A stretch of DNA of 64,000 nucleotides, taken from contig NZ_JADMKB010000101.1 in assembly GCF_018780075.1 (NCBI RefSeq), positions 1-64,000 on the forward strand, in the 5' to 3' direction. Position numbers and translations under genes: made by a program. Below, piece after piece: positions 1-64,000 of this stretch (within the stretch, counting starts at the first letter, position 1; each line of letters begins with the position of its first letter). The notes below the pieces were generated by a model. The model did no database searches. It was not told where the DNA came from and saw only the letters and a program-made list of their open reading frames with translations. The stretch is from Hydrogenophaga sp. GTDB taxonomy: Bacteria; Pseudomonadota; Gammaproteobacteria; Burkholderiales; Burkholderiaceae_C.

Positions 1-83
1 GTGATGGACACCGCGCCCAGCACCATGATGAAGAGCGCGATCACCCACGCGAAGATGGGGCGCTCGATGAAGAATTTGGCCAT
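1..83 (-). CDS. RND efflux inner-membrane permease (AcrB/MexB-type), N-terminal fragment
   Basis: Only the first 27 codons lie in the window; the gene runs off the left edge. The translated start MAKFFIERPIFAWVIALFIM is the typical opening of HAE1-type RND permeases: a short cytoplasmic helix with the F-I-x-R-P-I-F-A motif, then the first membrane segment. These are inner-membrane proton/drug antiporters of tripartite efflux pumps. The gene lies just downstream of an AcrA-type adaptor on the same strand, the normal adaptor-permease order, so the two probably share the operator-controlled promoter near 1613-1640. Confidence 0.88.
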   Translation of the reverse strand, partial: MAKFFIERPIFAWVIALFIMVLGAVSI

Positions 84-175
84 GTCAGTTTCCGCCGAGC
101 CGCCTCAAGGAGGCTGAAGCCCCCATGGGGGGCAATGAACAAAGTGAACGTGGAGGTTGTGTCATTTGCCGCTCC

Positions 176-1504
176 TTACTTGGCCGCCGCCGGAGCGGGG
201 GCGGCTGCGGGCTTGGCTTCAGCGGCTGGCGGTGCCGCTGCCGCTGGAGCACCCGCGGGTGCGGCGGGCGACGCTGCGGGTGCTGCGCCAGGCTGCGTCC
301 ATGGCACCGCCTTCACCGGCGTGCCGGGCGGCATCATCTGCAGCTTCTGGAAGCCGTCCACCATGACCTGCTCGCCGGCTTTGAGGCCATCCATGACGAC
401 CCACTGGCCGCCCTGCTGGCCGCCGACCTTCACGGTGCGCTTCTCGATCTTGCCGTCCGCCCCCACCACCGACACCGTGTCGCCCTGGGCCGAGCGCGTC
501 ACCGCCTGTTGCGGCAGCGTGATCGCGTCGCCGGCGGTCGCCTGCTCCAGGCGCACGCGCACGTACAGGCCCGGCAACAGCGCGCCGCCGGGGTTGGGCA
601 CCTCGGCGCGCAGCGTCACCTGCCCGGTGGCGGCATCCACCGTCAGATCGGAAAACAGCAGCTTGCCGGGCTTGGCGTACTCGCTGCCGTCGTCCAGCAC
701 CACGCGCACCGCGGCCGCGCCCTTGCCCGCGCCCTTGAGCTGACCGGCTTCCATCGCGCGTTTCAGGCGCATGGCTTCCGTGGCCGACTGGGTGAAATTC
801 ACATACAGCGGGTCCACCTGCTGGATCACGGCCAGCGCCGTGGCTTCGCCCTGCCCCACCAGCGCGCCCTCGGTCACCAGCGCGCGGCCTATGCGGCCCG
901 AGATCGGCGCGGTCACGCTCGCGTAGTTGAGGTTGATGCCGGCCGTGCGCACGGCGGCACGGGCCGCCGCGACGTCGGCTTCGGCGGATTTCTGAGCCGC
1001 CACGGCGCTGGTGAATTCCTGCTGGCTGATGGCGTTTTCGGCCACCAGCGGCTTGTAGCGGTCGGCGACCGCCTTGGTGTTGGCCAGGTTGGCTTCGGCG
1101 CGCGCCAGCGAGGCCTGGGCGCTTTGCAGCGTGGCCTGGTAAGGCGCGGCGTCGATGCGGAACAGCGCCTGACCGGCTTTCACGTCGCTGCCCTCACGGA
1201 ACAGCTGCTGCTGCACGATGCCCGCCGCGCGGGCCCGCACCTGCGCCACGCGAGAGGCCTCCAGGCGGCCAGGCAACTCGGTCTGCAGGCCCACGTCACC
1301 CGGGGTGACCGTGACCACGCCCACTTCCGGTGCCGGCATGCCCCCACCCGGTGCGCCACCACCGGCCGCCGCCGGGGCGTCGGACTGGCCGCAGGCCGCC
1401 AGGGCCGCCACCAGGGGCAGCAGCACCAGGGCCTGGCGCAGGCGCACGGTGGTCGTGGACGGCGCCGTCGGGCGCCGCGAGAGGGATGGAGTGGTTGCGG
1501 GCAT
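176..1504 (-). CDS. RND efflux periplasmic adaptor (AcrA/MexA family lipoprotein)
   Basis: A 442-residue membrane-fusion protein linking the RND permease to an outer-membrane channel. The N-terminus has a hydrophobic segment and the lipobox LAAC with Cys38, so it is probably an inner-membrane lipoprotein. The lipoyl half-motif is split around an alpha-helical hairpin (about residues 95-175, rich in Ala, Gln and Glu), followed by the lipoyl second half (SVTAPISGRIG), a beta-barrel and the membrane-proximal domain. The last ~45 residues are a low-complexity Ala/Pro tail, longer than in E. coli AcrA (397 residues). It is transcribed divergently from the TetR gene and followed by the permease. 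Substrate cannot be read from sequence. Confidence 0.93.
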   Translation of the reverse strand: MPATTPSLSRRPTAPSTTTVRLRQALVLLPLVAALAACGQSDAPAAAGGGAPGGGMPAPEVGVVTVTPGDVGLQTELPGRLEASRVAQVRARAAGIVQQQLFREGSDVKAGQALFRIDAAPYQATLQSAQASLARAEANLANTKAVADRYKPLVAENAISQQEFTSAVAAQKSAEADVAAARAAVRTAGINLNYASVTAPISGRIGRALVTEGALVGQGEATALAVIQQVDPLYVNFTQSATEAMRLKRAMEAGQLKGAGKGAAAVRVVLDDGSEYAKPGKLLFSDLTVDAATGQVTLRAEVPNPGGALLPGLYVRVRLEQATAGDAITLPQQAVTRSAQGDTVSVVGADGKIEKRTVKVGGQQGGQWVVMDGLKAGEQVMVDGFQKLQMMPPGTPVKAVPWTQPGAAPAASPAAPAGAPAAAAPPAAEAKPAAAPAPAAAK

Positions 1505-1612
1505 GAATAACCTCTTGGGCGACAGGTGATGTACGGAAAGACAGAAAATTACAAATCAGGACAGAAATCCAAGCGTGCAAGGCGCGTGCCAAGACCTTCA
1601 AAAGGGACGCAG

Positions 1613-1640
1613 TATACATACACACATGAATGTATGTATA
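1613..1640. promoter_or_regulatory. TtgR/AcrR-type operator between efflux operon and regulator
   Basis: A perfect 10-bp inverted repeat, TATACATACA then TGTATGTATA, separated by 8 bp (CACATGAA). It lies 33 bp before the TetR start codon and about 109 bp before the adaptor start codon. The core CATGAATGTA and the flanking TATATTC closely resemble the published Pseudomonas TtgR operator as I remember it. It is the expected binding site of the adjacent TetR protein, repressing both directions; binding is inferred. Confidence 0.85.
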
Positions 1641-1673
1641 TTCAAGGGGTCTCTTCTTTTGTGAACACACCAC

Positions 1674-2333
1674 ATGGTCCGCCGCACCAAGGCCGATGCC
1701 GAAGCCACCCGCCACTCGCTCCTGGACGCAGCCGAACAGCTGTTTCAGGCGCGTGGCGTTTCGCGCACGTCCCTCAACGATATCGCCAACGCCGCCGGCA
1801 CCACGCGCGGCGCCATCTACTGGCACTTCAAGGACAAGGCCGACCTGTTCAACGCGATGATGGAGCGCGTCACCCTGCCGCTGGAGGAGAGCATGGCCCG
1901 TGCCGGCGCCAACGCCCGCACAGCCGACGATCCGCTGCACAATCTGCGCGATGCGCTGAAAGAAGCGCTGCACAAGACCGCCACCGACGAACAGACGCGC
2001 CGCGTGTTCGAGATCGCGACGCACCAGGTCGAATACAACGACGAAATGCACGCAGTGCGCGAGCGCCATCTGCAGGTTCGCAACGACTGCGTGAAGCAGA
2101 CGGCGCAGGCGCTGCAGGCGGCGGCACACAAACAAGACCTGAAGCTCGCCATGCCCTTCTCGTCTGCCGCGCTGGGCATGTACGTCATCGCTGACGGGAT
2201 GATCCAGAACTGGTTGCTCGAGCCCGGCGCCTTCGACCTGCAGAAAGCGGGCCGGCAAACCCTCGATGCCTACCTGAGAGGGCTTGGTTTCACACTGACG
2301 CCCACCAGCCTGCCACCCAAGAAAGCCGCCTGA
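1674..2333 (+). CDS. TetR-family repressor of the efflux operon (AcrR/TtgR-like)
   Basis: A 219-residue one-domain regulator. Residues about 10-57 form the TetR helix-turn-helix, with the core TSLNDIANAAGTTRGAIYWH and the following FKDKADLF turn, almost identical to the AcrR/TtgR subfamily. The remaining helices form the ligand-binding and dimerisation domain (PF08361-like). The ATG at 1674 puts the protein start at the usual distance before the HTH. Divergence from the adaptor and the palindrome at 1613-1640 indicate autoregulation plus repression of the pump, relieved by pump substrates. Confidence 0.92.
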   Translation: MVRRTKADAEATRHSLLDAAEQLFQARGVSRTSLNDIANAAGTTRGAIYWHFKDKADLFNAMMERVTLPLEESMARAGANARTADDPLHNLRDALKEALHKTATDEQTRRVFEIATHQVEYNDEMHAVRERHLQVRNDCVKQTAQALQAAAHKQDLKLAMPFSSAALGMYVIADGMIQNWLLEPGAFDLQKAGRQTLDAYLRGLGFTLTPTSLPPKKAA

Positions 2334-2359
2334 GGTCCCGGGCCCGTTTCTTCGGGGAT

Positions 2360-2701
2360 TCAGTCTGGTGATCGCTCGGGCACCGCATCGGGAGGCACCG
2401 GTGCCTTCGAAGGCAGCTTCAAATGCAGCGCCGCCTGGGCCATCAGGTTCGCCGCCACCGGCGCGGTCACAAACACAAACAGCGTGATCAGCAGCTCGGC
2501 GATGCCCGGGCGGCCCTGCGCGGCAGCCACCAGCATCGACGCGATCAGCATCCCGCCCACGCCCAGTGTGGACGCCTTGGTCGGAGCGTGCAGGCGCATG
2601 TAGAAGTCGGGCAGGCGCACCAGGCCGATGGCGCCCACGAGCAGGAAGAAGGCCGCGATCACGATCACGGCGGCGGCGGTCCATTCGATGAAGGGGTTCA
2701 T
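2360..2701 (-). CDS. mnhG: Mrp-type cation/H+ antiporter subunit G
   Basis: 113 residues, three predicted membrane helices. The motif LVRLPDFYMRLHAPTKASTLG is diagnostic of MnhG/MrpG/PhaG (PF03334). It is the last gene of the antiporter operon, 19 nt after subunit F. I chose the ATG at 2701 over an upstream in-frame start at 2776, because that longer form would overlap the end of mnhF and add residues not typical of the family. The polar C-terminus is proline-rich. Confidence 0.93.
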   Translation of the reverse strand: MNPFIEWTAAAVIVIAAFFLLVGAIGLVRLPDFYMRLHAPTKASTLGVGGMLIASMLVAAAQGRPGIAELLITLFVFVTAPVAANLMAQAALHLKLPSKAPVPPDAVPERSPD

Positions 2702-2720
2702 GTTCAGACTTTCTTGCCGT

Positions 2721-2996
2721 TCATTCCACCACGTCGCCACGGCTGAGGTAACGCGCCAGCCCCACGGTCGAGGCAAAACCGAGCATCGCCACCAGCAGCG
2801 CCCCTTCGAACAGCAGCGCCGTGTTCCAGCGGATGCCCAGCAACACGATCAGCGCCACCGCGTTCATGTAGAGCGTGTCCAGCGCGAGCACGCGGTCGGT
2901 GGCGCTCGGTCCGCGCAGCAGCCGCACCGCGCACAGCAGCACGGCCAGCGTGATCGCCACGATGCCGATGTTCAAGGCCATGTCGAGCACATTCAT
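2721..2996 (-). CDS. mnhF: Mrp-type cation/H+ antiporter subunit F
   Basis: 91 residues with three hydrophobic segments and the family signature LLRGPSATDRVLALDTLYMN (PF04066). It belongs to the multi-subunit Na+ or K+/H+ antiporter, in which F contributes to assembly and to the transport complex. The start codon overlaps the stop of subunit E by 4 nt (ATGA), implying translational coupling. Confidence 0.94.
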   Translation of the reverse strand: MNVLDMALNIGIVAITLAVLLCAVRLLRGPSATDRVLALDTLYMNAVALIVLLGIRWNTALLFEGALLVAMLGFASTVGLARYLSRGDVVE

Positions 2997-3544
2997 GTCG
3001 GGCTCCCCGGTTCGATGTGGAAGGCCCGCAACAGCGGCGCCTCGTAGCGGTTTTTCATGTCAGCGGCCATCGCGGCCACATCGTCGCAGTTGAGGGCGTG
3101 CACCAGGATCACACGCTGCGCCTCGTCGATCACCGCCGACACGGTGCCGGGCGTGGTCGTGATGATGCTGGCGAACAAGGCATTGACGCGGGGGTGGTCG
3201 CTGGCCAGCGGCACCGCGATCCAGGCCGGCCGCATCCGGTCCATCGGCCCGAGCACCAGCCTGGCCACCACGAGGTTCGAAACCACGATGTCCCACAGCA
3301 CCACGCCCACGAGGCGCAACACCGTCGGCCAATGCACGACGCTGGCTTGTGACAGAAACGGATTCAGCAGGCGCGGCACGACCAGCCCGATCAGCAGGGC
3401 CGACAGCAGGTGCACCGGCTCCAGGCTGTGCGACAGCGCGAGCCAGCTCGACGCCAGCAGCACCGAGAGCACCGGGTGGGCGAACCAGCCGGTGGCGGGA
3501 TGGCGCTTGCCGATGGAACGGGCAACGGGTGAATCCGGTTTCAT
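2993..3544 (-). CDS. mnhE: Mrp-type cation/H+ antiporter subunit E
   Basis: 183 residues (PF01899). Two or three membrane segments near the N-terminus are followed by a soluble domain with the family pattern ITTTPGTVSAVIDE and ILVHALNCDD. The N-terminal ~25 residues are polar and basic, slightly longer than usual for the family. It overlaps the end of subunit D by 4 nt and the start of subunit F by 4 nt, fixing its place in the A-B, C, D, E, F, G order. Confidence 0.94.
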   Translation of the reverse strand: MKPDSPVARSIGKRHPATGWFAHPVLSVLLASSWLALSHSLEPVHLLSALLIGLVVPRLLNPFLSQASVVHWPTVLRLVGVVLWDIVVSNLVVARLVLGPMDRMRPAWIAVPLASDHPRVNALFASIITTTPGTVSAVIDEAQRVILVHALNCDDVAAMAADMKNRYEAPLLRAFHIEPGSPT

Positions 3545-5214
3545 GGCAGGGCCTTCGTGGGTGCTGGAACCACCAGGGGTGGGCTCGGCGAGGCGTTTCT
3601 TGAGCCGTCGTAGGGCCGGACCGTGTTCGCGCGCACGCCGCCCTGCGAACCGAGCACGGCCTCGGCGTAGGCGGCGGTGTCGGCCAGCTGCAAGGCGGTG
3701 GCGTCGGTGTAGCGCTTGACCGGCGAGGCCAGCACCGCCAGCGCCACCGTGACCGCCATGAAGGCCCAGGCCGCCGAGAGCAGCTTGACACTGGAGCCCG
3801 ATGTCGAGGCCACGCCGCCCGCTTCAGGCTGAACGTGCCAGAACACGATCACCCCCGCACGCGCCAGCCCCACGATGGTGAAAAAACCCACCAGCAGCAC
3901 CACCCCCCAGACCCAGGCCTGCGCGGCCAGGCCCGAGGCGCTCTGCAGGATCATCAGCTTGCCCAGAAAGCCGGGCAGCGGCGGCAACCCCGAGGCCGAC
4001 GCGGCGCCGAACAGCATCATCATGCCCAGCAGCACCGGCTCGCGCATCGCCACCGCCGGACGCAGCCTGTCGCCCGCCTCTCCGCGCTGGGCGGCCATCA
4101 GCTCCACCAGCAGGAACAGGCCCGCGATCACGACGGTGCTGTGCAGCGTGTAGTACAGCGCGGCCGACAGTGTCTCGGGGGTGAACAGGCCCACGCCGGC
4201 CAGGATGGTGCCGACCGACGACACCGTGAGGTAGGCCACCATGCGACCCATGGAGCGCGCCGCCAATGCCCCCAGCGCGCCCAGCACGCTGGTGCCCAGC
4301 GCCAGCGGCAGCAGCCAGGCCTGTGCCGCCAGGCTGGCCTCGCCCGCCTCGACACCGAAGATGCCCCAGTGCGTGCGGATGATGCTGTACACGCCGACCT
4401 TGGTCATGATGGCGAACAGCGCCGCCACCGGCGCGCTGGCCGAGGCGTAGGTGCCCGGTAGCCAGAAATACAGCGGCACCAGCCCGGCCTTCAGGCCGAA
4501 CACCACCAGCAGCACCAGCGCGGCCGCGCGCGCGATCAGCGCCGATTCGCCGGTGAGCTGGGCCACGCGCAGGGCCAGGTCGGCCATGTTCAGCGTGCCG
4601 GTCACGGCGTAGAGCATCGCCAGCCCGATCAGGAACAGGCCCGACCCGGCAAGGTTCAGCACCACGTAGTGCATCCCCATGCGCAGGCGTTCGCGGCCCA
4701 GCCCGTGCAGCAGCAGCACATAGGACGCGATCAGCAGCACCTCGAAGAACACGAACAGGTTGAACAGGTCACCGGTCAGGAAGGCACCGCTCAGGCCCAT
4801 CAGCTGGAAGTGGAAGATGGCGTGGAAGTGGCGCCCGCGCAGGTCCCAGCCGCCGGTGGCGTACCAGAGCACGGGCGCAGCCACCAGGTAGGTCAGCAAC
4901 ACCATCAGGGCCGAGAGTCGATCGAGCACCAGCACGATGCCGAACGGCGCCGACCACTCCCCCAGCGGGTACACCAGCAGCTCGCCGCCGGCCGCGCGCC
5001 ACACCAGACCGGCCGCCATCGCCGCGCCGAGCACCACCGACGCCAGGCTCAGCCGGCGACGCCAGCGCACCCGGGCGCTGTCGTGCCCGCCACCCTGTTC
5101 CGCCATGCCACCCAAATCGCCCAGCAGAAGCAGGCCCATCGCGGTGAACGAGGGCAGCAGCACCGAGAGCACCGGCGCGTGCTGCAGCCAGAAAGCCAGG
5201 ACCGCCTCCATCAT
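3541..5214 (-). CDS. mnhD: Mrp-type cation/H+ antiporter subunit D
   Basis: 557 residues with about 14 membrane helices, a homologue of the proton-pumping antiporter-like subunits of complex I (PF00361). The central region has the conserved Lys/His-containing transmembrane pattern (FGLKAGLVPLYFWLPGTYAS), with the lysine expected for proton translocation. Two ATGs in succession (MM) begin the gene; the first overlaps the mnhC stop by 4 nt. It probably forms the membrane arm of the antiporter together with the large A subunit. Confidence 0.94.
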   Translation of the reverse strand: MMEAVLAFWLQHAPVLSVLLPSFTAMGLLLLGDLGGMAEQGGGHDSARVRWRRRLSLASVVLGAAMAAGLVWRAAGGELLVYPLGEWSAPFGIVLVLDRLSALMVLLTYLVAAPVLWYATGGWDLRGRHFHAIFHFQLMGLSGAFLTGDLFNLFVFFEVLLIASYVLLLHGLGRERLRMGMHYVVLNLAGSGLFLIGLAMLYAVTGTLNMADLALRVAQLTGESALIARAAALVLLVVFGLKAGLVPLYFWLPGTYASASAPVAALFAIMTKVGVYSIIRTHWGIFGVEAGEASLAAQAWLLPLALGTSVLGALGALAARSMGRMVAYLTVSSVGTILAGVGLFTPETLSAALYYTLHSTVVIAGLFLLVELMAAQRGEAGDRLRPAVAMREPVLLGMMMLFGAASASGLPPLPGFLGKLMILQSASGLAAQAWVWGVVLLVGFFTIVGLARAGVIVFWHVQPEAGGVASTSGSSVKLLSAAWAFMAVTVALAVLASPVKRYTDATALQLADTAAYAEAVLGSQGGVRANTVRPYDGSRNASPSPPLVVPAPTKALP

Positions 5215-5600
5215 GGCTGGCGTTCCCCGTGGTGGTTGGCTTCGGCCGCGGGCGGGTGGCCCGCGGCGTGTGCGGGCTCGCGGCCGTCCACGTGGTCGCT
5301 GTCACTTTCATGGCGGTTGCGCAGCGCCAGTTCGATCACGAAACCGGTGGTCGCAAAGCCGATCACGATGGCCGTGAGCACCAGCGCCTGCGGCAGCGGA
5401 TCGGCCACCGGCCCGTCACCCACCAGGATGGGCTGGGCGTTGGACCACAGGCGCCCCATCACGAAGATGAACACATTGACGGCGTAGCCGAACAAGGACA
5501 AGCCCAGCACCACCGGAAAACTGCGCCCGCGCAGCATCAGGTAGATGCCGCAGGCGGTGACGAAGCCGATGCCGGTCGCCAGCAAGAATTCCATGCTCAT
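5211..5600 (-). CDS. mnhC: Mrp-type cation/H+ antiporter subunit C
   Basis: 129 residues, NuoK/MnhC family (PF00420), three helices with GIYLMLRGRSFPVVLGLSLF and the conserved DPLPQALVLTAIVIGFATT segment. The start ATG shares one base with the stop of the fused A/B gene (TGATG), so it is probably coupled. A second in-frame ATG lies two codons later. The C-terminus is a His/Glu/Asp-rich tail of about 30 residues extending past the usual family end; its role is unknown. Confidence 0.93.
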   Translation of the reverse strand: MSMEFLLATGIGFVTACGIYLMLRGRSFPVVLGLSLFGYAVNVFIFVMGRLWSNAQPILVGDGPVADPLPQALVLTAIVIGFATTGFVIELALRNRHESDSDHVDGREPAHAAGHPPAAEANHHGERQP

Positions 5601-8473
5601 CAGGGTGGGCCTCCGGCCGACTGGGATGGGGTCGAGGTGCGGTCCCGGCTCACCGAGCCCAGCACCGAGATGGTCAGCAGCGTCGCCCCCACCACCGTGA
5701 GGTACACACCGAGGTCGAACAGAGCGGCCGAGGCCAGCGGCAGCTCGCCCAGCAGCGGCATGTGCGGGTGCCCATGGGCGCTGGTCATGAAGGGCCGACC
5801 CCAGACAAAGGCGCCCGCGCCGGTCAGCCCGGCGATCGACAGCCCGGCACCGATGCAGCGCACGAAGCGGCGGCCGCTCTGCGCGCGCAGCATCGCCTCC
5901 GCCTTCGCCTGGCCCAGCGCCATGAACTGCAGCACCAGCGCCACCGCCGTGATCAGCCCGGCGATGAAGCCACCGCCGGGCAGGTTGTGGCCGCGCATGA
6001 AGATGTACAGCGCAAACACCAACGCCAGCGGCAACACCACCGTGGCGGCCACGCGCAACATCAGCGGCAGGGCGGCGAAGGTCCAGGCCAGGCCTTGCGG
6101 GTCGGTCAGTGGGCGGCGGCTGCGCATGCCGTCCATGAGGGCCAGCACACCGATGGCGGCGATGCCCAGCACGGTGATCTCGCCAAACGTGTCGTAGCCG
6201 CGGAAGTCCACCAGGATCACGTTGACCACGTTGGTGCCCCCGCCCACCGGCAGCGATTTCTCCAGGAAGTACCAGGAGATGGAATCGTGGTCGCGCGTGA
6301 GCAGCACCCAGGCCACCCAGGCCATGCCCGCCCCGCCGGCCAGCGCCAGCACACCGTCGCGCGCGCGGCGCAGCGCCGACGATTCGCGCGGCGAGTGCTG
6401 CGGCAACAAAGCCAGCCCCATCAGCAGCAGCACGGTGGACACCACCTCCACCGACAGCTGCGTCAGCGCCAGGTCGGGCGCCGACAGGCTCACGAAGGTG
6501 AGCGAGGTCACCAGCCCCACCACACCGACGAGCACCACGGCCTGGAACCGTTGGTGGTGCGTGAGCGCAATGGCCACGCAGGCCGCGAGCAGCAGCAGCC
6601 AGACCGCGATGGCCAGCGGCGAGGCGGGCAGCAGCTCGCGCGTCCCCGCACCGATGCCCTGCCCCGCCAGCTGCGTCGCCGCCGCCGCCACCGCGGCCCC
6701 GATGAGCCAGACCAGGTAGCGCTGCAGCGAGCCGGTCTCCAGGCGGTCGGAGACACGGCCAGCGAGCCCGAACAGGCCGTCGATCACCGCATCGAAAATC
6801 TGGCGCCCGGTGGCCAGGCCGAACCAGGCCTCGGACTGAATGCGGTGCAGGCGCTGGCCGCGCGCCAGCCAGAGGTACAGCCCGACGCCCGCGGCCAGCG
6901 CGATCGCGCTCATGAGCAGCGGCAGGTTGAAGCCGTGCCAGATGGCCAGGTGGTATTCGGGCAGCGGCTGGCCCACCATCGCCGTGGCCGCGACGTGCAC
7001 CAGCGGCCCGAAGGTGATGGCCGGCAGCAGGCCGACCCCGATGCACATGGTCACCAGCAACATGGCAGGCAGCTTCATGCCCAGCGGTGGTTCATGGGGA
7101 TGCGGGTTGGGCACATCGCCCAGTTCGCCGTTGAAATACGTGTCATGCACGAAGCGCAGCGAGTAGGCCACGCTGAACACGCCCGCCAGCGTCACCAGCG
7201 CGGGCACCACCCAGGCCCACACGCCCGCCGTGCCGACCACCGCCTCGGTGAAAAACATCTCTTTGGACAGGAAGCCGTTGGTCAGCGGAACACCGGCCAT
7301 CGACGCGGCCGCCACCATGGACAGCGTGGCCGTCCAGGGCATCAGCTTGTACAGGCCCCCGAGCTGGCGCATGTCGCGCGAATGCGTCTCGTGGTCCACG
7401 ATGCCCGCGATCATGAACAGCGAGGCCTTGAAGGTCGCGTGGTTGAGCACGTGGAACACCGCGGCCACGGCGGCCAGCGGCGAGCCCAGCCCGATCAGGA
7501 ACACGATCAGGCCCAGGTGGCTCACGGTCGAGTACGCGAGCAGGCCCTTGAGGTCGTGCTTGAAGAGCGCGATGAAGGCCGCGAACAGCACCGTGATCAG
7601 GCCCGCGCCGGTGACGATCACCTCGAACCAGCCCGTGCCCGCGAGCACCGGGTGCATGCGCATGAGCAGGAACACGCCCGCCTTCACCATGGTGGCCGAG
7701 TGCAGGTAGGCCGAGACCGGCGTGGGCGCGGCCATGGCGTCGGGCAGCCAGAAGTGGAACGGGAACTGCGCGCTCTTGGTGAAGGCGCCGAGCAGGATCA
7801 GCAGCAACGCGGGAACGAACAGCGGATCGGCCTGGATCAGGGCCACCCGGCCCACCATCTCGCTCAACTCGTGGGTGCCCGCGATCTGCCCCAGCAGCAA
7901 AAAGCCGCCGAGCATGGCCAGACCACCACCACCAGTGACGGCCAGCGCCTGGCGGGCGCCGGCGCGCGCATCGGCGCGGTGGCTCCAGAAGCCGATCAAC
8001 AGGAACGACGAGATGCTGGTCAGCTCCCAGAACACCACGAGCAGCAGCAGGTTGTCCGACAGCGCCACGCCCAGCATCGCCGCCATGAACAGCATCATCT
8101 CGCTGTAGAACTTGCCGGGCGAGTCCTTGGGGCTCAGGTAGAAGTGTGCGTAGAGCACGATGAGCAGGCCGATGAACAGGATCAGGCCCGCAAAGAGCAG
8201 CGACAGGCCGTCGAGCCGGAACGTGAGGTTCAGCCCGATCTCCGGCACCCAGGCCCAGGCATTGCGCACCGTCTCGCCCGCCATCACCCCCGGCGCCTGG
8301 CTCAGCAGCAAGCCCAGACTGGTGGCCGTGACCGCACCAGCGACCAGCGCCGTCGCCAGACGGGACCGGGGTCCGAGCCAGAAGGTGGCGGCGGTGCCCG
8401 CGAGCAGCGGGAGCAAGACGATCAGCAGGAGCACGTCAAGGGTTCCTTGTGTCAAGGTCGATCCATGGACCAA
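5600..8473 (-). CDS. mnhA: Mrp-type cation/H+ antiporter fused subunits A and B (PhaAB type)
   Basis: 957 residues, the largest antiporter subunit. About residues 1-770 are the NuoL-like MnhA part, with the proton-channel motif TKSAQFPFHFWLPDAMAAPT and the NuoJ-like C-terminal helices. Residues ~800-950 match MnhB, with GHNLPGGGFIAGLITAVAL and LFDLGVYLTVVGATLLTI. Fusion of A and B and the order AB, C, D, E, F, G are the layout of group 2 (Pha-type) Mrp systems. The complex exchanges Na+ or K+ for H+ at the inner membrane, supporting pH and salt homeostasis; ion preference cannot be told from sequence. Confidence 0.94.
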   Translation of the reverse strand: MVHGSTLTQGTLDVLLLIVLLPLLAGTAATFWLGPRSRLATALVAGAVTATSLGLLLSQAPGVMAGETVRNAWAWVPEIGLNLTFRLDGLSLLFAGLILFIGLLIVLYAHFYLSPKDSPGKFYSEMMLFMAAMLGVALSDNLLLLVVFWELTSISSFLLIGFWSHRADARAGARQALAVTGGGGLAMLGGFLLLGQIAGTHELSEMVGRVALIQADPLFVPALLLILLGAFTKSAQFPFHFWLPDAMAAPTPVSAYLHSATMVKAGVFLLMRMHPVLAGTGWFEVIVTGAGLITVLFAAFIALFKHDLKGLLAYSTVSHLGLIVFLIGLGSPLAAVAAVFHVLNHATFKASLFMIAGIVDHETHSRDMRQLGGLYKLMPWTATLSMVAAASMAGVPLTNGFLSKEMFFTEAVVGTAGVWAWVVPALVTLAGVFSVAYSLRFVHDTYFNGELGDVPNPHPHEPPLGMKLPAMLLVTMCIGVGLLPAITFGPLVHVAATAMVGQPLPEYHLAIWHGFNLPLLMSAIALAAGVGLYLWLARGQRLHRIQSEAWFGLATGRQIFDAVIDGLFGLAGRVSDRLETGSLQRYLVWLIGAAVAAAATQLAGQGIGAGTRELLPASPLAIAVWLLLLAACVAIALTHHQRFQAVVLVGVVGLVTSLTFVSLSAPDLALTQLSVEVVSTVLLLMGLALLPQHSPRESSALRRARDGVLALAGGAGMAWVAWVLLTRDHDSISWYFLEKSLPVGGGTNVVNVILVDFRGYDTFGEITVLGIAAIGVLALMDGMRSRRPLTDPQGLAWTFAALPLMLRVAATVVLPLALVFALYIFMRGHNLPGGGFIAGLITAVALVLQFMALGQAKAEAMLRAQSGRRFVRCIGAGLSIAGLTGAGAFVWGRPFMTSAHGHPHMPLLGELPLASAALFDLGVYLTVVGATLLTISVLGSVSRDRTSTPSQSAGGPP

Positions 8474-8563
8474 CCGGCGTTCAAAGAACGATCACGACCG
8501 CTGTGGCCGAGTTCCCGTGGCGGCGTCAAAGCACACGACCAATGCGCGTGGCACGCCAGTGAG

Positions 8564-9733
8564 TCAGTGTGTCGCAGACCCTGCCTCGCGCAGCAGCAGC
8601 CAGGCCAGACGGCAGCCCAAGCCTACCATTCCGCCCACGATCCAGAACACGCCCGCCACGCCGAGCAGCGTGCCGACCGAGCCGAACAGCATCGGCATCA
8701 CCACGCTCGACCCGTTGATCGCCATGGCCCGCAGGCCCAGCGCCTCGCCATGGCGGTGCCGGGGCGTGATCTGGTGCAGCGTGCTCATGATCATGGGCTG
8801 CACCGACCCCAGCGCCACACCGAGCAGCACCGACAGCCCGCCCATGGCCCAGGCGTTGTGGGCGAATGGGTAGGCCGCGAACAGCAGCGCCGTGCTCGCC
8901 ATCGCCGAGCCGATCACCACCGGCTCGCGCAGGTGCGCGGCCAGCCAGGGCATGACCAGCCGCACGGCGGTGGCGGCCAGCGCGAACGCGCCGAGGATGG
9001 TGCCGATCACCGTGGCGCTCAGATGGCGCTCGTGCCCGATGACCGGTACCAGGAAGGTGTGCACGTCCCAGCACGAGGACAGCAGCCAATTGATCAGCAT
9101 CAGTCGGCGGAACGCCGTGTCGCGCAGCAGGTTCCACGACGAGCCGCTGGTGTTGCGCTCGTCCGGTGCCACCGGCGCCTGCTCCACCACGCGGCGCACC
9201 CAGAACCAGGCCAGCGACGGCAACAGCGCCAGCAGCAGGTAGGCCGCCCGAAAGCCCTCGGCATCGATCAGCACGCCCGCCGCGAGTGGGCCGATGAAGT
9301 TGGAGATCGACGGGCCGATGGCCATCCAGCTGAACACCTGCTTGAGCTCGGTGGCGTTGCTCGCCAGCCGGCCCACGTGGCGCTGCAGCGCGATCATGGC
9401 CAGCCCGGTGGCGCCACCGCAGGTCAGCGCGGTGACGCACAGCACACCAAACACCGGGAAGGCCACGGCCAGCGCCGCGCCTGCGGTGGCCACGCCCACC
9501 GCCAGCAGCATCGGTTTCTTCAGCCCGCGGCGGTCGGCGTAGCGGCCGGCGGGCAAGGCGAGGAACACCTGGGCCAGCGCAAACAGCGCCAGCAGCATGC
9601 CCACCGCAACCGGGCTGTGGCCCTCGCGCAGCGCCATCAGCGGCGCGGCCATGCGAAAGCCGGTCATGCAGGCGTGCAGGCTGACCTGCGCGGCGATCAG
9701 CCGCGCCAGGCCGGCTTTCAGGGAGGCGCTCAA
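8564..9733 (-). CDS. MFS transporter, probable efflux type
   Basis: 389 residues with 12 predicted helices and the MFS loop 2-3 motif GRYADRRGLKKP (about residues 63-74). A second-half counterpart is less clear. Length and topology fit the 12-TM drug/metabolite efflux group (PF07690). It starts within the last 4 nt of rmuC, so the two are probably co-transcribed. No regulator or pathway gene indicates the substrate. Confidence 0.83.
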   Translation of the reverse strand: MSASLKAGLARLIAAQVSLHACMTGFRMAAPLMALREGHSPVAVGMLLALFALAQVFLALPAGRYADRRGLKKPMLLAVGVATAGAALAVAFPVFGVLCVTALTCGGATGLAMIALQRHVGRLASNATELKQVFSWMAIGPSISNFIGPLAAGVLIDAEGFRAAYLLLALLPSLAWFWVRRVVEQAPVAPDERNTSGSSWNLLRDTAFRRLMLINWLLSSCWDVHTFLVPVIGHERHLSATVIGTILGAFALAATAVRLVMPWLAAHLREPVVIGSAMASTALLFAAYPFAHNAWAMGGLSVLLGVALGSVQPMIMSTLHQITPRHRHGEALGLRAMAINGSSVVMPMLFGSVGTLLGVAGVFWIVGGMVGLGCRLAWLLLREAGSATH

Positions 9734-11253
9734 GTGTCTCCGTCGTCGCTGGGGTCCAGCGGCAGCAGCGCGCTGGCCTTGTCCTGCGGCAGCGCCTCCA
9801 CCGTCTTGAGCGCGCGGGTCATGGCGCGGCTGCGCGTCTCGGCGCTGTCGAGGGTGTTGAGCACGGTCTGGGTCTGGCTCTTGACGCGCGCCAGCACATC
9901 GCCGAACTTGCCGAACTCGGTCTTGACCGCGCCCAGCACCTGCCAGACCTCGCTGCTGCGTTTCTCCAGCGCCAGCGTGCGAAAGCCCATCTGCAGCGAA
10001 TTGAGCATGGCCATGAGCGTGGTCGGTCCGGCGAGCGTGACGCGGTATTCGCGCTGCAGCACCTCCATCAGCCCCGGTCGGCGCAGCACCTCGGCGTACA
10101 GGCCTTCGGTGGGCAGGAACAGGATCGCGAAGTCGGTGGTGTGCGGCGGCTCCAGGTACTTGTCGGCCATGCTTTTCGCTTCGAGCCTGATGCGCTGCTC
10201 CAGCCCGCGCGCGGCGATCTCGGCGCCTTCGGCGTCGGCGCGCTGCTGCGCATCGAGCAGGCGCTCGTAGTCTTCGTTCGGAAACTTCGCATCGATGGGC
10301 AGCCAGCAGGGAGCGCCGTCGTCGCCGCGGCCAGGCAGCCTGACCGCGAAGTCCACGGCGTTGCGGCTGCCGGGCCGGGTGGTGACCTGGGAGGCGTACT
10401 GGTCGGGGGCGAACACCTGTTCGAGCAACGCACCGAGCTGGGCCTCGCCGAACATGCCACGCGTCTTCACGTTGCTCAGCAGGTGCTTCAAGTCGCCCAC
10501 GCCCTGCGCCAGCGTCTGCATCTCGCCCAGGCCCTTGTGCACCTGTTCCAGCCGGTCGGCCACCTGCTTGAAGCTCTCGCCCAGGCGCGCCTGCAGCGTG
10601 CTCTGCAGCTTCTCGTCCACGGTCGCGCGCATCTCGTCCAGCTTGGCGGTGTTGCTCTGCTGCAGTTGCGCGAGCTGGTTTTCCAGCGTGGTGCGGATCT
10701 CCGCCAGGCGGCGCGCGTTGCCTTCGCTCATGTCCTGCAGCTGGCGCGTGAGCGTGTCGCTCAGCGTGCCGCGCAATTGCACCAATTGCTGCGCGAAGGC
10801 GTCGATCTGCGCGTTCTGCGTGCGCGTGGCTTCGGCCGCCTGCTGGCCCATGCCCAGGCTGATGGCCTGCAGCTGCTGGGTCAGCGTGTCGCCCAGCGTG
10901 CCGCGCAGCTGCAGCAGCTGCTGGGCAAAGGCGTCCAGCTGCGTGTTCTGCGTGCGCGTGGCTTCGGCGTCCTGCCGCGTCAGCGTCTCCTGGAAGGTGG
11001 CCAGGGTCTGCTGGATTTCCTGCCGGCCGCCGCGCGAGCTGTCGCTGATCTCGCGGCGCAGCTCGCTCTCCACCCGCTCGATGCGTTGCGTGGCCTGCTG
11101 GCCCTGCGCCTGCAGCGTGGCCAGCAGCTGCTGTCGCTGCGCGGCTTCGTCCGCGTTGGCCGGCGGTCGGCGCAGCAACAGCCAGAGCACCAGCAGCGCA
11201 TTGAGCACGCCCAACGCAAGCAGGGTCCAGGTGAGCAGGCCGGTGTCGCTCAT
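9730..11253 (-). CDS. rmuC: RmuC-family DNA recombination protein
   Basis: 507 residues: an N-terminal membrane anchor (residues ~7-28), a long coiled coil (about 35-250), then the RmuC nuclease-like domain (PF02646) with GMFGEAQLGALLEQVFAPDQ, LPIDAKFPNEDYERLLDA and FLPTEGLYAEVLRRPGL. RmuC limits inversion at short repeats in E. coli. The coiled coil contains a near-duplicate of 36 residues (97-132 and 141-176). The ATG at 11253 follows a non-homologous 26-codon in-frame extension that I excluded. An MFS gene overlaps its end. Confidence 0.92.
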   Translation of the reverse strand: MSDTGLLTWTLLALGVLNALLVLWLLLRRPPANADEAAQRQQLLATLQAQGQQATQRIERVESELRREISDSSRGGRQEIQQTLATFQETLTRQDAEATRTQNTQLDAFAQQLLQLRGTLGDTLTQQLQAISLGMGQQAAEATRTQNAQIDAFAQQLVQLRGTLSDTLTRQLQDMSEGNARRLAEIRTTLENQLAQLQQSNTAKLDEMRATVDEKLQSTLQARLGESFKQVADRLEQVHKGLGEMQTLAQGVGDLKHLLSNVKTRGMFGEAQLGALLEQVFAPDQYASQVTTRPGSRNAVDFAVRLPGRGDDGAPCWLPIDAKFPNEDYERLLDAQQRADAEGAEIAARGLEQRIRLEAKSMADKYLEPPHTTDFAILFLPTEGLYAEVLRRPGLMEVLQREYRVTLAGPTTLMAMLNSLQMGFRTLALEKRSSEVWQVLGAVKTEFGKFGDVLARVKSQTQTVLNTLDSAETRSRAMTRALKTVEALPQDKASALLPLDPSDDGDT

Positions 11254-11323
11254 GCGGTGGCGCTGTGTGCCGTCAAGGGGTTCGGAAAAGCGGGGCAAAA
11301 GATCATGGGTCGCATCCTGTGCA

Positions 11324-12748
11324 TCAGGCAAAGAACAGCCAGGTCATGAGGGCAAACAGCGGCACCAGGATGCCGACCGACCAGACCATGTAGCCGAAGA
11401 AACTGGGCATCTTGACACCGCGGTCTTCCGCGATGGCCTTGACCATGAGGTTGGGGGCGTTGCCGATGTAGCTGTTGGCGCCCATGAACACCGCGCCTGC
11501 CGAAATCGCCACCAACGTGGGGGCCAGCGTGGTCATGAGCACCGCCGGGTCGCCGCCGGCGGTGTTGAAGAACACCAGGTAGGTCGGCGCGTTGTCCAGG
11601 AAGGAGCTGAGCAGGCCCGTGGCCCAGAAGTACATGGCCGGGTTCGGCGAGCCGTCGGGGTTGGTCACCGCTCGCACCACGGCGCCAAACGGGCCGTCCA
11701 CGCCGGCCTTGAGCATGGCGATCACCGGGATGATGGTCAGGAAGATGCCGGCAAACAGCTTGGCCACCTCCTGCATCGGCGCCCAGGCAAACTGGTTGTC
11801 GGCGTGCACGCCCGAAGGCGTGAGCTGCAGCGAGGCCACCGTGACCGCGATCAGACCCAGGTCGCGCAGCAGGCCGGGCAGGCCCACGTCGGTGCCGGCG
11901 ATGTGGAACGACACGCTGGACTTCCACAGCCCGCTCATCAGCACCAGGCCCACCACCACCGCCAGCAGCACGAAGTTGACGCCGCCGTCGAAACCGAAGG
12001 TCCGGTCATCGGGTGTCGGGTCTTTCGGCAGGACCTCTTCCTTGCGGTGGTAGTACCACCAGTCGATGCCGTAGAACAGCGCCAGCAGCGCGGCCAGCAG
12101 GAACGCCGTCTCGGGCAGGATGTGGATCAGCGTCCAGGAAAACTCCACGCCTTTCAGGAAACCCAGGAACAGCGGTGGGTCGCCCAGCGGCGTGAGCGAA
12201 CCGCCGGCGTTGGAGACGATGAAGATGAAGAACACCACCACGTGCACCACGTGCTTGCGGTGGTCGTTGGCGCGGATCAGCGGACGGATCAGCAGCATCG
12301 ACGCGCCGGTGGTGCCCATGAAGCTGGCCAGCACCGCGCCCACGGCCAGGATCGCCGTGTTCAGCCCCGGGCCGCCGTGCAGGTTGCCGCGGATGAAGAT
12401 GCCGCCGGCCACGGTGTAGAGCGCGGTGAGCAGGATGATGAACGGGATGTACTCGGCCAGCATCGCGTGCGCGATGCCCGCGCCCGCGGCCGCCGGGCCA
12501 AACACCACAGCAAACGGCAGCAGGAACGCCAGCGCCCAGGCCGCCGACACCTTGCCGAAGTGGTGGTGCCAGAAGAGGGGCGCCACCAGCGGCACCAGCG
12601 CGATCGACAGCAGGATGCCGGCAAACGGCACGCCCCAGAGCACGGACAGCTGACTGCCGTCCATGTCGGCGGCCTGGGCCAGCACGGGCAGCAGGCCGGC
12701 GGCCAGGGTGACCAGGCGCGCCACAGCGCGCGGGGAAAGGGTGTTCAT
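11324..12748 (-). CDS. NhaD-like sodium:proton antiporter
   Basis: 474 residues, about 12 helices, with a cleavable-looking N-terminal segment ending AQA. Motifs such as GTTGASMLLIRPLIRAN, FIFIVSNAGGSLTPLGDPPL and FLDNAPTYLVFFN belong to the ArsB/NhaD ion-transporter superfamily members usually annotated as sodium:proton antiporters. The two half-sites (SNAGGSLTPLGDPPLF and MGANSYIGNAPNLM) resemble the pseudo-symmetric substrate loops of this fold. It lies upstream of rmuC with a 70-nt gap. Citrate or another anion as substrate is an alternative. Confidence 0.85.
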   Translation of the reverse strand: MNTLSPRAVARLVTLAAGLLPVLAQAADMDGSQLSVLWGVPFAGILLSIALVPLVAPLFWHHHFGKVSAAWALAFLLPFAVVFGPAAAGAGIAHAMLAEYIPFIILLTALYTVAGGIFIRGNLHGGPGLNTAILAVGAVLASFMGTTGASMLLIRPLIRANDHRKHVVHVVVFFIFIVSNAGGSLTPLGDPPLFLGFLKGVEFSWTLIHILPETAFLLAALLALFYGIDWWYYHRKEEVLPKDPTPDDRTFGFDGGVNFVLLAVVVGLVLMSGLWKSSVSFHIAGTDVGLPGLLRDLGLIAVTVASLQLTPSGVHADNQFAWAPMQEVAKLFAGIFLTIIPVIAMLKAGVDGPFGAVVRAVTNPDGSPNPAMYFWATGLLSSFLDNAPTYLVFFNTAGGDPAVLMTTLAPTLVAISAGAVFMGANSYIGNAPNLMVKAIAEDRGVKMPSFFGYMVWSVGILVPLFALMTWLFFA

Positions 12749-12973
12749 CGTGGTGTCTCCAGCGGGCGGCTCGGCGGGTCGCCTGGTTCATGGGGGCGCC
12801 CGGGCTGGCCTGCGGGGACAGACACCGGATCGCGCAACAAAGCCCCTGATTATTCCAGCAGAGCGCTGAAGAACCGCTGACGACCACCACGACCCACACC
12901 CGCCGATAGAATGGCCCGCACCTTCCTGCGACCCCGGCCGCAGCGTCCCCTACCCAGCCATCAGGAGCCTTCC

Positions 12974-13444
12974 ATGAGCGTTTACGACAAGCTGTCCCAA
13001 CTGGGCATCGCCCTGCCCCCCGTGGCCATTCCCGCCGCCGCCTACGTGCCCTTCGTGCAGACCGGCAACCTGATTTTCATCAGCGGCCACATCGCCAAGA
13101 AGGACGGCAAGCCCTGGGTCGGCCAGCTCGGGCTGACCATGACCACCGAAGAAGGCAAGGCCGCCGCCCGCGCCATCGCCATCGACCTCATGGGCACCCT
13201 CGCCGCCGCCTGCCTGGCCGGTGGCAAGACGCTCGACGACGTGAAGCGCATCGTCAAGGTCATGAGCCTGGTCAACAGCACCGGCAGCTTCACCGAGCAG
13301 CACCTCGTCACCAACGGCTGCAGCGAACTGATCGGTGAAGTGTTTGGCCCCCAGGCCGGCGCACACGCCCGCAGCGCCTTCGGCGTCGCGCAGATCCCGA
13401 TGGGGGCTTGTGTCGAAATCGAGCTGATCGCCGAACTGGGGTAA
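12974..13444 (+). CDS. RidA/YjgF-family protein
   Basis: 156 residues, RidA superfamily (PF01042, YjgF/UK114). The ATG at 12974 has a good Shine-Dalgarno AGGAG at 12963-12967; the longer open frame from 12911 adds an Arg/Pro-rich stretch typical of non-coding DNA. The family includes enamine/imine deaminases, but this branch of ~150 residues with NGCSELIGEVFG and HARSAFGVAQIPMGACVEIE often lacks demonstrated deaminase activity. The conserved late Arg (HARSA) is present. A -10-like TAGAAT lies at 12907-12912. It starts a four-gene plus-strand run ending at 15000. Confidence 0.88.
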   Translation: MSVYDKLSQLGIALPPVAIPAAAYVPFVQTGNLIFISGHIAKKDGKPWVGQLGLTMTTEEGKAAARAIAIDLMGTLAAACLAGGKTLDDVKRIVKVMSLVNSTGSFTEQHLVTNGCSELIGEVFGPQAGAHARSAFGVAQIPMGACVEIELIAELG

Positions 13445-13477
13445 ACCGCCCGGCCACTTCAGCGAAGGCGTGACCAC

Positions 13478-14062
13478 ATGCCCATGCAGCCCGTTCCGCT
13501 CGACAAGGCCAGCCGACTGCTCAACCACGGCCCCACCGTGCTGGTGGGCAGTGCGCACGGTGGCCGCGTGAACGTCATGGCCGCCGCATGGGCCATGCCA
13601 CTGGACTTCGTGCCGCCCAAGGTGGCGGTCGTCATCGACCAAACCACGCTCACCCGCGCGCTGGTGGACGCCTCGGGCGTGCTCAGCGTCTGCGTGCCCT
13701 GTGTGGCGCAGGCCGACCTCACCCGCGCCGTGGGTGGAGAGAGCGGCAAAGACCACCCCGACAAATTGCAGCGCTGCGGCGTGTCGTTCGAACCGGGGCC
13801 ATTGACCGGCTGCCCGTTGGTCCATGGCGCCATCGCCTGGATGGAGTGCCGCGTCCTGCCCGCCACCTCGCACGTGGCGGGGCCACATGACCTGATCCTG
13901 GCCGAAGTGCTCTGCGCCTGGGCGGACGACCGGGTGTTTTCGAACGGGCGCTGGCATTTCGAGAAGGGCCCTGACGGGTTGCGCAGCCTGCACCATGTGG
14001 CGGGCGGTTTCTTCTACGCCACGGGTGCCCCCGTCGCCCTCCTCAGCGACGAACCGGCATGA
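13478..14062 (+). CDS. Flavin reductase-like (flavoredoxin-type) protein
   Basis: 194 residues of the FMN-binding split-barrel flavin reductase-like family (PF01613). The N-terminal VLVGSAHGGRVNVMAAAWAM and PPKVAVVIDQTTLTRALVDAS are the usual FMN-phosphate-binding strands. Such proteins reduce or carry FMN for a partner enzyme; no obvious monooxygenase partner is nearby. The stop overlaps the next start by 4 nt (ATGA), so it is coupled to the SRPBCC protein. Confidence 0.82.
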   Translation: MPMQPVPLDKASRLLNHGPTVLVGSAHGGRVNVMAAAWAMPLDFVPPKVAVVIDQTTLTRALVDASGVLSVCVPCVAQADLTRAVGGESGKDHPDKLQRCGVSFEPGPLTGCPLVHGAIAWMECRVLPATSHVAGPHDLILAEVLCAWADDRVFSNGRWHFEKGPDGLRSLHHVAGGFFYATGAPVALLSDEPA

Positions 14063-14508
14063 GCACGGACATCGAACACCGCACCACGGTGGCCACCCCG
14101 CCCGCCCCCCTCTTTCACCTCTACGCCGACATGGCGAACTGGCACCGCTGGGACCCGGACACCCGGGCCGCGACGCTGAACGGACCCTTTGCCGCCGGTT
14201 CACGCGGCACGCTGACGCCCCGCAAGGGAAACACCGTCCCCATGGTGGTGACCTTCGCCGATCCGGATCGGGGGTTCACCGTCGAGTCGCGGATTCCCCT
14301 GCTGCTGCTGCTGCGCATGGTGTTCGAACACGAGCTGATCGCGCGCGGGCCCTCGCAGACCGAGGTGGTGCACCGGGTCACGCTCACAGGGCCGCTGTCC
14401 TGGCTGATCGGTCCGGCGTTGAAACGCCAGCTGGACGCCGGTCTGCCGGTGACGCTGGCGCGGCTCAAGCGGATGGCGGAAACGGGATCGCCCGACGCAC
14501 CCGTCTGA
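14059..14508 (+). CDS. SRPBCC-family (polyketide cyclase/START-like) protein
   Basis: 149 residues with the SRPBCC fold pattern: LFHLYADMANWHRWDPDTRAATLNGPFAAG at the start and a C-terminal helix (WLIGPALKRQLDAGLPVTLARLKRM). Members bind hydrophobic ligands in a helix-grip cavity; some are cyclases, others simple binders. It is translationally coupled to the flavin-reductase-like gene upstream. No catalytic residue can be assigned, so the function is open. Confidence 0.8.
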   Translation: MSTDIEHRTTVATPPAPLFHLYADMANWHRWDPDTRAATLNGPFAAGSRGTLTPRKGNTVPMVVTFADPDRGFTVESRIPLLLLLRMVFEHELIARGPSQTEVVHRVTLTGPLSWLIGPALKRQLDAGLPVTLARLKRMAETGSPDAPV

Positions 14509-14529
14509 CCCACTGTTGTGTGCCGTCCC

Positions 14530-15000
14530 ATGACCCTCTCGATCCGCCCCATGCAAACCGCCGACCTGCCCGCCGTTGGCGGGCTGTTCGACCAGTACCG
14601 CCAGTTCTACGAACACGCGCCGGACCTACCCCTCGCGCAACGCTTCATGGCGGAGCGCTTCGAGCGCGGCGAATCGGTGGTGCTGGTGGCGCAGGCGTCG
14701 GGCGGCGAACTGGTGGGTTTTTGCCAGATGTACCCGTCGTTCTGCTCGGTGGAGGCCGCGCCGATCTACACCCTGTACGACCTGTTCGTGTCGCCGCCAG
14801 CGCGTGAAGGGGGTGCCGGGCGGCAGCTGTTGCTGGCGGCCGGGGCACGGGCCGCCACCGACGGCATGGTGCGCATGGACCTGACGACGGCCCGCACCAA
14901 TGTGAAGGCGCAGTCGCTCTATGCGTCGCTCGGCTGGGTGCGGGACGATGTGTTTCTGGCCTACCACCGGCGCGTGGGCGCGCCATCCGCACCGGGATGA
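14530..15000 (+). CDS. GNAT-family N-acetyltransferase
   Basis: 156 residues, GNAT fold (PF00583). The acetyl-CoA pyrophosphate loop is REGGAGRQLL at about residues 96-105, and the C-terminal ARTNVKAQSLYASLGWVRDDVFLAYHR is motif B. I chose the ATG at 14530; a GTG four codons upstream is also possible. It is the last gene of the plus-strand run and is followed 10 nt later by a strong hairpin. The substrate is unknown. Confidence 0.87.
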   Translation: MTLSIRPMQTADLPAVGGLFDQYRQFYEHAPDLPLAQRFMAERFERGESVVLVAQASGGELVGFCQMYPSFCSVEAAPIYTLYDLFVSPPAREGGAGRQLLLAAGARAATDGMVRMDLTTARTNVKAQSLYASLGWVRDDVFLAYHRRVGAPSAPG

Positions 15001-15010
15001 CCCCTCCGCA

Positions 15011-15044
15011 AAACAAAGAGACTCCCGAAGGAGCCTCTTTGTTT
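15011..15044. terminator. Bidirectional hairpin between the GNAT gene and the phasin
   Basis: Stem AAACAAAGAG-A-CTCC (15011-15025) pairs with GGAG-C-CTCTTTGTTT (15030-15044) with one A/C mismatch and a CGAA tetraloop. The A/T-rich base of the stem gives U-tracts in both directions, so it can end the GNAT transcript (+) and the phasin transcript (-). Confidence 0.85.
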
Positions 15045-15094
15045 GGGGCGTTCACGGCCCCGAAAGGCCACTCACACCCGACGACCTCGATCGA

Positions 15095-15637
15095 TCAGAC
15101 CTTGGTGGCCTTCTTGACCAGATCGGTGGTCTGCTTCGAAGCGGCGGTGAAGTTGGCCTGGGCGGTGGCCGAGGCTTTCTTGATCGTGGCCTGGGCGGTT
15201 TCCACGGCCTTCTGGCCCTGGGTCAGCGCGCTCTGGAAAGCGGCCACAGCGGCTTCAGAACCGGCGGGTGCGTTCTTGACCAGCTGGTCCACGGAAACGC
15301 CGATCGCCTTCTGTGCGTCGGCCATGCCGGCTTCGAGCTGCTTGACGAAATCGGCGCTGCCTTCGGTGGCGATGCTCTGCACGTGCTGGAAGTAGGCAGC
15401 CGATTTTTCAGCCAGGGGCTGGAAGAAGCTGGTCTGCAGGGTCATGAATTCCTGGGGGGTCTTCACCGACAGCACGGCCTGGGCATAGCTGAAGGACTCG
15501 CCCAGAGCGGCCTTGGAGGCAGCCATGTTGAGATCGACCAGCTTTTCCACGCCCACGTAGGCCTTCTTGGCGGAGCCTTCGAGGGCTTCCAGGTTGGCTT
15601 TGTTGGCGGCGATGATTTGTTCAGCGGGGTTGTTCAT
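15095..15637 (-). CDS. Phasin (polyhydroxyalkanoate granule-associated protein)
   Basis: 180 residues, phasin_2 type (PF09361): amphipathic, Ala/Lys-rich helical protein with [38 protein letters not shown] and a Lys-rich end. Phasins coat PHA granules and control their size and number. The ATG at 15637 has the Shine-Dalgarno AAGGA; an upstream in-frame extension of 16 codons was rejected. Two palindromes matching the CTGC-N3-GCAG type of PhaR operator lie upstream, suggesting PHA-dependent repression. No PHA synthase gene is in this window. Confidence 0.92.
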
Positions 15638-15703
15638 TTCAGTTTCCTTGAAGAGGGTTGACACACAGGGGCCGCCGGTGAACATGGTTCGGTTTCCCGA
15701 TTT

Positions 15704-15720
15704 ATGTTGCAGTGCAGCAT
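15704..15720. promoter_or_regulatory. PhaR-like operator, imperfect copy
   Basis: Read on the minus strand it is ATGCTGCACTGCAACAT, a 17-bp palindrome with one mismatched pair, matching TGCTGC-N3-GCA(G/A)CA. It sits about 67-83 bp upstream of the phasin start. The motif resembles the CTGC-N3/4-GCAG recognition sequence described for PhaR; regulation is inferred. Confidence 0.6.
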
Positions 15721-15762
15721 GGACGTGATTCTACGGGTAATCCCGAGGATGGCAAGTGTTTT

Positions 15763-15777
15763 TGCTGCACCGCAGCA
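15763..15777. promoter_or_regulatory. PhaR-like operator, perfect copy
   Basis: TGCTGC-ACC-GCAGCA is a perfect 6-bp inverted repeat with a 3-bp spacer, about 126-140 bp upstream of the phasin start. It lies in the gap between the SMR gene end and the phasin promoter. Centre-to-centre distance to the other copy is 58 bp. Confidence 0.6.
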
Positions 15778-15834
15778 TTTTTAGAGGCACACACCCAACC
15801 CGGCCGCTTCCCCCACGCGCCGCCAGGTCGTGGC

Positions 15835-16170
15835 TCAATGCCCGGCGGCCTTGGAGAACAGGTTGATCACCATGACACCGGCCATGATCAGGGCGATGCC
15901 GATGAGCGCGGGCGCATCGAGCCGCTGCCCGAAAGCGAACCAGCCGATGAACGAGATCAGGACGATGCCCACACCCGACCAGATGGCGTAGGCGATGCCG
16001 GTGGGGATGGTGGCCAGGGTCAGTGACAGGAAGTAGAAGGCGACGCCGTAGCCCGAGACGGTCGCCACACTGGGCCAGAAGCGCGTGAACCCGGCGGACG
16101 TTTTGAGGAAGCTGGTGGCGATGACTTCGGCCATGATGGCCACGCCGAGGTGAAGGTAGGCGATGTTCAT
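15835..16170 (-). CDS. SMR-family small multidrug resistance transporter
   Basis: 111 residues, four helices (PF00893). The essential membrane-embedded glutamate is in the first helix (AEVIATSFLKTSAGFTRFWP), and helix 3 has the signature AYAIWSGVGIVLISFIGW. It works as an antiparallel or parallel dimer exchanging protons for cationic compounds. The pattern is closer to EmrE/QacE than to guanidinium exporters of the SugE/Gdx type, but the distinction is not certain. Confidence 0.9.
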   Translation of the reverse strand: MNIAYLHLGVAIMAEVIATSFLKTSAGFTRFWPSVATVSGYGVAFYFLSLTLATIPTGIAYAIWSGVGIVLISFIGWFAFGQRLDAPALIGIALIMAGVMVINLFSKAAGH

Positions 16171-16389
16171 GGGGCAAACTCTACCCACCCGACCGGACTG
16201 GGCCAAGCGGCAGCGGAGATGGCCTGCGTTCCGCGCAAGGCCTTTGGTTGACGGCGTGTCGACCCTGTGCACAAAGTTCGCTGCCGCGGGGCAGGCCGCC
16301 TTGGCACTGTGCTGTCGCCGATGCCGCCGCCTGCCCGCGTCGGGGATCGTTGTTGTCGAAACACCTGACCAAGCCCCGAAGGAGGCGCC

Positions 16390-16818
16390 ATGACCACCCA
16401 ACCCACCCGCATCACCATCGAAGCCCGCCCGCAATGCAGCGTCGCCCGGGCCTGGGCCGCGTACACGGACCCCGGGTCGATCACCCAATGGAACTTCGCC
16501 GCGCCGGAATGGCACTGCCCGCGCGCGGAAAACGACCTGCGTGTCGGCGGCGTGCTGCGCACGCGCATGGAGGCGCGCGACGGCTCGATGGGTTTCGACT
16601 TCGAGGGCACGTACACCGAGGTGGTGCCGCTGCAGCGCCTCGTCTATGCGCTGGGCCCAGACCGCGAGGTGGTGGCGACCTTCCGCGACACGGGGGACGG
16701 GCACACCGAGGTGACCGTGAGCTTCACGCCGGAAAACACCCACCCGGTGGAGTTCCAGAAAGCCGGCTGGCAGGCCATCCTGAACAACTACCAGGCGCAC
16801 GCCGAGAGCACGGCTTGA
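16390..16818 (+). CDS. SRPBCC/AHSA1-domain protein
   Basis: 142 residues of the AHSA1 (activator of Hsp90 ATPase C-terminal-like) SRPBCC family. The start has VARAWAAYTDPGSITQWNFA, followed by VGGVLRTRMEARDGSMGFDFEGTYTEV and the C-terminal PVEFQKAGWQAILNNYQAHAES helix. Bacterial members are ligand-binding proteins of unclear role. A strong GGAGG lies 4 nt before the ATG. It is monocistronic and convergent with the DSD1-like gene. Confidence 0.84.
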   Translation: MTTQPTRITIEARPQCSVARAWAAYTDPGSITQWNFAAPEWHCPRAENDLRVGGVLRTRMEARDGSMGFDFEGTYTEVVPLQRLVYALGPDREVVATFRDTGDGHTEVTVSFTPENTHPVEFQKAGWQAILNNYQAHAESTA

Positions 16819-16863
16819 ACCGCTGCGTCGGCCAGGGACAGGGCCCGAACCCGAACGACAGCG

Positions 16864-18141
16864 TCAGAACCAGGTGGTGACGGCATCCACCACGCGGTAG
16901 GCATCGTCCACCACCGGCATCCAGCGCCACTTGTCGAAGGTCGTGCAGGGGTGTGAAATGCCGCAGGCCACGGTTTCGCCGAGTTGCGGCCACTCGGTCT
17001 GTGGCGCCGCCGGGTCGTGCCGCAGGTAGGCGTGCTGGTCGTTGAGGGCGTCGATGCGCCAGTGGACGGGCACGGCCCTCGGTGCGCCACCCTTCGCGTC
17101 AGAGCGCCAGATCGGCAAAGGCAGATCGAGGTCGTGCGACACGTCGCGCCGGCCCATGCTGAGCAGGGCCAGGCCGGGCTCGGGGCAGCTCTGCACGCAG
17201 GCCAGCACCTCCAGCGCGGGCTTCAGGGTTTCACGAAGGCTCAGCCGTTCACCCACGCAGCAGAGGTAACGCTGGTAGCGCTGGTGGTCGTGTGTGAGGT
17301 AACAGCCAGAGCGCAGCACGCCGCGCACCGGGCGGCCCAGGTCGGGTGTGAGGCGCTCGGCCACCAGATCAAAGATGGCGGAGCCGCCAGCGCTGAGGAT
17401 GACTTCTTCATGAGTGAACCAGCCCTGGGCGATGGCTTCATGCGCGATCGCGTCCACACGGTCCATCAGGGCTTGCACGGTGGCGCGGTCTTTGGCGTGG
17501 TCGCAGCTGGCGGTGGTGCCTTCGTAACACTCGATGCCGACGAGTTGCAGCGCCGGGCTGGCAGCGATGCGCTGGGCGATCTGCCGCGCTTCACCCGCCG
17601 TGCGGCAGCCGGTGCGCTGGCCAGCGATGCCCAGCTCCAGCAGCACCTCGAAGCGGCCGTTGAAGCCGCTCGCCGTGGCCCAGGCTTCGATCAGGTCCAC
17701 CTGTCCCACCGAGTCCACCAGGAACAGCGAGCGCAACGCGGGACGTTCGGCGTGCAGCAGCGCCAGCGCGTCCAGCTCGGCGGGCTGGACCACCTGGTTG
17801 GCGATCAGCAGCACGGGCACGCCGTGACGTGCGCCCACGGCCGCCTGGAACACGGTGGCGAAGCTGATGCCCCAGGCGCCCGCCTCCACCTGCAGGGACC
17901 ACAGCTCGGGCGACATGCTGGTCTTGCCGTGGGGCGCGAGATCAATGCCGCGCTGCGCGCAGAAGTCCCGCATCCAGTGCAGGTTGTGCTGCAGCGCGCT
18001 GTGTTTGAGCACGGCCAGCGGCAGGGCCAGGTCACCGCGCAGCAGCCGCCAGCCTTGCTGGGGAATCTGCTCGCGCGTGAGCGGCGCGCCAGCGGTGGGA
18101 AAGCCTTTGAGGTGGGGGCCGAAAACCGGGAGCGGGGCCAT
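16864..18141 (-). CDS. DSD1-like PLP enzyme (D-serine dehydratase / D-threonine aldolase family)
   Basis: 425 residues with an alanine-racemase-type barrel and a C-terminal beta domain. The PLP lysine is Lys73 in APHGKTSMSP. The C-terminal HPCTTFDKW (His397, Cys399) matches the His-x-Cys zinc site of eukaryotic-type D-serine dehydratases and D-threonine aldolases. These enzymes cleave D-hydroxy amino acids using PLP plus a divalent metal; exact substrate is unresolved. It is the last gene of the parE operon, 6 nt after a small membrane protein, which is probably a transcriptional rather than functional link. Confidence 0.82.
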   Translation of the reverse strand: MAPLPVFGPHLKGFPTAGAPLTREQIPQQGWRLLRGDLALPLAVLKHSALQHNLHWMRDFCAQRGIDLAPHGKTSMSPELWSLQVEAGAWGISFATVFQAAVGARHGVPVLLIANQVVQPAELDALALLHAERPALRSLFLVDSVGQVDLIEAWATASGFNGRFEVLLELGIAGQRTGCRTAGEARQIAQRIAASPALQLVGIECYEGTTASCDHAKDRATVQALMDRVDAIAHEAIAQGWFTHEEVILSAGGSAIFDLVAERLTPDLGRPVRGVLRSGCYLTHDHQRYQRYLCCVGERLSLRETLKPALEVLACVQSCPEPGLALLSMGRRDVSHDLDLPLPIWRSDAKGGAPRAVPVHWRIDALNDQHAYLRHDPAAPQTEWPQLGETVACGISHPCTTFDKWRWMPVVDDAYRVVDAVTTWF

Positions 18142-18147
18142 GGCGGT

Positions 18148-18336
18148 TCAGCGGCGGTTCTTGCGCGCCTGCGCGCGACGCACCTGCCGGCTTTGTTGTG
18201 CCAGCGCGCGCTCGGCCTCAGCGGCCTGCTTCGCGTCGCGACGGGCCTGGAGCCGCTTGCCGATGAGGCGGCCCACGAAGAAGGTCAGCACGAAGCTGGC
18301 CAGCACCACGAACAGGCCGATCCCATCCATGTTCAT
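18148..18336 (-). CDS. Small membrane protein of unknown function
   Basis: 62 residues: one N-terminal membrane helix (GLFVVLASFVLTFFVGRLIG) and a highly basic, Arg/Gln/Ala-rich C-terminal half likely to form a cytoplasmic helix. The ATG at 18336 shares one base with the parC stop (TGATG); a GTG one codon earlier is also possible. I do not recognise a family. Its coupling to parC suggests co-expression with topoisomerase IV, nothing more. Confidence 0.65.
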   Translation of the reverse strand: MNMDGIGLFVVLASFVLTFFVGRLIGKRLQARRDAKQAAEAERALAQQSRQVRRAQARKNRR

Positions 18337-20681
18337 CACTCCACCCGCGTTACGCGGTTCGGCTTGAAGCCGAGATCGGCCGCCTTGCCCTTGCGGCCGC
18401 GGGCGGCGCGGGCGTTGTTGAGGCTGCGGATCTCCAGCGTTTCGTCGCGCTCCTTGCCGCCCCGACCGATGCCTTCGATCTTGATGCTGCGAGTGTAGGC
18501 GGCCGCGCCGGCCAGCGTGTCCTTGGCTTCGAGGTCGATCAGCATCAGGCCGCGACCGCCCTTCTCCATGGCCTTGAGTTCGGCGATCTCAAACGTGAGG
18601 ATGCGGCCACCGGTGGAGGCGCAGGCCACGTGCGTCGCTGGCAACAGCGGCTGGCTGCCACTGGTGTTCGCCACGTGCGACGGCGCACAGATCGTCTCAC
18701 CGTCGCCCACGCTGATGAAAGCCTTGCCGGCCTTCTGGCGAGAGACCAGGCTTTCCGCGGTGGCCAGGAAACCGTAGCCACCGGTGCTGGCGAGCAGCAG
18801 CGTCGCGTGGGCCGGGCCGGCGAAGTAGTGCAGCGGCTGCGTGCCGCTTTCGAGCTCGATCAGCGTGGTGATGGGCTGGCCGTCGCCGCGCGCGCCGGGC
18901 AGGCTGGCGACCGGTACCGAGTACACGCGGCCGTTGCTGCCGAAGACGATGAACAGGTCCACCGTGCGGCATTCAAACGTGCCGTAGAGGCCGTCGCCCG
19001 CCTTGAAGGCGAAGCTGCTGGCTTCGTGGCCGTGGCCGGTGCGCGCGCGCACCCAGCCTTTGCTGGAGATGACGACCGTGACCGGTTCATCCACCACCTT
19101 GATTTCGGCCACGGCCTTTTTCTCGGTCTGGATCAGCGTGCGCCGCGGGTCGGCGAAGGTCTTGGCGTCGGCCTCGATCTCTTTGACCATCAGGCGCTTC
19201 AGGCTGGCCGGGTTGCCCAGGATGTCTTCCAGCTTGCCCTGCTCTTCGCGCAGGTCCTTGAGCTCCTGCTCGATCTTGATGGCTTCCAGCCGCGCGAGCT
19301 GGCGCAGGCGGATTTCAAGGATGTCCTCGGCCTGGCGGTCGCTGAGTTTGAAGGCCTCGATCAGCGCAGGCTTGGGCTCGTCGCTGTGGCGGATGATGCG
19401 GATCACCTCGTCGATGTTCAGCAGCACCAGCTGCCGGCCCTCCAGGATGTGGATGCGGTCGAGCACCTTGTTCAGGCGGTGCTGTGTGCGGCGGGTGATG
19501 GTGGACTGGCGGAACGCGATCCACTCTTCCAGCATCAGCCGCAGGCTCTTCTGCGTCGGCCGGCCGTCGAGGCCGATCATGGTCAGGTTGATCGGTGCCG
19601 AGCTTTCCAGGCTGGTGTGGGCCAGCAGCGCGGTGATGAGTTCGCTCTGCTCGATGCGGCTGCTCTTGGGCTCGAACACAAGCCGAACCGGCGCATCCTT
19701 GCTGGATTCGTCGCGCACCACGTCCAGCACCATCAGCATGCTGGCCTTGAGCTGGGTCTGGTCCTGGCTCAGCGCTTTCTTGCCGGCCTTGACCTTGGGG
19801 TTGGTGATCTCTTCGATCTCTTCCAGCACACGCTGGCTGCTCACACCCGGCGGCAGTTCGTTCACCACCAGCTGCCACTGGCCACGCGCCAGGTCTTCGA
19901 TCTTCCAGCGCGCGCGCACCTTGAGGCTACCGCGGCCCGTGCGGTAGGCGTCGGCGATGTCGCCCACCGGGCTGATGATCTGGCCGCCACCGGGGTAGTC
20001 CGGGCCGGGGATGAGCGTGAACAGTTCGTCGTCGCCGAGCTGGGGGTTCTTCACCAGCGCCACGCAGGCGTCGGCCACTTCGCGCAGGTTGTGGCTCGGG
20101 ATTTCGGTGGCCAGGCCGACGGCGATGCCACTCGCGCCATTGAGCAGGTTGAACGGCAGGCGCGCGGGCAACTGCTTGGGTTCTTCGAACGAGCCGTCGT
20201 AGGTGGGGATGAAGTCCACCGTGCCCTGGTCGATCTCGTCGAGCAGCAGGCCGGTGATCTTGGCCAGGCGCGCTTCGGTGTAACGCATGGCGGCGGCGCC
20301 GTCGCCGTCGCGGCTGCCGAAATTGCCCTGGCCGTCGATCAGCGGGTAACGCTGGCTGAAGTCCTGCGCCATGCGCACGAGGGCGTCGTAGGCCGCGCTG
20401 TCGCCGTGCGGGTGGTACTTGCCCAGCACGTCGCCGACCACGCGCGCGCTCTTGACCGGCTTGGCCGCGGTGTTGCCGCTGAAGCCCAGACCCATGCGGT
20501 CCATGGCGTAGAGGATGCGGCGCTGCACCGGTTTCTGGCCGTCGCACACGTCGGGCAGGGCACGGCCCTTGACGACGGAGAGCGCGTATTCGAGGTAGGC
20601 GCGTTGCGCGTAGGTGGCGAGGTTGTCTTCGCCGGGCTCAACGGGTTCGGCCGGCGCCAGGTCGGGGGTCAGGATGTCCAT
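18336..20681 (-). CDS. parC: DNA topoisomerase IV subunit A
   Basis: 781 residues, type IIA topoisomerase A subunit. The quinolone-resistance region and active site are visible: [17 protein letters not shown] (residues ~91-106, Ser95) and the DNA-linking Tyr134 in [10 protein letters not shown]. The C-terminal domain has the beta-pinwheel blades of ParC. Together with ParE it decatenates daughter chromosomes. It follows the transglycosylase by 21 nt. Ser95 is at the position where serine is the wild-type residue, so no classical quinolone-resistance change is seen there. Confidence 0.96.
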
Positions 20682-20702
20682 GGGAATTCGGTGGGGGTCA
20701 GG

Positions 20703-21457
20703 TCAGAGCGAGGCCACGGGCAGGCTGCCGCGTCGGGGCTGCATCGCAGCGGGTGACACGGTTGTCCGCCCCTCGCTCACCGCACGGGGCGGCAGCAGGT
20801 TCTGGTGAAGTTGGGTGACCTTGCGCACGTAGTCGCGGGTCTCGGGGTAGTTGGGCACCTTGCGGCCGGCGCGCAGCACAGCGCCCTCGCCGGCGTTGTA
20901 AGCCGCGATGGCCAGCTCCAGCTCGCCGTTGAAGTACTTCAACAGCCAGGCCAGGTAACGGGCACCGGCCTGCACGTTGGTGCGCGGATCGGTCAGGCGC
21001 TCTTCCAGTGTCTGGTTGGCCTTGGAGCGCACGCCGAAGCGCTGCGCCGTGTCGGGCATGAGCTGCATCAGGCCGATCGCTCCCTTGGGGCTGACCGCGC
21101 GGGTGTTGAACCCGGACTCGGTGGCGATCACGGCCTGCAACAGCTCGAACTCCAGCCCGTGGGCGTTGGCCGCCTCTCGGATCAGGTGGCGAACGGCCTT
21201 GAAATCGGTGGACACATCGAATCGCGCGCCGACGCCGGGCGGCGCATTGACCGCGCTGGGCGCCTGACCGGTGGGCGACACGGCCTGGGCCTTGGCCCCC
21301 CGGTAGAACAGTTCATAGCGGCGATCGACCTGGTGGTCGGCGAAGTGCGTCACCCCTTTGCGGTCCACGTAGCCCCAGATCTCGGCGCGTGCGGGCGCGG
21401 CCGCGAGCAGCAGCCCGGCCGCGACCCACGCGGTGAGCAGGCGAAGCGCGCGGCGCA

Positions 21458-21461
<4 letters not shown>
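20703..21461 (-). CDS. Lytic transglycosylase, SLT family
   Basis: 252 residues. Signal peptide (LLAAAPARA, cleavage near residue 26), then a short DUF4124-like strand (EIWGYVDRKGVTHFADHQVDRRY) and the SLT/goose-lysozyme fold (PF01464) at about residues 95-215. The catalytic Glu is in AVIATESGFNTRAVSPKGA, followed by LMQLMPDTAQRFGV and LAIAAYNAGEGAV. It cleaves peptidoglycan to 1,6-anhydromuropeptides in the periplasm. It overlaps parE by 4 nt and precedes parC by 21 nt, an unusual place for a cell-wall enzyme. Confidence 0.92.
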
Positions 21462-23428
<1,967 letters not shown>

Positions 23429-23436
23429 GGGGGCGG

Positions 23437-23442
23437 ATTGTA
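23437..23442 (-). promoter_or_regulatory. Candidate -10 element of parE
   Basis: TACAAT on the minus strand, 8 nt before the parE ATG. A transcript starting about 7 nt downstream of it would begin at or next to the initiation codon. No convincing -35 hexamer is seen at 17 nt; the region at that distance borders the LexA-like palindrome. Confidence 0.4.
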
Positions 23443-23461
23443 TGCGCACCACCCCAAAGCA

Positions 23462-23477
23462 CTGTATGCAAATACAG
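23462..23477. promoter_or_regulatory. LexA-like SOS box upstream of parE
   Basis: CTGTATGCAAATACAG fits CTGT-N8-ACAG exactly and is symmetric over 6 bp per arm (CTGTAT / ATACAG). It lies 34 bp upstream of parE and 121 bp upstream of the divergent MFS start. E. coli-type LexA in gamma- and betaproteobacteria binds this pattern. Its position next to the parE -10-like element would suit repression; binding is not shown. Confidence 0.55.
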
Positions 23478-23597
23478 ATGTGATTCCCGGCTTTTTCTGG
23501 CGATGCCGCCTTTGCATCAATCGCGGCGAAAAATTTCACGGCCGGGTGTCCGACCCGCCACACCCCCGGAAAGGCCGTATTCGCTACATTTGACGGG

Positions 23598-24842
23598 ATG
23601 ACCTCCGCTGCCCATCCCTCTCCACAGCCCCGACTTTCCGCCCTTCAGGTGCTGGCCTGCGGCGCCGCCATCGTCACGCTCTCCATGGGGGTGCGCCACG
23701 GGTTTGGCCTCTGGCTGCAGCCGATCACCCAGGACCAGGGCTGGACGCGCGAGAACTTCGCGTTCGCGCTGGCGGTTCAAAACCTGTCCTGGGGCCTGTT
23801 CGGCATCTTTGCCGGCATGGCGGCCGACCGCTTTGGCGCCTTTCGAGTGCTGCTGGTCTGCGCCGTGCTGTACGCATTGGGCCTGACTGGCATGGCGCTC
23901 TCGCCCACCCCGCTCACGTTCGCGCTCACCGCGGGCGTGCTGATCGGCGCTGCGCAGGCGGGCACCACCTACGCCGTGATCTACGGCGTGATCGGGCGGC
24001 AGATCCCGGCCGAGAAGCGGTCCTGGGCCATGGGCGTGGCCGCGGCGGCGGGTTCGTTCGGCCAGTTCCTGATGGTGCCGATCGAAGGTTGGCTGATCAG
24101 CGGCTTCGGCTGGAAGGAGGCGCTGCTGATCCTTGGCGGCGCGGTGCTGCTGATCATGCCGCTGGCGCTGTTTTTGCGCGAACCGGGCTTCGTGGGCGGC
24201 GTGGCACCGCCCCGCGAGCAGACCATTCTTCAGGCCGCACGCGAGGCCTTCAGATACCGCAGCTTCCAGCTGCTGATGGCAGGCTACTTCGTCTGCGGCT
24301 TCCAGGTGGTGTTCATCGGCGTGCACATGCCGAGCTACCTCAAGGATCACGGCCTGTCGCCCCAGGTGGCGAGCTACGCGCTGGCGCTCATCGGCCTGTT
24401 CAACGTGCTGGGCACCTACGCCGCCGGCGTGCTGGGCCAGCGTTTCCCCAAGCGCCACATCCTGTCGTTCATCTACCTGGCCCGCGCCGTGGCGATCAGC
24501 GCCTTCCTGATCGCGCCGCTCTCGCCGGCCAGCGTTTACGTGTTCGCGGCCGTCATGGGCGTGCTGTGGCTGTCCACCATTCCGCCGACCAACGCGGTGG
24601 TGGCGCAGATCTTCGGCGTGGCGCACCTGTCCATGCTGGGCGGCTTCGTGTTCTTCAGCCACCAGATCGGCAGCTTCCTGGGCGTGTGGCTGGGCGGCTA
24701 CCTGTACGACCAGACCGGCAGCTACGACATCGTCTGGTACATCTCGATCGCGCTGGGCGTGTTCGCCGCACTGATCAACCTGCCGGTGCGCGAGTCGCCC
24801 ATCACCCGCGGGCCGCAGCGCGTGTCGGGGGCCGTCGCGTGA
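23598..24842 (+). CDS. MFS transporter (OFA/monocarboxylate-type)
   Basis: 414 residues, 12 helices. N-terminal GVRHGFGLWLQPITQDQGWTRENFAFALAVQNLSWG and the loop motif GMAADRFGAFRVL resemble the oxalate:formate/monocarboxylate branch of the MFS. The conserved GTTYAVIYGVIGRQIPAEKR and SHQIGSFLGVWLGGYLYDQTGSYD segments are also typical of this group in Burkholderiales. The substrate is probably a small organic acid, by family only. It overlaps the next small gene by 4 nt. Confidence 0.87.
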   Translation: MTSAAHPSPQPRLSALQVLACGAAIVTLSMGVRHGFGLWLQPITQDQGWTRENFAFALAVQNLSWGLFGIFAGMAADRFGAFRVLLVCAVLYALGLTGMALSPTPLTFALTAGVLIGAAQAGTTYAVIYGVIGRQIPAEKRSWAMGVAAAAGSFGQFLMVPIEGWLISGFGWKEALLILGGAVLLIMPLALFLREPGFVGGVAPPREQTILQAAREAFRYRSFQLLMAGYFVCGFQVVFIGVHMPSYLKDHGLSPQVASYALALIGLFNVLGTYAAGVLGQRFPKRHILSFIYLARAVAISAFLIAPLSPASVYVFAAVMGVLWLSTIPPTNAVVAQIFGVAHLSMLGGFVFFSHQIGSFLGVWLGGYLYDQTGSYDIVWYISIALGVFAALINLPVRESPITRGPQRVSGAVA

Positions 24843-24967
24843 AGCCGATGGCCGTCCGGGCGCTGACGTGGGCCGGGGTGGTCCTCGCGCTGCTGGGCAC
24901 ACTCTCGCTCTACAACCGCCCTGATTTTCTGGTGAACCTCGCCGACCAGCTCTGGAGCTGTTTCTGA
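24839..24967 (+). CDS. Tiny 42-residue membrane protein in the MFS operon
   Basis: GTG start overlaps the MFS stop (GTGA) and its own TGA overlaps the ATG of the methyltransferase (TGATG). The peptide has one hydrophobic helix (ALTWAGVVLALLGTLSLY) and a distinctive end, NRPDFLVNLADQLWSCF. Perfect tiling between two overlapping neighbours argues that it is translated. The terminal Trp-x-Cys-Phe and the NRPDFLVNLAD stretch look like a conserved motif, but I cannot name a family. Confidence 0.62.
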   Translation: MKPMAVRALTWAGVVLALLGTLSLYNRPDFLVNLADQLWSCF

Positions 24968-25521
24968 TGCACGGCACGGAAGCACCTTCGCTCTGGGTCC
25001 GGCGCTGGGCGCACCTGGTGCCGGCGGGCGGTTCGGTGCTGGACGTGGCCTGCGGTCATGGGCGCCACCTGCGCTGGTTCGCGGCGCGCGGCCACAAGGT
25101 GACGGGCGTGGACCGCTCGGCCGAGGCCATTGCCTCCATCGCGGGGCTTGGCCGAGCGGTCGAAGCCGACATCGAGAACGGACCATGGCCTTTTGAAGGT
25201 GAACGGTTCGGTGCCGTGGTGGTGACCAACTACCTCTGGCGTCCGCTGTTGCCCACCCTCGTCGCCAGCGTGGTCGACTGTGGCGTGCTGATCTGCGAGA
25301 CCTTTGCCGCCGGCAATGAAACCGTGGGCAAGCCCTCGCGACCCGACTTCCTGTTACAAAACGGCGAATTGCTGCGGGCCTGTGCCGACCTGCACATCGT
25401 GGCCTATGAAGACGGCTTCTGCGACGCCCCTGAGCGCTTCGTCCAGCGCATCGCGGCGGTGCGAAAACGCCCGTCCATCGACGCCCTGCCCCAGCGCTTT
25501 GCGCTGGATGCCGCTGGGTAG
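24967..25521 (+). CDS. Class I SAM-dependent methyltransferase
   Basis: 184 residues, TehB-like/Methyltransf_11-type fold. Motif I is SVLDVACGHGRHLRWFAARG (about residues 21-40), followed by the acidic loop VTGVDRSAEAI and motif GAVVVTNYLWRPLLPTL. The late part has a GLVICET-like strand (CGVLICETFAAGNE). Tellurite/thiopurine methyltransferase relatives share this short form. It overlaps the 42-residue gene by one base. Confidence 0.83.
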   Translation: MHGTEAPSLWVRRWAHLVPAGGSVLDVACGHGRHLRWFAARGHKVTGVDRSAEAIASIAGLGRAVEADIENGPWPFEGERFGAVVVTNYLWRPLLPTLVASVVDCGVLICETFAAGNETVGKPSRPDFLLQNGELLRACADLHIVAYEDGFCDAPERFVQRIAAVRKRPSIDALPQRFALDAAG

Positions 25522-25605
25522 AATGCGGGATTCGCGCGCGAGCCGCCCGGGTCCTTTTTTCCTTCGGTGCCGCGACACGGCGCCCCCCGTACCGAGACAG
25601 AGAAC

Positions 25606-26493
25606 ATGAAACCCATCACCGGCAGCATCGTTGCCCTCGTCACCCCGTTCCTCCCCGATGGCAGCGTGGACTACCCCACCCTTCGCAAGCTGATCGACTG
25701 GCACATCACCGAAGGCACCGACTGCATCGGCGTGGTCGGCACCACGGGCGAGTCACCCACGGTGTCGGTGGAAGAGCACTGCGAAATCATCCGCGTGTCG
25801 GTCGAACAGGCGGCCAAGCGCGTGCCCATCATGGCCGGCTGCGGCGCCAACTCGACCGCCGAAGCCATCGAGCTCGCCAGGTTTGCCCGACAGGTCGGCG
25901 CCGACTGCCAGCTGCAGGTCGTGCCTTACTACAACAAGCCAACCCAAGAAGGCCAGTACCAGCACTTCAAAGCCATCGCCGAAGCCACCGGCGACCTGCC
26001 CGTGGTGCTCTACAACGTGCCCGGCCGCAGCGTGGCCGACATGTCGGTGGAAACCGCCTTGCGCCTGGCCACCGTGCCCGGCATCGTCGGCATCAAGGAA
26101 GCCACCGGCAACATCGAGCGCGCACAGTGGCTGATCCGCGAAGCACCCGAGGGCTTTGCCATCTACTCCGGTGACGACCCGACCGCCGTGGCGCTCATGC
26201 TGTGTGGCGGTCAGGGCAACATCAGCGTGACCGCCAACATCGCGCCACGCCTGATGCACGAGCTCTGCATGGCCGCCATCGCCGGCAACATCCGTCAGGC
26301 GATGGACATCCAGTTCCGCCTGATGCCCGTGCACAAGAACCTGTTCGTCGAAGCCAACCCGATCCCGCTGAAGTGGGCCATGGCCCGCATGGGCCTGTGC
26401 GCCGAGACCATGCGCCTGCCGCTCACGCCCATGACGCGCTCGCTGGAACCCCAGGTCGAGGCCGCGCTCAAAGACAGTGGTCTGATCGACTGA
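25606..26493 (+). CDS. dapA: 4-hydroxy-tetrahydrodipicolinate synthase
   Basis: 295 residues, class I aldolase barrel. It condenses pyruvate with aspartate semialdehyde, the first committed step of the lysine/diaminopimelate pathway. The Schiff-base lysine is Lys164 in GIKEATGN, the general base Tyr136 in [10 protein letters not shown], and the GTTGE loop holds Thr46/Thr47. The ATG at 25606 is chosen; an extension to 25567 is rejected. bamC follows after 37 nt, as in many proteobacteria. A -10-like TAGAAT overlaps the stop of the upstream gene (25519-25524). Confidence 0.96.
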
Positions 26494-26530
26494 TCCGCGC
26501 CCAAACTCACCGAAGACAACGAGCCCCTAC

Positions 26531-27676
26531 ATGCACACCCCATCCCGCCCCATGTCATCTTCGTCCACCAGCCTTCGGTGCGCCACTCCCCGGGTCCGCC
26601 TCGGCGTGGTGACTCTGGTCGCCGTGCTGGCCACGGGCTGCTCTGTGCTGCAGGAAGACAAAATCGACTACAAGAGCGCGCGCCAGGGCACCACGCTCGA
26701 CGTGCCACCCGATCTGACCCAGCTGAGCCGTGACGCGCGTTACCAAGTGCCCGGTTCGGTCGTGACGGCGAGCGGCTACCAGACCGCGCAGCCGGTCGCT
26801 GGCACAGGCGCCAGCGACACGGCGGCCAACAAGGTGGGCGACGTGCGCATCGAGCGCGCTGGCAGCCTGCGCTGGCTGGTCATCGATCGCCCGGCCGACA
26901 AGGTCTGGGCACCGGTCAAGGACTTCTGGCAGGAGAACGGCTTCGTGCTCACGCTGGATCAGGAAAACCTGGGCGTGATGGAAACCGACTGGGCCGAGAA
27001 CCGCGCCAAGCTGCCGCAAGACCTGATCCGTTCCACCCTCGGCAAGGTCTTTGACAGCCTGTACTCGACCGGCGAACGCGACAAGTTCCGCACCCGGCTG
27101 GAGCGCAACGCCGCCGGTGGCACCGAGGTCTACATCAGCCACCGAGGCATGATCGAGGTCTACACCGACGCCAGGAAAGACCAGACGGTCTGGCAGCCCC
27201 GCCCGGCCGATGTAGAGCTGGAAACCGAATTCCTGCGTCGTTTGATGATCAAGCTGGGTGTGAACGAGGCGCAGGCCAAGGCCGTGGTGGCGTCGTCTCC
27301 CACCCAGACGACCGCCCGAGTGACCACCGTCAACAACCTGCCCGCCCTGCAACTGGAAGATGACTTTGACCGCGCCTGGCGCCGCGTGGGGCTGTCGCTT
27401 GACCGCACCGGATTCACCGTGGAAGACCGCGACCGCACCCAGGGCACGTATTTCGTCCGCTACGTGCCCTTGGCCACCACCGATGCGCCCAAGCCGGGCT
27501 TTTTCGGCCGCCTGTTCGGCGGCAGCGAGCCACAGGCCAAACCGGCGCAATACCGCATCGCCGTGCGCACCAGCGGCACGACCACCACCGTGTCGGTGCT
27601 CAATGCGCAAGGACAACCCGACGGTTCGGCCGATGCGCAGCGCATCGTGCAACTGCTGGCCAACGACATCAAGTAA
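26531..27676 (+). CDS. bamC: Outer-membrane assembly lipoprotein BamC
   Basis: 381 residues, NlpB/DapX family (PF06804). Lipobox LATGC with Cys37, then the BamC N-terminal lasso region (DYKSARQGTTLDVPPDLTQLSRDARY) that binds BamD, and two helix-grip domains, the first with RWLVIDRPADKVWAPVKDFWQ. It belongs to the BAM complex inserting beta-barrel proteins. The dapA-bamC order is widely conserved. The N-terminus before the lipobox is longer than usual, with Met8 as an alternative start. Three hairpins follow the stop codon. Confidence 0.94.
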   Translation: MHTPSRPMSSSSTSLRCATPRVRLGVVTLVAVLATGCSVLQEDKIDYKSARQGTTLDVPPDLTQLSRDARYQVPGSVVTASGYQTAQPVAGTGASDTAANKVGDVRIERAGSLRWLVIDRPADKVWAPVKDFWQENGFVLTLDQENLGVMETDWAENRAKLPQDLIRSTLGKVFDSLYSTGERDKFRTRLERNAAGGTEVYISHRGMIEVYTDARKDQTVWQPRPADVELETEFLRRLMIKLGVNEAQAKAVVASSPTQTTARVTTVNNLPALQLEDDFDRAWRRVGLSLDRTGFTVEDRDRTQGTYFVRYVPLATTDAPKPGFFGRLFGGSEPQAKPAQYRIAVRTSGTTTTVSVLNAQGQPDGSADAQRIVQLLANDIK

Positions 27677-27684
27677 ACGGCAGC

Positions 27685-27741
27685 GGACCGCCACCTCGCC
27701 CGGCGGTCCTGCCTTCGCCGAACCGGATCCGGGGTCCGGTT
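27685..27741. repeat. Two consecutive hairpins in the bamC 3' region
   Basis: GGACCGCC (27685-27692) pairs with GGCGGTCC (27702-27709). Then AACCGGA (27721-27727) pairs with TCCGGTT (27735-27741). Together with the terminator at 27749-27780 this makes three stem-loops in under 100 bp. They may stabilise the dapA-bamC mRNA 3' end. Confidence 0.7.
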
Positions 27742-27748
27742 CAGGCAA

Positions 27749-27780
27749 AAAAAAGCCGCTGTTCTCACAGCGGCTTTTTT
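27749..27780. terminator. Bidirectional rho-independent terminator between bamC and the lipoprotein gene
   Basis: AAAAAAGCCGCTG (27749-27761) pairs perfectly with CAGCGGCTTTTTT (27768-27780), loop TTCTCA. It gives a U-tract in both directions and closes bamC (+) and the Ala-rich lipoprotein (-). Confidence 0.93.
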
Positions 27781-27805
27781 GCTCGGGCCGAAGCCCGATC
27801 CCGAT

Positions 27806-28156
27806 TTACTGGGCAGGCTTGGCAGCGGCCTTGGCGGCTTCGGCAGCCTTGTCAGCGGCTTCCTTGGCTGCGTCGGTGGCGGTGGCAGCGGCGTCCTGAG
27901 CGGCACCGGCAGCGTCTTTGGCGGCACCGGCAGCGGCGTCAGCAGCACCAGCGGCGACGGCACCAGCAGCGGCGCCAGCGGCAGCACCGGCGCTGGCGGC
28001 AGCAGCGCCAGCATCCTTGGCGGCGTCGACAGCGGCACCAGCAGCTTCCTTGGCCGCTTCAACGGCGGGGGCAGCAACAGGAGCTTCTTCTTTCTTGCCG
28101 CAAGCGGTCAGGGCGATGGCGGCGAGCAGGGAGGCGAGCAGAACGGTCTTTTTCAT
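27806..28156 (-). CDS. Ala/Lys-rich low-complexity lipoprotein
   Basis: 116 residues. Lipobox LTAC with Cys19, followed by GKKEE and then an almost pure Ala pattern with regularly spaced Asp, Glu and Lys (repeats like DAAKDAAGAA, EAADKAAEAAKAAAK). This predicts a long amphipathic or superhelical rod anchored to the membrane, of the Lpp/KGG-like type, but no family is recognisable. Strong codon bias and an obvious signal argue that it is real. A terminator-like hairpin lies in its upstream region. Confidence 0.72.
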   Translation of the reverse strand: MKKTVLLASLLAAIALTACGKKEEAPVAAPAVEAAKEAAGAAVDAAKDAGAAAASAGAAAGAAAGAVAAGAADAAAGAAKDAAGAAQDAAATATDAAKEAADKAAEAAKAAAKPAQ

Positions 28157-28202
28157 GGTGATTCCTCAGGATGGATGAACAAAATGATCTTGAATCAACC
28201 AT

Positions 28203-28266
28203 AAAAAAACCCGAATGCATGATCCGGGCTTGGTTGACCCTGCTGCGCGAGCGTTGGTAGGCGCTC
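28203..28266 (-). ncRNA. Candidate small RNA or leader attenuator upstream of the Ala-rich lipoprotein
   Basis: On the minus strand: hairpin GAGCG-N8-CGCTC (28266-28249), then CCCGGAT-CATGC-ATTCGGG (28228-28210) followed by seven T (28209-28203), a textbook intrinsic terminator. It lies 47 nt before the lipoprotein ATG and no upstream gene needs it. Either a short RNA ends here or the lipoprotein leader is attenuated. No clear promoter hexamers were identified. Confidence 0.4.
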
Positions 28267-28377
28267 TGCAGACTGGAATGGAATGATACCTTCCAATGAA
28301 CTATCCGTATTTACCCTCGTTCACTTTTTCTTTTGTTGACAAAGACCGTTGCAAAAAAACAAACGGTAACCCAATGG

Positions 28378-28890
28378 TCACAGTCCCAAGGTCGTTGCGG
28401 CAAACGAAGGGCTCCCCTGCTGCCAGCAAGCCTGCAAGCGTTCATGCAGCTGCGTGCAGCGTTCGGGCTCGGTGCTGGCCACCAGGGTGCACCGGTCGAT
28501 GTCGAGGCGCTCCATGGTCCAGCCCGGCGACCAGATCGCGCTGGGCACGTCTCCGCCCGACAACATGCGACATGCATGGGCCTCGACCAGGTGGGACCAG
28601 GTGGTGCGCCACTGCACCAGACGGGGATGCTCCTCGCGCAGGCGACCGAAATCCCGGGCCAGGAACCGAATGTGCCGCCCACGACCGGCCCAAGCTTGAA
28701 GTGAGTCCACCACGGCGCGCTCGCCCAAAGGCCAGTCGGCGAAATCGGGGTCACTGAGCACGATGTGCGCCCATCGCTCTCGCGCGGCGCAGGCGAGGGC
28801 CTGGCGCACCAGATCGGCAAACGCCTGACGGCCCTGCAAGCGCCCCACAGGCAGCGCCACCGGTTCGTTCACACCTTGTTCGGGTTCCAT
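28378..28890 (-). CDS. Conserved-looking hypothetical protein
   Basis: 170 residues, soluble, no signal peptide. The ATG at 28890 has a good AAGGAG; an earlier in-frame start (28947) runs into the next gene. Visible segments: RWAHIVLSDPDFADWPLGERAVVDSLQAW, HIRFLARDFGRLREEHPRLVQWR and MERLDIDRCTLVASTEPERC. The second suggests a phospholipase-D-like or DUF-type fold resembling small proteins that score a residue's environment, but I cannot assign it. It is 19 nt downstream of the ribosomal-oxygenase gene and probably co-transcribed. Confidence 0.72.
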   Translation of the reverse strand: MEPEQGVNEPVALPVGRLQGRQAFADLVRQALACAARERWAHIVLSDPDFADWPLGERAVVDSLQAWAGRGRHIRFLARDFGRLREEHPRLVQWRTTWSHLVEAHACRMLSGGDVPSAIWSPGWTMERLDIDRCTLVASTEPERCTQLHERLQACWQQGSPSFAATTLGL

Positions 28891-28909
28891 CGCTTCGCTC
28901 CTTTTCGGT

Positions 28910-30064
28910 TCAGGTCTCGGATTGGGGGTGCAACCACCCCGCCTCAAACCAGTCCTGCAGAAGCGCGCAGGCGCCTTCGCTCGCGCGCTGAACCCGAGCC
29001 TGGTCCAGTCGCCGTTGATCGGCCAACGTGTGCATCAGGCGCGCGTCTGCCCCGCCCGCTCGGAAACTTTCGCCGTTGATGAAGATGTGGCGGTCGTCGT
29101 ACATCATGCGGGTGCGCCGGTCCAGCACCACGGCCGATGGCGTCCATTCGGCCTGCGGCTCCTCGAACCACACCCGGGGCTTGGGCTCGGTCATCACTTC
29201 GCCCAGTGCGCAGGCTAGCGACGCCCGGTCGGCCAGCAATCGCCGAAGTCCGTCGGCGGCAAAGGCTTCCAGCGAGGCGGGCATGGCCGCCGGGGTCGCG
29301 GTGGCCGGCTGGTCTGGGTCGCGGTACAGCGTGGCGTCGTCGCAATCCTCGGCCATGCGCTGCAACAGTTCACCCGCGAGCCCACCGCGCTGCGGTACGC
29401 GGAACCCGGCTGAGTAGGTCATGCAGTGGTCGCCCACGGCGATGCCATCGTGCGCCCAGCGCGGTGGCAGATACAACATGTCGCCAGGATTGAGCAGGTG
29501 CTCTTCTTCGGGTTCAAAGTGGCTGAGAATCTTCAGCGGAACCCCTTGTTCCAGCGACAGGTCTTTCTGCCGGCCAATGCGCCAGAGGCGCTGACCGCTG
29601 GCCTGGAGCAGGAACACGTCGTAGCTGTCGAAGTGCGGCCCCACACCACCGCCGTCACTGGCCCAGGAAATCATCAGGTCGTCGAGCCGTGCATCCGGCA
29701 CAAAACGAAAGCGTTGCAGCAGCTCATGGGCCGCGTTCACATGCAGGTCCACGCCCTGCACCAGCAGCGACCAGCGGGGTTGCTTCAGCGGAGGAAAGGC
29801 CCGCGGACCGAAAGGCCCGTGCTTGAGCGCCCAGCCTTTGGGTTGGTGCACGATCAGGCGCGACTCGACCGCCTCGTCCGTCGCCATCGAGAACAGCTGC
29901 TGGCGGCTGAGCAGCGGCTGAAACCCCGGGAAGGCTTGGCGGATCAGGAGGGGCTTTTTTTGCCAGTGGCGGCGCATGAACTGCGCCTGCGTGAGTCCTC
30001 CGAGCATCTGGCTGGGTTGGTCAATCGAAGCGGCGGTGGCGCTGGAACGGGTGGCTTGTGTCAT
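28910..30064 (-). CDS. Ribosomal-protein oxygenase (RoxA/YcfD-like JmjC cupin)
   Basis: 384 residues, JmjC/cupin_4 family (PF08007). Fe(II) ligands are visible as His144 and Asp146 in VGPHFDSYDVF, and His205 in PPRWAHDGIA. E. coli RoxA hydroxylates an arginine of ribosomal protein L16 with 2-oxoglutarate and O2. Length and the C-terminal winged-helix-like part fit RoxA. It is divergent from the SlyD-like gene, with only 14 bp between start codons, so the promoters must overlap the coding ends. Confidence 0.88.
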   Translation of the reverse strand: MTQATRSSATAASIDQPSQMLGGLTQAQFMRRHWQKKPLLIRQAFPGFQPLLSRQQLFSMATDEAVESRLIVHQPKGWALKHGPFGPRAFPPLKQPRWSLLVQGVDLHVNAAHELLQRFRFVPDARLDDLMISWASDGGGVGPHFDSYDVFLLQASGQRLWRIGRQKDLSLEQGVPLKILSHFEPEEEHLLNPGDMLYLPPRWAHDGIAVGDHCMTYSAGFRVPQRGGLAGELLQRMAEDCDDATLYRDPDQPATATPAAMPASLEAFAADGLRRLLADRASLACALGEVMTEPKPRVWFEEPQAEWTPSAVVLDRRTRMMYDDRHIFINGESFRAGGADARLMHTLADQRRLDQARVQRASEGACALLQDWFEAGWLHPQSET

Positions 30065-30078
30065 GGGACAATTGTCCG

Positions 30079-30621
30079 ATGAAAATCACCGAACAATGCG
30101 TCGTGGCACTGACCTGGGCGCTCAAAGACACCCTGGGCGAAGAACTGGACACGCTGGATGAGCCGGTCGAATTCCTGGTGGGTGGAAGCGACCTGCTGGC
30201 CAGCCTGGAAAGAGGCCTGCAAGGGTACGAGGCCGGCGACACCGTGGAACTGCAGATCGAGCCTCAAGACGCCTTTGGCGACTATGACGATCGCCTGCTT
30301 TTTCTGGAGCCCCGCCACCTTTTCCCGGAGAACATCGAGGAAGGCATGGGCTTCGAAGGGCTGCCTGAGGGCTGCAATAACAGCGCGCCGCGCGACCGCC
30401 TTTACTTTGTGAGCGACATCTATCCGGACCACGTGGTCATGGACGGCAACCACCCACTGGCGGGCATCGCCCTGCGCATCAAACTCAAGGTGCACTCGGT
30501 GCGCGAGGCGACCGTGAGCGAGATCGGCAAAGGCTCGTTGGGCACCGGCTTCTTCAGCATGCAGGTCGATGGCGACGACGGCGTTGGTGACCCCTCTTCG
30601 TCATCGCCCACCCTTCACTGA
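30079..30621 (+). CDS. FKBP-type peptidyl-prolyl isomerase, SlyD-like
   Basis: 180 residues. FKBP strands (VEFLVGGSDLLASLERGLQGYEAGD) flank an inserted chaperone (IF) domain (QDAFGDYDDRLLFLEPRHLFPENIEEGMGFEGL), as in SlyD. The His/Cys metal-binding tail of E. coli SlyD is replaced by an acidic, Ser-rich tail, so nickel delivery is unlikely. It catalyses prolyl isomerisation and chaperones folding in the cytosol. Start at 30079; an upstream in-frame codon at 30058 lies inside the divergent gene. Confidence 0.9.
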   Translation: MKITEQCVVALTWALKDTLGEELDTLDEPVEFLVGGSDLLASLERGLQGYEAGDTVELQIEPQDAFGDYDDRLLFLEPRHLFPENIEEGMGFEGLPEGCNNSAPRDRLYFVSDIYPDHVVMDGNHPLAGIALRIKLKVHSVREATVSEIGKGSLGTGFFSMQVDGDDGVGDPSSSSPTLH

Positions 30622-30647
30622 CGCTCGCTGGACCCTCTTCGGAAACA

Positions 30648-30673
30648 ACAAAGGCTGCTTTCGCAGCCTTTGT
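30648..30673. terminator. Rho-independent terminator after the SlyD-like gene
   Basis: ACAAAGGCTGC (30648-30658) pairs with GCAGCCTTTGT (30663-30673), loop TTTC, followed by CTTTT on the plus strand. It can also serve dut on the minus strand through the A-rich upstream flank. Confidence 0.88.
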
Positions 30674-30700
30674 CTTTTGCCATGGCGGTTCAACGCCGAT

Positions 30701-31150
30701 TCAGCCACGCCCGGTGGAGCCGTACCCACCCACCCCGCGCTCGCTGGCCGCAGCGAAGTCGTCCACCACGTTGAAGCGCGCCTGCACCACCGGCACGATC
30801 ACCATTTGAGCGATGCGCTCCATGGGCTCGATGGTGAAGGCCACGTCGCTGCGGTTCCAGGCGCTCACCATGAGTTGCCCCTGGTAGTCGCTGTCGATCA
30901 GGCCCACCAGGTTGCCCAGCACGATGCCGTGTTTGTGGCCCAGGCCGGAGCGAGGCAGGATCATCGCGGCGTAGCCCGGGTCGGCCAGGTGGATGGCCAG
31001 CCCGGTGGGCACCAGCTGCCAGGCGTTGGGCGCGAGGGTCAGCGGAGCGTCCAGGCAGGCGCGCAGGTCCAGTCCGGCGCTGCCGCTGGTGGCGTAGGCA
31101 GGAAGCTGGCCCGCCATGCGCGGATCCAGCACTTTCACGTCGATCTGCAT
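30701..31150 (-). CDS. dut: dUTP diphosphatase
   Basis: 149 residues, homotrimeric dUTPase. Motif 1 [15 protein letters not shown], motif 2 [11 protein letters not shown], motif 3 [19 protein letters not shown], motif 4 IAQMVIVP and motif 5 [12 protein letters not shown] at the C-terminus are all present. It hydrolyses dUTP to dUMP, preventing uracil incorporation. It follows the TRAP permease with no gap, so it may be expressed from the TRAP operon as well as its own promoter. Confidence 0.97.
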
Positions 31151-32941
31151 TTATTCGGCTTTCTTGACGGCGTCTTCCAACGCCTTGGCCGGGTCGACTT
31201 CCTCTTCCGTCTCGGGCGCCGGCATGCCGTCCTTGGACTCGCCTTCGGGGGCTGCTGCGCCCTCGGCCGCCGGATCGGCTTCTTCCTGCTGCAGGTCCTG
31301 CATGTTGTTGAGCATGTCGGTCACCGAAGCGTCGTCCACCACCGTGGCTTTCTCCAGGCTGCCGGTCACCAAACCCGGGTTGAGCACCACCACGGCCACC
31401 ATCATCAGTTGCAGGATGATGAAGGCGATCGAGCCCTTGTAGATCTGCGCCGTGGTCACGGCCGGAATGCGCTGCTTGGTCACGTGGTCGGTGTAGTCGC
31501 TTCGGGCGGCCACGCTGCGCAGATAGAACAGCGCAAAACCGAACGGGGGCGTGAGGAACGAGGTCTGCAGGTTCATGGCGATGATGATGCCGAACCAGAT
31601 CAGGTCGATGCCCATCTTCTCGGCCACCGGCGCCAGCAGCGGGATCACGATGAACGCGATCTCGAAGAAGTCGATGAACATGCCGAGGATGAACACCAGC
31701 ACGTTCACCACGATCAGGAAGCCCATCTGGCCGCCCGGCAGCTTGGCGAACAGGTGCTCGACCCAGAAGTGGCCATCGGCCGCGTTGAAGGTGAAGCTGA
31801 AAGCCGTGGAGCCGATCAGGATGAACAGCACGAAGATCGCCAGCTTGGTGGTGTTCTCCAGCGCTTGCGTCAGCAGAGGCCAGCTCAACCGCTTGCGCGA
31901 GCCGGCCATGATCAGCGCACCCAGCGCACCCATGGCGCCGCCTTCGGTGGGGGTGGCAATGCCCAGGAAGATCGTGCCCAGCACCAGGAAGATCAGCACC
32001 AGCGGCGGGATCAGCACAAAGGTCACCTGCCCGGCCAGCCGCGACAGCAGGCCCAGTTTGAACAGGCTGTTGACGATGGCCAGCGCCAGCGCCAGAAACG
32101 ACGCCACGGTGAGCGACATGATGACGATCTCATCGCCTGGCGCATCCATTTCCCGTCCGATCATCGGGTTGATGATGGACTGGTGCACCTGCGACCAGAC
32201 GTAGCCAGCGGCGGCGCAGATCAGCAGCAAGACCAGCAGCGAGCGGTGGCCGCTGCTGCCGTTGGGTTCGTTGTACACGCGCGCCTCGGCGGGCAGCGCA
32301 GGCACCCAGGCGGGCTTGACAATCGCCACGCCGGCGATGAACAGCAGGTACAGGCCCACCAGCATCAGACCGGGCAACAAACCACCCGAGTACATGTCAC
32401 CGACCGAACGGCCGAGCTGATCGGCCAGCACGATCAGCACCAGCGACGGCGGAATGGCCTGCGCCAGCGTGCCAGAGGCGGTGATGGTGCCGGTGGCAAT
32501 GGTGCGGTTGTAGCCGTAGCGCAGCATGATGGGCAGCGAGATCAGGCCCATGGAAATCACGGCAGCGGCCACCACACCCGTGGTGGCGGCCAGCAGCGCG
32601 CCCACCAGGATCACGGCCACGGCCAGCCCCCCGCGCACCGGGCCGAACACCTGGGCCACGGTGGCCAGCAGGTCTTCGGCCATGCGGCTGCGCTCCAGGA
32701 TGATGCCCATCAGCGTGAAGAACGGGATGGCCAGCAGGGTGTCGTTCTGCATGATGCCGAACACTCGCAGCGGCAACGCCTGGAACAGGTTGGAGGGGAA
32801 GAGCCCGATCTCCATGCCGATGAAGCCAAAGAACAAGCCAGTGGCCGAGAGGGCGAACGCCACCGGAAAACCCGACAGCAGGAACACCAGCAGGCCGCCG
32901 AACATCAGCGGCACAAAATTGGCGGTGAGGAATTCGACCAT
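31151..32941 (-). CDS. dctM: TRAP transporter large permease (DctM), extended form
   Basis: 596 residues against ~430 for classical DctM. The N-terminal DctM repeat (GIILERSRMAEDLLATVAQVFGPVRGGLAVA, GVVAAAVISMGLISLPIMLRYGYN) is intact, followed by an insertion of about 100 residues with two extra helices, then IATPTEGGAMGALGALI and GLFLDFFE-like segments. The last ~55 residues are an acidic Glu/Pro/Ala tail. The protein couples Na+ flux to uptake of an organic acid delivered by DctP. DctQ lies 2 nt upstream. Confidence 0.92.
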   Translation of the reverse strand: MVEFLTANFVPLMFGGLLVFLLSGFPVAFALSATGLFFGFIGMEIGLFPSNLFQALPLRVFGIMQNDTLLAIPFFTLMGIILERSRMAEDLLATVAQVFGPVRGGLAVAVILVGALLAATTGVVAAAVISMGLISLPIMLRYGYNRTIATGTITASGTLAQAIPPSLVLIVLADQLGRSVGDMYSGGLLPGLMLVGLYLLFIAGVAIVKPAWVPALPAEARVYNEPNGSSGHRSLLVLLLICAAAGYVWSQVHQSIINPMIGREMDAPGDEIVIMSLTVASFLALALAIVNSLFKLGLLSRLAGQVTFVLIPPLVLIFLVLGTIFLGIATPTEGGAMGALGALIMAGSRKRLSWPLLTQALENTTKLAIFVLFILIGSTAFSFTFNAADGHFWVEHLFAKLPGGQMGFLIVVNVLVFILGMFIDFFEIAFIVIPLLAPVAEKMGIDLIWFGIIIAMNLQTSFLTPPFGFALFYLRSVAARSDYTDHVTKQRIPAVTTAQIYKGSIAFIILQLMMVAVVVLNPGLVTGSLEKATVVDDASVTDMLNNMQDLQQEEADPAAEGAAAPEGESKDGMPAPETEEEVDPAKALEDAVKKAE

Positions 32942-32943
32942 GA

Positions 32944-33564
32944 TCAGTTCGCTCCCTTGAGTTGTTGTTCTTGTTTGAGGCGCTCCTGCTCTTCTTCTTC
33001 CAGCAGCTGCTGGGCCAGAAGTTCTTCGTCGCTCGGACCTTCATGGGCCAGCACGTCGGGGCCGTTGCCCGTCAAAAAAGCGAAGCGTTTGATCAGCTCA
33101 CTGATGCCCTGCGCAAACAGCAGGGCGAAACCCAGCGGGATCAAGCCATAGACAGGCCAACGGATCAGACCGCCGGAATTGGACGACATTTCGCCCGTGG
33201 TCCAGGCGCGCTCGAACAGGGGGAAACCCAGCGTGACCATGGCGTAGCAGAGAGGGAACAGGAACACCAGAATGCCGAACGCGTCCACCCAGTTGCGCCC
33301 CCGGGCGCTGAACTTGGACGACACAAAGTCGATGCGCACGTGGGCGTTGCGCAAGAACGCGAAACCCGCGCCCAGCATGAACACCGCCGCAAACAGGTAC
33401 CACTGGATTTCCAGCAAACCGTTGGAGCTGGTGTTGAAAATTTTGCGCACGATCGCGTTGCCGGCGCTGATGAGGGTGGCGGCCAGGATCAGCCACATCG
33501 CCAGCTTGCCGATCAGCTCGCTGACAGCGTCAATCAGACGCGAAACACTTAGCAAAAACTTCAT
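32944..33564 (-). CDS. dctQ: TRAP transporter small permease (DctQ)
   Basis: 206 residues, four helices, with FAAVFMLGAGFAFLRNAHVRIDFVSSKFSARGRNWVDAFG typical of DctQ. It also has an unusual Glu/Gln-rich, charged C-terminal tail of about 35 residues. I start it at the ATG at 33564 (MKFLLSVSRLID); the longer frame to 33852 runs through a terminator. The order dctP, terminator, dctQ, dctM is a typical way to overproduce the binding protein. Confidence 0.9.
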   Translation of the reverse strand: MKFLLSVSRLIDAVSELIGKLAMWLILAATLISAGNAIVRKIFNTSSNGLLEIQWYLFAAVFMLGAGFAFLRNAHVRIDFVSSKFSARGRNWVDAFGILVFLFPLCYAMVTLGFPLFERAWTTGEMSSNSGGLIRWPVYGLIPLGFALLFAQGISELIKRFAFLTGNGPDVLAHEGPSDEELLAQQLLEEEEQERLKQEQQLKGAN

Positions 33565-33702
33565 GGAATACCCCGCACGAATGTGCATGTTCAGCGACAG
33601 GCCTGTCTGTCGTCTGCTGGAAACCCCTGCGCCCGGTCCGCAAGAAGCCGCGGCGGAAGGGATCTGCGGCTGGGAGGCCACAAGACTTGACCGAGCGAAA
33701 AA

Positions 33703-33718
33703 CCCCGCCGTGGCGGGG
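33703..33718 (-). terminator. Intra-operon terminator between dctP and dctQ
   Basis: Read on the minus strand: CCCCGCC-AC-GGCGGGG followed by TTTTT (33702-33698). It lies 25 nt after the dctP stop and 134 nt before the dctQ start. Partial readthrough would give more DctP than permease. Confidence 0.8.
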
Positions 33719-33743
33719 CTTTTCACCGGACACCGGGAGCGAA

Positions 33744-34823
33744 TTACAGCTTGGCCGACTGCATGTAGCGGTCGAACTGCGCTTCGGTGAATCGGAACCA
33801 GAGGTTCTGATCCTTGCGGAAGGCGGCGTAGTCGCCGTACACCTTTTTCCACTTCGGGTTGGTGTCGTTGAGCTCGGTGTAGAGCGACATGGCCTGTTTG
33901 AAGGCCTCGTCCATCACGGCCTTGGGGAACGGCAGCACCTTCACGCCAGCGGCGACCAGTTGCTTGAGCGCACCCGGGTTGCGACCGTCGTACTTGGCCT
34001 GCATGTCCACGTGGGCATGGGACGCAGCCGCTTCAACGATGGCCTGGTATTCCTTGGGCAGTGCGTTGAAGGCCTTGTTGTTGACGTACAGGGTGAGCTG
34101 CGGGCCGCCTTCCCACCAGCCGGGGTAGTAGTAGTTCTTGGCCACTTTGTTGAAGCCGAGCTTCTGGTCGTCGTATGGGCCGATCCACTCGGTCGCATCG
34201 ATGGTGCCTTTTTCGAGTGCCTGGTAGATCTCACCACCGGGGATGTTTTGCGGCACGCCACCCATGCGGGTGAACACCTTGCCGGCAAAACCACCGATGC
34301 GCATCTTCATGCCCTTGAGGTCGGCCACGCCCTTGATTTCCTTGCGGTACCAGCCACCCATCTGGGCCCCGGTGTTGCCCATGGGGAAGTTGACGATGTT
34401 GTAGGCGCTGTAGAACTCGCGCATCAGCTTCAGACCGTTGCCTTCGTACATCCAGGCCGTCATCTGGCGGCTGTTGAGGCCGAAAGGAATGGCGCAGTCC
34501 AGGGCAAAGGTGTCGTCCTTGCCGAAGAAGTAGTACGGGGCGGTGTGGGCGCACTCCACCGTGCCTTCCTGCACACCATCGACCACGCCGAACGCGGGCA
34601 TCAGCTCGCCACCGGCGTGAACCGAGATGGTGAACTTGCCACCGGTCATTTCATTGACTCTCTTGGCGAACTCTTCAGCACCACCGTAGATGGTGTCCAG
34701 CGCCTTGGGGAAGCTGGAAGCCAGACGCCAGCGAATGGCGGCCTGCGCGTGAACAGCGGGTGCAGCTCCTGCGGCCAGCACGCCGGCAATGCCTGCGTGC
34801 TTGATAAGGGAACGACGATCCAT
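33744..34823 (-). CDS. dctP: TRAP transporter substrate-binding protein (DctP)
   Basis: 359 residues. The N-terminus MDRRSLIKHAGIAGVLAAGA has a twin-arginine-like motif followed by a hydrophobic stretch and AVHA cleavage site, so Tat export is likely. The mature part has the DctP fold, with AIRWRLASSFPKALDTIYGG, GVPQNIPGGEIYQALEKGTIDATEWIGPYDD and the conserved Arg of RIGGFAG. The relatives with this pattern (TRAP binding proteins for 2-oxo acids and aromatic/halogenated acids) suggest an organic-acid ligand; which one is unknown. Confidence 0.91.
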   Translation of the reverse strand: MDRRSLIKHAGIAGVLAAGAAPAVHAQAAIRWRLASSFPKALDTIYGGAEEFAKRVNEMTGGKFTISVHAGGELMPAFGVVDGVQEGTVECAHTAPYYFFGKDDTFALDCAIPFGLNSRQMTAWMYEGNGLKLMREFYSAYNIVNFPMGNTGAQMGGWYRKEIKGVADLKGMKMRIGGFAGKVFTRMGGVPQNIPGGEIYQALEKGTIDATEWIGPYDDQKLGFNKVAKNYYYPGWWEGGPQLTLYVNNKAFNALPKEYQAIVEAAASHAHVDMQAKYDGRNPGALKQLVAAGVKVLPFPKAVMDEAFKQAMSLYTELNDTNPKWKKVYGDYAAFRKDQNLWFRFTEAQFDRYMQSAKL

Positions 34824-35071
34824 ATTGAATGACTCCGTGGTTGGTATTTCACTCCCGCCCTCAGAGGGTCGGGGACTTGCAGCAGTCCGCGCCATTGTAG
34901 GAACGCGCCCCCCCCCAACGGTGGGGGTTTTCCCTCGAAGAACCGGCTTCCGACCCCGATCGTTCAGGCTTCTGCAAGCTTGCGCAAGCCGGCAGGGCAT
35001 TCGATCAAATCGGTTTCAACGATCGTGTGAAAAGACATCACGCCAAGCCCTCCGGACCGGCACGCGCGGGT

Positions 35072-36979
35072 TCAGGCCGCGGCCTTGAGCCCAGCGCCGA
35101 GCACGTTGGCAAAACGCGCACGGATCGAACGTTCGATGCCCGCGGCGTCCAGCCCCTCTGCCGCCATCAGTCGCGCCGGGTCGCCGTGTTCGGTGAACAC
35201 ATCCGACAGGCCCAGCTGAAGCACTGGCATGTTGATCCCCTCGGCCTGCAGGGCCTCGAGCACGGCGCTGCCGGCACCGCCCATCACACAGCCCTCTTCC
35301 ACCGTCACCAGCGCTTGGTGGCCGCGGGCCATCTCGCGCAGCAGGTCCAGATCCAGCGGTTTGGCCCAGCGCATGTTGGCCACACTGGCATCCAGTGCTT
35401 CTGCCACGGACAGCGCGGGATGCAGCAGCGTGCCAAACGCCAGGATCGCCACACCGCGCCCCCGGCGGCGAACCTCGCCTTTGCCGTAGGGAAGCCCATC
35501 CAGGCTAGTCGGAACGGCAGCGCCCACGCCGGAGCCACGCGGGTAACGCACGGCCACAGGATGGTTCTGCGCATGGGCCGTGGACAGCAGCTGGCGCGTC
35601 TCGGCTTCATCGGACGGACAGGCGATGGCCATGTTGGGGATGCAGCGCAGGTAGGCGATGTCGTAGGCGCCGGCATGGGTGGCACCGTCAGCCCCCACCA
35701 GCCCGGCGCGGTCGAGCGCAAACACCATCGGCAGGTTTTGCAGCGCCACGTCGTGGATCAACTGGTCGTAGGCCCGCTGCAGGAAGGTGGAGTAGATCGC
35801 CACCACCGGCTTCATGCCCTCGCAGGCCAGGCCGGCGGCGAACGTGACGGCGTGCTGCTCGGCAATACCCACGTCGAAATAGCGACCTGGAAAACGCTGG
35901 TGAAACTCCACCATGCCCGAACCCTCCCGCATGGCCGGCGTGATGCCCACCAGCAGCGGATCGGCCGCGGCCATGTCGCACAACCACTGACCAAAGACCT
36001 GCGTGAAGGTCGGCTTGGGGGCCGTGGCGGGCTTGACCAGCCCCACGGCCGGATCGAACTTGCCCGGGCCGTGGTAGGCCACGGGGTCGGCCTCCGCGAG
36101 CTTGTAACCCTGACCCTTTTTGGTCACGACGTGCAGGAACTGCGGCCCACTGTTGTGGTCCAGCAGGTGGCGGATGTTTTCCAGCGTGGGGATCAGTGAA
36201 TCGAGGTCGTGGCCGTCGATGGGGCCCACGTAGTTGAAGCCGAATTTCTCGAACAGCGTGGCCGGCACCACCATGCCCTTGGCGTGCTCCTCCAGGCGCT
36301 TGGCCAGCTCGAACAGGGGCGGCGCGCCCTTGAGCACGGTCTTGCCCACATTTTTGGCCGCGGCGTAGAACTGCCCGCTCATCAGCTGCGCCAGGTAGCG
36401 GTTGAGCGCCCCCACCGGCGGCGAGATCGACATGTCGTTGTCGTTGAGCACCACGAGCAGCCGCCCCTCGGCCACGCCCGCGTTGTTCAGCGCCTCGAAC
36501 GCCATGCCGGCGGTCATGGCGCCGTCGCCGATGATGGCCACCGAATGGCGGCTCTCGCCTTTCATCTTCGCGGCCATGGCCATGCCCAGCGCCGCCGAAA
36601 TGCTGGTGGACGAGTGGGCGGTGCCGAAGGTGTCGTATTCGCTTTCGTCGCGGCGCGGGAAACCGCTGATGCCGCCGAGCTGGCGCAGCGAGTCCATGCG
36701 GTCGCGGCGACCGGTCAGGATCTTGTGCGGGTAGGTCTGATGACCCACGTCCCAGACCAGGCGGTCTTCGGGCGTGTTGAACACATAGTGCAACGCCACC
36801 GTCAGCTCCACGGTGCCGAGGTTGGAACTCAGGTGGCCACCGGTGCGCGACACGCTCTGGAGCACATGGTCGCGCAACTCGTCGGCCAAGGGGCGCAGCT
36901 GCGTGCGCGAGAGCCGGCGAAGATCGGCCGGCGAATCGATGGAGGCCAACAGGTTGCTCATGGCGATCGGGGTGGTCAT
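35072..36979 (-). CDS. dxs: 1-deoxy-D-xylulose-5-phosphate synthase
   Basis: 635 residues, thiamine-diphosphate enzyme making DXP from pyruvate and glyceraldehyde 3-phosphate, entry to the MEP isoprenoid pathway. The TPP motif is [18 protein letters not shown]...NDNDMSI, and the transketolase-like pyrimidine domain has [17 protein letters not shown] with the catalytic Glu. The C-terminal domain contains [17 protein letters not shown] second in-frame ATG six codons in ([10 protein letters not shown]) is an alternative start. It follows ispA by 17 nt. Confidence 0.97.
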
Positions 36980-36996
36980 TGCGGCAAGTTACGGGT

Positions 36997-37881
36997 TCAG
37001 CTGGCGCGGCGGCCAACCCAGTCGGCCAGCGCGTGAAGGGTGTCGGTGTGTGCCAGCCCACTGCGGTGCAGTGCAGCGTGTGCCTGGTCAAGCAACTCGT
37101 CGGCGTAGGCTTGCGCCTTCTCCAGCCCCATCAGGGACACAAACGTGGGCTTGTCGTTGGCGGCGTCCTTGCCCGCCGTCTTGCCCAGGGTGGCGGAGTC
37201 GGTGGTGACGTCGAGGATGTCGTCCACCACCTGGAACGCCAGCCCGAGGCTGGCGCCGTAAGCCGACAGCTCACGGGTCACGCCGGCCTGCACGTGGGCG
37301 GTGGCCACGCCCATCATCACGCTGGCCTGCAACAGGGCGCCGGTCTTGAGCCGGTGCATGGCTTCGAGCGCGGTCTGGTCCAGCGACACCCCCACGCTGG
37401 CCAGATCCACCGCCTGGCCACCGGCCATGCCGGTCGCTCCGGCCGCCAGGGCCAGCTGGCGGCACAGCGCGGCCGACAGGGCGGGCGACATCGAACCGTC
37501 GTCGGGCACCAGCAGTTCGAAGGCCAGCGCCTGAAGCGCATCGCCGGCCAGCAACGCCTGGGCCTCGCCAAACTGCACATGCACCGTGGGCTTGCCACGG
37601 CGCAACACGTCGTTGTCCATGCAGGGCATGTCGTCGTGCACCAGCGAGTAGGCGTGGATGAGCTCGACCGCACAGGCCGCGCGCAACGCGGCGGCGCCAT
37701 CGCCCTGCACCGCCTCGCCAGCGGCCAGCACCAGCAGCGGTCGCAAACGCTTGCCGCCGTCGAGCACGGCGTAGCGCATGGCCAGCCCCAGGCCGGCGGG
37801 CGCATCGGCGGCGACCCACGACGACAGTGCCTGCTCCACGCGGTCTTGCTGGGCGGCGCGCCAGGCCACAAACCCGCTCAT
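36997..37881 (-). CDS. ispA: Farnesyl diphosphate synthase (short-chain prenyltransferase)
   Basis: 294 residues. First Asp-rich motif DDMPCMDND and second DDILD in [15 protein letters not shown] residues and the [10 protein letters not shown] and [20 protein letters not shown] segments are those of bacterial IspA. It condenses IPP with DMAPP/GPP to C15. The ATG at 37881 overlaps the xseB stop by 4 nt (ATGA), deciding the start. Together with dxs it feeds quinone, hopanoid and undecaprenyl synthesis. Confidence 0.95.
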
Positions 37882-38147
37882 GCGGCGTCCCACGGTTTGG
37901 CTTCACCGGTTTCGAGCACCCTGATCTGGTTTTCCACCGCATCCAGCCGGGCACGGCAAAAAGCGAGCAGTTCGGCACCGCGCTGGTAACGGGTCAGCAG
38001 CTGGTCCAGGGGCAGTTGACCGGCATCGAGCTGCGCCACCAGTTGCTCCAGTTCCTCCAGAGCGGCCTCGTAACTGGCGGCCGCTTCGGTCGTCGCGGCC
38101 GTCCGGCTGGCAGCGCGAGTGGTTTTGGCAGTGGGGGAGGTGGTCAT
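37878..38147 (-). CDS. xseB: Exodeoxyribonuclease VII small subunit
   Basis: 89 residues, two helices: [54 protein letters not shown] is the XseB core (PF02609). The N-terminal ~20 residues are a Thr/Ala-rich extension. It is the small, non-catalytic subunit of the exonuclease that degrades single-stranded DNA. xseB-ispA-dxs is a standard proteobacterial operon; xseA is not here. Confidence 0.93.
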
Positions 38148-38274
38148 GCAAAAAGGTCGAAAGGGGCCACGGGGGCGGCCCGTCAAACGTCCGCGACACA
38201 GCCGCGGCGACGCCGGATTTTATCCCCCGCGTTCCGGACCCGTCGTACAGCAGGCCTCCGTCACACCCCCGGGG

Positions 38275-38424
38275 TACAATCCGCGCTCTTTTTTTCATCA
38301 CTCAACTGACGGGCCTCCAACGCCCGGAGGGACGCAGCACTTCCACCCTTCCCGCGCCGATCGTTCACTCGCTACGCGCTTCACCCTGCCCCTTCATAGG
38401 GGGAGTCTTTAGGTCAAGACCTTC
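38275..38424 (+). promoter_or_regulatory. Candidate promoter and structured leader of the Rieske oxygenase
   Basis: TACAAT at 38275-38280 is a good -10, with no clear -35. The ~135-nt leader contains CGGGC-N7-GCCCG (within 38311-38327), CCCC-N6-GGGG (38389-38402), and GTCTT-N6-AAGAC (38405-38420), the last ending 4 nt before the ATG. No clear Shine-Dalgarno is exposed, so the final hairpin may limit translation. Confidence 0.35.
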
Positions 38425-39570
38425 ATGTCTGATTTGAGTCTTCAACTCCAGCAGGCCGAAAGCCAACTTCCGGTTTCCAGCTATTTCGACGAGGCGCTGT
38501 TCCAGCAGGAACTGGCAACGATCTTCCAGCGAGGGCCCCGTTACGTGGGGCACGCCAACGCCGTGCCCGAGCCCGGTGACTACTACGCCCTCCCCCACGA
38601 AGGCGAAGGACGGGCCCTGGTGCGCACCGCCAACGGCGTGGAACTGGTGTCCAACGTCTGCCGCCACCGCCAGGCCGTCATGCTCAAGGGCCGTGGCAAC
38701 CTGAACCAGACCCACAGCGGGCACTCGGGCGGCCACATTGTCTGCCCCCTGCACCGCTGGACCTACAGCGGCGGCCAGAACACGGGCAACCCCATCGGCT
38801 CGCTGCTCGGTGCGCCGCATTTTGCGCAAGACCCCTGTCTGGATCTCAGGCGCTACCCGCTGCGCGAGTGGAACGGCCTGCTGTTCGAGGACAACGGCCG
38901 CGACATCGAAGCCGACCTCGCGGGCATGGGCCCGCGCGCCGCGCTCAACTTCGACGGCATGGTGCTCGACCACGTCGAGCTGCACACCTGCAACTACAAC
39001 TGGAAGACCTTCATCGAGGTCTACCTGGAGGACTACCACGTGGTGCCGTTCCACCCGGGTCTGGGTGGCTTCGTGACCTGCGACGACCTGCGCTGGGAAT
39101 TCAAGCCCGAGTACTCGGTGCAGACCGTGGGCGCACAGAACCTGCTGGGCAAGGCCGGCAGCCCGGTCTACCAGCGCTGGCACCAGCAGTTGATGCAGTA
39201 CCGCAACGGCGCGGCGCCCGACCACGGCGCGATCTGGCTCACCTACTACCCGCACATCATGGTGGAGTGGTACCCGCACGTGCTCACTGTCTCAACGCTG
39301 CACCCGATCAGCGTCAACCAGACGCTGAACCGGGTGGAGTTCTTCTACCCCGAGGACATCGCCGCCTTCGAACGCGGGTTCGTCGAAGCCCAGCGTGCGG
39401 CCTACATGGAAACCTGCATCGAGGACGACGAGATCGGCGAGCGCATGGACGCCGGGCGCAAAGCCCTGCTGGCGCGCGGCGACAACGAGGTCGGCCCGTA
39501 CCAGAGCCCGATGGAAGACGGCATGCAGCACTTCCACGAGTGGTATCGCGGCAGGATGCGAACGGAGTGA
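38425..39570 (+). CDS. Rieske non-heme iron ring-hydroxylating oxygenase, alpha subunit
   Basis: 381 residues. Rieske [2Fe-2S] ligands Cys79, His81 (NVCRHR) and Cys107, His110 (IVCPLH) are separated by 25 residues. The catalytic domain has the facial triad region EVYLEDYHVVPFHPGL (Asp/His/His). No beta subunit, ferredoxin or reductase gene is adjacent, so it is an orphan alpha subunit. The family hydroxylates or demethylates aromatics and other substrates. It stands divergent to xseB-ispA-dxs, an association that appears frequent in Burkholderiales, so a role on an isoprenoid-derived substrate is conceivable. Confidence 0.88.
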   Translation: MSDLSLQLQQAESQLPVSSYFDEALFQQELATIFQRGPRYVGHANAVPEPGDYYALPHEGEGRALVRTANGVELVSNVCRHRQAVMLKGRGNLNQTHSGHSGGHIVCPLHRWTYSGGQNTGNPIGSLLGAPHFAQDPCLDLRRYPLREWNGLLFEDNGRDIEADLAGMGPRAALNFDGMVLDHVELHTCNYNWKTFIEVYLEDYHVVPFHPGLGGFVTCDDLRWEFKPEYSVQTVGAQNLLGKAGSPVYQRWHQQLMQYRNGAAPDHGAIWLTYYPHIMVEWYPHVLTVSTLHPISVNQTLNRVEFFYPEDIAAFERGFVEAQRAAYMETCIEDDEIGERMDAGRKALLARGDNEVGPYQSPMEDGMQHFHEWYRGRMRTE

Positions 39571-39606
39571 ACGTCCTGCTTCTCCCCACCGAGGCCACCG
39601 CGGAAT

Positions 39607-39667
39607 CGGCTTTGCCGGGCCGCCAGTGGCGCCCCCTGGGGGGTGACGCCGCAGGCGGCGCGGGGGG
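39607..39667. repeat. Dispersed GC-rich intergenic repeat, copy 1
   Basis: 61 bp between the Rieske gene and the EamA gene, highly similar to 60460-60522. Shared pieces: CGGCTTYGCCGG, GGCCAGTG, CGCCCC...TGG.GGGGTGACGC, GCGGCGCGGGGGG. It contains self-complementary parts (CGGC/GCCG, CCCCCTGGGGGG) that form a compound hairpin. Confidence 0.75.
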
Positions 39668-39675
39668 ATTCTGAT

Positions 39676-40560
39676 ATGGCCTGGATGTTGCTCGCCTCGC
39701 TGTTCTTCGCGAGCATGGGGGTCTGCATCAAGTTTGCCTCGGTGCATTTCAACAGTTTCGAGATCGTCGCCTACCGGGGCATGGTGGGCGTGATCTTCCT
39801 GTATGGCTTCACCCGTGCGCGCGGCATCTCGCTGCGCACCACGGTACCGATGATGCATCTCTGGCGCAGCCTGGTCGGCACCATTTCGCTGACCGCCTGG
39901 TTCTACGCCATCGCCGTGCTGCCCCTGGCCACGGCCATGACGCTCAACTACATGAGCAGTGTCTGGATCGCCACCTTCCTGCTCGGTGGCGCGCTGCTGA
40001 CGCAGGGCCGGGATGCCCCGCTGCGGCAGCAGGGCCCGCTGTTCATGGCCGTGCTGGCGGGCTTTGCCGGCGTGGCCATGATGCTCCGGCCCAGCCTGAA
40101 CCCGGATCAGGTGCTGGGGGCGCTGGTGGGGCTGCTGTCGGGCATCTTCGCGGCCTTTGCCTACCTGCAGGTGACCGCGCTCAGCCGCGCGGGCGAACCC
40201 GAGAGCCGCACGGTGTTTTATTTCTCCATCGGCGCGGTGCTGGCGGGTTTGCTGGGCATGGTGTTTGTCGGCGCCACGCCCTGGACCTGGCCGGCCGCGC
40301 TGTGGCTGCTGCCCATCGGGCTGCTGGCGCTGGGCGGCCAGCTGTGCATGACACGCGCCTATTCGCGCGGCGCGACCCTCGTGGTGGCCAACCTGCAGTA
40401 CTCGGGCATCGTGTTTGCGGGCATCTACAGCCTGGTCATCTTTGGCGACCGGTTGCCGCTGATGGGCTGGCTCGGGATGGCGCTGATCGTCGTGAGCGGC
40501 ATCACCGCCACGGTGTTGCGCGCCCGCGCGATACCCAACTCGCCCGCCGAAGAGCACTGA
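39676..40560 (+). CDS. EamA/DMT-family transporter
   Basis: 294 residues from the ATG at 39676, ten predicted helices in two EamA repeats (PF00892). The first repeat ends with GFAGVAMMLRPSLNPDQ and the second has RAYSRGATLVVANLQYSGIVFAGIYSLVIFGD. The family exports or imports amino acids, nucleosides and other metabolites. It follows the intergenic repeat directly. The specific substrate is unknown. Confidence 0.86.
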   Translation: MAWMLLASLFFASMGVCIKFASVHFNSFEIVAYRGMVGVIFLYGFTRARGISLRTTVPMMHLWRSLVGTISLTAWFYAIAVLPLATAMTLNYMSSVWIATFLLGGALLTQGRDAPLRQQGPLFMAVLAGFAGVAMMLRPSLNPDQVLGALVGLLSGIFAAFAYLQVTALSRAGEPESRTVFYFSIGAVLAGLLGMVFVGATPWTWPAALWLLPIGLLALGGQLCMTRAYSRGATLVVANLQYSGIVFAGIYSLVIFGDRLPLMGWLGMALIVVSGITATVLRARAIPNSPAEEH

Positions 40561-40645
40561 ATCAGTTCGCCCCAGCACGCTGGCCGGCGGCGTGTAGTCA
40601 TATCGTTTGATCGCCACCACGGCCGGACTGGTTGAGAATGGACAC

Positions 40646-41521
40646 ATGCACAGCACCCTCATCTCCGCCAGCGACCTCCAGCAACTGATGACCAGCGGCC
40701 AGCCTTGGCTGGTGCTGGACTGCAGCTTCGATCTCATGAACCCCGACGCGGGCCGGCAACAGTTCGAGGCGCAGCACGTCCCGAGCGCCGTGTACGTCCA
40801 CCTCGACGAGCACCTGAGCGACAAAACGGGGTCTGACCGTGCCAGCGGTGGCCGACACCCCCTGCCCTCGCGCGAGACCTTCGCGGCCCGACTCCAGGCG
40901 CTGGGCCTGCGCAACGGCCAGCAGGCCGTGGTCATGGAGCGGCAAGGCGCCAGCCAGTGCGGCCGGCTGTGGTGGATGCTCAAGTGGTGCGGGCACGAAG
41001 CGGTGGCGGTGCTCGACGGCGGTCTGGCCGCGTGGCAGGCCGCCGGGGGGGCGCTGGCCAGCGGGCCTTCACCCGCGGTGACCGCCCCGCAGCGTTTTGA
41101 GCTGAAGCCCCCTCTGGTGAGCGTGCTCGGTGCGCAGGAACTCGCCCGGCGACTGGGGCACCCCGATCTCACCGTGATCGACGCCCGCGCGGCGGCCCGG
41201 TTTCGCGGCGAGGTGGAACCCCTGGACCCGGTGGCCGGCCACATCCCGGGGGCGCTCAACCGGCCGTTCGTGGACAACATGGCCTCCGACGGCCGCTTCA
41301 AACCCGCCGCCGAGCTGCGCGCCGACTTCGAGCGCCTGCTGGCGGGCCGCGATCCGGCCAGCGTGGTGCACCAATGTGGCAGCGGCGTGAGCGCCATCCC
41401 CAACCTGTTGGCGATGGAGATCGCGGGCCTGGGCCGGACCGCGCTGTTTCCGGGCAGCTGGAGCGAGTGGTGCAACACCCCGGGCCTGCCCTGCGCGAAG
41501 GATCAAGTTTGGGCCGCCTGA
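40646..41521 (+). CDS. Two-domain sulfurtransferase (3-mercaptopyruvate sulfurtransferase/thiosulfate sulfurtransferase)
   Basis: 291 residues from 40646, tandem rhodanese domains. The C-terminal active-site loop is CGSGVSA, close to the CGSGVTA loop of 3-mercaptopyruvate sulfurtransferases, and the N-terminal domain lacks the cysteine loop as usual. Conserved segments include HVPSAVYVHLDEHLSD and VAGHIPGALNRPF. It transfers sulfur from mercaptopyruvate to thiols or cyanide in the cytosol. An upstream in-frame extension to 40607 was rejected. Confidence 0.87.
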   Translation: MHSTLISASDLQQLMTSGQPWLVLDCSFDLMNPDAGRQQFEAQHVPSAVYVHLDEHLSDKTGSDRASGGRHPLPSRETFAARLQALGLRNGQQAVVMERQGASQCGRLWWMLKWCGHEAVAVLDGGLAAWQAAGGALASGPSPAVTAPQRFELKPPLVSVLGAQELARRLGHPDLTVIDARAAARFRGEVEPLDPVAGHIPGALNRPFVDNMASDGRFKPAAELRADFERLLAGRDPASVVHQCGSGVSAIPNLLAMEIAGLGRTALFPGSWSEWCNTPGLPCAKDQVWAA

Positions 41522-41600
41522 GCCGATATCTGAGATCTCCCGCGATGGTTTTCCTCCCGCTGCCAGCACCCGCACACCCTGCTGACCCACCGCGCTCCAC

Positions 41601-44171
41601 GTGACCACCCCCAAGCCGCCCACCACCGTCAACACCGAGGCCCAGCACACCAAGGCGACGCATCAGGCCATCGCGCTGCTCATCGGCGTGACCGCCACCG
41701 TGCTCATCCCACTGGTGTACCTGAACGGCTACAACGTGCTGGAGACCATCGTCACGGCCCTGATCGCCGGCATCGGCTGGGTCAGCCTGTGGCTGCTGCG
41801 CAGCGGCCGCATCACCACCACCCAGACGTCGCTGTTCTTGGTGTTCGGCGTGATGACGGCCGCGAGCCTGGAGATGCTGGTCTTTGGCTCGGTGCGCGCC
41901 GCCGGTGGCTTCCTGATCGTGGCCGCGGTGGCGGGCGCCGGCGTGTTCCTGGGACGCAAGGCGCTCATCGCTTCGGTGGTGTATGGCATCACGTCACTGG
42001 GCCTGATCACGCTGGCCGAACATCGCGGCCTGCTGGCCACACCCGACTTCGACGTCGGCGTCAAAGTGTGGCTCACCCACTCCGCCGTGCTGGTGGTGGT
42101 GGCCGTGCTCGTTTTCTACAGCCGCTCCCGCGCGCAAGCCGCTTACCAGCAGCAAGCCGACGAGCTGGCGCTGCGCAAACGCACCGAGCAGGAGCGTGAC
42201 CGCAGCATGGAACGCTTTGGCCGCATCTTCCGCACCAGCCCCAGCCCCATGGTGGCCCAGTCGGCCCGCAACGGCGTGATTCTGGACGTCAATCCCGCGT
42301 TCGAGCGCTGCTACGGCTACACCTGCGACCAGATTCTGGGACACGATGACCGCGTGCTCTGGGCCGAGCCCGAACAGCGCGCGGTGTTTCTCCAGCAACT
42401 GATCGATCACCGACACATTCACCAGTTCGAATGCAAGGCCCTGCGCTTCGACGGCAGCACCTTCGACGCCATGGTGTCGAGCGAGATGGGCAACGATCCA
42501 CAAGACAAGCTGATCATCACCACCATCGCGGACGTGAGCGCCCAGACTGCGGCGCTGGAGCGGCTGCAGCGCTCGGAAGAGCGCTTTGCAAAAGCCTTCA
42601 ACTTCAGCCCGCTCAAGATGACGATCACCCGGCTGAGCGACGGCATGTTCCTGGAAGTGAACCAGGCGAGAGACCCAGTGCAAGGTTTGCGCAGGAACGA
42701 CCTCCTGGGCAAAACCACCCTGAAAACGGGCGGCTGGTTGAGCCCCGCAGACCGCCAGGCTTTCATAGAGATCATTCAACGGGAAGGCCATGTCAGCGCC
42801 TATGAAACCCGCATGCGGCACGCCGATGGGCAGTTGATCGACGCCAAGATGTGGGCCGAGCTGATTGAAATCGATGGCGAAGACTGCATCCTGTCCTGCT
42901 TCGTCAACACCACAGAAGAAAAGCGCCGGGAAGCGCTGTTGCTGGGAGTGGCGCAGGGCATGACCGGCGAAACCGGCGAGGCCTTCTTCGGCGCGCTGAC
43001 AAGGCACATGGCCCTGGCCCTGCGCGCCGACGTGGTGGTCGTGAGCGAGCTGAGCACAGACCAGCGGGTGCACACGCTCTCGGTCTGGAAAGACGGTGCG
43101 CCCAGTCACAACTTTGCCTACGACCCCGACGGCACGCCCTGCAGCCAGACGCTGTCGCAACCCGCGCTGTGCGTGCACGAGAGCGGCCTCTCCCGCCGCT
43201 TTCCGGGCGAATCGCCGCTGTTGGGGATGAAGGCCGAGGCCTACGTCGGGCGGTCGCTGCGCGACCAGGATGGTTCAACCATTGGCGTGCTCAAGGCCCT
43301 GTGGCGTGAGCCCATCACCCTCACCAAGGAAATGGAGGCGCTGATGTCGATCTTTGCCAGCCGCGCCACGGCCGAGTTGATCCGGCTGCGGCGTGATCGA
43401 GAAATCCACCACCTCAACACGACCCTGGAACAGCGGGTGCGCGTTCGCACCGCCGAGCTGGAAAAACTCAACGCCGAACTCGATTCGTTTGCCTACTCGG
43501 TGTCCCACGACCTGAAGTCCCCCCTGCGCGCGATCGACGGATTCACCCGCCTGCTGGGCGAGCAGCTGGAGGGTCGGCTGCAACCCGACGAGCAACAGCT
43601 GTTTGAACGGGTGCTGGTGTCCACCCAGCGCATGAGCACGCTGATCGCGGACCTGCTGGCGCTGGCCCGCGTCAGCCAGGGCACGATGGAACTGGTGCAC
43701 ACCGACCTCAGTGCCATGGCCGAACAGGTGTTGAAGAACGAGCGCGCCCGACAGCCGGCCCGGCCGCTGCGCTGGCACATCGAGCCGGGGCTGCTCAGCC
43801 CGTGCGACGCCCGGCTGGCCCGCATCGCCCTGGAAAACCTGCTGGGCAACGCCGTGAAATACACCCGCGACCAGCCAGACCCGCTGATCGAGGTCGGCCG
43901 GGTGCCCGGCACCCCGGGTGGGTTCTTCGTGCGTGACAACGGCGTGGGCTTCAACATGGCCTACGCCGACAAGCTGTTCAAGCCCTTCCAGCGGCTGCAC
44001 ATGCCCAGCGAATTCGAAGGCACCGGCATTGGCCTGGCCACGGTGCGGCGCATCGTCGAACGGCATGGGGGCAGCATCAGTGGCGCCGCCCAGGTGGGCC
44101 AGGGGGCCGAGTTCCGTTTCTCGCTGGAGCGCCCACGCGATCCGGCGGCCCTGACCGAACCCGCCGCATGA
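41601..44171 (+). CDS. Membrane PAS-PAS-GAF sensor histidine kinase, first of a tandem pair
   Basis: 856 residues with a GTG start at 41601. The first ~180 residues hold five or six helices, followed by two PAS domains (about 205-320 and 330-440), a GAF domain (~450-605), a coiled coil, and HisKA with phospho-acceptor His636 (SVSHDLKSPLRAIDGF). The HATPase has N, G1 (DNGVGF) and G2 (GTGIGLATVRRIVERHGG) boxes. No response regulator is adjacent. It overlaps the second kinase by 4 nt and shares its whole architecture, so the pair arose by duplication. Confidence 0.92.
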   Translation: MTTPKPPTTVNTEAQHTKATHQAIALLIGVTATVLIPLVYLNGYNVLETIVTALIAGIGWVSLWLLRSGRITTTQTSLFLVFGVMTAASLEMLVFGSVRAAGGFLIVAAVAGAGVFLGRKALIASVVYGITSLGLITLAEHRGLLATPDFDVGVKVWLTHSAVLVVVAVLVFYSRSRAQAAYQQQADELALRKRTEQERDRSMERFGRIFRTSPSPMVAQSARNGVILDVNPAFERCYGYTCDQILGHDDRVLWAEPEQRAVFLQQLIDHRHIHQFECKALRFDGSTFDAMVSSEMGNDPQDKLIITTIADVSAQTAALERLQRSEERFAKAFNFSPLKMTITRLSDGMFLEVNQARDPVQGLRRNDLLGKTTLKTGGWLSPADRQAFIEIIQREGHVSAYETRMRHADGQLIDAKMWAELIEIDGEDCILSCFVNTTEEKRREALLLGVAQGMTGETGEAFFGALTRHMALALRADVVVVSELSTDQRVHTLSVWKDGAPSHNFAYDPDGTPCSQTLSQPALCVHESGLSRRFPGESPLLGMKAEAYVGRSLRDQDGSTIGVLKALWREPITLTKEMEALMSIFASRATAELIRLRRDREIHHLNTTLEQRVRVRTAELEKLNAELDSFAYSVSHDLKSPLRAIDGFTRLLGEQLEGRLQPDEQQLFERVLVSTQRMSTLIADLLALARVSQGTMELVHTDLSAMAEQVLKNERARQPARPLRWHIEPGLLSPCDARLARIALENLLGNAVKYTRDQPDPLIEVGRVPGTPGGFFVRDNGVGFNMAYADKLFKPFQRLHMPSEFEGTGIGLATVRRIVERHGGSISGAAQVGQGAEFRFSLERPRDPAALTEPAA

Positions 44172-46735
44172 ACTGGAACCTGGCCGATGAAGACCCGATG
44201 GCGCAGGGCCAGCCGCTGACCCTGCAGCTCTACCAGGAACGATCCCTGCTGGCCCTGCTGGTGGGCATCAGCGTGACGGGGCCGGTCGTGACCGGCGGGG
44301 TGTACCTGCGGGACGGGGCCGCGCCCCTGATGATGGTCGGCGGCGCGCTGACGGTCGTGGCCTGGTTGCTGCTGCTGGCGTTCCAACTGGGGCACCGCCA
44401 GCGTGTGGCCGGCCCCCTGATCTACACGCTGCTCATCGGGTCCGCGGCCGCGATCGCGGCACACGGCACCGTGCGCAGCATGGCCTCGCTGGTGATGCTG
44501 GCGGCCGTCGTGGGTGCGGGCACCTTCCTGCCACGCCGCGCCATGATCACCAGTGCGGTGCTCGCGGTGATCTTGCTGGCGGTGCTGAACTACCTGGAAA
44601 ACGCCGGCCACCTGCCCCAGCCCCAGACCAAGACCGGCTGGGCCGTCTGGCTCACGCAGACCATGGTGCTCATCAGCCTGGTCATCTCGGTGAACTTCGG
44701 GCGCCGGCGCCTGCTCGATGCCTATCACGCCCAGCACCGTGCGCTCTCGCTGGCCGGACAGGTTGAAGCCGAACTGCGGGCCAGCGAGGCGCGGGTGCGG
44801 GTGCTGTTCCGCAACAACCCGGTGGCCAGCCTGGTGCAGTCGGTCGAGCAGCAGACCATCACCGACGCCAACGACGCCTTTATCGACCTGTTCGGCTATT
44901 CGAGGCAAGAGCTGATCGGACAAGAGCTGCCGGGTCTCTGGGCCGACCCGGGTGAACGGCTGGCCTTTCAAGCAAGGCTTCGCCTGCTCCGGCGGGTCGA
45001 CGGCCTGCAGGCGACGGGTCGCCGCAAGGACGGTTCACCCTTCGATGCCTTGGTGTACGCCGAGTTGGTGCAACACGGCGACGAGCACCTGGTCGTGACC
45101 ATGGTGATCGACGTCAGTGCCGAAAAGGCGTCGCGCCGCGAGCTGGAGCAGTCGCGCGAACGGTTCACCAAGGCCTTCAACTTCAGCCCGCTGGGCATGA
45201 CCATCACCCGCCTGTCCGACGGCCGCTTCATGGAGGTCAACCCAGCCAACGAACGCGTGCTCGGCTACACCCAGGACGACTTCGCGGGCAAGACCGCGAC
45301 CGAAGCCGGCGTCTGGCTCTCCGACGCCGACCGCCAGGCCTACGTGAACACCCTGCAGCGCAACGGGCGCCTGGTGGCCTACGAGACCCGCATGCGCGCC
45401 CGGTCGGGCGAGGCGGTGGACGTGCGGATCTGGTCCGAGCTGATCGACATCGCCGGCGAAGCCTGCGCGCTGTCCTTCACCCTCAACGTGGCCGAAGAGA
45501 AGCAGCGCGAGGCCATGCTGATGAACGTGGCCGAGGGCGTGTCCGCGGAGACCGGTGAGGCCTTCTTCCGCTCGCTCGCAGAGCACCTGGCCCGCGCCAT
45601 CGGCGCCGACGGTGTGTTGATCGGCGAGGTGGTGGATCACCAGCAACTCGACACCCTGACAGTGCTGTGGCAGGGCGCCCAGCAGCCCGGCCAGCGGCAC
45701 CACCTCGCCCGAACCGCCTGCAGCCAGGCGCTCGATCACAGCGGCCTGTTCGTGTGCCCGCAGGACATGGAACTGCACCACCGCATGCTGCCCCCCTTCG
45801 AAGCGGCGGGGGTGCAGGCCTTTGTCGGTGCAGCGCTGCGCGACGCCGATGGTTCGGCCATCGGCCTGCTCACGGCGGTCTGGCGCAAACCCATGGAGCT
45901 GACCCGCAACGAGCATGCCCTGTTCTCGATTTTTGTCAGCCGCTGCAACGCCGAGCTGGTGCGGCTGCGGCGCGACCGCGAGATCGAGAAACTGCAAACC
46001 TCGCTGGAGCAGCGCGTGCGGCAGCGCACCTCGCAGCTGGAGTACCTCAACCGGGAGCTGGACTCCTTCGCCTACACGGTGTCCCACGACCTGAAGTCGC
46101 CGTTGCGCTCGATCGACGGCTTCAGCCACCTGCTGCGCGAGCAACTGCACGACCGTCTCACCGACGACGACCGCACCCTGTTCGAACGGGTGGACACCGC
46201 GGTGCTGCGCATGAACCGGCTCATCACCGACCTGCTGGCCCTGGCCCGGGTGAGCCAGGGCACCTTGCAACGCATGAACACCAACCTCAGCGAACTGGCG
46301 CAGGACGTGATGCGTTCGGAACAGCACCGGGACCCGACCCGCAACGTCAGGGTGACCGTCGCGGGGGGCCTGGTCGCCAATTGCGACCCCCGGCTGGCCC
46401 ACATCGTGCTGGAGAACCTGCTCGGCAACGCTTGGAAATACACGGCCAACGCCGACGACGCGTGCATTGCTTTCGGCCAGGCCGACAGCGTGCCAGGGGC
46501 GCCTCCGGTGTTTTTCGTGCAGGACAACGGTGCGGGGTTCGACATGGGCCGGTCCGAGCGCCTGTTCAAGGCCTTCAACCGGCTGCACGCGAGCAGCGAA
46601 TTCGAGGGTTCGGGCATCGGCCTGGCCACGGTGCGCCGCATCCTGGAGCGCCACGGCGGCCACATCCGCGGCGAAGGCGCCGTGGGCCAGGGCGCGCGCT
46701 TCGAGTTCTCGTTCGGCAGCGACACCCTGCCCTGA
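44168..46735 (+). CDS. Membrane PAS-PAS-GAF sensor histidine kinase, second of a tandem pair
   Basis: 855 residues, start ATG overlapping the upstream stop. Same layout as its neighbour: N-terminal membrane block (~180 residues), PAS1, PAS2 (FTKAFNFSPLGMTITRLSDGRFMEVN, nearly identical to the partner), GAF, HisKA with His640 (TVSHDLKSPLRSIDGF) and HATPase. The N-terminal block and PAS1 are more divergent than PAS2-HK, so the two probably sense different inputs and act on the same target. It converges on the ZIP gene, with stop codons 3 nt apart. Confidence 0.92.
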   Translation: MNWNLADEDPMAQGQPLTLQLYQERSLLALLVGISVTGPVVTGGVYLRDGAAPLMMVGGALTVVAWLLLLAFQLGHRQRVAGPLIYTLLIGSAAAIAAHGTVRSMASLVMLAAVVGAGTFLPRRAMITSAVLAVILLAVLNYLENAGHLPQPQTKTGWAVWLTQTMVLISLVISVNFGRRRLLDAYHAQHRALSLAGQVEAELRASEARVRVLFRNNPVASLVQSVEQQTITDANDAFIDLFGYSRQELIGQELPGLWADPGERLAFQARLRLLRRVDGLQATGRRKDGSPFDALVYAELVQHGDEHLVVTMVIDVSAEKASRRELEQSRERFTKAFNFSPLGMTITRLSDGRFMEVNPANERVLGYTQDDFAGKTATEAGVWLSDADRQAYVNTLQRNGRLVAYETRMRARSGEAVDVRIWSELIDIAGEACALSFTLNVAEEKQREAMLMNVAEGVSAETGEAFFRSLAEHLARAIGADGVLIGEVVDHQQLDTLTVLWQGAQQPGQRHHLARTACSQALDHSGLFVCPQDMELHHRMLPPFEAAGVQAFVGAALRDADGSAIGLLTAVWRKPMELTRNEHALFSIFVSRCNAELVRLRRDREIEKLQTSLEQRVRQRTSQLEYLNRELDSFAYTVSHDLKSPLRSIDGFSHLLREQLHDRLTDDDRTLFERVDTAVLRMNRLITDLLALARVSQGTLQRMNTNLSELAQDVMRSEQHRDPTRNVRVTVAGGLVANCDPRLAHIVLENLLGNAWKYTANADDACIAFGQADSVPGAPPVFFVQDNGAGFDMGRSERLFKAFNRLHASSEFEGSGIGLATVRRILERHGGHIRGEGAVGQGARFEFSFGSDTLP

Positions 46736-46738
46736 GCG

Positions 46739-47572
46739 TCAATGCCCGTGGGCCATGCTGCTCACCAGGGTCACCAGGCCAATGCCCACCAGCAGCCAGC
46801 CGATCTGCGCGGCCGTCTCGCGCAAACCCAGCCGCTTCTGCAGCTGCGGAATCAGGTCGGCCAGCGCCACGTACACAAAACTGCTGGACGCCGCCACCAG
46901 GAAGAAAGGCAGAAAGCCGTCCAGCTGGGCCACCAGCACGTAACCCACCAGCCCGCCCAGCGCCGTCACCGTGCCCGCGAGCGAGACCTTGACCAGCGCA
47001 GCCCGGTGCGTGCCCGAGGTCTGGCGCAGCACCACCAGATCGCCCATGTGGTGCGGCACTTCGTGCGCCAGCACCGCCAGCGCGGTGACCACACCCAGGC
47101 GCATGTCGGCGACGAAGGCCGACGCGATCAGGATCCCGTCGCCAAAGGCGTGCACGCTGTCGCCCGCGAGCACGGCCCAGCCGCCCGAGCGATGACCGTG
47201 GTGGTCCGCGCCGTGGGCGTGACCCACGTGCGCGGCATGACCGTGGTCATGTCCATGGTCGTGCGGGTGGGCGCCGCCGGGCGACTCGGCGTGGTGGTGT
47301 TCGTGGCCGTGGTGCCACAGCTCGGCCTTGTCCAGCAGGAAAAAGAACACCAGGCCCGCCAGCAACATGGCAAACAGCTCCTGCGCGCTGGCCTGGCTCT
47401 CGAACGCCTCGGGCAGCAGGTGCATGAAGGCCGTGGCCAGCAAGGCACCGGCCGCGAGGCTCAGCATGTGCTGGGTGTAGCGCACCAGCATGGCAAAGCT
47501 CAGCAGTGCGGCCAGCCAGACGCTGCCCACGCCGGCTGCCACGGTTCCGATCAGGATGGCCAACAGGATCAT
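46739..47572 (-). CDS. ZIP-family divalent metal transporter
   Basis: 277 residues, eight helices (PF02535). The cytoplasmic loop (residues 87-127) is extremely His-rich, with alternating His/Asp/Gly. The metal path motifs are SVHAFGDGILIASAF and HEVPHHMGDLVVL in helices 4-5. The family imports Zn2+, Fe2+ or Mn2+. The ATG at 47572 is chosen; an extension to 47623 has no family match. No Zur-type box is evident, though a 7-bp inverted repeat lies at 47594-47614. Confidence 0.93.
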   Translation of the reverse strand: MILLAILIGTVAAGVGSVWLAALLSFAMLVRYTQHMLSLAAGALLATAFMHLLPEAFESQASAQELFAMLLAGLVFFFLLDKAELWHHGHEHHHAESPGGAHPHDHGHDHGHAAHVGHAHGADHHGHRSGGWAVLAGDSVHAFGDGILIASAFVADMRLGVVTALAVLAHEVPHHMGDLVVLRQTSGTHRAALVKVSLAGTVTALGGLVGYVLVAQLDGFLPFFLVAASSSFVYVALADLIPQLQKRLGLRETAAQIGWLLVGIGLVTLVSSMAHGH

Positions 47573-47593
47573 TCGTGTTCCAAGGTACTCTTC

Positions 47594-47614
47594 AGGCACC
47601 CTTTCCAGGTGCCT
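47594..47614. repeat. Inverted repeat upstream of the ZIP gene
   Basis: AGGCACC (47594-47600) and GGTGCCT (47608-47614) with a 7-bp spacer, 22 bp before the ZIP start codon. Position suits an operator or 5'-UTR hairpin. Confidence 0.4.
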
Positions 47615-47638
47615 CGCGCCCATAAAAAGGGCAGAAAA

Positions 47639-47658
47639 AAGGCCGCTTGCGCGGCCTT
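47639..47658 (-). terminator. Terminator of the dienelactone hydrolase-like gene
   Basis: AAGGCCGC (47639-47646) pairs with GCGGCCTT (47651-47658), loop TTGC. On the minus strand it is followed by a T-run (47640-47635), 22 nt after the hydrolase stop. Confidence 0.85.
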
Positions 47659-47680
47659 GGGGTGACGTCGGGAGCGGCTG

Positions 47681-48580
47681 TCAGGCCACGCCGTGCTGCT
47701 TGAACCACGCCGTGGCCCGCTTCCAGCCGTCTTCGGCCGGCTCCTTGCGGAAGCTCGGCCGGTAGTCGGCGTGGAACGCGTGCGGGGCGTCCGGGTACAC
47801 CACAAAGCTCGATGCCTTGGCCGCCGCGTTGCCGCTCGCCAAAACGCCTTTCATCTTATCAATCGTGTCAAGGGGGATGCCGGTGTCGGCCGCACCGTAC
47901 AGGCCCAGCACCGGCCCGTTCAGGCCGGCGGCCACGTCCACCGGGTGCTGGGGGTTCAACTCGCTGGCCTGGCCCACCAGGCGGCCGTACCAGGCCACGC
48001 CGGCCTTCACGTTGGGGTTGTGCGCGGCATAGAGCCAGACCTGGCGGCCGCCCCAGCAGAAGCCAGTGACGCCCAGCTTGCTGGTGTCGCCGCCGTTGGC
48101 CGCGGCCCACTTCACCGTGGCGTCCAGATCGGCCATCACCTGCGCGTCGGGCACCTTGGCGATCACTTCAGACATCAGCTTGGCCACCTCGCCGTAGCTC
48201 TGGGCGTCGCCCTGGCGCACGAACAGCTCGGGCGCGATCGCCAGGTAACCCGCCTTGGCGAAGCGGCGCGCGGTGTCGGCGATGTACTCGTGCACGCCAA
48301 AAATCTCCGACAGCACCAGCACCACGGGCAGCCCGGTCTTGCCGGCGGGCGCTGCGCGGTAGGCCGGCATCTTGAAACCGTTCACATCGATCGTCACGTC
48401 GCCCGCCGTCAGGCCATCGGTCGGGGTCTTGATGGCCGTCTGCGCCATGATGGGCATGGCCGCAGCAGCATAGCCCACGCCCAGAGCGGCCTTGAGGGCC
48501 GTGCGGCGCGAGGGTCGGCTGCGTTCATCGGATGCGTCGAGCAAGGCCTGGCTGTCGGTGATCAGATCGGTGTTGAGCAT
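47681..48580 (-). CDS. Dienelactone hydrolase-family protein, exported
   Basis: 299 residues, alpha/beta hydrolase of the DLH family (PF01738). The N-terminus SRPSRRTALKAALGVGYAAA looks like a Tat signal, so it is probably periplasmic, unlike classical cytosolic DLH. The nucleophile is Cys175 in GVTGFCWGG, the acid is in GAADTGIP and the base in DAPHAFHADYRP. Classical DLH opens dienelactone in chlorocatechol degradation, but this exported subgroup has no established substrate. The ATG at 48580 has AGGAG upstream. Confidence 0.85.
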   Translation of the reverse strand: MLNTDLITDSQALLDASDERSRPSRRTALKAALGVGYAAAAMPIMAQTAIKTPTDGLTAGDVTIDVNGFKMPAYRAAPAGKTGLPVVLVLSEIFGVHEYIADTARRFAKAGYLAIAPELFVRQGDAQSYGEVAKLMSEVIAKVPDAQVMADLDATVKWAAANGGDTSKLGVTGFCWGGRQVWLYAAHNPNVKAGVAWYGRLVGQASELNPQHPVDVAAGLNGPVLGLYGAADTGIPLDTIDKMKGVLASGNAAAKASSFVVYPDAPHAFHADYRPSFRKEPAEDGWKRATAWFKQHGVA

Positions 48581-48656
48581 GGGAGATCTCCTAAGTGGGG
48601 GGACAACGGAGCCGTCGGGGCCGGCATGGTCTGGATCACGGTTCAGGCCTTTTGGT

Positions 48657-48687
48657 TCGCCAGGACGGGAATTTTTTTGCCTGGCGA
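48657..48687. repeat. Hairpin downstream of polA with a T-run in the loop
   Basis: TCGCCAGG (48657-48664) pairs with CCTGGCGA (48680-48687); the 15-nt loop contains seven consecutive T. It lies 20 nt past the polA stop on the minus strand. It is not a standard terminator, but may protect the 3' end. Confidence 0.45.
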
Positions 48688-48706
48688 TCACCCGCGGCAC
48701 CTGCGT

Positions 48707-51535
48707 TCAGTGCGCCTGATCCCAATTCGCCCCCACCCCCACCTCGGCCAGCAGCGGCACCTTGAGTTCGGCCACCCCGGCCATCAGGCGCGGGATCTCG
48801 GTCCGGAGCCAGTCCACCTCGCCCTCGGGCACTTCGAACACCAGTTCGTCGTGCACCTGCATGATCATCTTCGTGCCGCGCTGCTGTTCGTCCAGCGCTT
48901 TCTGCACCGCCACCATGCTGAGCTTGATGAGGTCGGCCGCCGTGCCTTGCATGGGGGCGTTGATGGCCTGGCGTTCCAGCCCGGCGAGGCGCGCGCCCTT
49001 TTCGTTCTGGATGCCGGGCAAGACCAGGCGCCGGCCGAAGACCGTTTCCACATAGCCCTGGGCCTTGGCCAGGGCGCGGGTCTCGTCCATGTACTGCTTG
49101 ACGCCGGCGAAGCGCTCGAAATAACGCGTGATGTAGTTCTTGGCGGCGGTGTTGTCGATGCCGAGTGACTTGGCCAGGCCGAAGGTGCCCATGCCGTAGA
49201 TGAGGCCGAAGTTGATGACCTTGGCGTAGCGGCGCTGTTCGCTGCTGACCTGCGCGGCGTCCAGGCCAAACACCTCGGCGGCGGTGGCGCGGTGCACGTC
49301 GATGCCTTCGTGGAAGGCCTTGAGCAGCGCCGCGTCGCCGCTGATGTGCGCCATGATGCGCAGCTCGATCTGCGAGTAGTCGGCGCTGGCGATCACACTG
49401 CCGGCGGGCGCCACGAAGGCCTCTCGAACCCTGCGGCCTTCGGCCGTGCGGATGGGGATGTTCTGCAGGTTGGGGTCGTTGCTGGAGAGGCGCCCGGTCA
49501 CGGCCACGGCCTGCGCGTAGTGGGTGTGCACGCGGCCGGTGCGTGGCAGCGCGAGCTGGGCCAGCTTGTCGGTGTAGGTGCCCTTGAGCTTGGAGAGGCC
49601 CCGGTGCTCCAGGATCTTGGCGGGCAGCGGGTAGTCTTCGGCGAGTTTTTCCAGCACCTCTTCGTCGGTGCTGCGCGCGCCGGTCGCGGTCTTCTTGATC
49701 ACCGGCAGGCCCAGTTTGTCGAAGAAGATTTCGCCCAGTTGCTTGGGACTGCCCAGGTTGAACGGCTGGCCCGCGATGGCATAGGCCTCCTGCTCCAGCG
49801 CCACGATGCGCTGGCCCAGTTCGTGGCTTTGCGCGGCCAGCATGGGCGCGTCGATCAGCACGCCGTTGCGTTCGATGCGGTAGAGCGCCTCGCTGCTCTC
49901 CATCTCCAGCTGGTAGACGAAGCGCAGCTTTTCGTTCGCCTCCAGCTGGGGCCAGAGCGTCAGGTGCACGTCCAGCGTCTGGTCGCTGTCCTCGCACGAG
50001 TATTCGGAGGCCTTGGCCACGTCGACCTGCGCGAACGGGATCTGGTGCGCGCCCTTGCCGCACAGGTCTTCGTAGTTGATGCCCTGGCGGCCCAGGTGGC
50101 GCTCGGCCAGACTGGCCAGGCCGTGCGGCTTGTGCACCTCGAGCACGTAGCTCTGCAGCATGGTGTCGTGCGCGTACCCCTGCACTTCGATGCCGTGGTT
50201 GGCGAACACGTGGCGGTCGTACTTGATGTGCTGGCCGAGCTTGTGCCTGGCCGGGTTCTCCAGCCAGGGCTTGAGCTTCGCGAGCACCTCGTCCAGCGGC
50301 AGCTGCTCGGGCGCGTCGGGGCCGGCGTGCATCAGCGGGATGTAGGCGGCCTCGCCGGGTGTCACGCTGAAGCTGATGCCGACGATCTGCGCCACCATTT
50401 CGTCGAGCGAGGTGGTTTCGGTGTCCACGGCCACGAGCTCGGCAGCGTCGACCTTGGCCAGCCAGGTGTTGAGGGCTTCCCAAGTGAGGATGGTGTCGTA
50501 GGCGAGACCGCTGTTGCGCGGCTCGGCGGGCGCTTCATCTGTCGGGTCGGCGGGTTCTGAAAACAGGTCGTGGGTGGGCGTGCCCTTTCCCCCGGCCTTC
50601 TCCCCCGCGGGGCGAGGGGGTGCAGACGGGGCCTCGCCGCCGCCCAGCGCCTTGGCCAGGCCTTTGAAGCCGTAGGTTTCGTAGAAGGTCTTGAGCGGTT
50701 CGGTCCGGGGCTGGCCGATGCGGATGGCCTCCAGCGAGGGCATGTCGGGCACCCAGCCGTTGAGGTCGCAGTCGGTCTTGATGGTCAGCAGCTGGCGGCC
50801 GGTGGGCAGCCAGTCCAGCGCCTTGCGCAGCTTCTCGCCCACCGCTCCCTTGATCTGGTCGGCCTGCGCCACCAGCGCGTCCACCGAGCCGTACTCCTGC
50901 AGCAGTTTCACGGCGGTCTTGGGGCCCACGCCCTGCACGCCGGGCACGTTGTCGACCTGGTCGCCCACCAGCATCTGGTAGTCCAGCATCAGGCGGGCGG
51001 GCACACCGAACTCGGCCTCCACCCCGGCCAGATCGCGCACCTTGCCACTCATGGTGTCGATGATGGTGATGTGCTCGTTGACCAGCTGGGCCAGGTCCTT
51101 GTCGCCGCTGGAGATGATCACGTTCATGCCCTGCCGCGAGGCGGTCACGGCCAGCGTGCCGATCACGTCGTCGGCCTCCACGCCCGGCACGTCGAGCACG
51201 GGCCAGCCCATGTGGCGGACCACCTCGTGGATGGGCACGATCTGGCTGCGCAGGTCGTCGGGCATGGGGCTGCGCTGGGCCTTGTATTCGGGGTAGATCG
51301 CGTCGCGGAAGGTGGGGCCTTTGGCGTCGAACACGCAGGCCCCGTAGGCAAACGGATGGTCCTTCAGCAGCTTCTGCATCATGTTGATCATGATGCGGAT
51401 GGCGCCGGTCTTTTGCACCGTGCCGTCGGGCAAGGTGATGCTCATGGCTTCGCCGCCGGCGAAGAAGGCGCGGTAGAGGTAGCTGGAGCCATCAACCAGC
51501 AGCAGGCTCGGGGTGGGCGTTTTTGGATCGGACAT
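48707..51535 (-). CDS. polA: DNA polymerase I
   Basis: 942 residues. The 5'-3' exonuclease domain (~1-300; MLDYQMLVGDQVDNVPGVQGVGPKTA) is followed by a linker and an active 3'-5' exonuclease with VAVDTETTSLD (Asp-x-Glu) and YSCEDSDQT. The polymerase has motif A DYSQIELR, motif B (INFGLIYGMG) and motif C VHDELVFEVPE. It fills gaps and removes RNA primers. It is divergent from the small secreted protein and ThrB, as in other proteobacteria. Confidence 0.97.
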   Translation of the reverse strand: MSDPKTPTPSLLLVDGSSYLYRAFFAGGEAMSITLPDGTVQKTGAIRIMINMMQKLLKDHPFAYGACVFDAKGPTFRDAIYPEYKAQRSPMPDDLRSQIVPIHEVVRHMGWPVLDVPGVEADDVIGTLAVTASRQGMNVIISSGDKDLAQLVNEHITIIDTMSGKVRDLAGVEAEFGVPARLMLDYQMLVGDQVDNVPGVQGVGPKTAVKLLQEYGSVDALVAQADQIKGAVGEKLRKALDWLPTGRQLLTIKTDCDLNGWVPDMPSLEAIRIGQPRTEPLKTFYETYGFKGLAKALGGGEAPSAPPRPAGEKAGGKGTPTHDLFSEPADPTDEAPAEPRNSGLAYDTILTWEALNTWLAKVDAAELVAVDTETTSLDEMVAQIVGISFSVTPGEAAYIPLMHAGPDAPEQLPLDEVLAKLKPWLENPARHKLGQHIKYDRHVFANHGIEVQGYAHDTMLQSYVLEVHKPHGLASLAERHLGRQGINYEDLCGKGAHQIPFAQVDVAKASEYSCEDSDQTLDVHLTLWPQLEANEKLRFVYQLEMESSEALYRIERNGVLIDAPMLAAQSHELGQRIVALEQEAYAIAGQPFNLGSPKQLGEIFFDKLGLPVIKKTATGARSTDEEVLEKLAEDYPLPAKILEHRGLSKLKGTYTDKLAQLALPRTGRVHTHYAQAVAVTGRLSSNDPNLQNIPIRTAEGRRVREAFVAPAGSVIASADYSQIELRIMAHISGDAALLKAFHEGIDVHRATAAEVFGLDAAQVSSEQRRYAKVINFGLIYGMGTFGLAKSLGIDNTAAKNYITRYFERFAGVKQYMDETRALAKAQGYVETVFGRRLVLPGIQNEKGARLAGLERQAINAPMQGTAADLIKLSMVAVQKALDEQQRGTKMIMQVHDELVFEVPEGEVDWLRTEIPRLMAGVAELKVPLLAEVGVGANWDQAH

Positions 51536-51605
51536 GACGCGATTGTGGGGGAATCCACACGCCGGGCGCCGCCCGCCACCGGCGGCCCGTGCCTACAATG
51601 GGCGG

Positions 51606-51947
51606 ATGCGCCCACAGACCCCCTCCCTGCTCCGCCCGCTGCTGCTGACCTTCGCCCTGGGCGCCGCCCTGCCCGCGCTGGCGCAGACCGCGCCCGCTGC
51701 CCCACTGCCCGCCGAATCGACCCCGCTGCCCGCTGGGCAGGAGAAGGCGATGGAGCGCATCACCCACGAAGACGCGCTCTCGCGCATCGACGAGGTGCGG
51801 GTCGGTGGCCAGACACGCAGCATCGCCGTGCAGCCCAAGAACGGCGCACCGGGCTACGAGGTGGCACCGCTGCCCGCGGCAGACACCGCCACCGAAGGCC
51901 AGGGTGGCAGCAGCGGCCGCAGCCGCTGGCGTGTTTTGAGTTTCTGA
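51606..51947 (+). CDS. Small secreted protein between polA and thrB (DUF2782-like position)
   Basis: 113 residues with a signal peptide (LLLTFALGAALPALAQ, cleavage near 27). The mature part has MERITHEDALSRIDEVRVGGQTRSIAVQPKN-like content and ends with a Ser/Arg-rich tail. Proteins of the DUF2782 family occupy this exact position (polA-DUF2782-thrB) in pseudomonads, so I regard it as a positional and possible sequence relative. Function is unknown. The thrB start is 13 nt downstream. Confidence 0.72.
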   Translation: MRPQTPSLLRPLLLTFALGAALPALAQTAPAAPLPAESTPLPAGQEKAMERITHEDALSRIDEVRVGGQTRSIAVQPKNGAPGYEVAPLPAADTATEGQGGSSGRSRWRVLSF

Positions 51948-51960
51948 TTTCCCCTCCTCC

Positions 51961-52971
51961 ATGGCCGTTTACACCGAAGTCCCGACGGACGAAGCCGCCG
52001 CGCTGATGCGCGCCCTCAACCTGGGTGAACTCACCGCGCTGCGCGGCATCCAGGGAGGCATCGAAAACACCAACTATTTCGCCACCACCGAATGGGACGG
52101 CGTCGCGTCGGAGCACGTGCTCACGGTGTTCGAGCGCCTGAGCTTCGAGCAGTTGCCCTATTACCTGCGGCTGATGAAGCACCTGGCGGGCAAAGGCATC
52201 CCGGTGCCGGAGCCGGCGGCCGACGCGCGCGGCGAGCTGGTGCACACCGTGCAGGGCAAGCCCGCCGCCGTGGTCGATAAGCTGCGTGGCCACAGCGAGC
52301 TGGCGCCCGGCGTCGAGCACTGCCGGGCCGTGGGCGACATGCTCGCGCGCATGCACCTGGCCGGCCGTGATTTCGAGCTGCACCAGCCCAACCTGCGCGG
52401 CCTCGGCTGGTGGAACCAGACCGTGCCCGTGGTGCTGCCGCACCTGAGCGAGGACCAGGCCACGCTGATCGCCAGCGAGCTGGCCTACCAGAACCACGTG
52501 GCCGCGAGCCCCGCCTACAAGGCCCTGCCCGGCGGCCCGGTGCACGCCGACCTGTTCCGCGACAACGTCATGTTCGACGGCGTGGCCCTGTGCGGCTTCT
52601 TCGACTTCTATTTCGCCGGCAACGACAGCTTCCTGTTCGATCTGGCGGTGACGCTCAACGACTGGTGCATCCACCACGGACAGGACGGTAGCGACGGGCT
52701 GCACGACGAGGCCCGGGCGCAGGCCATGCTGGGGGCGTACCAGGCCGTGCGGCCCCTGAGCGCGGCCGAGCGCAGCCTGCTGCCGGCGATGCTGCGGGCC
52801 GGCGCCCTGCGCTTCTGGCTGTCGCGCCTGTGGGACTGGCACCTGCCGCGCGAGGCCTCGATGCTGAAACCCCACGACCCGACGCACTTCGAGCGCGTGC
52901 TGCGCGAGCGCGTGCGCCAGGCGCGCACGCTGTCGGTGGCGCTGGTGGAAGACGGCGGCGTGCCCGCCTGA
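51961..52971 (+). CDS. thrB: Homoserine kinase, ThrB type (APH fold)
   Basis: 336 residues of the aminoglycoside-phosphotransferase-like homoserine kinases (COG2334/TIGR00938), not the GHMP type of E. coli. Typical segments: AVYTEVPTDEAAALMRALNLGEL, GIQGGIENTNYF and HADLFRDNVMFDG, with the catalytic Asp in HADLFRDN and the metal-binding Asp in FFDFYFAG. It phosphorylates homoserine for threonine synthesis. It starts a coupled run with the BPSS1780 and FecR genes. Confidence 0.93.
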   Translation: MAVYTEVPTDEAAALMRALNLGELTALRGIQGGIENTNYFATTEWDGVASEHVLTVFERLSFEQLPYYLRLMKHLAGKGIPVPEPAADARGELVHTVQGKPAAVVDKLRGHSELAPGVEHCRAVGDMLARMHLAGRDFELHQPNLRGLGWWNQTVPVVLPHLSEDQATLIASELAYQNHVAASPAYKALPGGPVHADLFRDNVMFDGVALCGFFDFYFAGNDSFLFDLAVTLNDWCIHHGQDGSDGLHDEARAQAMLGAYQAVRPLSAAERSLLPAMLRAGALRFWLSRLWDWHLPREASMLKPHDPTHFERVLRERVRQARTLSVALVEDGGVPA

Positions 52972-52977
52972 CCCCCC

Positions 52978-53787
52978 ATGAAACTGCGTTCCGTTCCCGC
53001 CGCCACCGGCCTGCAATGGGTCAGGCTCGGCATGCGCACCTTCCTGCGCCAGCCCCTGGCCATGTCGGGGCTGTTTTTCCTGTTCATGGTCGCGATCTCG
53101 CTGCTGGCGCTGCTGCCCTTCGTCGGCACGGCGCTCTCGGCCCTGCTCACCCCGGCAGCCAACCTGGGCCTGATGGCCGCCAGCAAGGAAGCGTCCGAGG
53201 GCCGCTTCCCCATGCCGTCGACGCTGGTCACCGCCTTCCGTGCCGGCCCTGAAAAGACCCGCGGCATGCTGGTGCTCGGCGGCCTCTACGGTTTGGCCCT
53301 GCTGCTGGTGCTGGGTCTGGCGACCCTGCTGGACACCAGCGCCCCGGTGGCGGCCGACGCCGCGGAGATGACCGCCGAAGCCATGGTGCAGGCCACGCTG
53401 GCCAGCCCCGCGCTGTGGGTGGCGATGGTGGTGATGGTGCCGCTTCAGATGCTGTTCTGGCACGCCCCCGCCCTGCTGCACTGGCATGGTGTGCCGCCCG
53501 TGAAGAGCCTGTTTTTCAGCGCCATGGCCTGCTGGGCCAACAAGGGTGCGCTGCTGGTGTTCATGCTTGGCTGGATGGGCGTGTTCATGCTGCTGGGCCT
53601 GGTGATCTCCGTCGTGGGCGCGCTGCTGGGCGGCGCGCAGGTGCTCACCATCATCCTGTACCCGGCGGTGCTGTTCATGGCGTCGATGTTCTTCACCTCG
53701 ATCTACTTCACCTTCCGCGACAGCTTCCACACCGCCACCGACCCGGACAGCACCCCACCACCCACGGACGAAGGAGCTCCCTCATGA
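52978..53787 (+). CDS. BPSS1780-family membrane protein
   Basis: 269 residues with about five helices and a short polar C-terminus. N-terminal GLQWVRLGMRTFLRQPLAMSGLFFLFMV is the signature of the BPSS1780 family, found mainly in Burkholderiales and of unknown function. It begins 6 nt after thrB and overlaps the FecR gene by 4 nt, but no functional link to threonine synthesis is implied. Confidence 0.86.
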   Translation: MKLRSVPAATGLQWVRLGMRTFLRQPLAMSGLFFLFMVAISLLALLPFVGTALSALLTPAANLGLMAASKEASEGRFPMPSTLVTAFRAGPEKTRGMLVLGGLYGLALLLVLGLATLLDTSAPVAADAAEMTAEAMVQATLASPALWVAMVVMVPLQMLFWHAPALLHWHGVPPVKSLFFSAMACWANKGALLVFMLGWMGVFMLLGLVISVVGALLGGAQVLTIILYPAVLFMASMFFTSIYFTFRDSFHTATDPDSTPPPTDEGAPS

Positions 53788-54557
53788 CCACCCACCACCT
53801 GCAGGGTCGCTCGGACAACGAAGTGCTCTGGTTTCAACGCCGGGAGACGCTGTCGGCGGCGGCGGCCTGGGTGGCCATGGGCGGCCTGCCGGCGGCCATG
53901 GCACAGCAGCGCAGCAACGTGGTCGACTTCGTCGGGGACGTCCTGCTCAACGGCCAGCGCATGTCGTCGAACCAGACCGTGCAGAGCGGCGACGAGATCC
54001 TCACCGGCCCCGCCTCGCGGCTGGTCTTCGTGATCGGCAACTCGGCGTTTCATGTGCGGCAGAACTCGCGCCTCACGGTGTCCCGGGGGCGCACCCTCAA
54101 CACCGTGAGCCTGCTGCGCCTGCTGACCGGCGCGGTGGTGAGCGTGTTCGGTCGCGGCGCCAACCGAACCATCTCCACCCCCACCCTCACCGCCGGCATC
54201 CGGGGCACCGGCGTGTACACCGAGGTCATGCCCGACCTGCGCACCTACTTCTGCAACTGCTACGGCACGGTGGAACTGGAAACGCGGGGCGAACAGCTGG
54301 TGTCGACCTCGAACTACCACCAGTCGTACTGGGGCGAGGTGCAAGCCAACACCAACGGACGCGTCATCACCCCCGCCGGTGCGATCAACCACACCGACGA
54401 AGAGCTGGAGTTTCTGGCCGACCTCATCGACCAGCGCACCGCCTGGCAGATCGCGGGCCGGCGGGGTGTGAAAGACGGCCGCGGCTACCTGGACGACGCC
54501 CCCGGCGTGCTCCACCCGGCGGCCGTGCCGCTGACCCCGAAGTCCGACGCCCGCTGA
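53784..54557 (+). CDS. FecR-domain protein, exported, no sigma-factor partner
   Basis: 257 residues. The N-terminus has FQRRETLSAAAAWVAMGGLPAAMA, a possible Tat signal, then a FecR domain (PF04773) at about residues 45-150 with FVGDVLLNGQRMSSNQTVQSGDEILTGPASRLVFVIG and GIRGTGVY. Classical FecR transduces a signal across the inner membrane to an ECF sigma factor, but no FecI, TonB receptor or membrane helix is present. Proteins of this kind may instead act as periplasmic structural or regulatory domains. AAGGAG precedes the ATG, which overlaps the upstream stop. Confidence 0.85.
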   Translation: MTTHHLQGRSDNEVLWFQRRETLSAAAAWVAMGGLPAAMAQQRSNVVDFVGDVLLNGQRMSSNQTVQSGDEILTGPASRLVFVIGNSAFHVRQNSRLTVSRGRTLNTVSLLRLLTGAVVSVFGRGANRTISTPTLTAGIRGTGVYTEVMPDLRTYFCNCYGTVELETRGEQLVSTSNYHQSYWGEVQANTNGRVITPAGAINHTDEELEFLADLIDQRTAWQIAGRRGVKDGRGYLDDAPGVLHPAAVPLTPKSDAR

Positions 54558-54581
54558 CGGCGTGCGCCCAGGCCCGGCGGT

Positions 54582-55814
54582 TCAGAAAGCGGGCAGCGGC
54601 CGCCCCCGGGGCGCGTGCGCGGCGTGCCGCGCCATCACCTCCATGAACACGGCCTCCACCTGGGCGGCGATCTGCGGCCAATCCAGCTGGACCACCTGCC
54701 CACGCGCCTGGGCGTGGGCCATGGCGATGCGCTCGGGGTGTTCGGCCAGCTCGCGGGCACAGGCCACGTAGGCCCGGGTGTCGCCGACGGGCGCCAGCCA
54801 GCCCGAGTGGTGGTGCACCAGCCATTCGGACGCCGCCGCGGTGTCGAAGGCGAGCACCGGCAAACCGCTGGAGAGCGCCTCCAGTGTCACGTTGCCGAAG
54901 GTCTCGGTCAGGCTCGGGAACAGGCACAGATCGGCCGAGGCGTAGTACAGGGCCAGTTCGTCCTGGCGGCGCTGACCGGCAAACGTGGCCTGCGGGCACC
55001 GCTGGCGCAGCGTTTCGCACGAAGGACCATCGCCCACCCACACCAGCTTCACCGAGGGGTGTTTCGCGCGCATGGCGTCGAAGGCCTGGATCGCGACCTC
55101 CAGGTTCTTTTCGGGCGCCAGGCGCCCCACCACCAGCACCACCAGGCTGCCCTCGTCGGCGCCCCAGCTGGCGCGCAGCGCGGCGCTGCGCAGGTCCGGG
55201 CGAAACATCTGCGTGTCCACGCCCCGCGCCACCACCCGCGTGTTCTCGAACCCGCTGCTGATCAACTCGGCGCACAGCGCGCGTGTGGGCACCATGGTGC
55301 ACTGGGTCAGGTTGTGGAACTTGCGCAGGTAGGCCACGATGGGCTTCTTCAGCCAGCCCAGGCCGTAGTGCTCGCTGTAGCTGTGGAAATTGGTGCGGAA
55401 GTCAGAGGTCACGGGCAACCGCAGGTGGCGCGCGGCCTGCAGCGCCGACCAGCCCAGCGGGCCCTCGGTGGCGATGTGCACCAGGTCCGGCCGTTGCAGG
55501 GCCCAGGCCGCGATCAGCGCCTTCTTGCCCGGCAGGCCGAGCTTGAGCTGCGGGTAGCGGGGGATCGGCATGCCGCGCATCAGCACCTCTTCGAAACCGG
55601 CGTGGTCCGCCCCGCGTTCGCCCACGGTCTGGCGCGGGCGCACCAGCTGCACCTGGTGGTTGCGTTCGCACTGCCCCTGCACCAGCCGCGCCAGCGTGAG
55701 CGCCACACCGTTGACCTCGGGCGGCCAGGTTTCCGTGACCACGGCGAGGCGCAGCGAGGGCCGGGACGCGGGGAATTCCTGCATCAGGATGTGTTGTGAG
55801 GCGACGGCTTCCAT
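54582..55814 (-). CDS. GT4-family glycosyltransferase
   Basis: 410 residues (from 55814), GT-B fold. The N-terminal domain has RLAVVTETWPPEVNGVALTLARLVQG, as in lipid glycosyltransferases (MgtA, SqdX, glycosyl-DAG synthases). The C-terminal domain has the Glu-x7-Glu motif in ETFGNVTLEALSSGLPVLAFD. It probably transfers a sugar to diacylglycerol or a related lipid; sugar and acceptor are not determined. It is divergent from the Mpo1-like gene. A PHO-box-like direct repeat lies 22-40 bp upstream of the ATG. Met11 (55784) is an alternative start. Confidence 0.87.
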   Translation of the reverse strand: MEAVASQHILMQEFPASRPSLRLAVVTETWPPEVNGVALTLARLVQGQCERNHQVQLVRPRQTVGERGADHAGFEEVLMRGMPIPRYPQLKLGLPGKKALIAAWALQRPDLVHIATEGPLGWSALQAARHLRLPVTSDFRTNFHSYSEHYGLGWLKKPIVAYLRKFHNLTQCTMVPTRALCAELISSGFENTRVVARGVDTQMFRPDLRSAALRASWGADEGSLVVLVVGRLAPEKNLEVAIQAFDAMRAKHPSVKLVWVGDGPSCETLRQRCPQATFAGQRRQDELALYYASADLCLFPSLTETFGNVTLEALSSGLPVLAFDTAAASEWLVHHHSGWLAPVGDTRAYVACARELAEHPERIAMAHAQARGQVVQLDWPQIAAQVEAVFMEVMARHAAHAPRGRPLPAF

Positions 55815-55820
55815 GCACCC

Positions 55821-55826
55821 ATGATC
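55821..55826 (-). promoter_or_regulatory. Candidate -10 element of the GT4 gene
   Basis: GATCAT on the minus strand, exactly 10 nt after the PHO-like box at 55837-55854, as in E. coli Pho promoters where the box replaces the -35. It is 6 nt before the ATG, so the message would be nearly leaderless or start at Met11. Confidence 0.45.
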
Positions 55827-55836
55827 GCGACGCGAC

Positions 55837-55854
55837 AAAACAGATTGATGACAG
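55837..55854 (-). promoter_or_regulatory. PHO-box-like element of the GT4 promoter
   Basis: Minus strand CTGTCAT-CAAT-CTGTTTT. The first 7-mer is identical to the E. coli PHO half-site CTGTCAT and the second matches at 5 of 7. Half-sites are 11 nt apart, followed by 10 nt and a GATCAT -10. This is the best PHO-like box in the window. Confidence 0.6.
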
Positions 55855-55901
55855 GCCCACGCCGCGTGTCGCGCGGATGCGGTCTCCATGACAGCGAGGT
55901 G

Positions 55902-55935
55902 GTGTCACAGGCCTTTCACCGGTGATTCACATCAT
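55902..55935 (+). promoter_or_regulatory. PHO-box-like element and -10 of the Mpo1-like gene
   Basis: Plus strand GTGTCAC-AGGC-CTTTCAC (55902-55919), 10 of 14 half-site positions matching CTGTCAT. Ten nt later is CATCAT (55930-55935) as -10. It is 36 bp before the GTG start with a GGAG Shine-Dalgarno. Same spacing as the divergent GT4 box, in the same 157-bp gap. Confidence 0.5.
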
Positions 55936-55971
55936 GGGTGGCCCTAGCCCTTTGAACCACCGGAGACCCCT

Positions 55972-56580
55972 GTGAGCGAATTCTTCAAGCAACTCGAGAT
56001 CCAGCGTTGGGACGATCACCGCTACTACCACCACAGCCGCGTCAACCAGGCCCTGCACTTCGTCAGTGCGATCAGTTTTCTGGTGGCCTATGGCTGGCTG
56101 TTCGTCGACCCGGCCATCGCGGCGCTGATCGCCTGGCTGGTTTCGATGACGACGCGCCAGTCGGGCCACTTCTTCTTTGAGCCCAGGGGCTACGACCACG
56201 TCAACCAGGCCAGCCACGAACACAAGGAAGCCATCAAGGTGGGCTACAACCTGCAGCGCAAGGTGGTTTTGATGGCCCTGTGGGCGGCGGCCCCCGTGGC
56301 CTTGCTGGTGCAACCCGATCTGCTGGGCCTGGTCGAGCCGCACGACAGCTGGATGGGCTACCTGCGCCAGGTCGGCGTGGCCTGGCTGGCGCTGGGGGTG
56401 GGCGGCCTGCTGTTCCGCACGGTGCACCTGTTTTTCATCCAGGACGTGCGGACCGGTCTGGTGTGGATGACCAAGATCCTGACCGACCCCTTCCACGACA
56501 TCAAGCTGTACCACAAGGCCCCGCTGCACCTGCTGCGCGGCGAGTGGATCGATCCGGCCTACCACGGCGGCCGCGGCTGA
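55972..56580 (+). CDS. Membrane protein, Mpo1/DUF962-like
   Basis: 202 residues, GTG start with GGAG upstream. About four helices. The first ~90 residues show YYHHSRVNQALHFVSAISFLVA and RQSGHFFFEPRG, resembling Mpo1 (YGL010w)-type proteins, whose His residues bind Fe2+ and which carry out alpha-oxidation of 2-hydroxy fatty acids in yeast. Additional His are in HEHKEAIKVGYNLQRK. The match is by motif only. Its position within the lipid locus fits an acyl-chain or sphingolipid-like substrate. Confidence 0.62.
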   Translation: MSEFFKQLEIQRWDDHRYYHHSRVNQALHFVSAISFLVAYGWLFVDPAIAALIAWLVSMTTRQSGHFFFEPRGYDHVNQASHEHKEAIKVGYNLQRKVVLMALWAAAPVALLVQPDLLGLVEPHDSWMGYLRQVGVAWLALGVGGLLFRTVHLFFIQDVRTGLVWMTKILTDPFHDIKLYHKAPLHLLRGEWIDPAYHGGRG

Positions 56581-56615
56581 TCACCCACCGCTCGCGGCCG
56601 CCTGCCTTGAACGGT

Positions 56616-58265
56616 TCATCGCCCCAGCAGAGCGCCGAGCACCTCGCGCAGGATGCCGCGCCGGATGGCCTTGTTGCTCGGCCCGCCGCCCTGCCCCCAC
56701 CAGCCTTGCGCCCGCATGTCGCGGCCGGCGAGCACGAAGCGCTGCAGCACCTGATCGAAGTCTTCGTCGCTGAAGTTCAGGCTGAAGATCAATCGCCCGG
56801 TGCCCACCCAGCTCAGGGCCAGACCGTGCCAGCGCAGGTGGTACTGCAGCAGCCAGTTGTAGCGCGAGGGCTCGGTGTAGCCGATGGTCCAGATGCTGTG
56901 CATGTTCGCCGCGCGCATGGGCAGGCCCTCAGCGGCCATGGTCTGATTGAAGCGCAGCGCGCGCGCGTCCCAGCGCGCCTCCTGCCCCTCATAGATGGCC
57001 TGCACATCGGGGGTGTCCAGGCGCCGCAAAAATGCGTTCATGCCGCCCATGACGTATGGGTGGGCGTTGAAGGTGCCGCGCGCGAAGCACAGGTCGGCCG
57101 GGCGCTCGGGGCGGTAGCGCTGCATCAGATCGTGGCGCCCGCAGACCACGCCCACCGGGTAACCGCCGGCCAGCGTCTTGCCGTAGGTGACCATGTCGGC
57201 CTTCACGCCGAAGTATTCCTGCGCGCCGCCCGGCGCGAGCCGGAATCCGAGGAACACCTCGTCGAAGATCAGCACGATGCCGCGCTTGGTGCAGACCTCG
57301 CGAAGGCGCTGCAGCCACGCGGTGTAGGCGGCCTTGTCGTAGCCGGCCTGGCGGCTGCTGTCGACCAGCGCCGAGTCGGCCGGGGCGTTGCGGTTGGGGT
57401 GCAGGGCCTGCAGCGGGTTGACCAGCACGCAGGCGATGTCCTTGCGCGTGCGCAAGACCTGCAGGCTGCGCTCGCTCAGGTCGGCCAGGGTGTGGGTCTC
57501 GCGCGGGGGCAGCGGGTTGCCCGGGCCGGGCTGCACGTCTTCCCACCAGCCGTGGTACGCGCCGCAGAAACGCACCAGGTGTTTGCGGCGTGTGTGGTAA
57601 CGCGCCAGGCGCACGGCCTGCATCACCGCCTCGGTGCCCGACATGTGGAACGAGACTTCGTCCATCCCCGAGATCGCGCGCAGCCGCGCGATGTTGTCGG
57701 CCACGCAAGGGTGGTAAGCCCCGAGCACCGGCCCGAGGTCCTGCGCCAGCGCCGCGCCCTCGGTCATGGTGGCCTTGTAGAAGTCCACGCCGAACACGTT
57801 GACGCCGTAGGAGCCGGTGAGATCGATGAAGCGGTTGCCATCCAGGTCGGTCAGGCTCACGCCCTCGGCCGACTGCACGAAGGCACCCACCTTCAGCCGC
57901 GCGCTCACGATGGGGCTGAACTGGAAGGGCACGCGGTATTGGCCGGTGAACTGCAAATCGGCCAGTCCTTCGCGCGCCTGCGCGGTGAGCGCCAGGGTCT
58001 TGGCGTAGCGCTGGGCGAAACCGGCGCACAGCGTCTCGAAGGCCGCGCGCCGCAGCTGCGCGACCTCATCGGACACCCCGTCGCAGTTGAAGAACTTCTG
58101 TTCGTCGTAGGCGTAGCCCGGCAGCAGCCGCGCCAGCCGCTTGGCCAGACGCGAATGGCCGGCGAGCGAGCGGTGTTTGGCGCGCGAGAGGTCGAGGCGG
58201 CGCTTGAGCGCTGGCAGGCCCAGCGCGAGCGCGGCGGCCGGGAGGGCGTATTCGAAAAAGGGCAT
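56616..58265 (-). CDS. Class III PLP aminotransferase, glutamate-1-semialdehyde aminomutase-like
   Basis: 549 residues. The PLP lysine is Lys363 in TYGKTLAGGYPVG, preceded by FDEVFLGFR (Asp335) and SGTEAVMQAVRLARYHT; this is the GSAM subfamily fold. Residues 1-110 are an N-terminal extension absent from HemL (~430 residues), with a hydrophobic start (YALPAAALALGLPALKRRLDLSR) that may anchor it. As it is clustered with a decarboxylase and glycosyltransferases, it may aminate a lipid or lipid precursor, not tetrapyrrole intermediates. This is inference. It diverges from psd (59 bp between starts). Confidence 0.83.
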   Translation of the reverse strand: MPFFEYALPAAALALGLPALKRRLDLSRAKHRSLAGHSRLAKRLARLLPGYAYDEQKFFNCDGVSDEVAQLRRAAFETLCAGFAQRYAKTLALTAQAREGLADLQFTGQYRVPFQFSPIVSARLKVGAFVQSAEGVSLTDLDGNRFIDLTGSYGVNVFGVDFYKATMTEGAALAQDLGPVLGAYHPCVADNIARLRAISGMDEVSFHMSGTEAVMQAVRLARYHTRRKHLVRFCGAYHGWWEDVQPGPGNPLPPRETHTLADLSERSLQVLRTRKDIACVLVNPLQALHPNRNAPADSALVDSSRQAGYDKAAYTAWLQRLREVCTKRGIVLIFDEVFLGFRLAPGGAQEYFGVKADMVTYGKTLAGGYPVGVVCGRHDLMQRYRPERPADLCFARGTFNAHPYVMGGMNAFLRRLDTPDVQAIYEGQEARWDARALRFNQTMAAEGLPMRAANMHSIWTIGYTEPSRYNWLLQYHLRWHGLALSWVGTGRLIFSLNFSDEDFDQVLQRFVLAGRDMRAQGWWGQGGGPSNKAIRRGILREVLGALLGR

Positions 58266-58302
58266 GGCGATGACTGCTCCGTGACTGCAATCCCGCGTTT
58301 CT

Positions 58303-58320
58303 ATTTCACCCCCATGACAC
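58303..58320 (-). promoter_or_regulatory. Weak PHO-box-like element upstream of the aminotransferase
   Basis: Minus strand GTGTCAT-GGGG-GTGAAAT, 10 of 14 half-site matches. The -10 position 10 nt later (GATTGC) is poor. A second direct repeat, CAGTCAC-GGAG-CAGTCAT (58287-58270), lies too close to the start codon to act as a -35 element. Confidence 0.3.
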
Positions 58321-58324
58321 CCGT

Positions 58325-59242
58325 ATGAACCTGCGAGCCGCCGCTCAGCGCCTGGCGCTGAACGAAGACCTGAATTTCCTGCTGACCAACCGTGTGCCGC
58401 GCATCGCGCTCACGCGCTTCATGGGCTGGTGGAGCCGCATCCGCCACCCCTGGGTGCGTGGCACGTCGATGGCGGTCTGGAAAACCTTCTCCGACCTCGA
58501 CCTGAGCGAGGCCAAACAATCCCACTTCGACAGCCTGCACGACTGCTTCACCCGCGAACTCAAGCCCGGCCTGCGCCCGCTCGACGGCCGGCCCGGTGTG
58601 CTGACCAGCCCGAGCGACGGCATCGTGGGCGCCTGCGGCCGCATCGAGGCCTTGCAGTACGGCACGGACGCCCAGCTGTTCCAGGCCAAGGGCTTCCCCT
58701 ACCGGCTGCTCGACCTGCTGGGCGACAACGCGCCCGGGCGCGAGCTGGCGCGGCAGCTGCAGGGCGGGATCTACGTGACGCTGCGGCTCACCTCCAGCAT
58801 GTACCACCGCTTTCACGCGCCCTGCGACGCCACGCTGGAACACGTGACCTACCTCAGCGGCGACACCTGGAACGTCAACCCGATCGCGCTCCAGCGCGTG
58901 GAGCGCCTGTTTTGCCGCAACGAACGCGCCGTGTTGCGGCTGCGCCTGGCCGACGGCGGCCTGCTGGTGCTCGTGCCGGTGGCCGCCATCCTGGTGGCCA
59001 GCATGCGCCTGCGCGCGCTCGACGTTCCGCTCAACCTGCGCTACCGCGGCCCCCACCAGCTGCCCTGCTCGGCCCGCTACCGGCAGGGCGAGGAACTCGG
59101 CTGGTTCGAACACGGCTCCACCATCCTGGTGCTGGCGCCGTCGGGCCTGGCGCTGGACCCCACGCTGCAGAACGGCCACCGCATCCGCATGGGCGAAGCG
59201 CTGCTGCAACCCGCCGCCCACCCACCCGCAGGCACACCATGA
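58325..59242 (+). CDS. psd: Phosphatidylserine decarboxylase-like enzyme
   Basis: 305 residues, PS_Dcarbxylase family (PF02666). The catalytic Asp98 is in SPSDGIVG, His161 and His164 are in YHRFHAP, and the self-cleavage site is His-Gly-Ser-Thr (263-266) instead of the canonical Leu-Gly-Ser-Thr. The enzyme makes its pyruvoyl group by cleaving before the Ser. It normally converts phosphatidylserine to phosphatidylethanolamine in the membrane. Because the neighbours are a GSAM-like aminotransferase and an MGDG-type glycosyltransferase, its substrate may be unusual. The stop overlaps the GT28 start by 4 nt. Confidence 0.9.
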   Translation: MNLRAAAQRLALNEDLNFLLTNRVPRIALTRFMGWWSRIRHPWVRGTSMAVWKTFSDLDLSEAKQSHFDSLHDCFTRELKPGLRPLDGRPGVLTSPSDGIVGACGRIEALQYGTDAQLFQAKGFPYRLLDLLGDNAPGRELARQLQGGIYVTLRLTSSMYHRFHAPCDATLEHVTYLSGDTWNVNPIALQRVERLFCRNERAVLRLRLADGGLLVLVPVAAILVASMRLRALDVPLNLRYRGPHQLPCSARYRQGEELGWFEHGSTILVLAPSGLALDPTLQNGHRIRMGEALLQPAAHPPAGTP

Positions 59243-60423
59243 CAACGGTCCAGCTGATCTATTTCAACGCCGGTGGCGGGCACCGCTCGTCGGCGCTCGC
59301 GCTTCAATCTGTGCTGCGCGAACAGGGCCGCCCCTGGGACGTGCGCCTGGTCAACCTGTTCGAGGTGCTCGACCCGTCGGGCCGCTTCAAGCGCCTCACC
59401 GGCAAGGCCCCGGAGGACTGGTACAACCAGCGCCTCGCGCGAGGCTGGACGCTGGGCATGGCCCAGGAGCTCAAGCTGCTGCAAAGCCTGATCCGCGTGG
59501 CGCACCCCGCCCTGCTGCGGCGCCTGCGGTGGCACTGGCAGACCACGCGGCCCGACCTGGTGGTGTCGCTGATCCCCAACTTCAACCGCGCGCTCTGCGA
59601 GAGCCTGGACGCGGCCCGGCCGGGTGTGCCGTACGTCACCGTGCTGACCGATCTCGCCGACTTCCCGCCCCACTTCTGGATCGAGCGCCACCCCTTGCAA
59701 CACGTGGTGTGCGGCACGCCCCGGGCGGTGGAACAGGCCCGGGCACAAGGCCACGACGCGCACCATGTGCACGCCACCTCGGGCATGATCCTGCGCCCCG
59801 AGTTCTACCGGCCCGGCACCCTGAACCGGGCCGACGAACAGCGCCGCCTGGGGCTGGACCCGGGGCGACCGACCGGGCTGGTGCTGTTCGGCGGCCACGG
59901 CTCTAAAGCCATGCTGGGCATCGCCGAACGGCTGATCGACACGCAGCTGATCCTGGTCTGCGGCCACAACCAGAAGCTCGCCAACGCCTTGCGCGCGCTG
60001 CCCCAGGGAGCGCCGCGCCTCGTGGTGGGGTTCAGTGCGGACATCCCGCGCTACATGCAGCTGGCGGACTTTCTGATCGGCAAGCCGGGGCCGGGCAGCG
60101 TGAGCGAGGCGGTGCAGCAGAAGCTGCCGGTGATCGTGGTGAACAACGCCTGGACCATGCCGCAGGAGCGCTACAACGCGCAATGGATCGTGGAGAACCG
60201 GGTCGGGCTGGTGCTGCGCAGCTTCCGCTCGATCGACCGGGGCGTGGCGCAGCTGCTGGGCGACCTCGACACCTACCGCGCCAGCGTGCGCCAGATCCAC
60301 AACCGGGCACTGTTCGAGATCCCGGAGATCCTGGCCGGCCTGTTGCAAGGCGGGGCGCCCGAGCGCCCTGCTGCCTCGACCTCGGACCTGCTTTTCAGGA
60401 GCCCTGCACCATTCGCGACGTGA
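59239..60423 (+). CDS. MGDG-synthase-like glycosyltransferase (GT28 type)
   Basis: 394 residues. The N-terminus TTVQLIYFNAGGGHRSSALAL has the GGGH motif of MGDG synthases (PF06925). The C-terminal donor site has IGKPGPGSVSEAVQQKLPVIVV, the GT28 nucleotide-sugar loop. It predicts transfer of a hexose from a UDP-sugar to a lipid such as diacylglycerol. An open frame extends upstream to 58429, but lies inside psd and is a shadow; the ATG at 59239 overlaps the psd stop, so the pair is translationally coupled. Confidence 0.88.
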   Translation: MTTVQLIYFNAGGGHRSSALALQSVLREQGRPWDVRLVNLFEVLDPSGRFKRLTGKAPEDWYNQRLARGWTLGMAQELKLLQSLIRVAHPALLRRLRWHWQTTRPDLVVSLIPNFNRALCESLDAARPGVPYVTVLTDLADFPPHFWIERHPLQHVVCGTPRAVEQARAQGHDAHHVHATSGMILRPEFYRPGTLNRADEQRRLGLDPGRPTGLVLFGGHGSKAMLGIAERLIDTQLILVCGHNQKLANALRALPQGAPRLVVGFSADIPRYMQLADFLIGKPGPGSVSEAVQQKLPVIVVNNAWTMPQERYNAQWIVENRVGLVLRSFRSIDRGVAQLLGDLDTYRASVRQIHNRALFEIPEILAGLLQGGAPERPAASTSDLLFRSPAPFAT

Positions 60424-60459
60424 GAAGCGATGCATCCAGCCCCAGAAGCACCGCCGGGC

Positions 60460-60522
60460 CGGCTTCGCCGGACGGCCAGTGCCGCCCCCCTGGAGGGGGG
60501 TGACGCGAAGCGGCGCGGGGGG
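60460..60522. repeat. Dispersed GC-rich intergenic repeat, copy 2
   Basis: 63 bp between the convergent GT28 and glycerophosphodiesterase genes, aligning with 39607-39667 with few differences. It is about 38 nt after the GT28 stop and 9 nt from the GDPD stop. Confidence 0.75.
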
Positions 60523-60531
60523 TGCTCCTGT

Positions 60532-61794
60532 TCAACGCAGTCCGGCGCAGTTGGCGTAGAAGGTGGTGGTGGCGGGCCAGTCGGAGAACACGCCCATCAC
60601 GCCCACGTCCTTGGCCAGCACGTCCAGCACACGCAGCATCTCGCCTTCGCTGGTGAGCGCCGAGTCCACCGTCTGGTAGTAGAAACCGTTGTTGCCGTCG
60701 GCCAGGATGCCGGCGCGCTCCAGCGACCAGGTGATGAGGCCCAGCCCGGCCGCCTTGGCGTCGCGCGCGGCCTGCGAGGGCACGATCTTGCCCGCGGCGT
60801 CGGTGGCCATGAGCGCAAACAGCGGCGGCGCCCAGATGTTGATGCCCATCGACTTGTAGCCCGCCAGCTCGTTGTAGCCGGGCAGGTCGGCCACGGTGTT
60901 GGCGTCGTCCAGGTAGACCGCCTGCTTGCCGAACGCGGCTTCGTTGCGCACCCAGTACACCACGTCGTTGATGTTGAACGACTGCGGGAACACGTGGCGC
61001 GGCGGTACGCCGGCGCGCTTGTACTCGTCGATCATCTTCTGCGCGTAGGCATCCTGCGTGAAGCCGTCGAAGGGCATGGTCACGCTCGCGCTCTTCAGCT
61101 CGGGCGTCATCTTCACGCCCAGCCGCTTGAAGAGCTCGATGCTCTCGGCGTGGGTCATCAGCGTGCCGCTGCTGGGGCCAGAGTACAGGTCGGTGCGGAA
61201 GTTGGCCGTGCCGCCCAGGTACTCGGCGGGGGTGCGGGCGGCGTTGTTGGAGGCGTCCATCTTGCCGCGCAGGGTCTTGAACTCGGCCAGCGTGATGTCG
61301 CTGGTGCGGCACTCGGCGGTGGCCGGCGTGACCACCTTGCCGGTGGCGTCCAGCGTGGCGGGCACGAAGGGTTTGGTGCACTTGGCGGCCAGCGGTGTGA
61401 CCAGGATGTTGGTGGTGGTGTGCAGGTCGTTCTGCGCGTGGCGGCAGACCAGCTCTTTGTCCTTGGTGAAGGTCACGTCGCACTCGACGATGCCCGCACC
61501 CATGCGCGCCGCCGCGGTGTAGGACTCCACCGTGTGCTCGGGGAACTGCAGGGCCGCACCACGGTGGCCGATGGACCAGTCGCGCGGGGTGAACTGACCA
61601 CGCTGTGCGCACTGTTTCAGCTGGTTCTTGAGCGGGCTGTCGGCCATGTCGTCGACCAGAAAGAAAGGGCGCGGTCCGAGCTGGACATGGGAGGGCCGGT
61701 CGGTGTGGCGGCCGTGTTTGTCGCCTGCCGGGGCGGCCATGGCGGAGCCACAGACGAGCCCGAGCAACATCAGACCAAGGAGGGGGAGTCGCAT
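60532..61794 (-). CDS. Secreted glycerophosphodiester phosphodiesterase
   Basis: 420 residues with a signal peptide ([19 protein letters not shown]). The GDPD barrel (PF03009) starts at [18 protein letters not shown] (catalytic HRG and Glu), followed by [22 protein letters not shown] (metal-binding Glu/Asp and the His). It hydrolyses deacylated phospholipids to glycerol 3-phosphate plus an alcohol in the periplasm, supplying phosphate. The ATG at 61794 is preceded by a TTGAGG; an earlier TTG four codons upstream is less likely. Its promoter carries PHO-like repeats. Confidence 0.9.
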
Positions 61795-61854
61795 GAGGTA
61801 CCTCAAGAAAGATGGGGGAGAAGGCCGGTGCGCCGCGCGGGGCGGTGCCGCTCC

Positions 61855-61888
61855 ATCCTAAAAACGCTGTGTGGCAATGGCGTGGCAG
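61855..61888 (-). promoter_or_regulatory. PHO-box-like element and -10 of the glycerophosphodiesterase
   Basis: Minus strand CTGCCAC-GCCA-TTGCCAC (61888-61871), then exactly 10 nt and TAGGAT (61860-61855) as -10. The half-sites are direct repeats 11 nt apart with C in place of T at position 4. It is 61 bp from the ATG, leaving an ordinary leader. Confidence 0.5.
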
Positions 61889-61926
61889 TTTCGGGCGCTG
61901 TCGCATCGGCGTGGCCCCGGCGCCGG

Positions 61927-61955
61927 GTCACACGCTGTTCACATTGTCGTCACAT
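61927..61955 (-). promoter_or_regulatory. Triple PHO-like repeat upstream of the glycerophosphodiesterase
   Basis: Minus strand ATGTGAC-GACA-ATGTGAA-CAGC-GTGTGAC: three direct 7-mers with 11-nt period, sharing TGTGA. It lies 39 bp upstream of the proximal box and could be an upstream PhoB array. Confidence 0.45.
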
Positions 61956-62010
61956 GACCGGGGTCTGTGTCCGATATGCTGCCGGCACAGGGCGGGCAGC
62001 GCCGGCACTG

Positions 62011-62202
62011 TCAGCCCCCTGCCCTGCCCGATGGCCGCTTCACATCAAAGACCCGGTGGTGCGGCCGCTGCAGGCGCGAACGCTGCAAGGCCAGGAACTC
62101 CACCAGGCCCGTGGCCCACCCGCAGGCCATCACGCCGAGGTGCACCCAGCGGTGGGGCGCCAGGCGCTTCTCGCGCCGCTGCAACAGGCTCTGGACCAAC
62201 AT
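62011..62202 (-). CDS. Possible small membrane protein
   Basis: 63 residues from ATG 62202, preceded by AAGG. It has basic residues at both ends and a central segment WVHLGVMACGWATGLVEFLALQ that could be one membrane helix, and an Arg/Lys-rich tail. It sits alone between the divergent GDPD and M14-family genes. Without it the gap 61795-62274 would hold only the PHO-like repeats. I cannot assign a family. Confidence 0.42.
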   Translation of the reverse strand: MLVQSLLQRREKRLAPHRWVHLGVMACGWATGLVEFLALQRSRLQRPHHRVFDVKRPSGRAGG

Positions 62203-62274
62203 GCTGTACCTTGGAAAGTGGGGGGTGTACAACACCCTAGTGGCCCCCTGTGACAACGCCGTGACGACCACCCC

Positions 62275-63297
62275 ATGAACGCCCACCACCGACCCCTCCC
62301 CGAGCTGCAGGCGCTGGAGCAGCTGATCGAACAGGGCGGCGCCCACCTGCAGGCCCGCGAGGTCCGGCGTGTGTCTGTGCCGGACGGGCCCTCGTTCCCG
62401 ATCCACGCCATCACCCTGGGCAATCCCGACCCCGGCCTGCCCGCCGTGGGCTACTTCGGCGGCGTGCACGGGCTGGAGCGCATCGGGGCCGAGGTGGTCA
62501 TCGCCTTTCTGCAGAACATCGTCACCCGCCTGCGCTGGGACACCACGCTGCAGCGCCAGCTTGAGCGCGTGCGCCTGGTGTTCATGCCCATCGTCAACCC
62601 CGGCGGCATGTGGGCCGCCACCCGCGCCAACCCGCGCGGGGTGGACCTGATGCGCAACGCGCCCGTGGACTCGCTGGAGAAGGTGCCTCACCTGATGGGC
62701 GGGCAGCGCCTGAGCGCGGGCCTGCCGTGGTACCGGGGGCGACTCGGAGACCCGCTGGAGGTGGAGGCCGAGGCCTTGTGCGAGGTGGTGCGCAGCGAGC
62801 TGCTGGGCCGCCCATTCAGCCTGGCGCTGGACTGCCACTCGGGCTTTGGCGTCCGCGACCGCCTGTGGTTTCCGTTCGCCCACACCCGGGCACCCATTCA
62901 CCACCTGGCCGAGCTGCACGCGCTGAAAGACATCTTCGTCCAGGCCCACAGCCAGCACCCCTACATCATCGAACCGCAGAGCGCGCAGTACCTGACGCAC
63001 GGCGACCTCTGGGACCACCTCTACCAGCGGGCCTGTGCGGAGCACCCGGCGACCACCTTCCTGCCGCTGACGCTGGAGATGGGCTCGTGGCTCTGGATCA
63101 AGAAGAACCCGCGCCAGCTGTTCTCGCGCAAGGGCATCTTCAACCCGCTGATCAACCACCGCCAGCAGCGCGTGCTGCGCCGCCACCAGGCGCTGCTGGA
63201 CTTCCTCTCGCGGGCCGCGGGCAGCCACGCCCTCTGGACGCCGACCGCGGAGCAGCGCCCGCAGCGCCACGCCGACGCGCTGGCCGACTGGTATTGA
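62275..63297 (+). CDS. M14-family zinc carboxypeptidase-like protein
   Basis: 340 residues, succinylglutamate desuccinylase/aspartoacylase-carboxypeptidase fold. Zinc ligands His65 and Glu68 are in GGVHGLERIG, and the third is probably His188 in ALDCHSGFG; the substrate Arg is in VNPGGMWAATRANPRGVDL and the general base Glu268 in PLTLEMGS. The real substrate may be a peptide, acylated amino acid or ester; the family is broad. It precedes an alpha/beta hydrolase by 20 nt. Confidence 0.83.
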   Translation: MNAHHRPLPELQALEQLIEQGGAHLQAREVRRVSVPDGPSFPIHAITLGNPDPGLPAVGYFGGVHGLERIGAEVVIAFLQNIVTRLRWDTTLQRQLERVRLVFMPIVNPGGMWAATRANPRGVDLMRNAPVDSLEKVPHLMGGQRLSAGLPWYRGRLGDPLEVEAEALCEVVRSELLGRPFSLALDCHSGFGVRDRLWFPFAHTRAPIHHLAELHALKDIFVQAHSQHPYIIEPQSAQYLTHGDLWDHLYQRACAEHPATTFLPLTLEMGSWLWIKKNPRQLFSRKGIFNPLINHRQQRVLRRHQALLDFLSRAAGSHALWTPTAEQRPQRHADALADWY

Positions 63298-63317
63298 GCG
63301 ACCGGGAGAACCCCACC

Positions 63318-64000
63318 ATGAGCACCTGGATCCTCCTCCGAGGCCTGACGCGCGAAGCGACGCACTGGGGCCGCTTCACCGCCGAATTCAAGCTGGCCCT
63401 GCCTCAGGTCCGCCTCCACACGATGGACCTGCCGGGCAATGGCGGGCACCACCGCCAGACCAGCCCGCTCTCGGTGGCCGGCATGGTGGCCGCGTGCCGC
63501 GACGAACGCGCCCGCCGTGGCATCGAAACACCGGTGTACCTGCTCGCCATGTCGCTCGGCGCCATGGTGGCGGCCGAGTGGGCGCGCGTGGCGCCCGACG
63601 AACTGGCCGGCTGTGTGCTGATCAACACCAGCCTGCGACCGTTCAGCCCCCTGCCCCAACGGCTGCGGCCCGGCAACTACCCGGCCCTGCTGCGCCTGAC
63701 CCTCGGCCGGGGCTCACCCGAAGCCATCGAACAGACGGTGCTGCAGCTCACCAGCAACCAGCCGGATCAGCTGCAAGAGGTGATCCCCGACTGGGCGGCC
63801 GTGCGCCGCCACCGCCCGGTGAGTGCCAGCAACGCCGTGCGCCAGCTGATCGCCGCGGCCCGCTACCGGGCCCTGCGGCAGGCACCCGGCGTGCCTCTGC
63901 TGCTGCTGTCCAGCGAACACGACCAGCTGGTGGACAGCGCCTGCTCGCGGGCCATCGCCGAGGCCTGGCACTGTCCGCTGGTGACGCACCCGGCCGCGGG
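63318..64000 (+). CDS. Alpha/beta hydrolase, cut by the window edge
   Basis: 227 codons from the ATG at 63318 are visible, with no stop before the edge. The start STWILLRGLTREATHWGRF and LPGNGGH fit an alpha/beta hydrolase; the nucleophile is Ser79 in LLAMSLGAMVA (a Met-Ser-Leu-Gly variant of the elbow), and the acid is probably the Asp in SSEHDQLVDSA. The final His is beyond the window. It is 20 nt after the M14 gene, so they are probably co-transcribed. Confidence 0.8.
   Translation, partial: MSTWILLRGLTREATHWGRFTAEFKLALPQVRLHTMDLPGNGGHHRQTSPLSVAGMVAACRDERARRGIETPVYLLAMSLGAMVAAEWARVAPDELAGCVLINTSLRPFSPLPQRLRPGNYPALLRLTLGRGSPEAIEQTVLQLTSNQPDQLQEVIPDWAAVRRHRPVSASNAVRQLIAAARYRALRQAPGVPLLLLSSEHDQLVDSACSRAIAEAWHCPLVTHPAA

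Follow-up and report, generated by a model that had tools for sequence, protein, structure and literature searches.

Over large parts of the ocean and freshwater surface, phosphate is in short supply, and bacteria economize on it by exchanging their phospholipids for other lipids. The closest described systems are those of PlcP-Agt remodelling (MGDG, GADG; e.g. Pelagibacter, P. aeruginosa, Methylosinus). Pho boxes, a GT4 glycosyltransferase and phosphate stress are common to them and to the Hydrogenophaga locus described here, and a PlcP-like gene is found near the locus in some relatives and elsewhere in this genome. Relative to these systems, a class III aminotransferase (AT), a second phosphatidylserine decarboxylase paralogue (Psd2) and an Mpo1-like protein are additions, and the words aminotransferase and decarboxylase are absent from the main text of the PlcP-Agt papers that were searched. 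Another phosphate-stress route leads to ornithine lipids, and its aminolipid genes, OlsB and OlsF, lie beside the AT/Psd2/Mpo1-like module in some relatives. That route is acyltransferase chemistry on ornithine and, to our knowledge, uses neither an aminotransferase nor a decarboxylase.

The known replacement lipids fail to explain all lipids seen. According to one report, the synthesis of DGTA and DGDG by marine heterotrophic bacteria awaits characterization (PMC4796936). A module with Pho-type promoters and a Psd with a rebuilt phosphate pocket offers a concrete, testable lead to an unknown lipid. Our literature search found no description of it, and the conserved trio is apparently undescribed.

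Layout of the locus and its Pho-type promoters

The locus lies in a 64-kb window, which is the whole stretch of DNA that was analysed. Its features are as follows.

54582..55814, minus strand: GT4 glycosyltransferase, Agt-like (ATG at 55814, reading frame open to 55889; PF13692, 102.8 bits)
55821..55854, minus strand: Pho-type site toward GT4 (CTGTCAT-4-CTGTTTT, 10 nt, GATCAT, a weak -10)
55902..55935, plus strand: Pho repeats toward the Mpo1-like gene (GTGTCAC-4-CTTTCAC-4-GATTCAC, poor -10)
55972..56580, plus strand: Mpo1-like membrane protein (GTG start; PF06127, 21 bits, cut-off 24)
56616..58265, minus strand: class III aminotransferase (AT) of 549 aa; hydrophobic helix at the N-terminus (PF00202, 114.3 bits)
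58298..58331, minus strand: Pho-type promoter toward AT (GGTTCAT-4-GTGTCAT, 10 nt, TAGAAA)
58325..59242, plus strand: Psd2, second phosphatidylserine decarboxylase paralogue (TIGR00163, 144.3 bits, cut-off 111.75)
59239..60423, plus strand: GT28-type diacylglycerol glycosyltransferase, accessory (PRK13609, 59.5 bits, cut-off 500)
60532..61794, minus strand: glycerophosphodiester phosphodiesterase (GDPD), accessory (PF03009, 70.5 bits)
61855..61888, minus strand: Pho promoter of GDPD (CTGCCAC-4-TTGCCAC, 10 nt, TAGGAT)
62011..62202, minus strand: putative small ORF (63 aa), downstream of the window's strongest Pho site
62234..62267, minus strand: strongest Pho site in the window, past the end of the locus as first noted (TCGTCAC-4-TTGTCAC, 10 nt, TAGGGT)

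The six lipid-related genes reported as clustered in the preliminary description are all present at their positions. The upstream half-site of the Pho site before AT overlaps the psd2 start codon, and psd2 in turn overlaps the GT28 gene by 4 bp. The C-terminal domain of GT28 matches PF04101 (29.7 bits, cut-off 22), and GDPD has a hydrophobic leader, as judged by eye.

Promoters were scored with a model trained on pstS promoters from 17 other genomes of the same genus. Among the 127,934 positions of the window, the four top scores all fall at or beside the locus, with 62234-62267(-) at rank 1, 61855-61888(-) at rank 2, 55902-55935(+) at rank 3 and 58298-58331(-) at rank 4; the site toward GT4 ranks 11. 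PHO-like repeats at the canonical distance from a -10 had been claimed for at least three promoters. This arrangement, with half-sites 11 nt apart and 10 nt before the -10, is that of the Pho regulon and is seen at AT, at GDPD and at 62234, but at GT4 and the Mpo1-like gene the 11-nt repeats are accompanied by a poor -10. A genome-wide search for the Pho pattern with at most three mismatches gave 24 matches, and the reversed control gave 13, which means that about half of the matches may be due to chance. Four of the 24 are at this locus (Poisson P ~6e-8, for a pattern chosen after the locus had been seen), and the 62234 site has two mismatches.

The sites were also scored in the loci of 80 relatives against the 95th percentile of the control. 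Sites above this level precede AT in 73 of 76 scored loci, the Mpo1-like gene in 75 of 76 and GT4 in 57 of 74. Of five GDPD loci, four have a site above control. Before AT, TANA stands exactly 10 nt away in 65 of the 71 loci with a half-site. The corresponding numbers for AT and the Mpo1-like gene are 22/29 and 15/28 in the order sample, 6/9 and 5/9 in the group A loci, and 6/7 and 4/6 in the group B loci. No control gene gave a site above the control level (thrB 0/17, the BPSS1780 gene 0/17, polA 0/7), and clear sites are likewise lacking for psd2 itself (18/79 loci), the neighbour LplT (7/38) and GT4 in group B (0/6). Control of the locus by a Pho-type regulator, putatively PhoB, is well supported by promoter sequence.

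Conservation and gene linkage

Comparison of gene order shows that AT, Psd2, the Mpo1-like gene and GT4 are kept as a core in all 80 relatives as far as the contigs reach. GT4 is found in 75 and the Mpo1-like gene in 79 of them, the five misses and the single miss, respectively, all being at contig ends. The six genes, on the other hand, do not form one unit as had been proposed: GT28 (9/80) and GDPD (4/80, short-flank loci counted) are local additions and belong, together with LplT and UDP-glucose dehydrogenase, to the neighbours that vary between relatives.

AT, Psd2 and the Mpo1-like protein occur together in 29/29 loci of the order sample. Of 20 fetched loci, 19 have all three, and the remaining one is on a 4.4-kb contig. 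The module is present in Hydrogenophaga, Limnohabitans and others, and the linkage is kept in further orders and classes of the same phylum, with differing gene order and orientation. Among 300 genomes, 34 are AT-positive and each of these has two Psd, while at least two Psd are found in 18 of the 266 AT-negative ones (Fisher 5e-32, shared ancestry ignored). The Mpo1-like gene occurs in 35 of the 300, namely the 34 AT-positive genomes and one with a broken AT.

In part of the relatives the neighbours include LplT, UDP-glucose dehydrogenase, PhoX, pst, PhoU, PhoR, PPK2, PlcP-like, OlsB and OlsF genes, and in some Burkholderiales the module is near PlcP-like, OlsB, PhoX or pst-pho genes. These lipid and phosphate neighbours, together with the pstS-trained promoter model, support the original suggestion of phosphate-responsive lipid remodelling. 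An N-methyltransferase adjoins the module in 9/9 loci of one group outside Burkholderiales, and OlsF does so in 2/7 loci of another group.

The three proteins of the module

The best solved relative of AT is the AMT domain of mycosubtilin synthase MycA (6kfm), with 205 bits by sequence profile and only 26-27% identity, and Foldseek places mycosubtilin AMT at ranks 1 and 2. As a GSAM (HemL), AT scores 163.5 bits against a cut-off of 527.3 (TIGR00713) and 174.4 against 398 (PRK00062). The name "GSAM-like" is thus appropriate at the superfamily level but not for the enzyme itself; AT is closer to the beta-keto-acyl aminotransferase of mycosubtilin synthase than to GSAM. The MycA domain sits in a PKS/NRPS and aminates a beta-keto thioester carried on ACP, as described in PMC3870968, whereas AT is a separate protein whose N-terminus is hydrophobic. 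This N-terminal helix is hydrophobic also by hydropathy and belongs to the low-confidence part of the structure model. No PKS or ACP is present among the annotated neighbour families of the module.

Psd2 matches PF02666 at 170 bits and, as its TIGR00163 score indicates, belongs to the Psd family. By profile it matches E. coli Psd (6l06, 7cnw) at 147 bits, the alignment covering the membrane-bound N-terminal part of the latter, and the catalytic Asp and His and the Ser-Thr self-cleavage site are common to both; Asp98, His161 and HGST are invariant (20/20). The phosphate is contacted by Tyr137 and Ser166 in E. coli Psd (PMC7952604). Both side chains are replaced in Psd2, which has Arg154, Asn183 and His263-Gly-Ser-Thr, the changes being Tyr137 to Arg, Asp142 to Met, Ser166 to Asn and LGST to HGST. 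Arg, Asn and HGST are found in 119/124 locus Psd; among the remaining five, Leu takes the place of Asn in one, and in four, two of the three positions were read. E. coli-type housekeeping Psd have Tyr, Ser and L/MGST in 14/14 examined, and the other Psd copy of this genome (G000:C56:9879-10544) has the canonical residues. Sphingomonas Psd2 likewise has Arg, Asn and HGST; it carries the automatic name archaetidylserine decarboxylase, which may mislead.

Yeast Mpo1 is a 2-hydroxy fatty acid dioxygenase (PF06127). The label "Mpo1-like" is weak for the window protein, which scores under the Pfam gathering cut-off and has 202 aa as compared to the 95 positions of the profile, but 21/21 orthologues tested match PF06127 at E<1. 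What we take to be the Mpo1 motifs, of the types H..N..LH and Q..GH..FE, are kept in the alignment. The structure model of the protein gave no PDB match with E<0.001.

Proposed role and alternatives

We lean towards a PhoB-controlled locus that remodels lipids in two layers, the AT/Psd2/Mpo1-like module making a phosphorus-free amine lipid. In the first layer, which is of a familiar kind, diacylglycerol would be glycosylated by GT4 and GT28, and GDPD would recover phosphate from headgroups. The locus itself contains no PlcP-like gene, and the diacylglycerol would be supplied by a PlcP-like enzyme whose gene is at another place in the genome, beside OlsB and PhoX and near the pst operon. The homologue in this genome (C10:119450-120220) is 69% identical to the PlcP-like protein of L047 and adjoins a GT4, an OlsB-like and a PhoX-like gene; Pfam gives only metallophosphoesterase, the name PlcP being from context and our judgement.

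Our observations cover the gene linkage, the Pho-type promoters, the second Psd and its changed phosphate-contact residues, and from these we infer for the second layer an enzyme order, a substrate and a product. Namely, the membrane-anchored AT would aminate a membrane lipid at a keto or aldehyde carbon, Psd2 would decarboxylate an amino-acid-type lipid without the usual serine phosphodiester, and the Mpo1-like protein would oxidize this lipid in an iron-dependent reaction. The three would constitute the amine-forming branch of phosphate-stress lipid remodelling, with a phosphorus-free, amine-bearing lipid replacing phosphatidylethanolamine, a lipid that the PmtA-like enzyme of some non-Burkholderiales relatives could N-methylate. 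The "unusual aminated glycolipid" of the preliminary description is one hypothesis for the product. Several observations speak against the two-layer scheme: psd2, LplT and the GT4 of group B lack clear Pho sites, the Mpo1-like protein scores under its Pfam cut-off and its model matches no PDB entry with E<0.001, AT is distant in sequence from its nearest solved relative and has a helix modelled with low confidence, and Psd2 passes the Psd cut-off. BtaA (DUF3419) has no match in this genome and occurs in 5/34 AT-positive genomes (one weak) and 27/300 overall.

More tentatively, the trio might be a new pathway, present in several Pseudomonadota classes, whose phosphorus-free, amine-headed lipid is a true surrogate of phosphatidylethanolamine or, after N-methylation in organisms such as Sphingomonas that have a PmtA-like enzyme, of phosphatidylcholine. 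If true, the pathway would be the nitrogenous counterpart of the PlcP-Agt glycolipids and a candidate source for bacterial amino or betaine lipids lacking a known origin.

Another option is that phosphate stress induces Psd2 as a normal phosphatidylserine decarboxylase, to sustain phosphatidylethanolamine during phospholipid turnover, with AT and the Mpo1-like protein acting on acyl chains and no new headgroup being formed. In 15% of the Psd family the Tyr137 position is naturally occupied by Arg (PMC7952604), and since Psd2 also passes the equivalog cut-off, it may simply decarboxylate phosphatidylserine. The kept Asp98, His161 and GST cleavage site agree with this, as does the acyl-chain substrate of AT's nearest solved relative. 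However, the genome already encodes a Psd with canonical residues, both phosphate contacts are changed in nearly all locus Psd, and the linkage of Psd2 to AT and the Mpo1-like gene is kept, and we therefore regard this option as unlikely, though worth serious consideration.

Class III aminotransferases include phospho-lyases, and the module could accordingly be catabolic, dismantling ethanolamine- or serine-containing headgroups set free under phosphate starvation, with AT acting like a phosphoethanolamine phospho-lyase and recovering phosphate and nitrogen. The adjacent GDPD and the PlcP-like protein, which would release headgroups, fit such a role. We consider it improbable, because the hydrophobic N-terminus of AT and the alignment of Psd2 to the membrane-bound part of Psd suggest substrates that are lipids and not soluble molecules, the nearest relatives of AT are mycosubtilin AMT and GSAM, GDPD is rare among the relatives, and the OlsB, OlsF and methyltransferase neighbours are biosynthetic. 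There is similarly little to favor a Pho-regulated cluster in which the lipid genes, each of a separate pathway, are neighbours by convenience. The variation of GT28, GDPD, LplT, UDP-glucose dehydrogenase and others would be expected in that case, but not the linkage of AT, Psd2 and the Mpo1-like gene in several classes despite changed order and orientation, nor an AT that is intact in all but one of the 35 genomes carrying the Mpo1-like gene.

Finally, the 63-aa small ORF has a match in L011 that is 75% identical over its length, and L010, L012, L013, L015, L017 and L021 give partial or weak matches.

The locus and its conserved unit

The window corresponds to bases 1-64000 of contig C15, in a genome of 5.39 Mb and 191 contigs. 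A preliminary description of this DNA had placed six lipid-related genes between 54582 and 61794, and their family labels hold at the Pfam level for five, the exception being the Mpo1-like gene, which scores just below the cut-off.

Features of the locus (coordinates in the window, strand, description)
54582-55814, minus: GT4, glycosyltransferase (Pfam-level family label)
55972-56580, plus: Mpo1-like protein (just below the Pfam cut-off)
56616-58265, minus: AT, class III aminotransferase (Pfam-level family label)
58325-59242, plus: Psd2, second phosphatidylserine decarboxylase paralogue (Pfam-level family label)
59239-60423, plus: GT28, glycosyltransferase (Pfam-level family label)
60532-61794, minus: GDPD, glycerophosphodiester phosphodiesterase (Pfam-level family label)
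62011-62202, minus: 63-aa ORF beyond GDPD, with a promoter at 62234-62267 (minus)
62275-63297, plus: M14-family gene, after the 63-aa ORF

Among the matches listed, the closest titled relatives of AT are from Hydrogenophaga, at 96% (locus L010) and 95% (L011). The 63-aa ORF is 75% identical in L011, with weaker or partial matches in L010, L012, L013, L015, L017 and L021.

The gene set was compared in 80 loci with an AT homologue. These are the top 80 out of 588 or more relatives, which biases them towards close kin, and some of them are MAGs with possibly wrong titles. Mpo1-like is found in 79 of them, Psd2 in 78 and GT4 in 75, every miss being at a contig end. The proposed six-gene cluster holds for these three genes together with AT, but not for GT28 and GDPD, which are present in only 9 and 4 of the 80 loci, respectively. 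In a sample from the same order (29 of the 33 AT-positive genomes besides the window's; four gave no locus), AT, Psd2 and Mpo1-like occur together in 29/29 and GT4 in 25/29, in loci of 3.8 to 4.6 kb. All three genes are also found in 19 of 20 further loci (19 of the 24 phylum matches besides the window's plus one order match, five of one genus having been left out); the twentieth is a contig of 4.4 kb, and four of the 19 come from genomes already present in the order sample.

At E<=1e-60, AT is encoded by 34 of the 300 order genomes and by 25 of the 398 phylum genomes. Each of the 34 AT-positive genomes has two Psd, and at least two are found in 18 of the 266 others (Fisher P 5e-32, ancestry uncorrected). 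Mpo1-like is confined, among the same 300 genomes, to these 34 and genome G064. The association of AT, Psd2 and Mpo1-like is one of linkage and co-occurrence, uncorrected for shared ancestry. G064 is a natural loss of AT in which Psd2 and GT4 are kept. Here (L218, about 8100-9800), what is left of AT is a fragment of ca 126 residues, flanked by a shortened Mpo1-like gene and by Psd2 and lying near PhoU-, PhoX- and PstB-like genes.

Two groups outside the order were defined by kinship. Group A (L142-L150; families f78, f85 and f88) belongs to another class of the phylum, and a PmtA-type N-methyltransferase gene lies beside Mpo1-like in 9/9 of its loci. This arrangement has one named representative, the alphaproteobacterium Sphingomonas parapaucimobilis (L191): on its plasmid NZ_CP155753.1, AT, Psd2, Mpo1-like and a PmtA-like methyltransferase are found together, with identities of 63, 54, 63 and 63%, respectively. 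Group B (L136, L151-L153 and L157-L159) consists of family f53, from the window's class, and f79, from another class; the assignment of the whole group to the gammaproteobacteria was dropped, since kinship places only genome G640 in the window's class. In this group, a GT4 fusion protein lies between AT and Psd2. The fusions of L151 and L153 have about 940-960 aa, with GT4 at the C-terminus and an N-terminal region that by eye resembles a PHP phosphoesterase; this region, which has no Pfam match in L153, is present in 7/7 group B loci. OlsF (841 bits, cut-off 620) is encoded nearby in two of the seven, L151 and L157. A viral origin of AT was also considered and rejected, as one pattern scan of viral contigs gave 23 matches, none of them a relative.

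Pho-type promoters

The promoter model was trained on the pstS promoters of 17 of the 20 other same-genus genomes with a pstS locus, leaving out L168, L174, L189 and the window genome's own L186. The form common to the 17 is NTGTCAY-4-NTGTCAY followed after 10 nt by a TA-rich -10. When a compact version of the model was run over both strands of the window (127,934 positions), the best four positions were 62234-62267 (minus), 61855-61888 (minus), 55902-55935 (plus) and 58298-58331 (minus), which belong to the small ORF, GDPD, Mpo1-like and AT, respectively; the GT4 site ranks 11th. The earlier suggestion of PHO-like repeats at three or more promoters is borne out. It is important to point out that the compact model was adopted after the result of a 34-column model with spacer columns was known. 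The latter over-fitted the training set and gave the locus ranks 1, 2, 4 and 5, with AT at rank 37.

The strongest site of the window precedes the 63-aa ORF and not GDPD. At the AT promoter, the upstream half-site overlaps the start codon of psd2. Between GDPD and the M14-family gene, at 61925-61969 (plus), there are three TCAC half-sites with an 11-nt period, without a good -10.

Genome-wide, a pattern matching the form of the model, with up to three mismatches and picked after the locus had been seen, gave 24 matches compared to 13 for the reversed control, which indicates that many of them are chance. The best match, with zero mismatches, is pstS, and 4 of the 24 fall at this locus (Poisson P about 6e-8). 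The generic E. coli pattern was uninformative, with 33 matches against 12 for its reversed control and none at the locus.

In the relatives, the region upstream of each gene was scored against the 95th percentile of random segments of the same locus, which may themselves contain Pho sites. Among the 80 relatives, where the remaining regions were not called or too short, the control is exceeded for AT in 73/76, for Mpo1-like in 75/76 and for GT4 in 57/74. For psd2 this is the case in only 18/79, that is, most lack a clear Pho site of their own. Over all loci, the unrelated genes thrB (0/17), BPSS1780 (0/17) and polA (0/7) were never above control, and the counts are 6/12 for PlcP-like, 12/23 for UDP-glucose dehydrogenase and 7/38 for LplT. 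The fractions are lower in the order sample (AT 22/29, Mpo1-like 15/28, GT4 6/9). The single-genus model still detects AT sites in group A (6/9) and group B (6/7), and Mpo1-like sites in 5/9 and 4/6, while GT4 in group B gave 0/6. A TGTCA half-site is present at 71 AT loci; in 65 of these, TANA lies exactly 10 nt downstream, and for any other spacing between 4 and 17 the number is at most 5. The 125 AT regions scored with the compact model include repeats, as L154, L155, L156 and L160 come from the same genomes as L092, L109, L106 and L096, and near-duplicates such as L062/L063 and L035/L038 are present.

The three core proteins

AT had been described as GSAM-like, and a GSAM function was rejected: its scores are far below the GSAM cut-offs, and nearer relatives exist by both profile and fold. 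By profile, the solved protein nearest to AT is mycosubtilin synthase, in its aminotransferase domain (205 bits, compared to 151 for the best GSAM), and the predicted-fold comparison gives the same domain. According to PMC3870968, that domain aminates a beta-keto thioester. The N-terminus of AT is hydrophobic (helix 3-29 in the model, at low confidence; hydropathy in 106/126), which suggests a substrate in the membrane.

Psd2 retains the catalytic Asp98 and His161 and a self-cleavage site reading HGST. In E. coli Psd, Tyr137 and Ser166 contact the phosphate through their side chains, and His144 contacts the carboxylate (PMC7952604). In Psd2, the phosphate positions are Arg and Asn, together with HGST, in 119 of the 124 proteins that reach 250 aa, the length below which fragments were excluded, and the Asp142 position is Met in the 11 aligned. 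The pocket of the Sphingomonas parapaucimobilis protein agrees with the other Psd2. Comparison was made with 21 Psd, 20 hand-picked among the matches listed and this genome's own; 14 are of the E. coli type, six belong to a short type that lacks these motifs, and L237 represents a third type. Tyr and Ser are found in 14/14 of the E. coli-type housekeeping enzymes, this genome's copy included, a count that excludes the other seven. A changed headgroup is the simplest reading of these pocket sequences; on the other hand, PMC7952604 gives Arg at the Tyr137 position for 15% of the Psd family.

The Mpo1-like protein is predicted to be all-helical with hydrophobic stretches, and its alignment contains invariant His, Asp and Glu. 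No convincing solved relative was found, and Foldseek on the model gave no match at E<0.001.

Neighbouring lipid routes and a possible pathway

With a crude ORF caller, the neighbours in the 80 loci included LplT (35), UDP-glucose dehydrogenase (25), PhoX (19), PstB (16), PPK2 (14), PhoU, PhoR and PlcP-like (13 each) and OlsB (9); 4/19 PhoX, 3/16 PstB and 1/13 PhoR are <40% identical and may be paralogues. The name PlcP rests on context and our reading, because Pfam gives just metallophosphoesterase. A second phosphate-stress locus of the same genome (L217, G000:C10:104000-123900) carries pstS, two permease-length ORFs and PstB- and PhoU-like genes. A second GT4 and PlcP-, OlsB- and PhoX-like genes follow about 10 kb farther on. 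A Pho pattern match lies directly before the phoX-like gene. In view of this second locus, the genome probably has the known routes to glycolipids and ornithine lipids, and the window locus adds something to them.

We propose that, under phosphate starvation, AT, Psd2 and Mpo1-like would convert a membrane precursor into a phosphorus-free lipid that carries an amine, by a route parallel to that of the PlcP-Agt glycolipids. What the sequences show is the gene linkage, the Pho-type promoters, the presence of a second Psd with an altered pocket, and the affinities of AT; from these we infer that all three would act on one lipid, AT before Psd2, with the Mpo1-like protein as a putative oxidase. 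GT4 most likely glycosylates diacylglycerol; an action of GT4 on the amine lipid would be no more than a possibility. Pho-controlled lipid-remodelling clusters are already known, and it is the AT/Psd2/Mpo1-like core that appears to be new. No description of the three together was found among the listed titles and abstract openings of one open-access library. If the product is indeed a new lipid, the locus would be of greater interest. Formation of DGTA from DGTS was rejected as a general explanation, since this genome and 29 of the 34 AT-positive genomes lack a BtaA match. In one relative, two weak BtaA-like (DUF3419) matches are located at G069:C1:2673461-2674408, ca 1 kb from Psd2.
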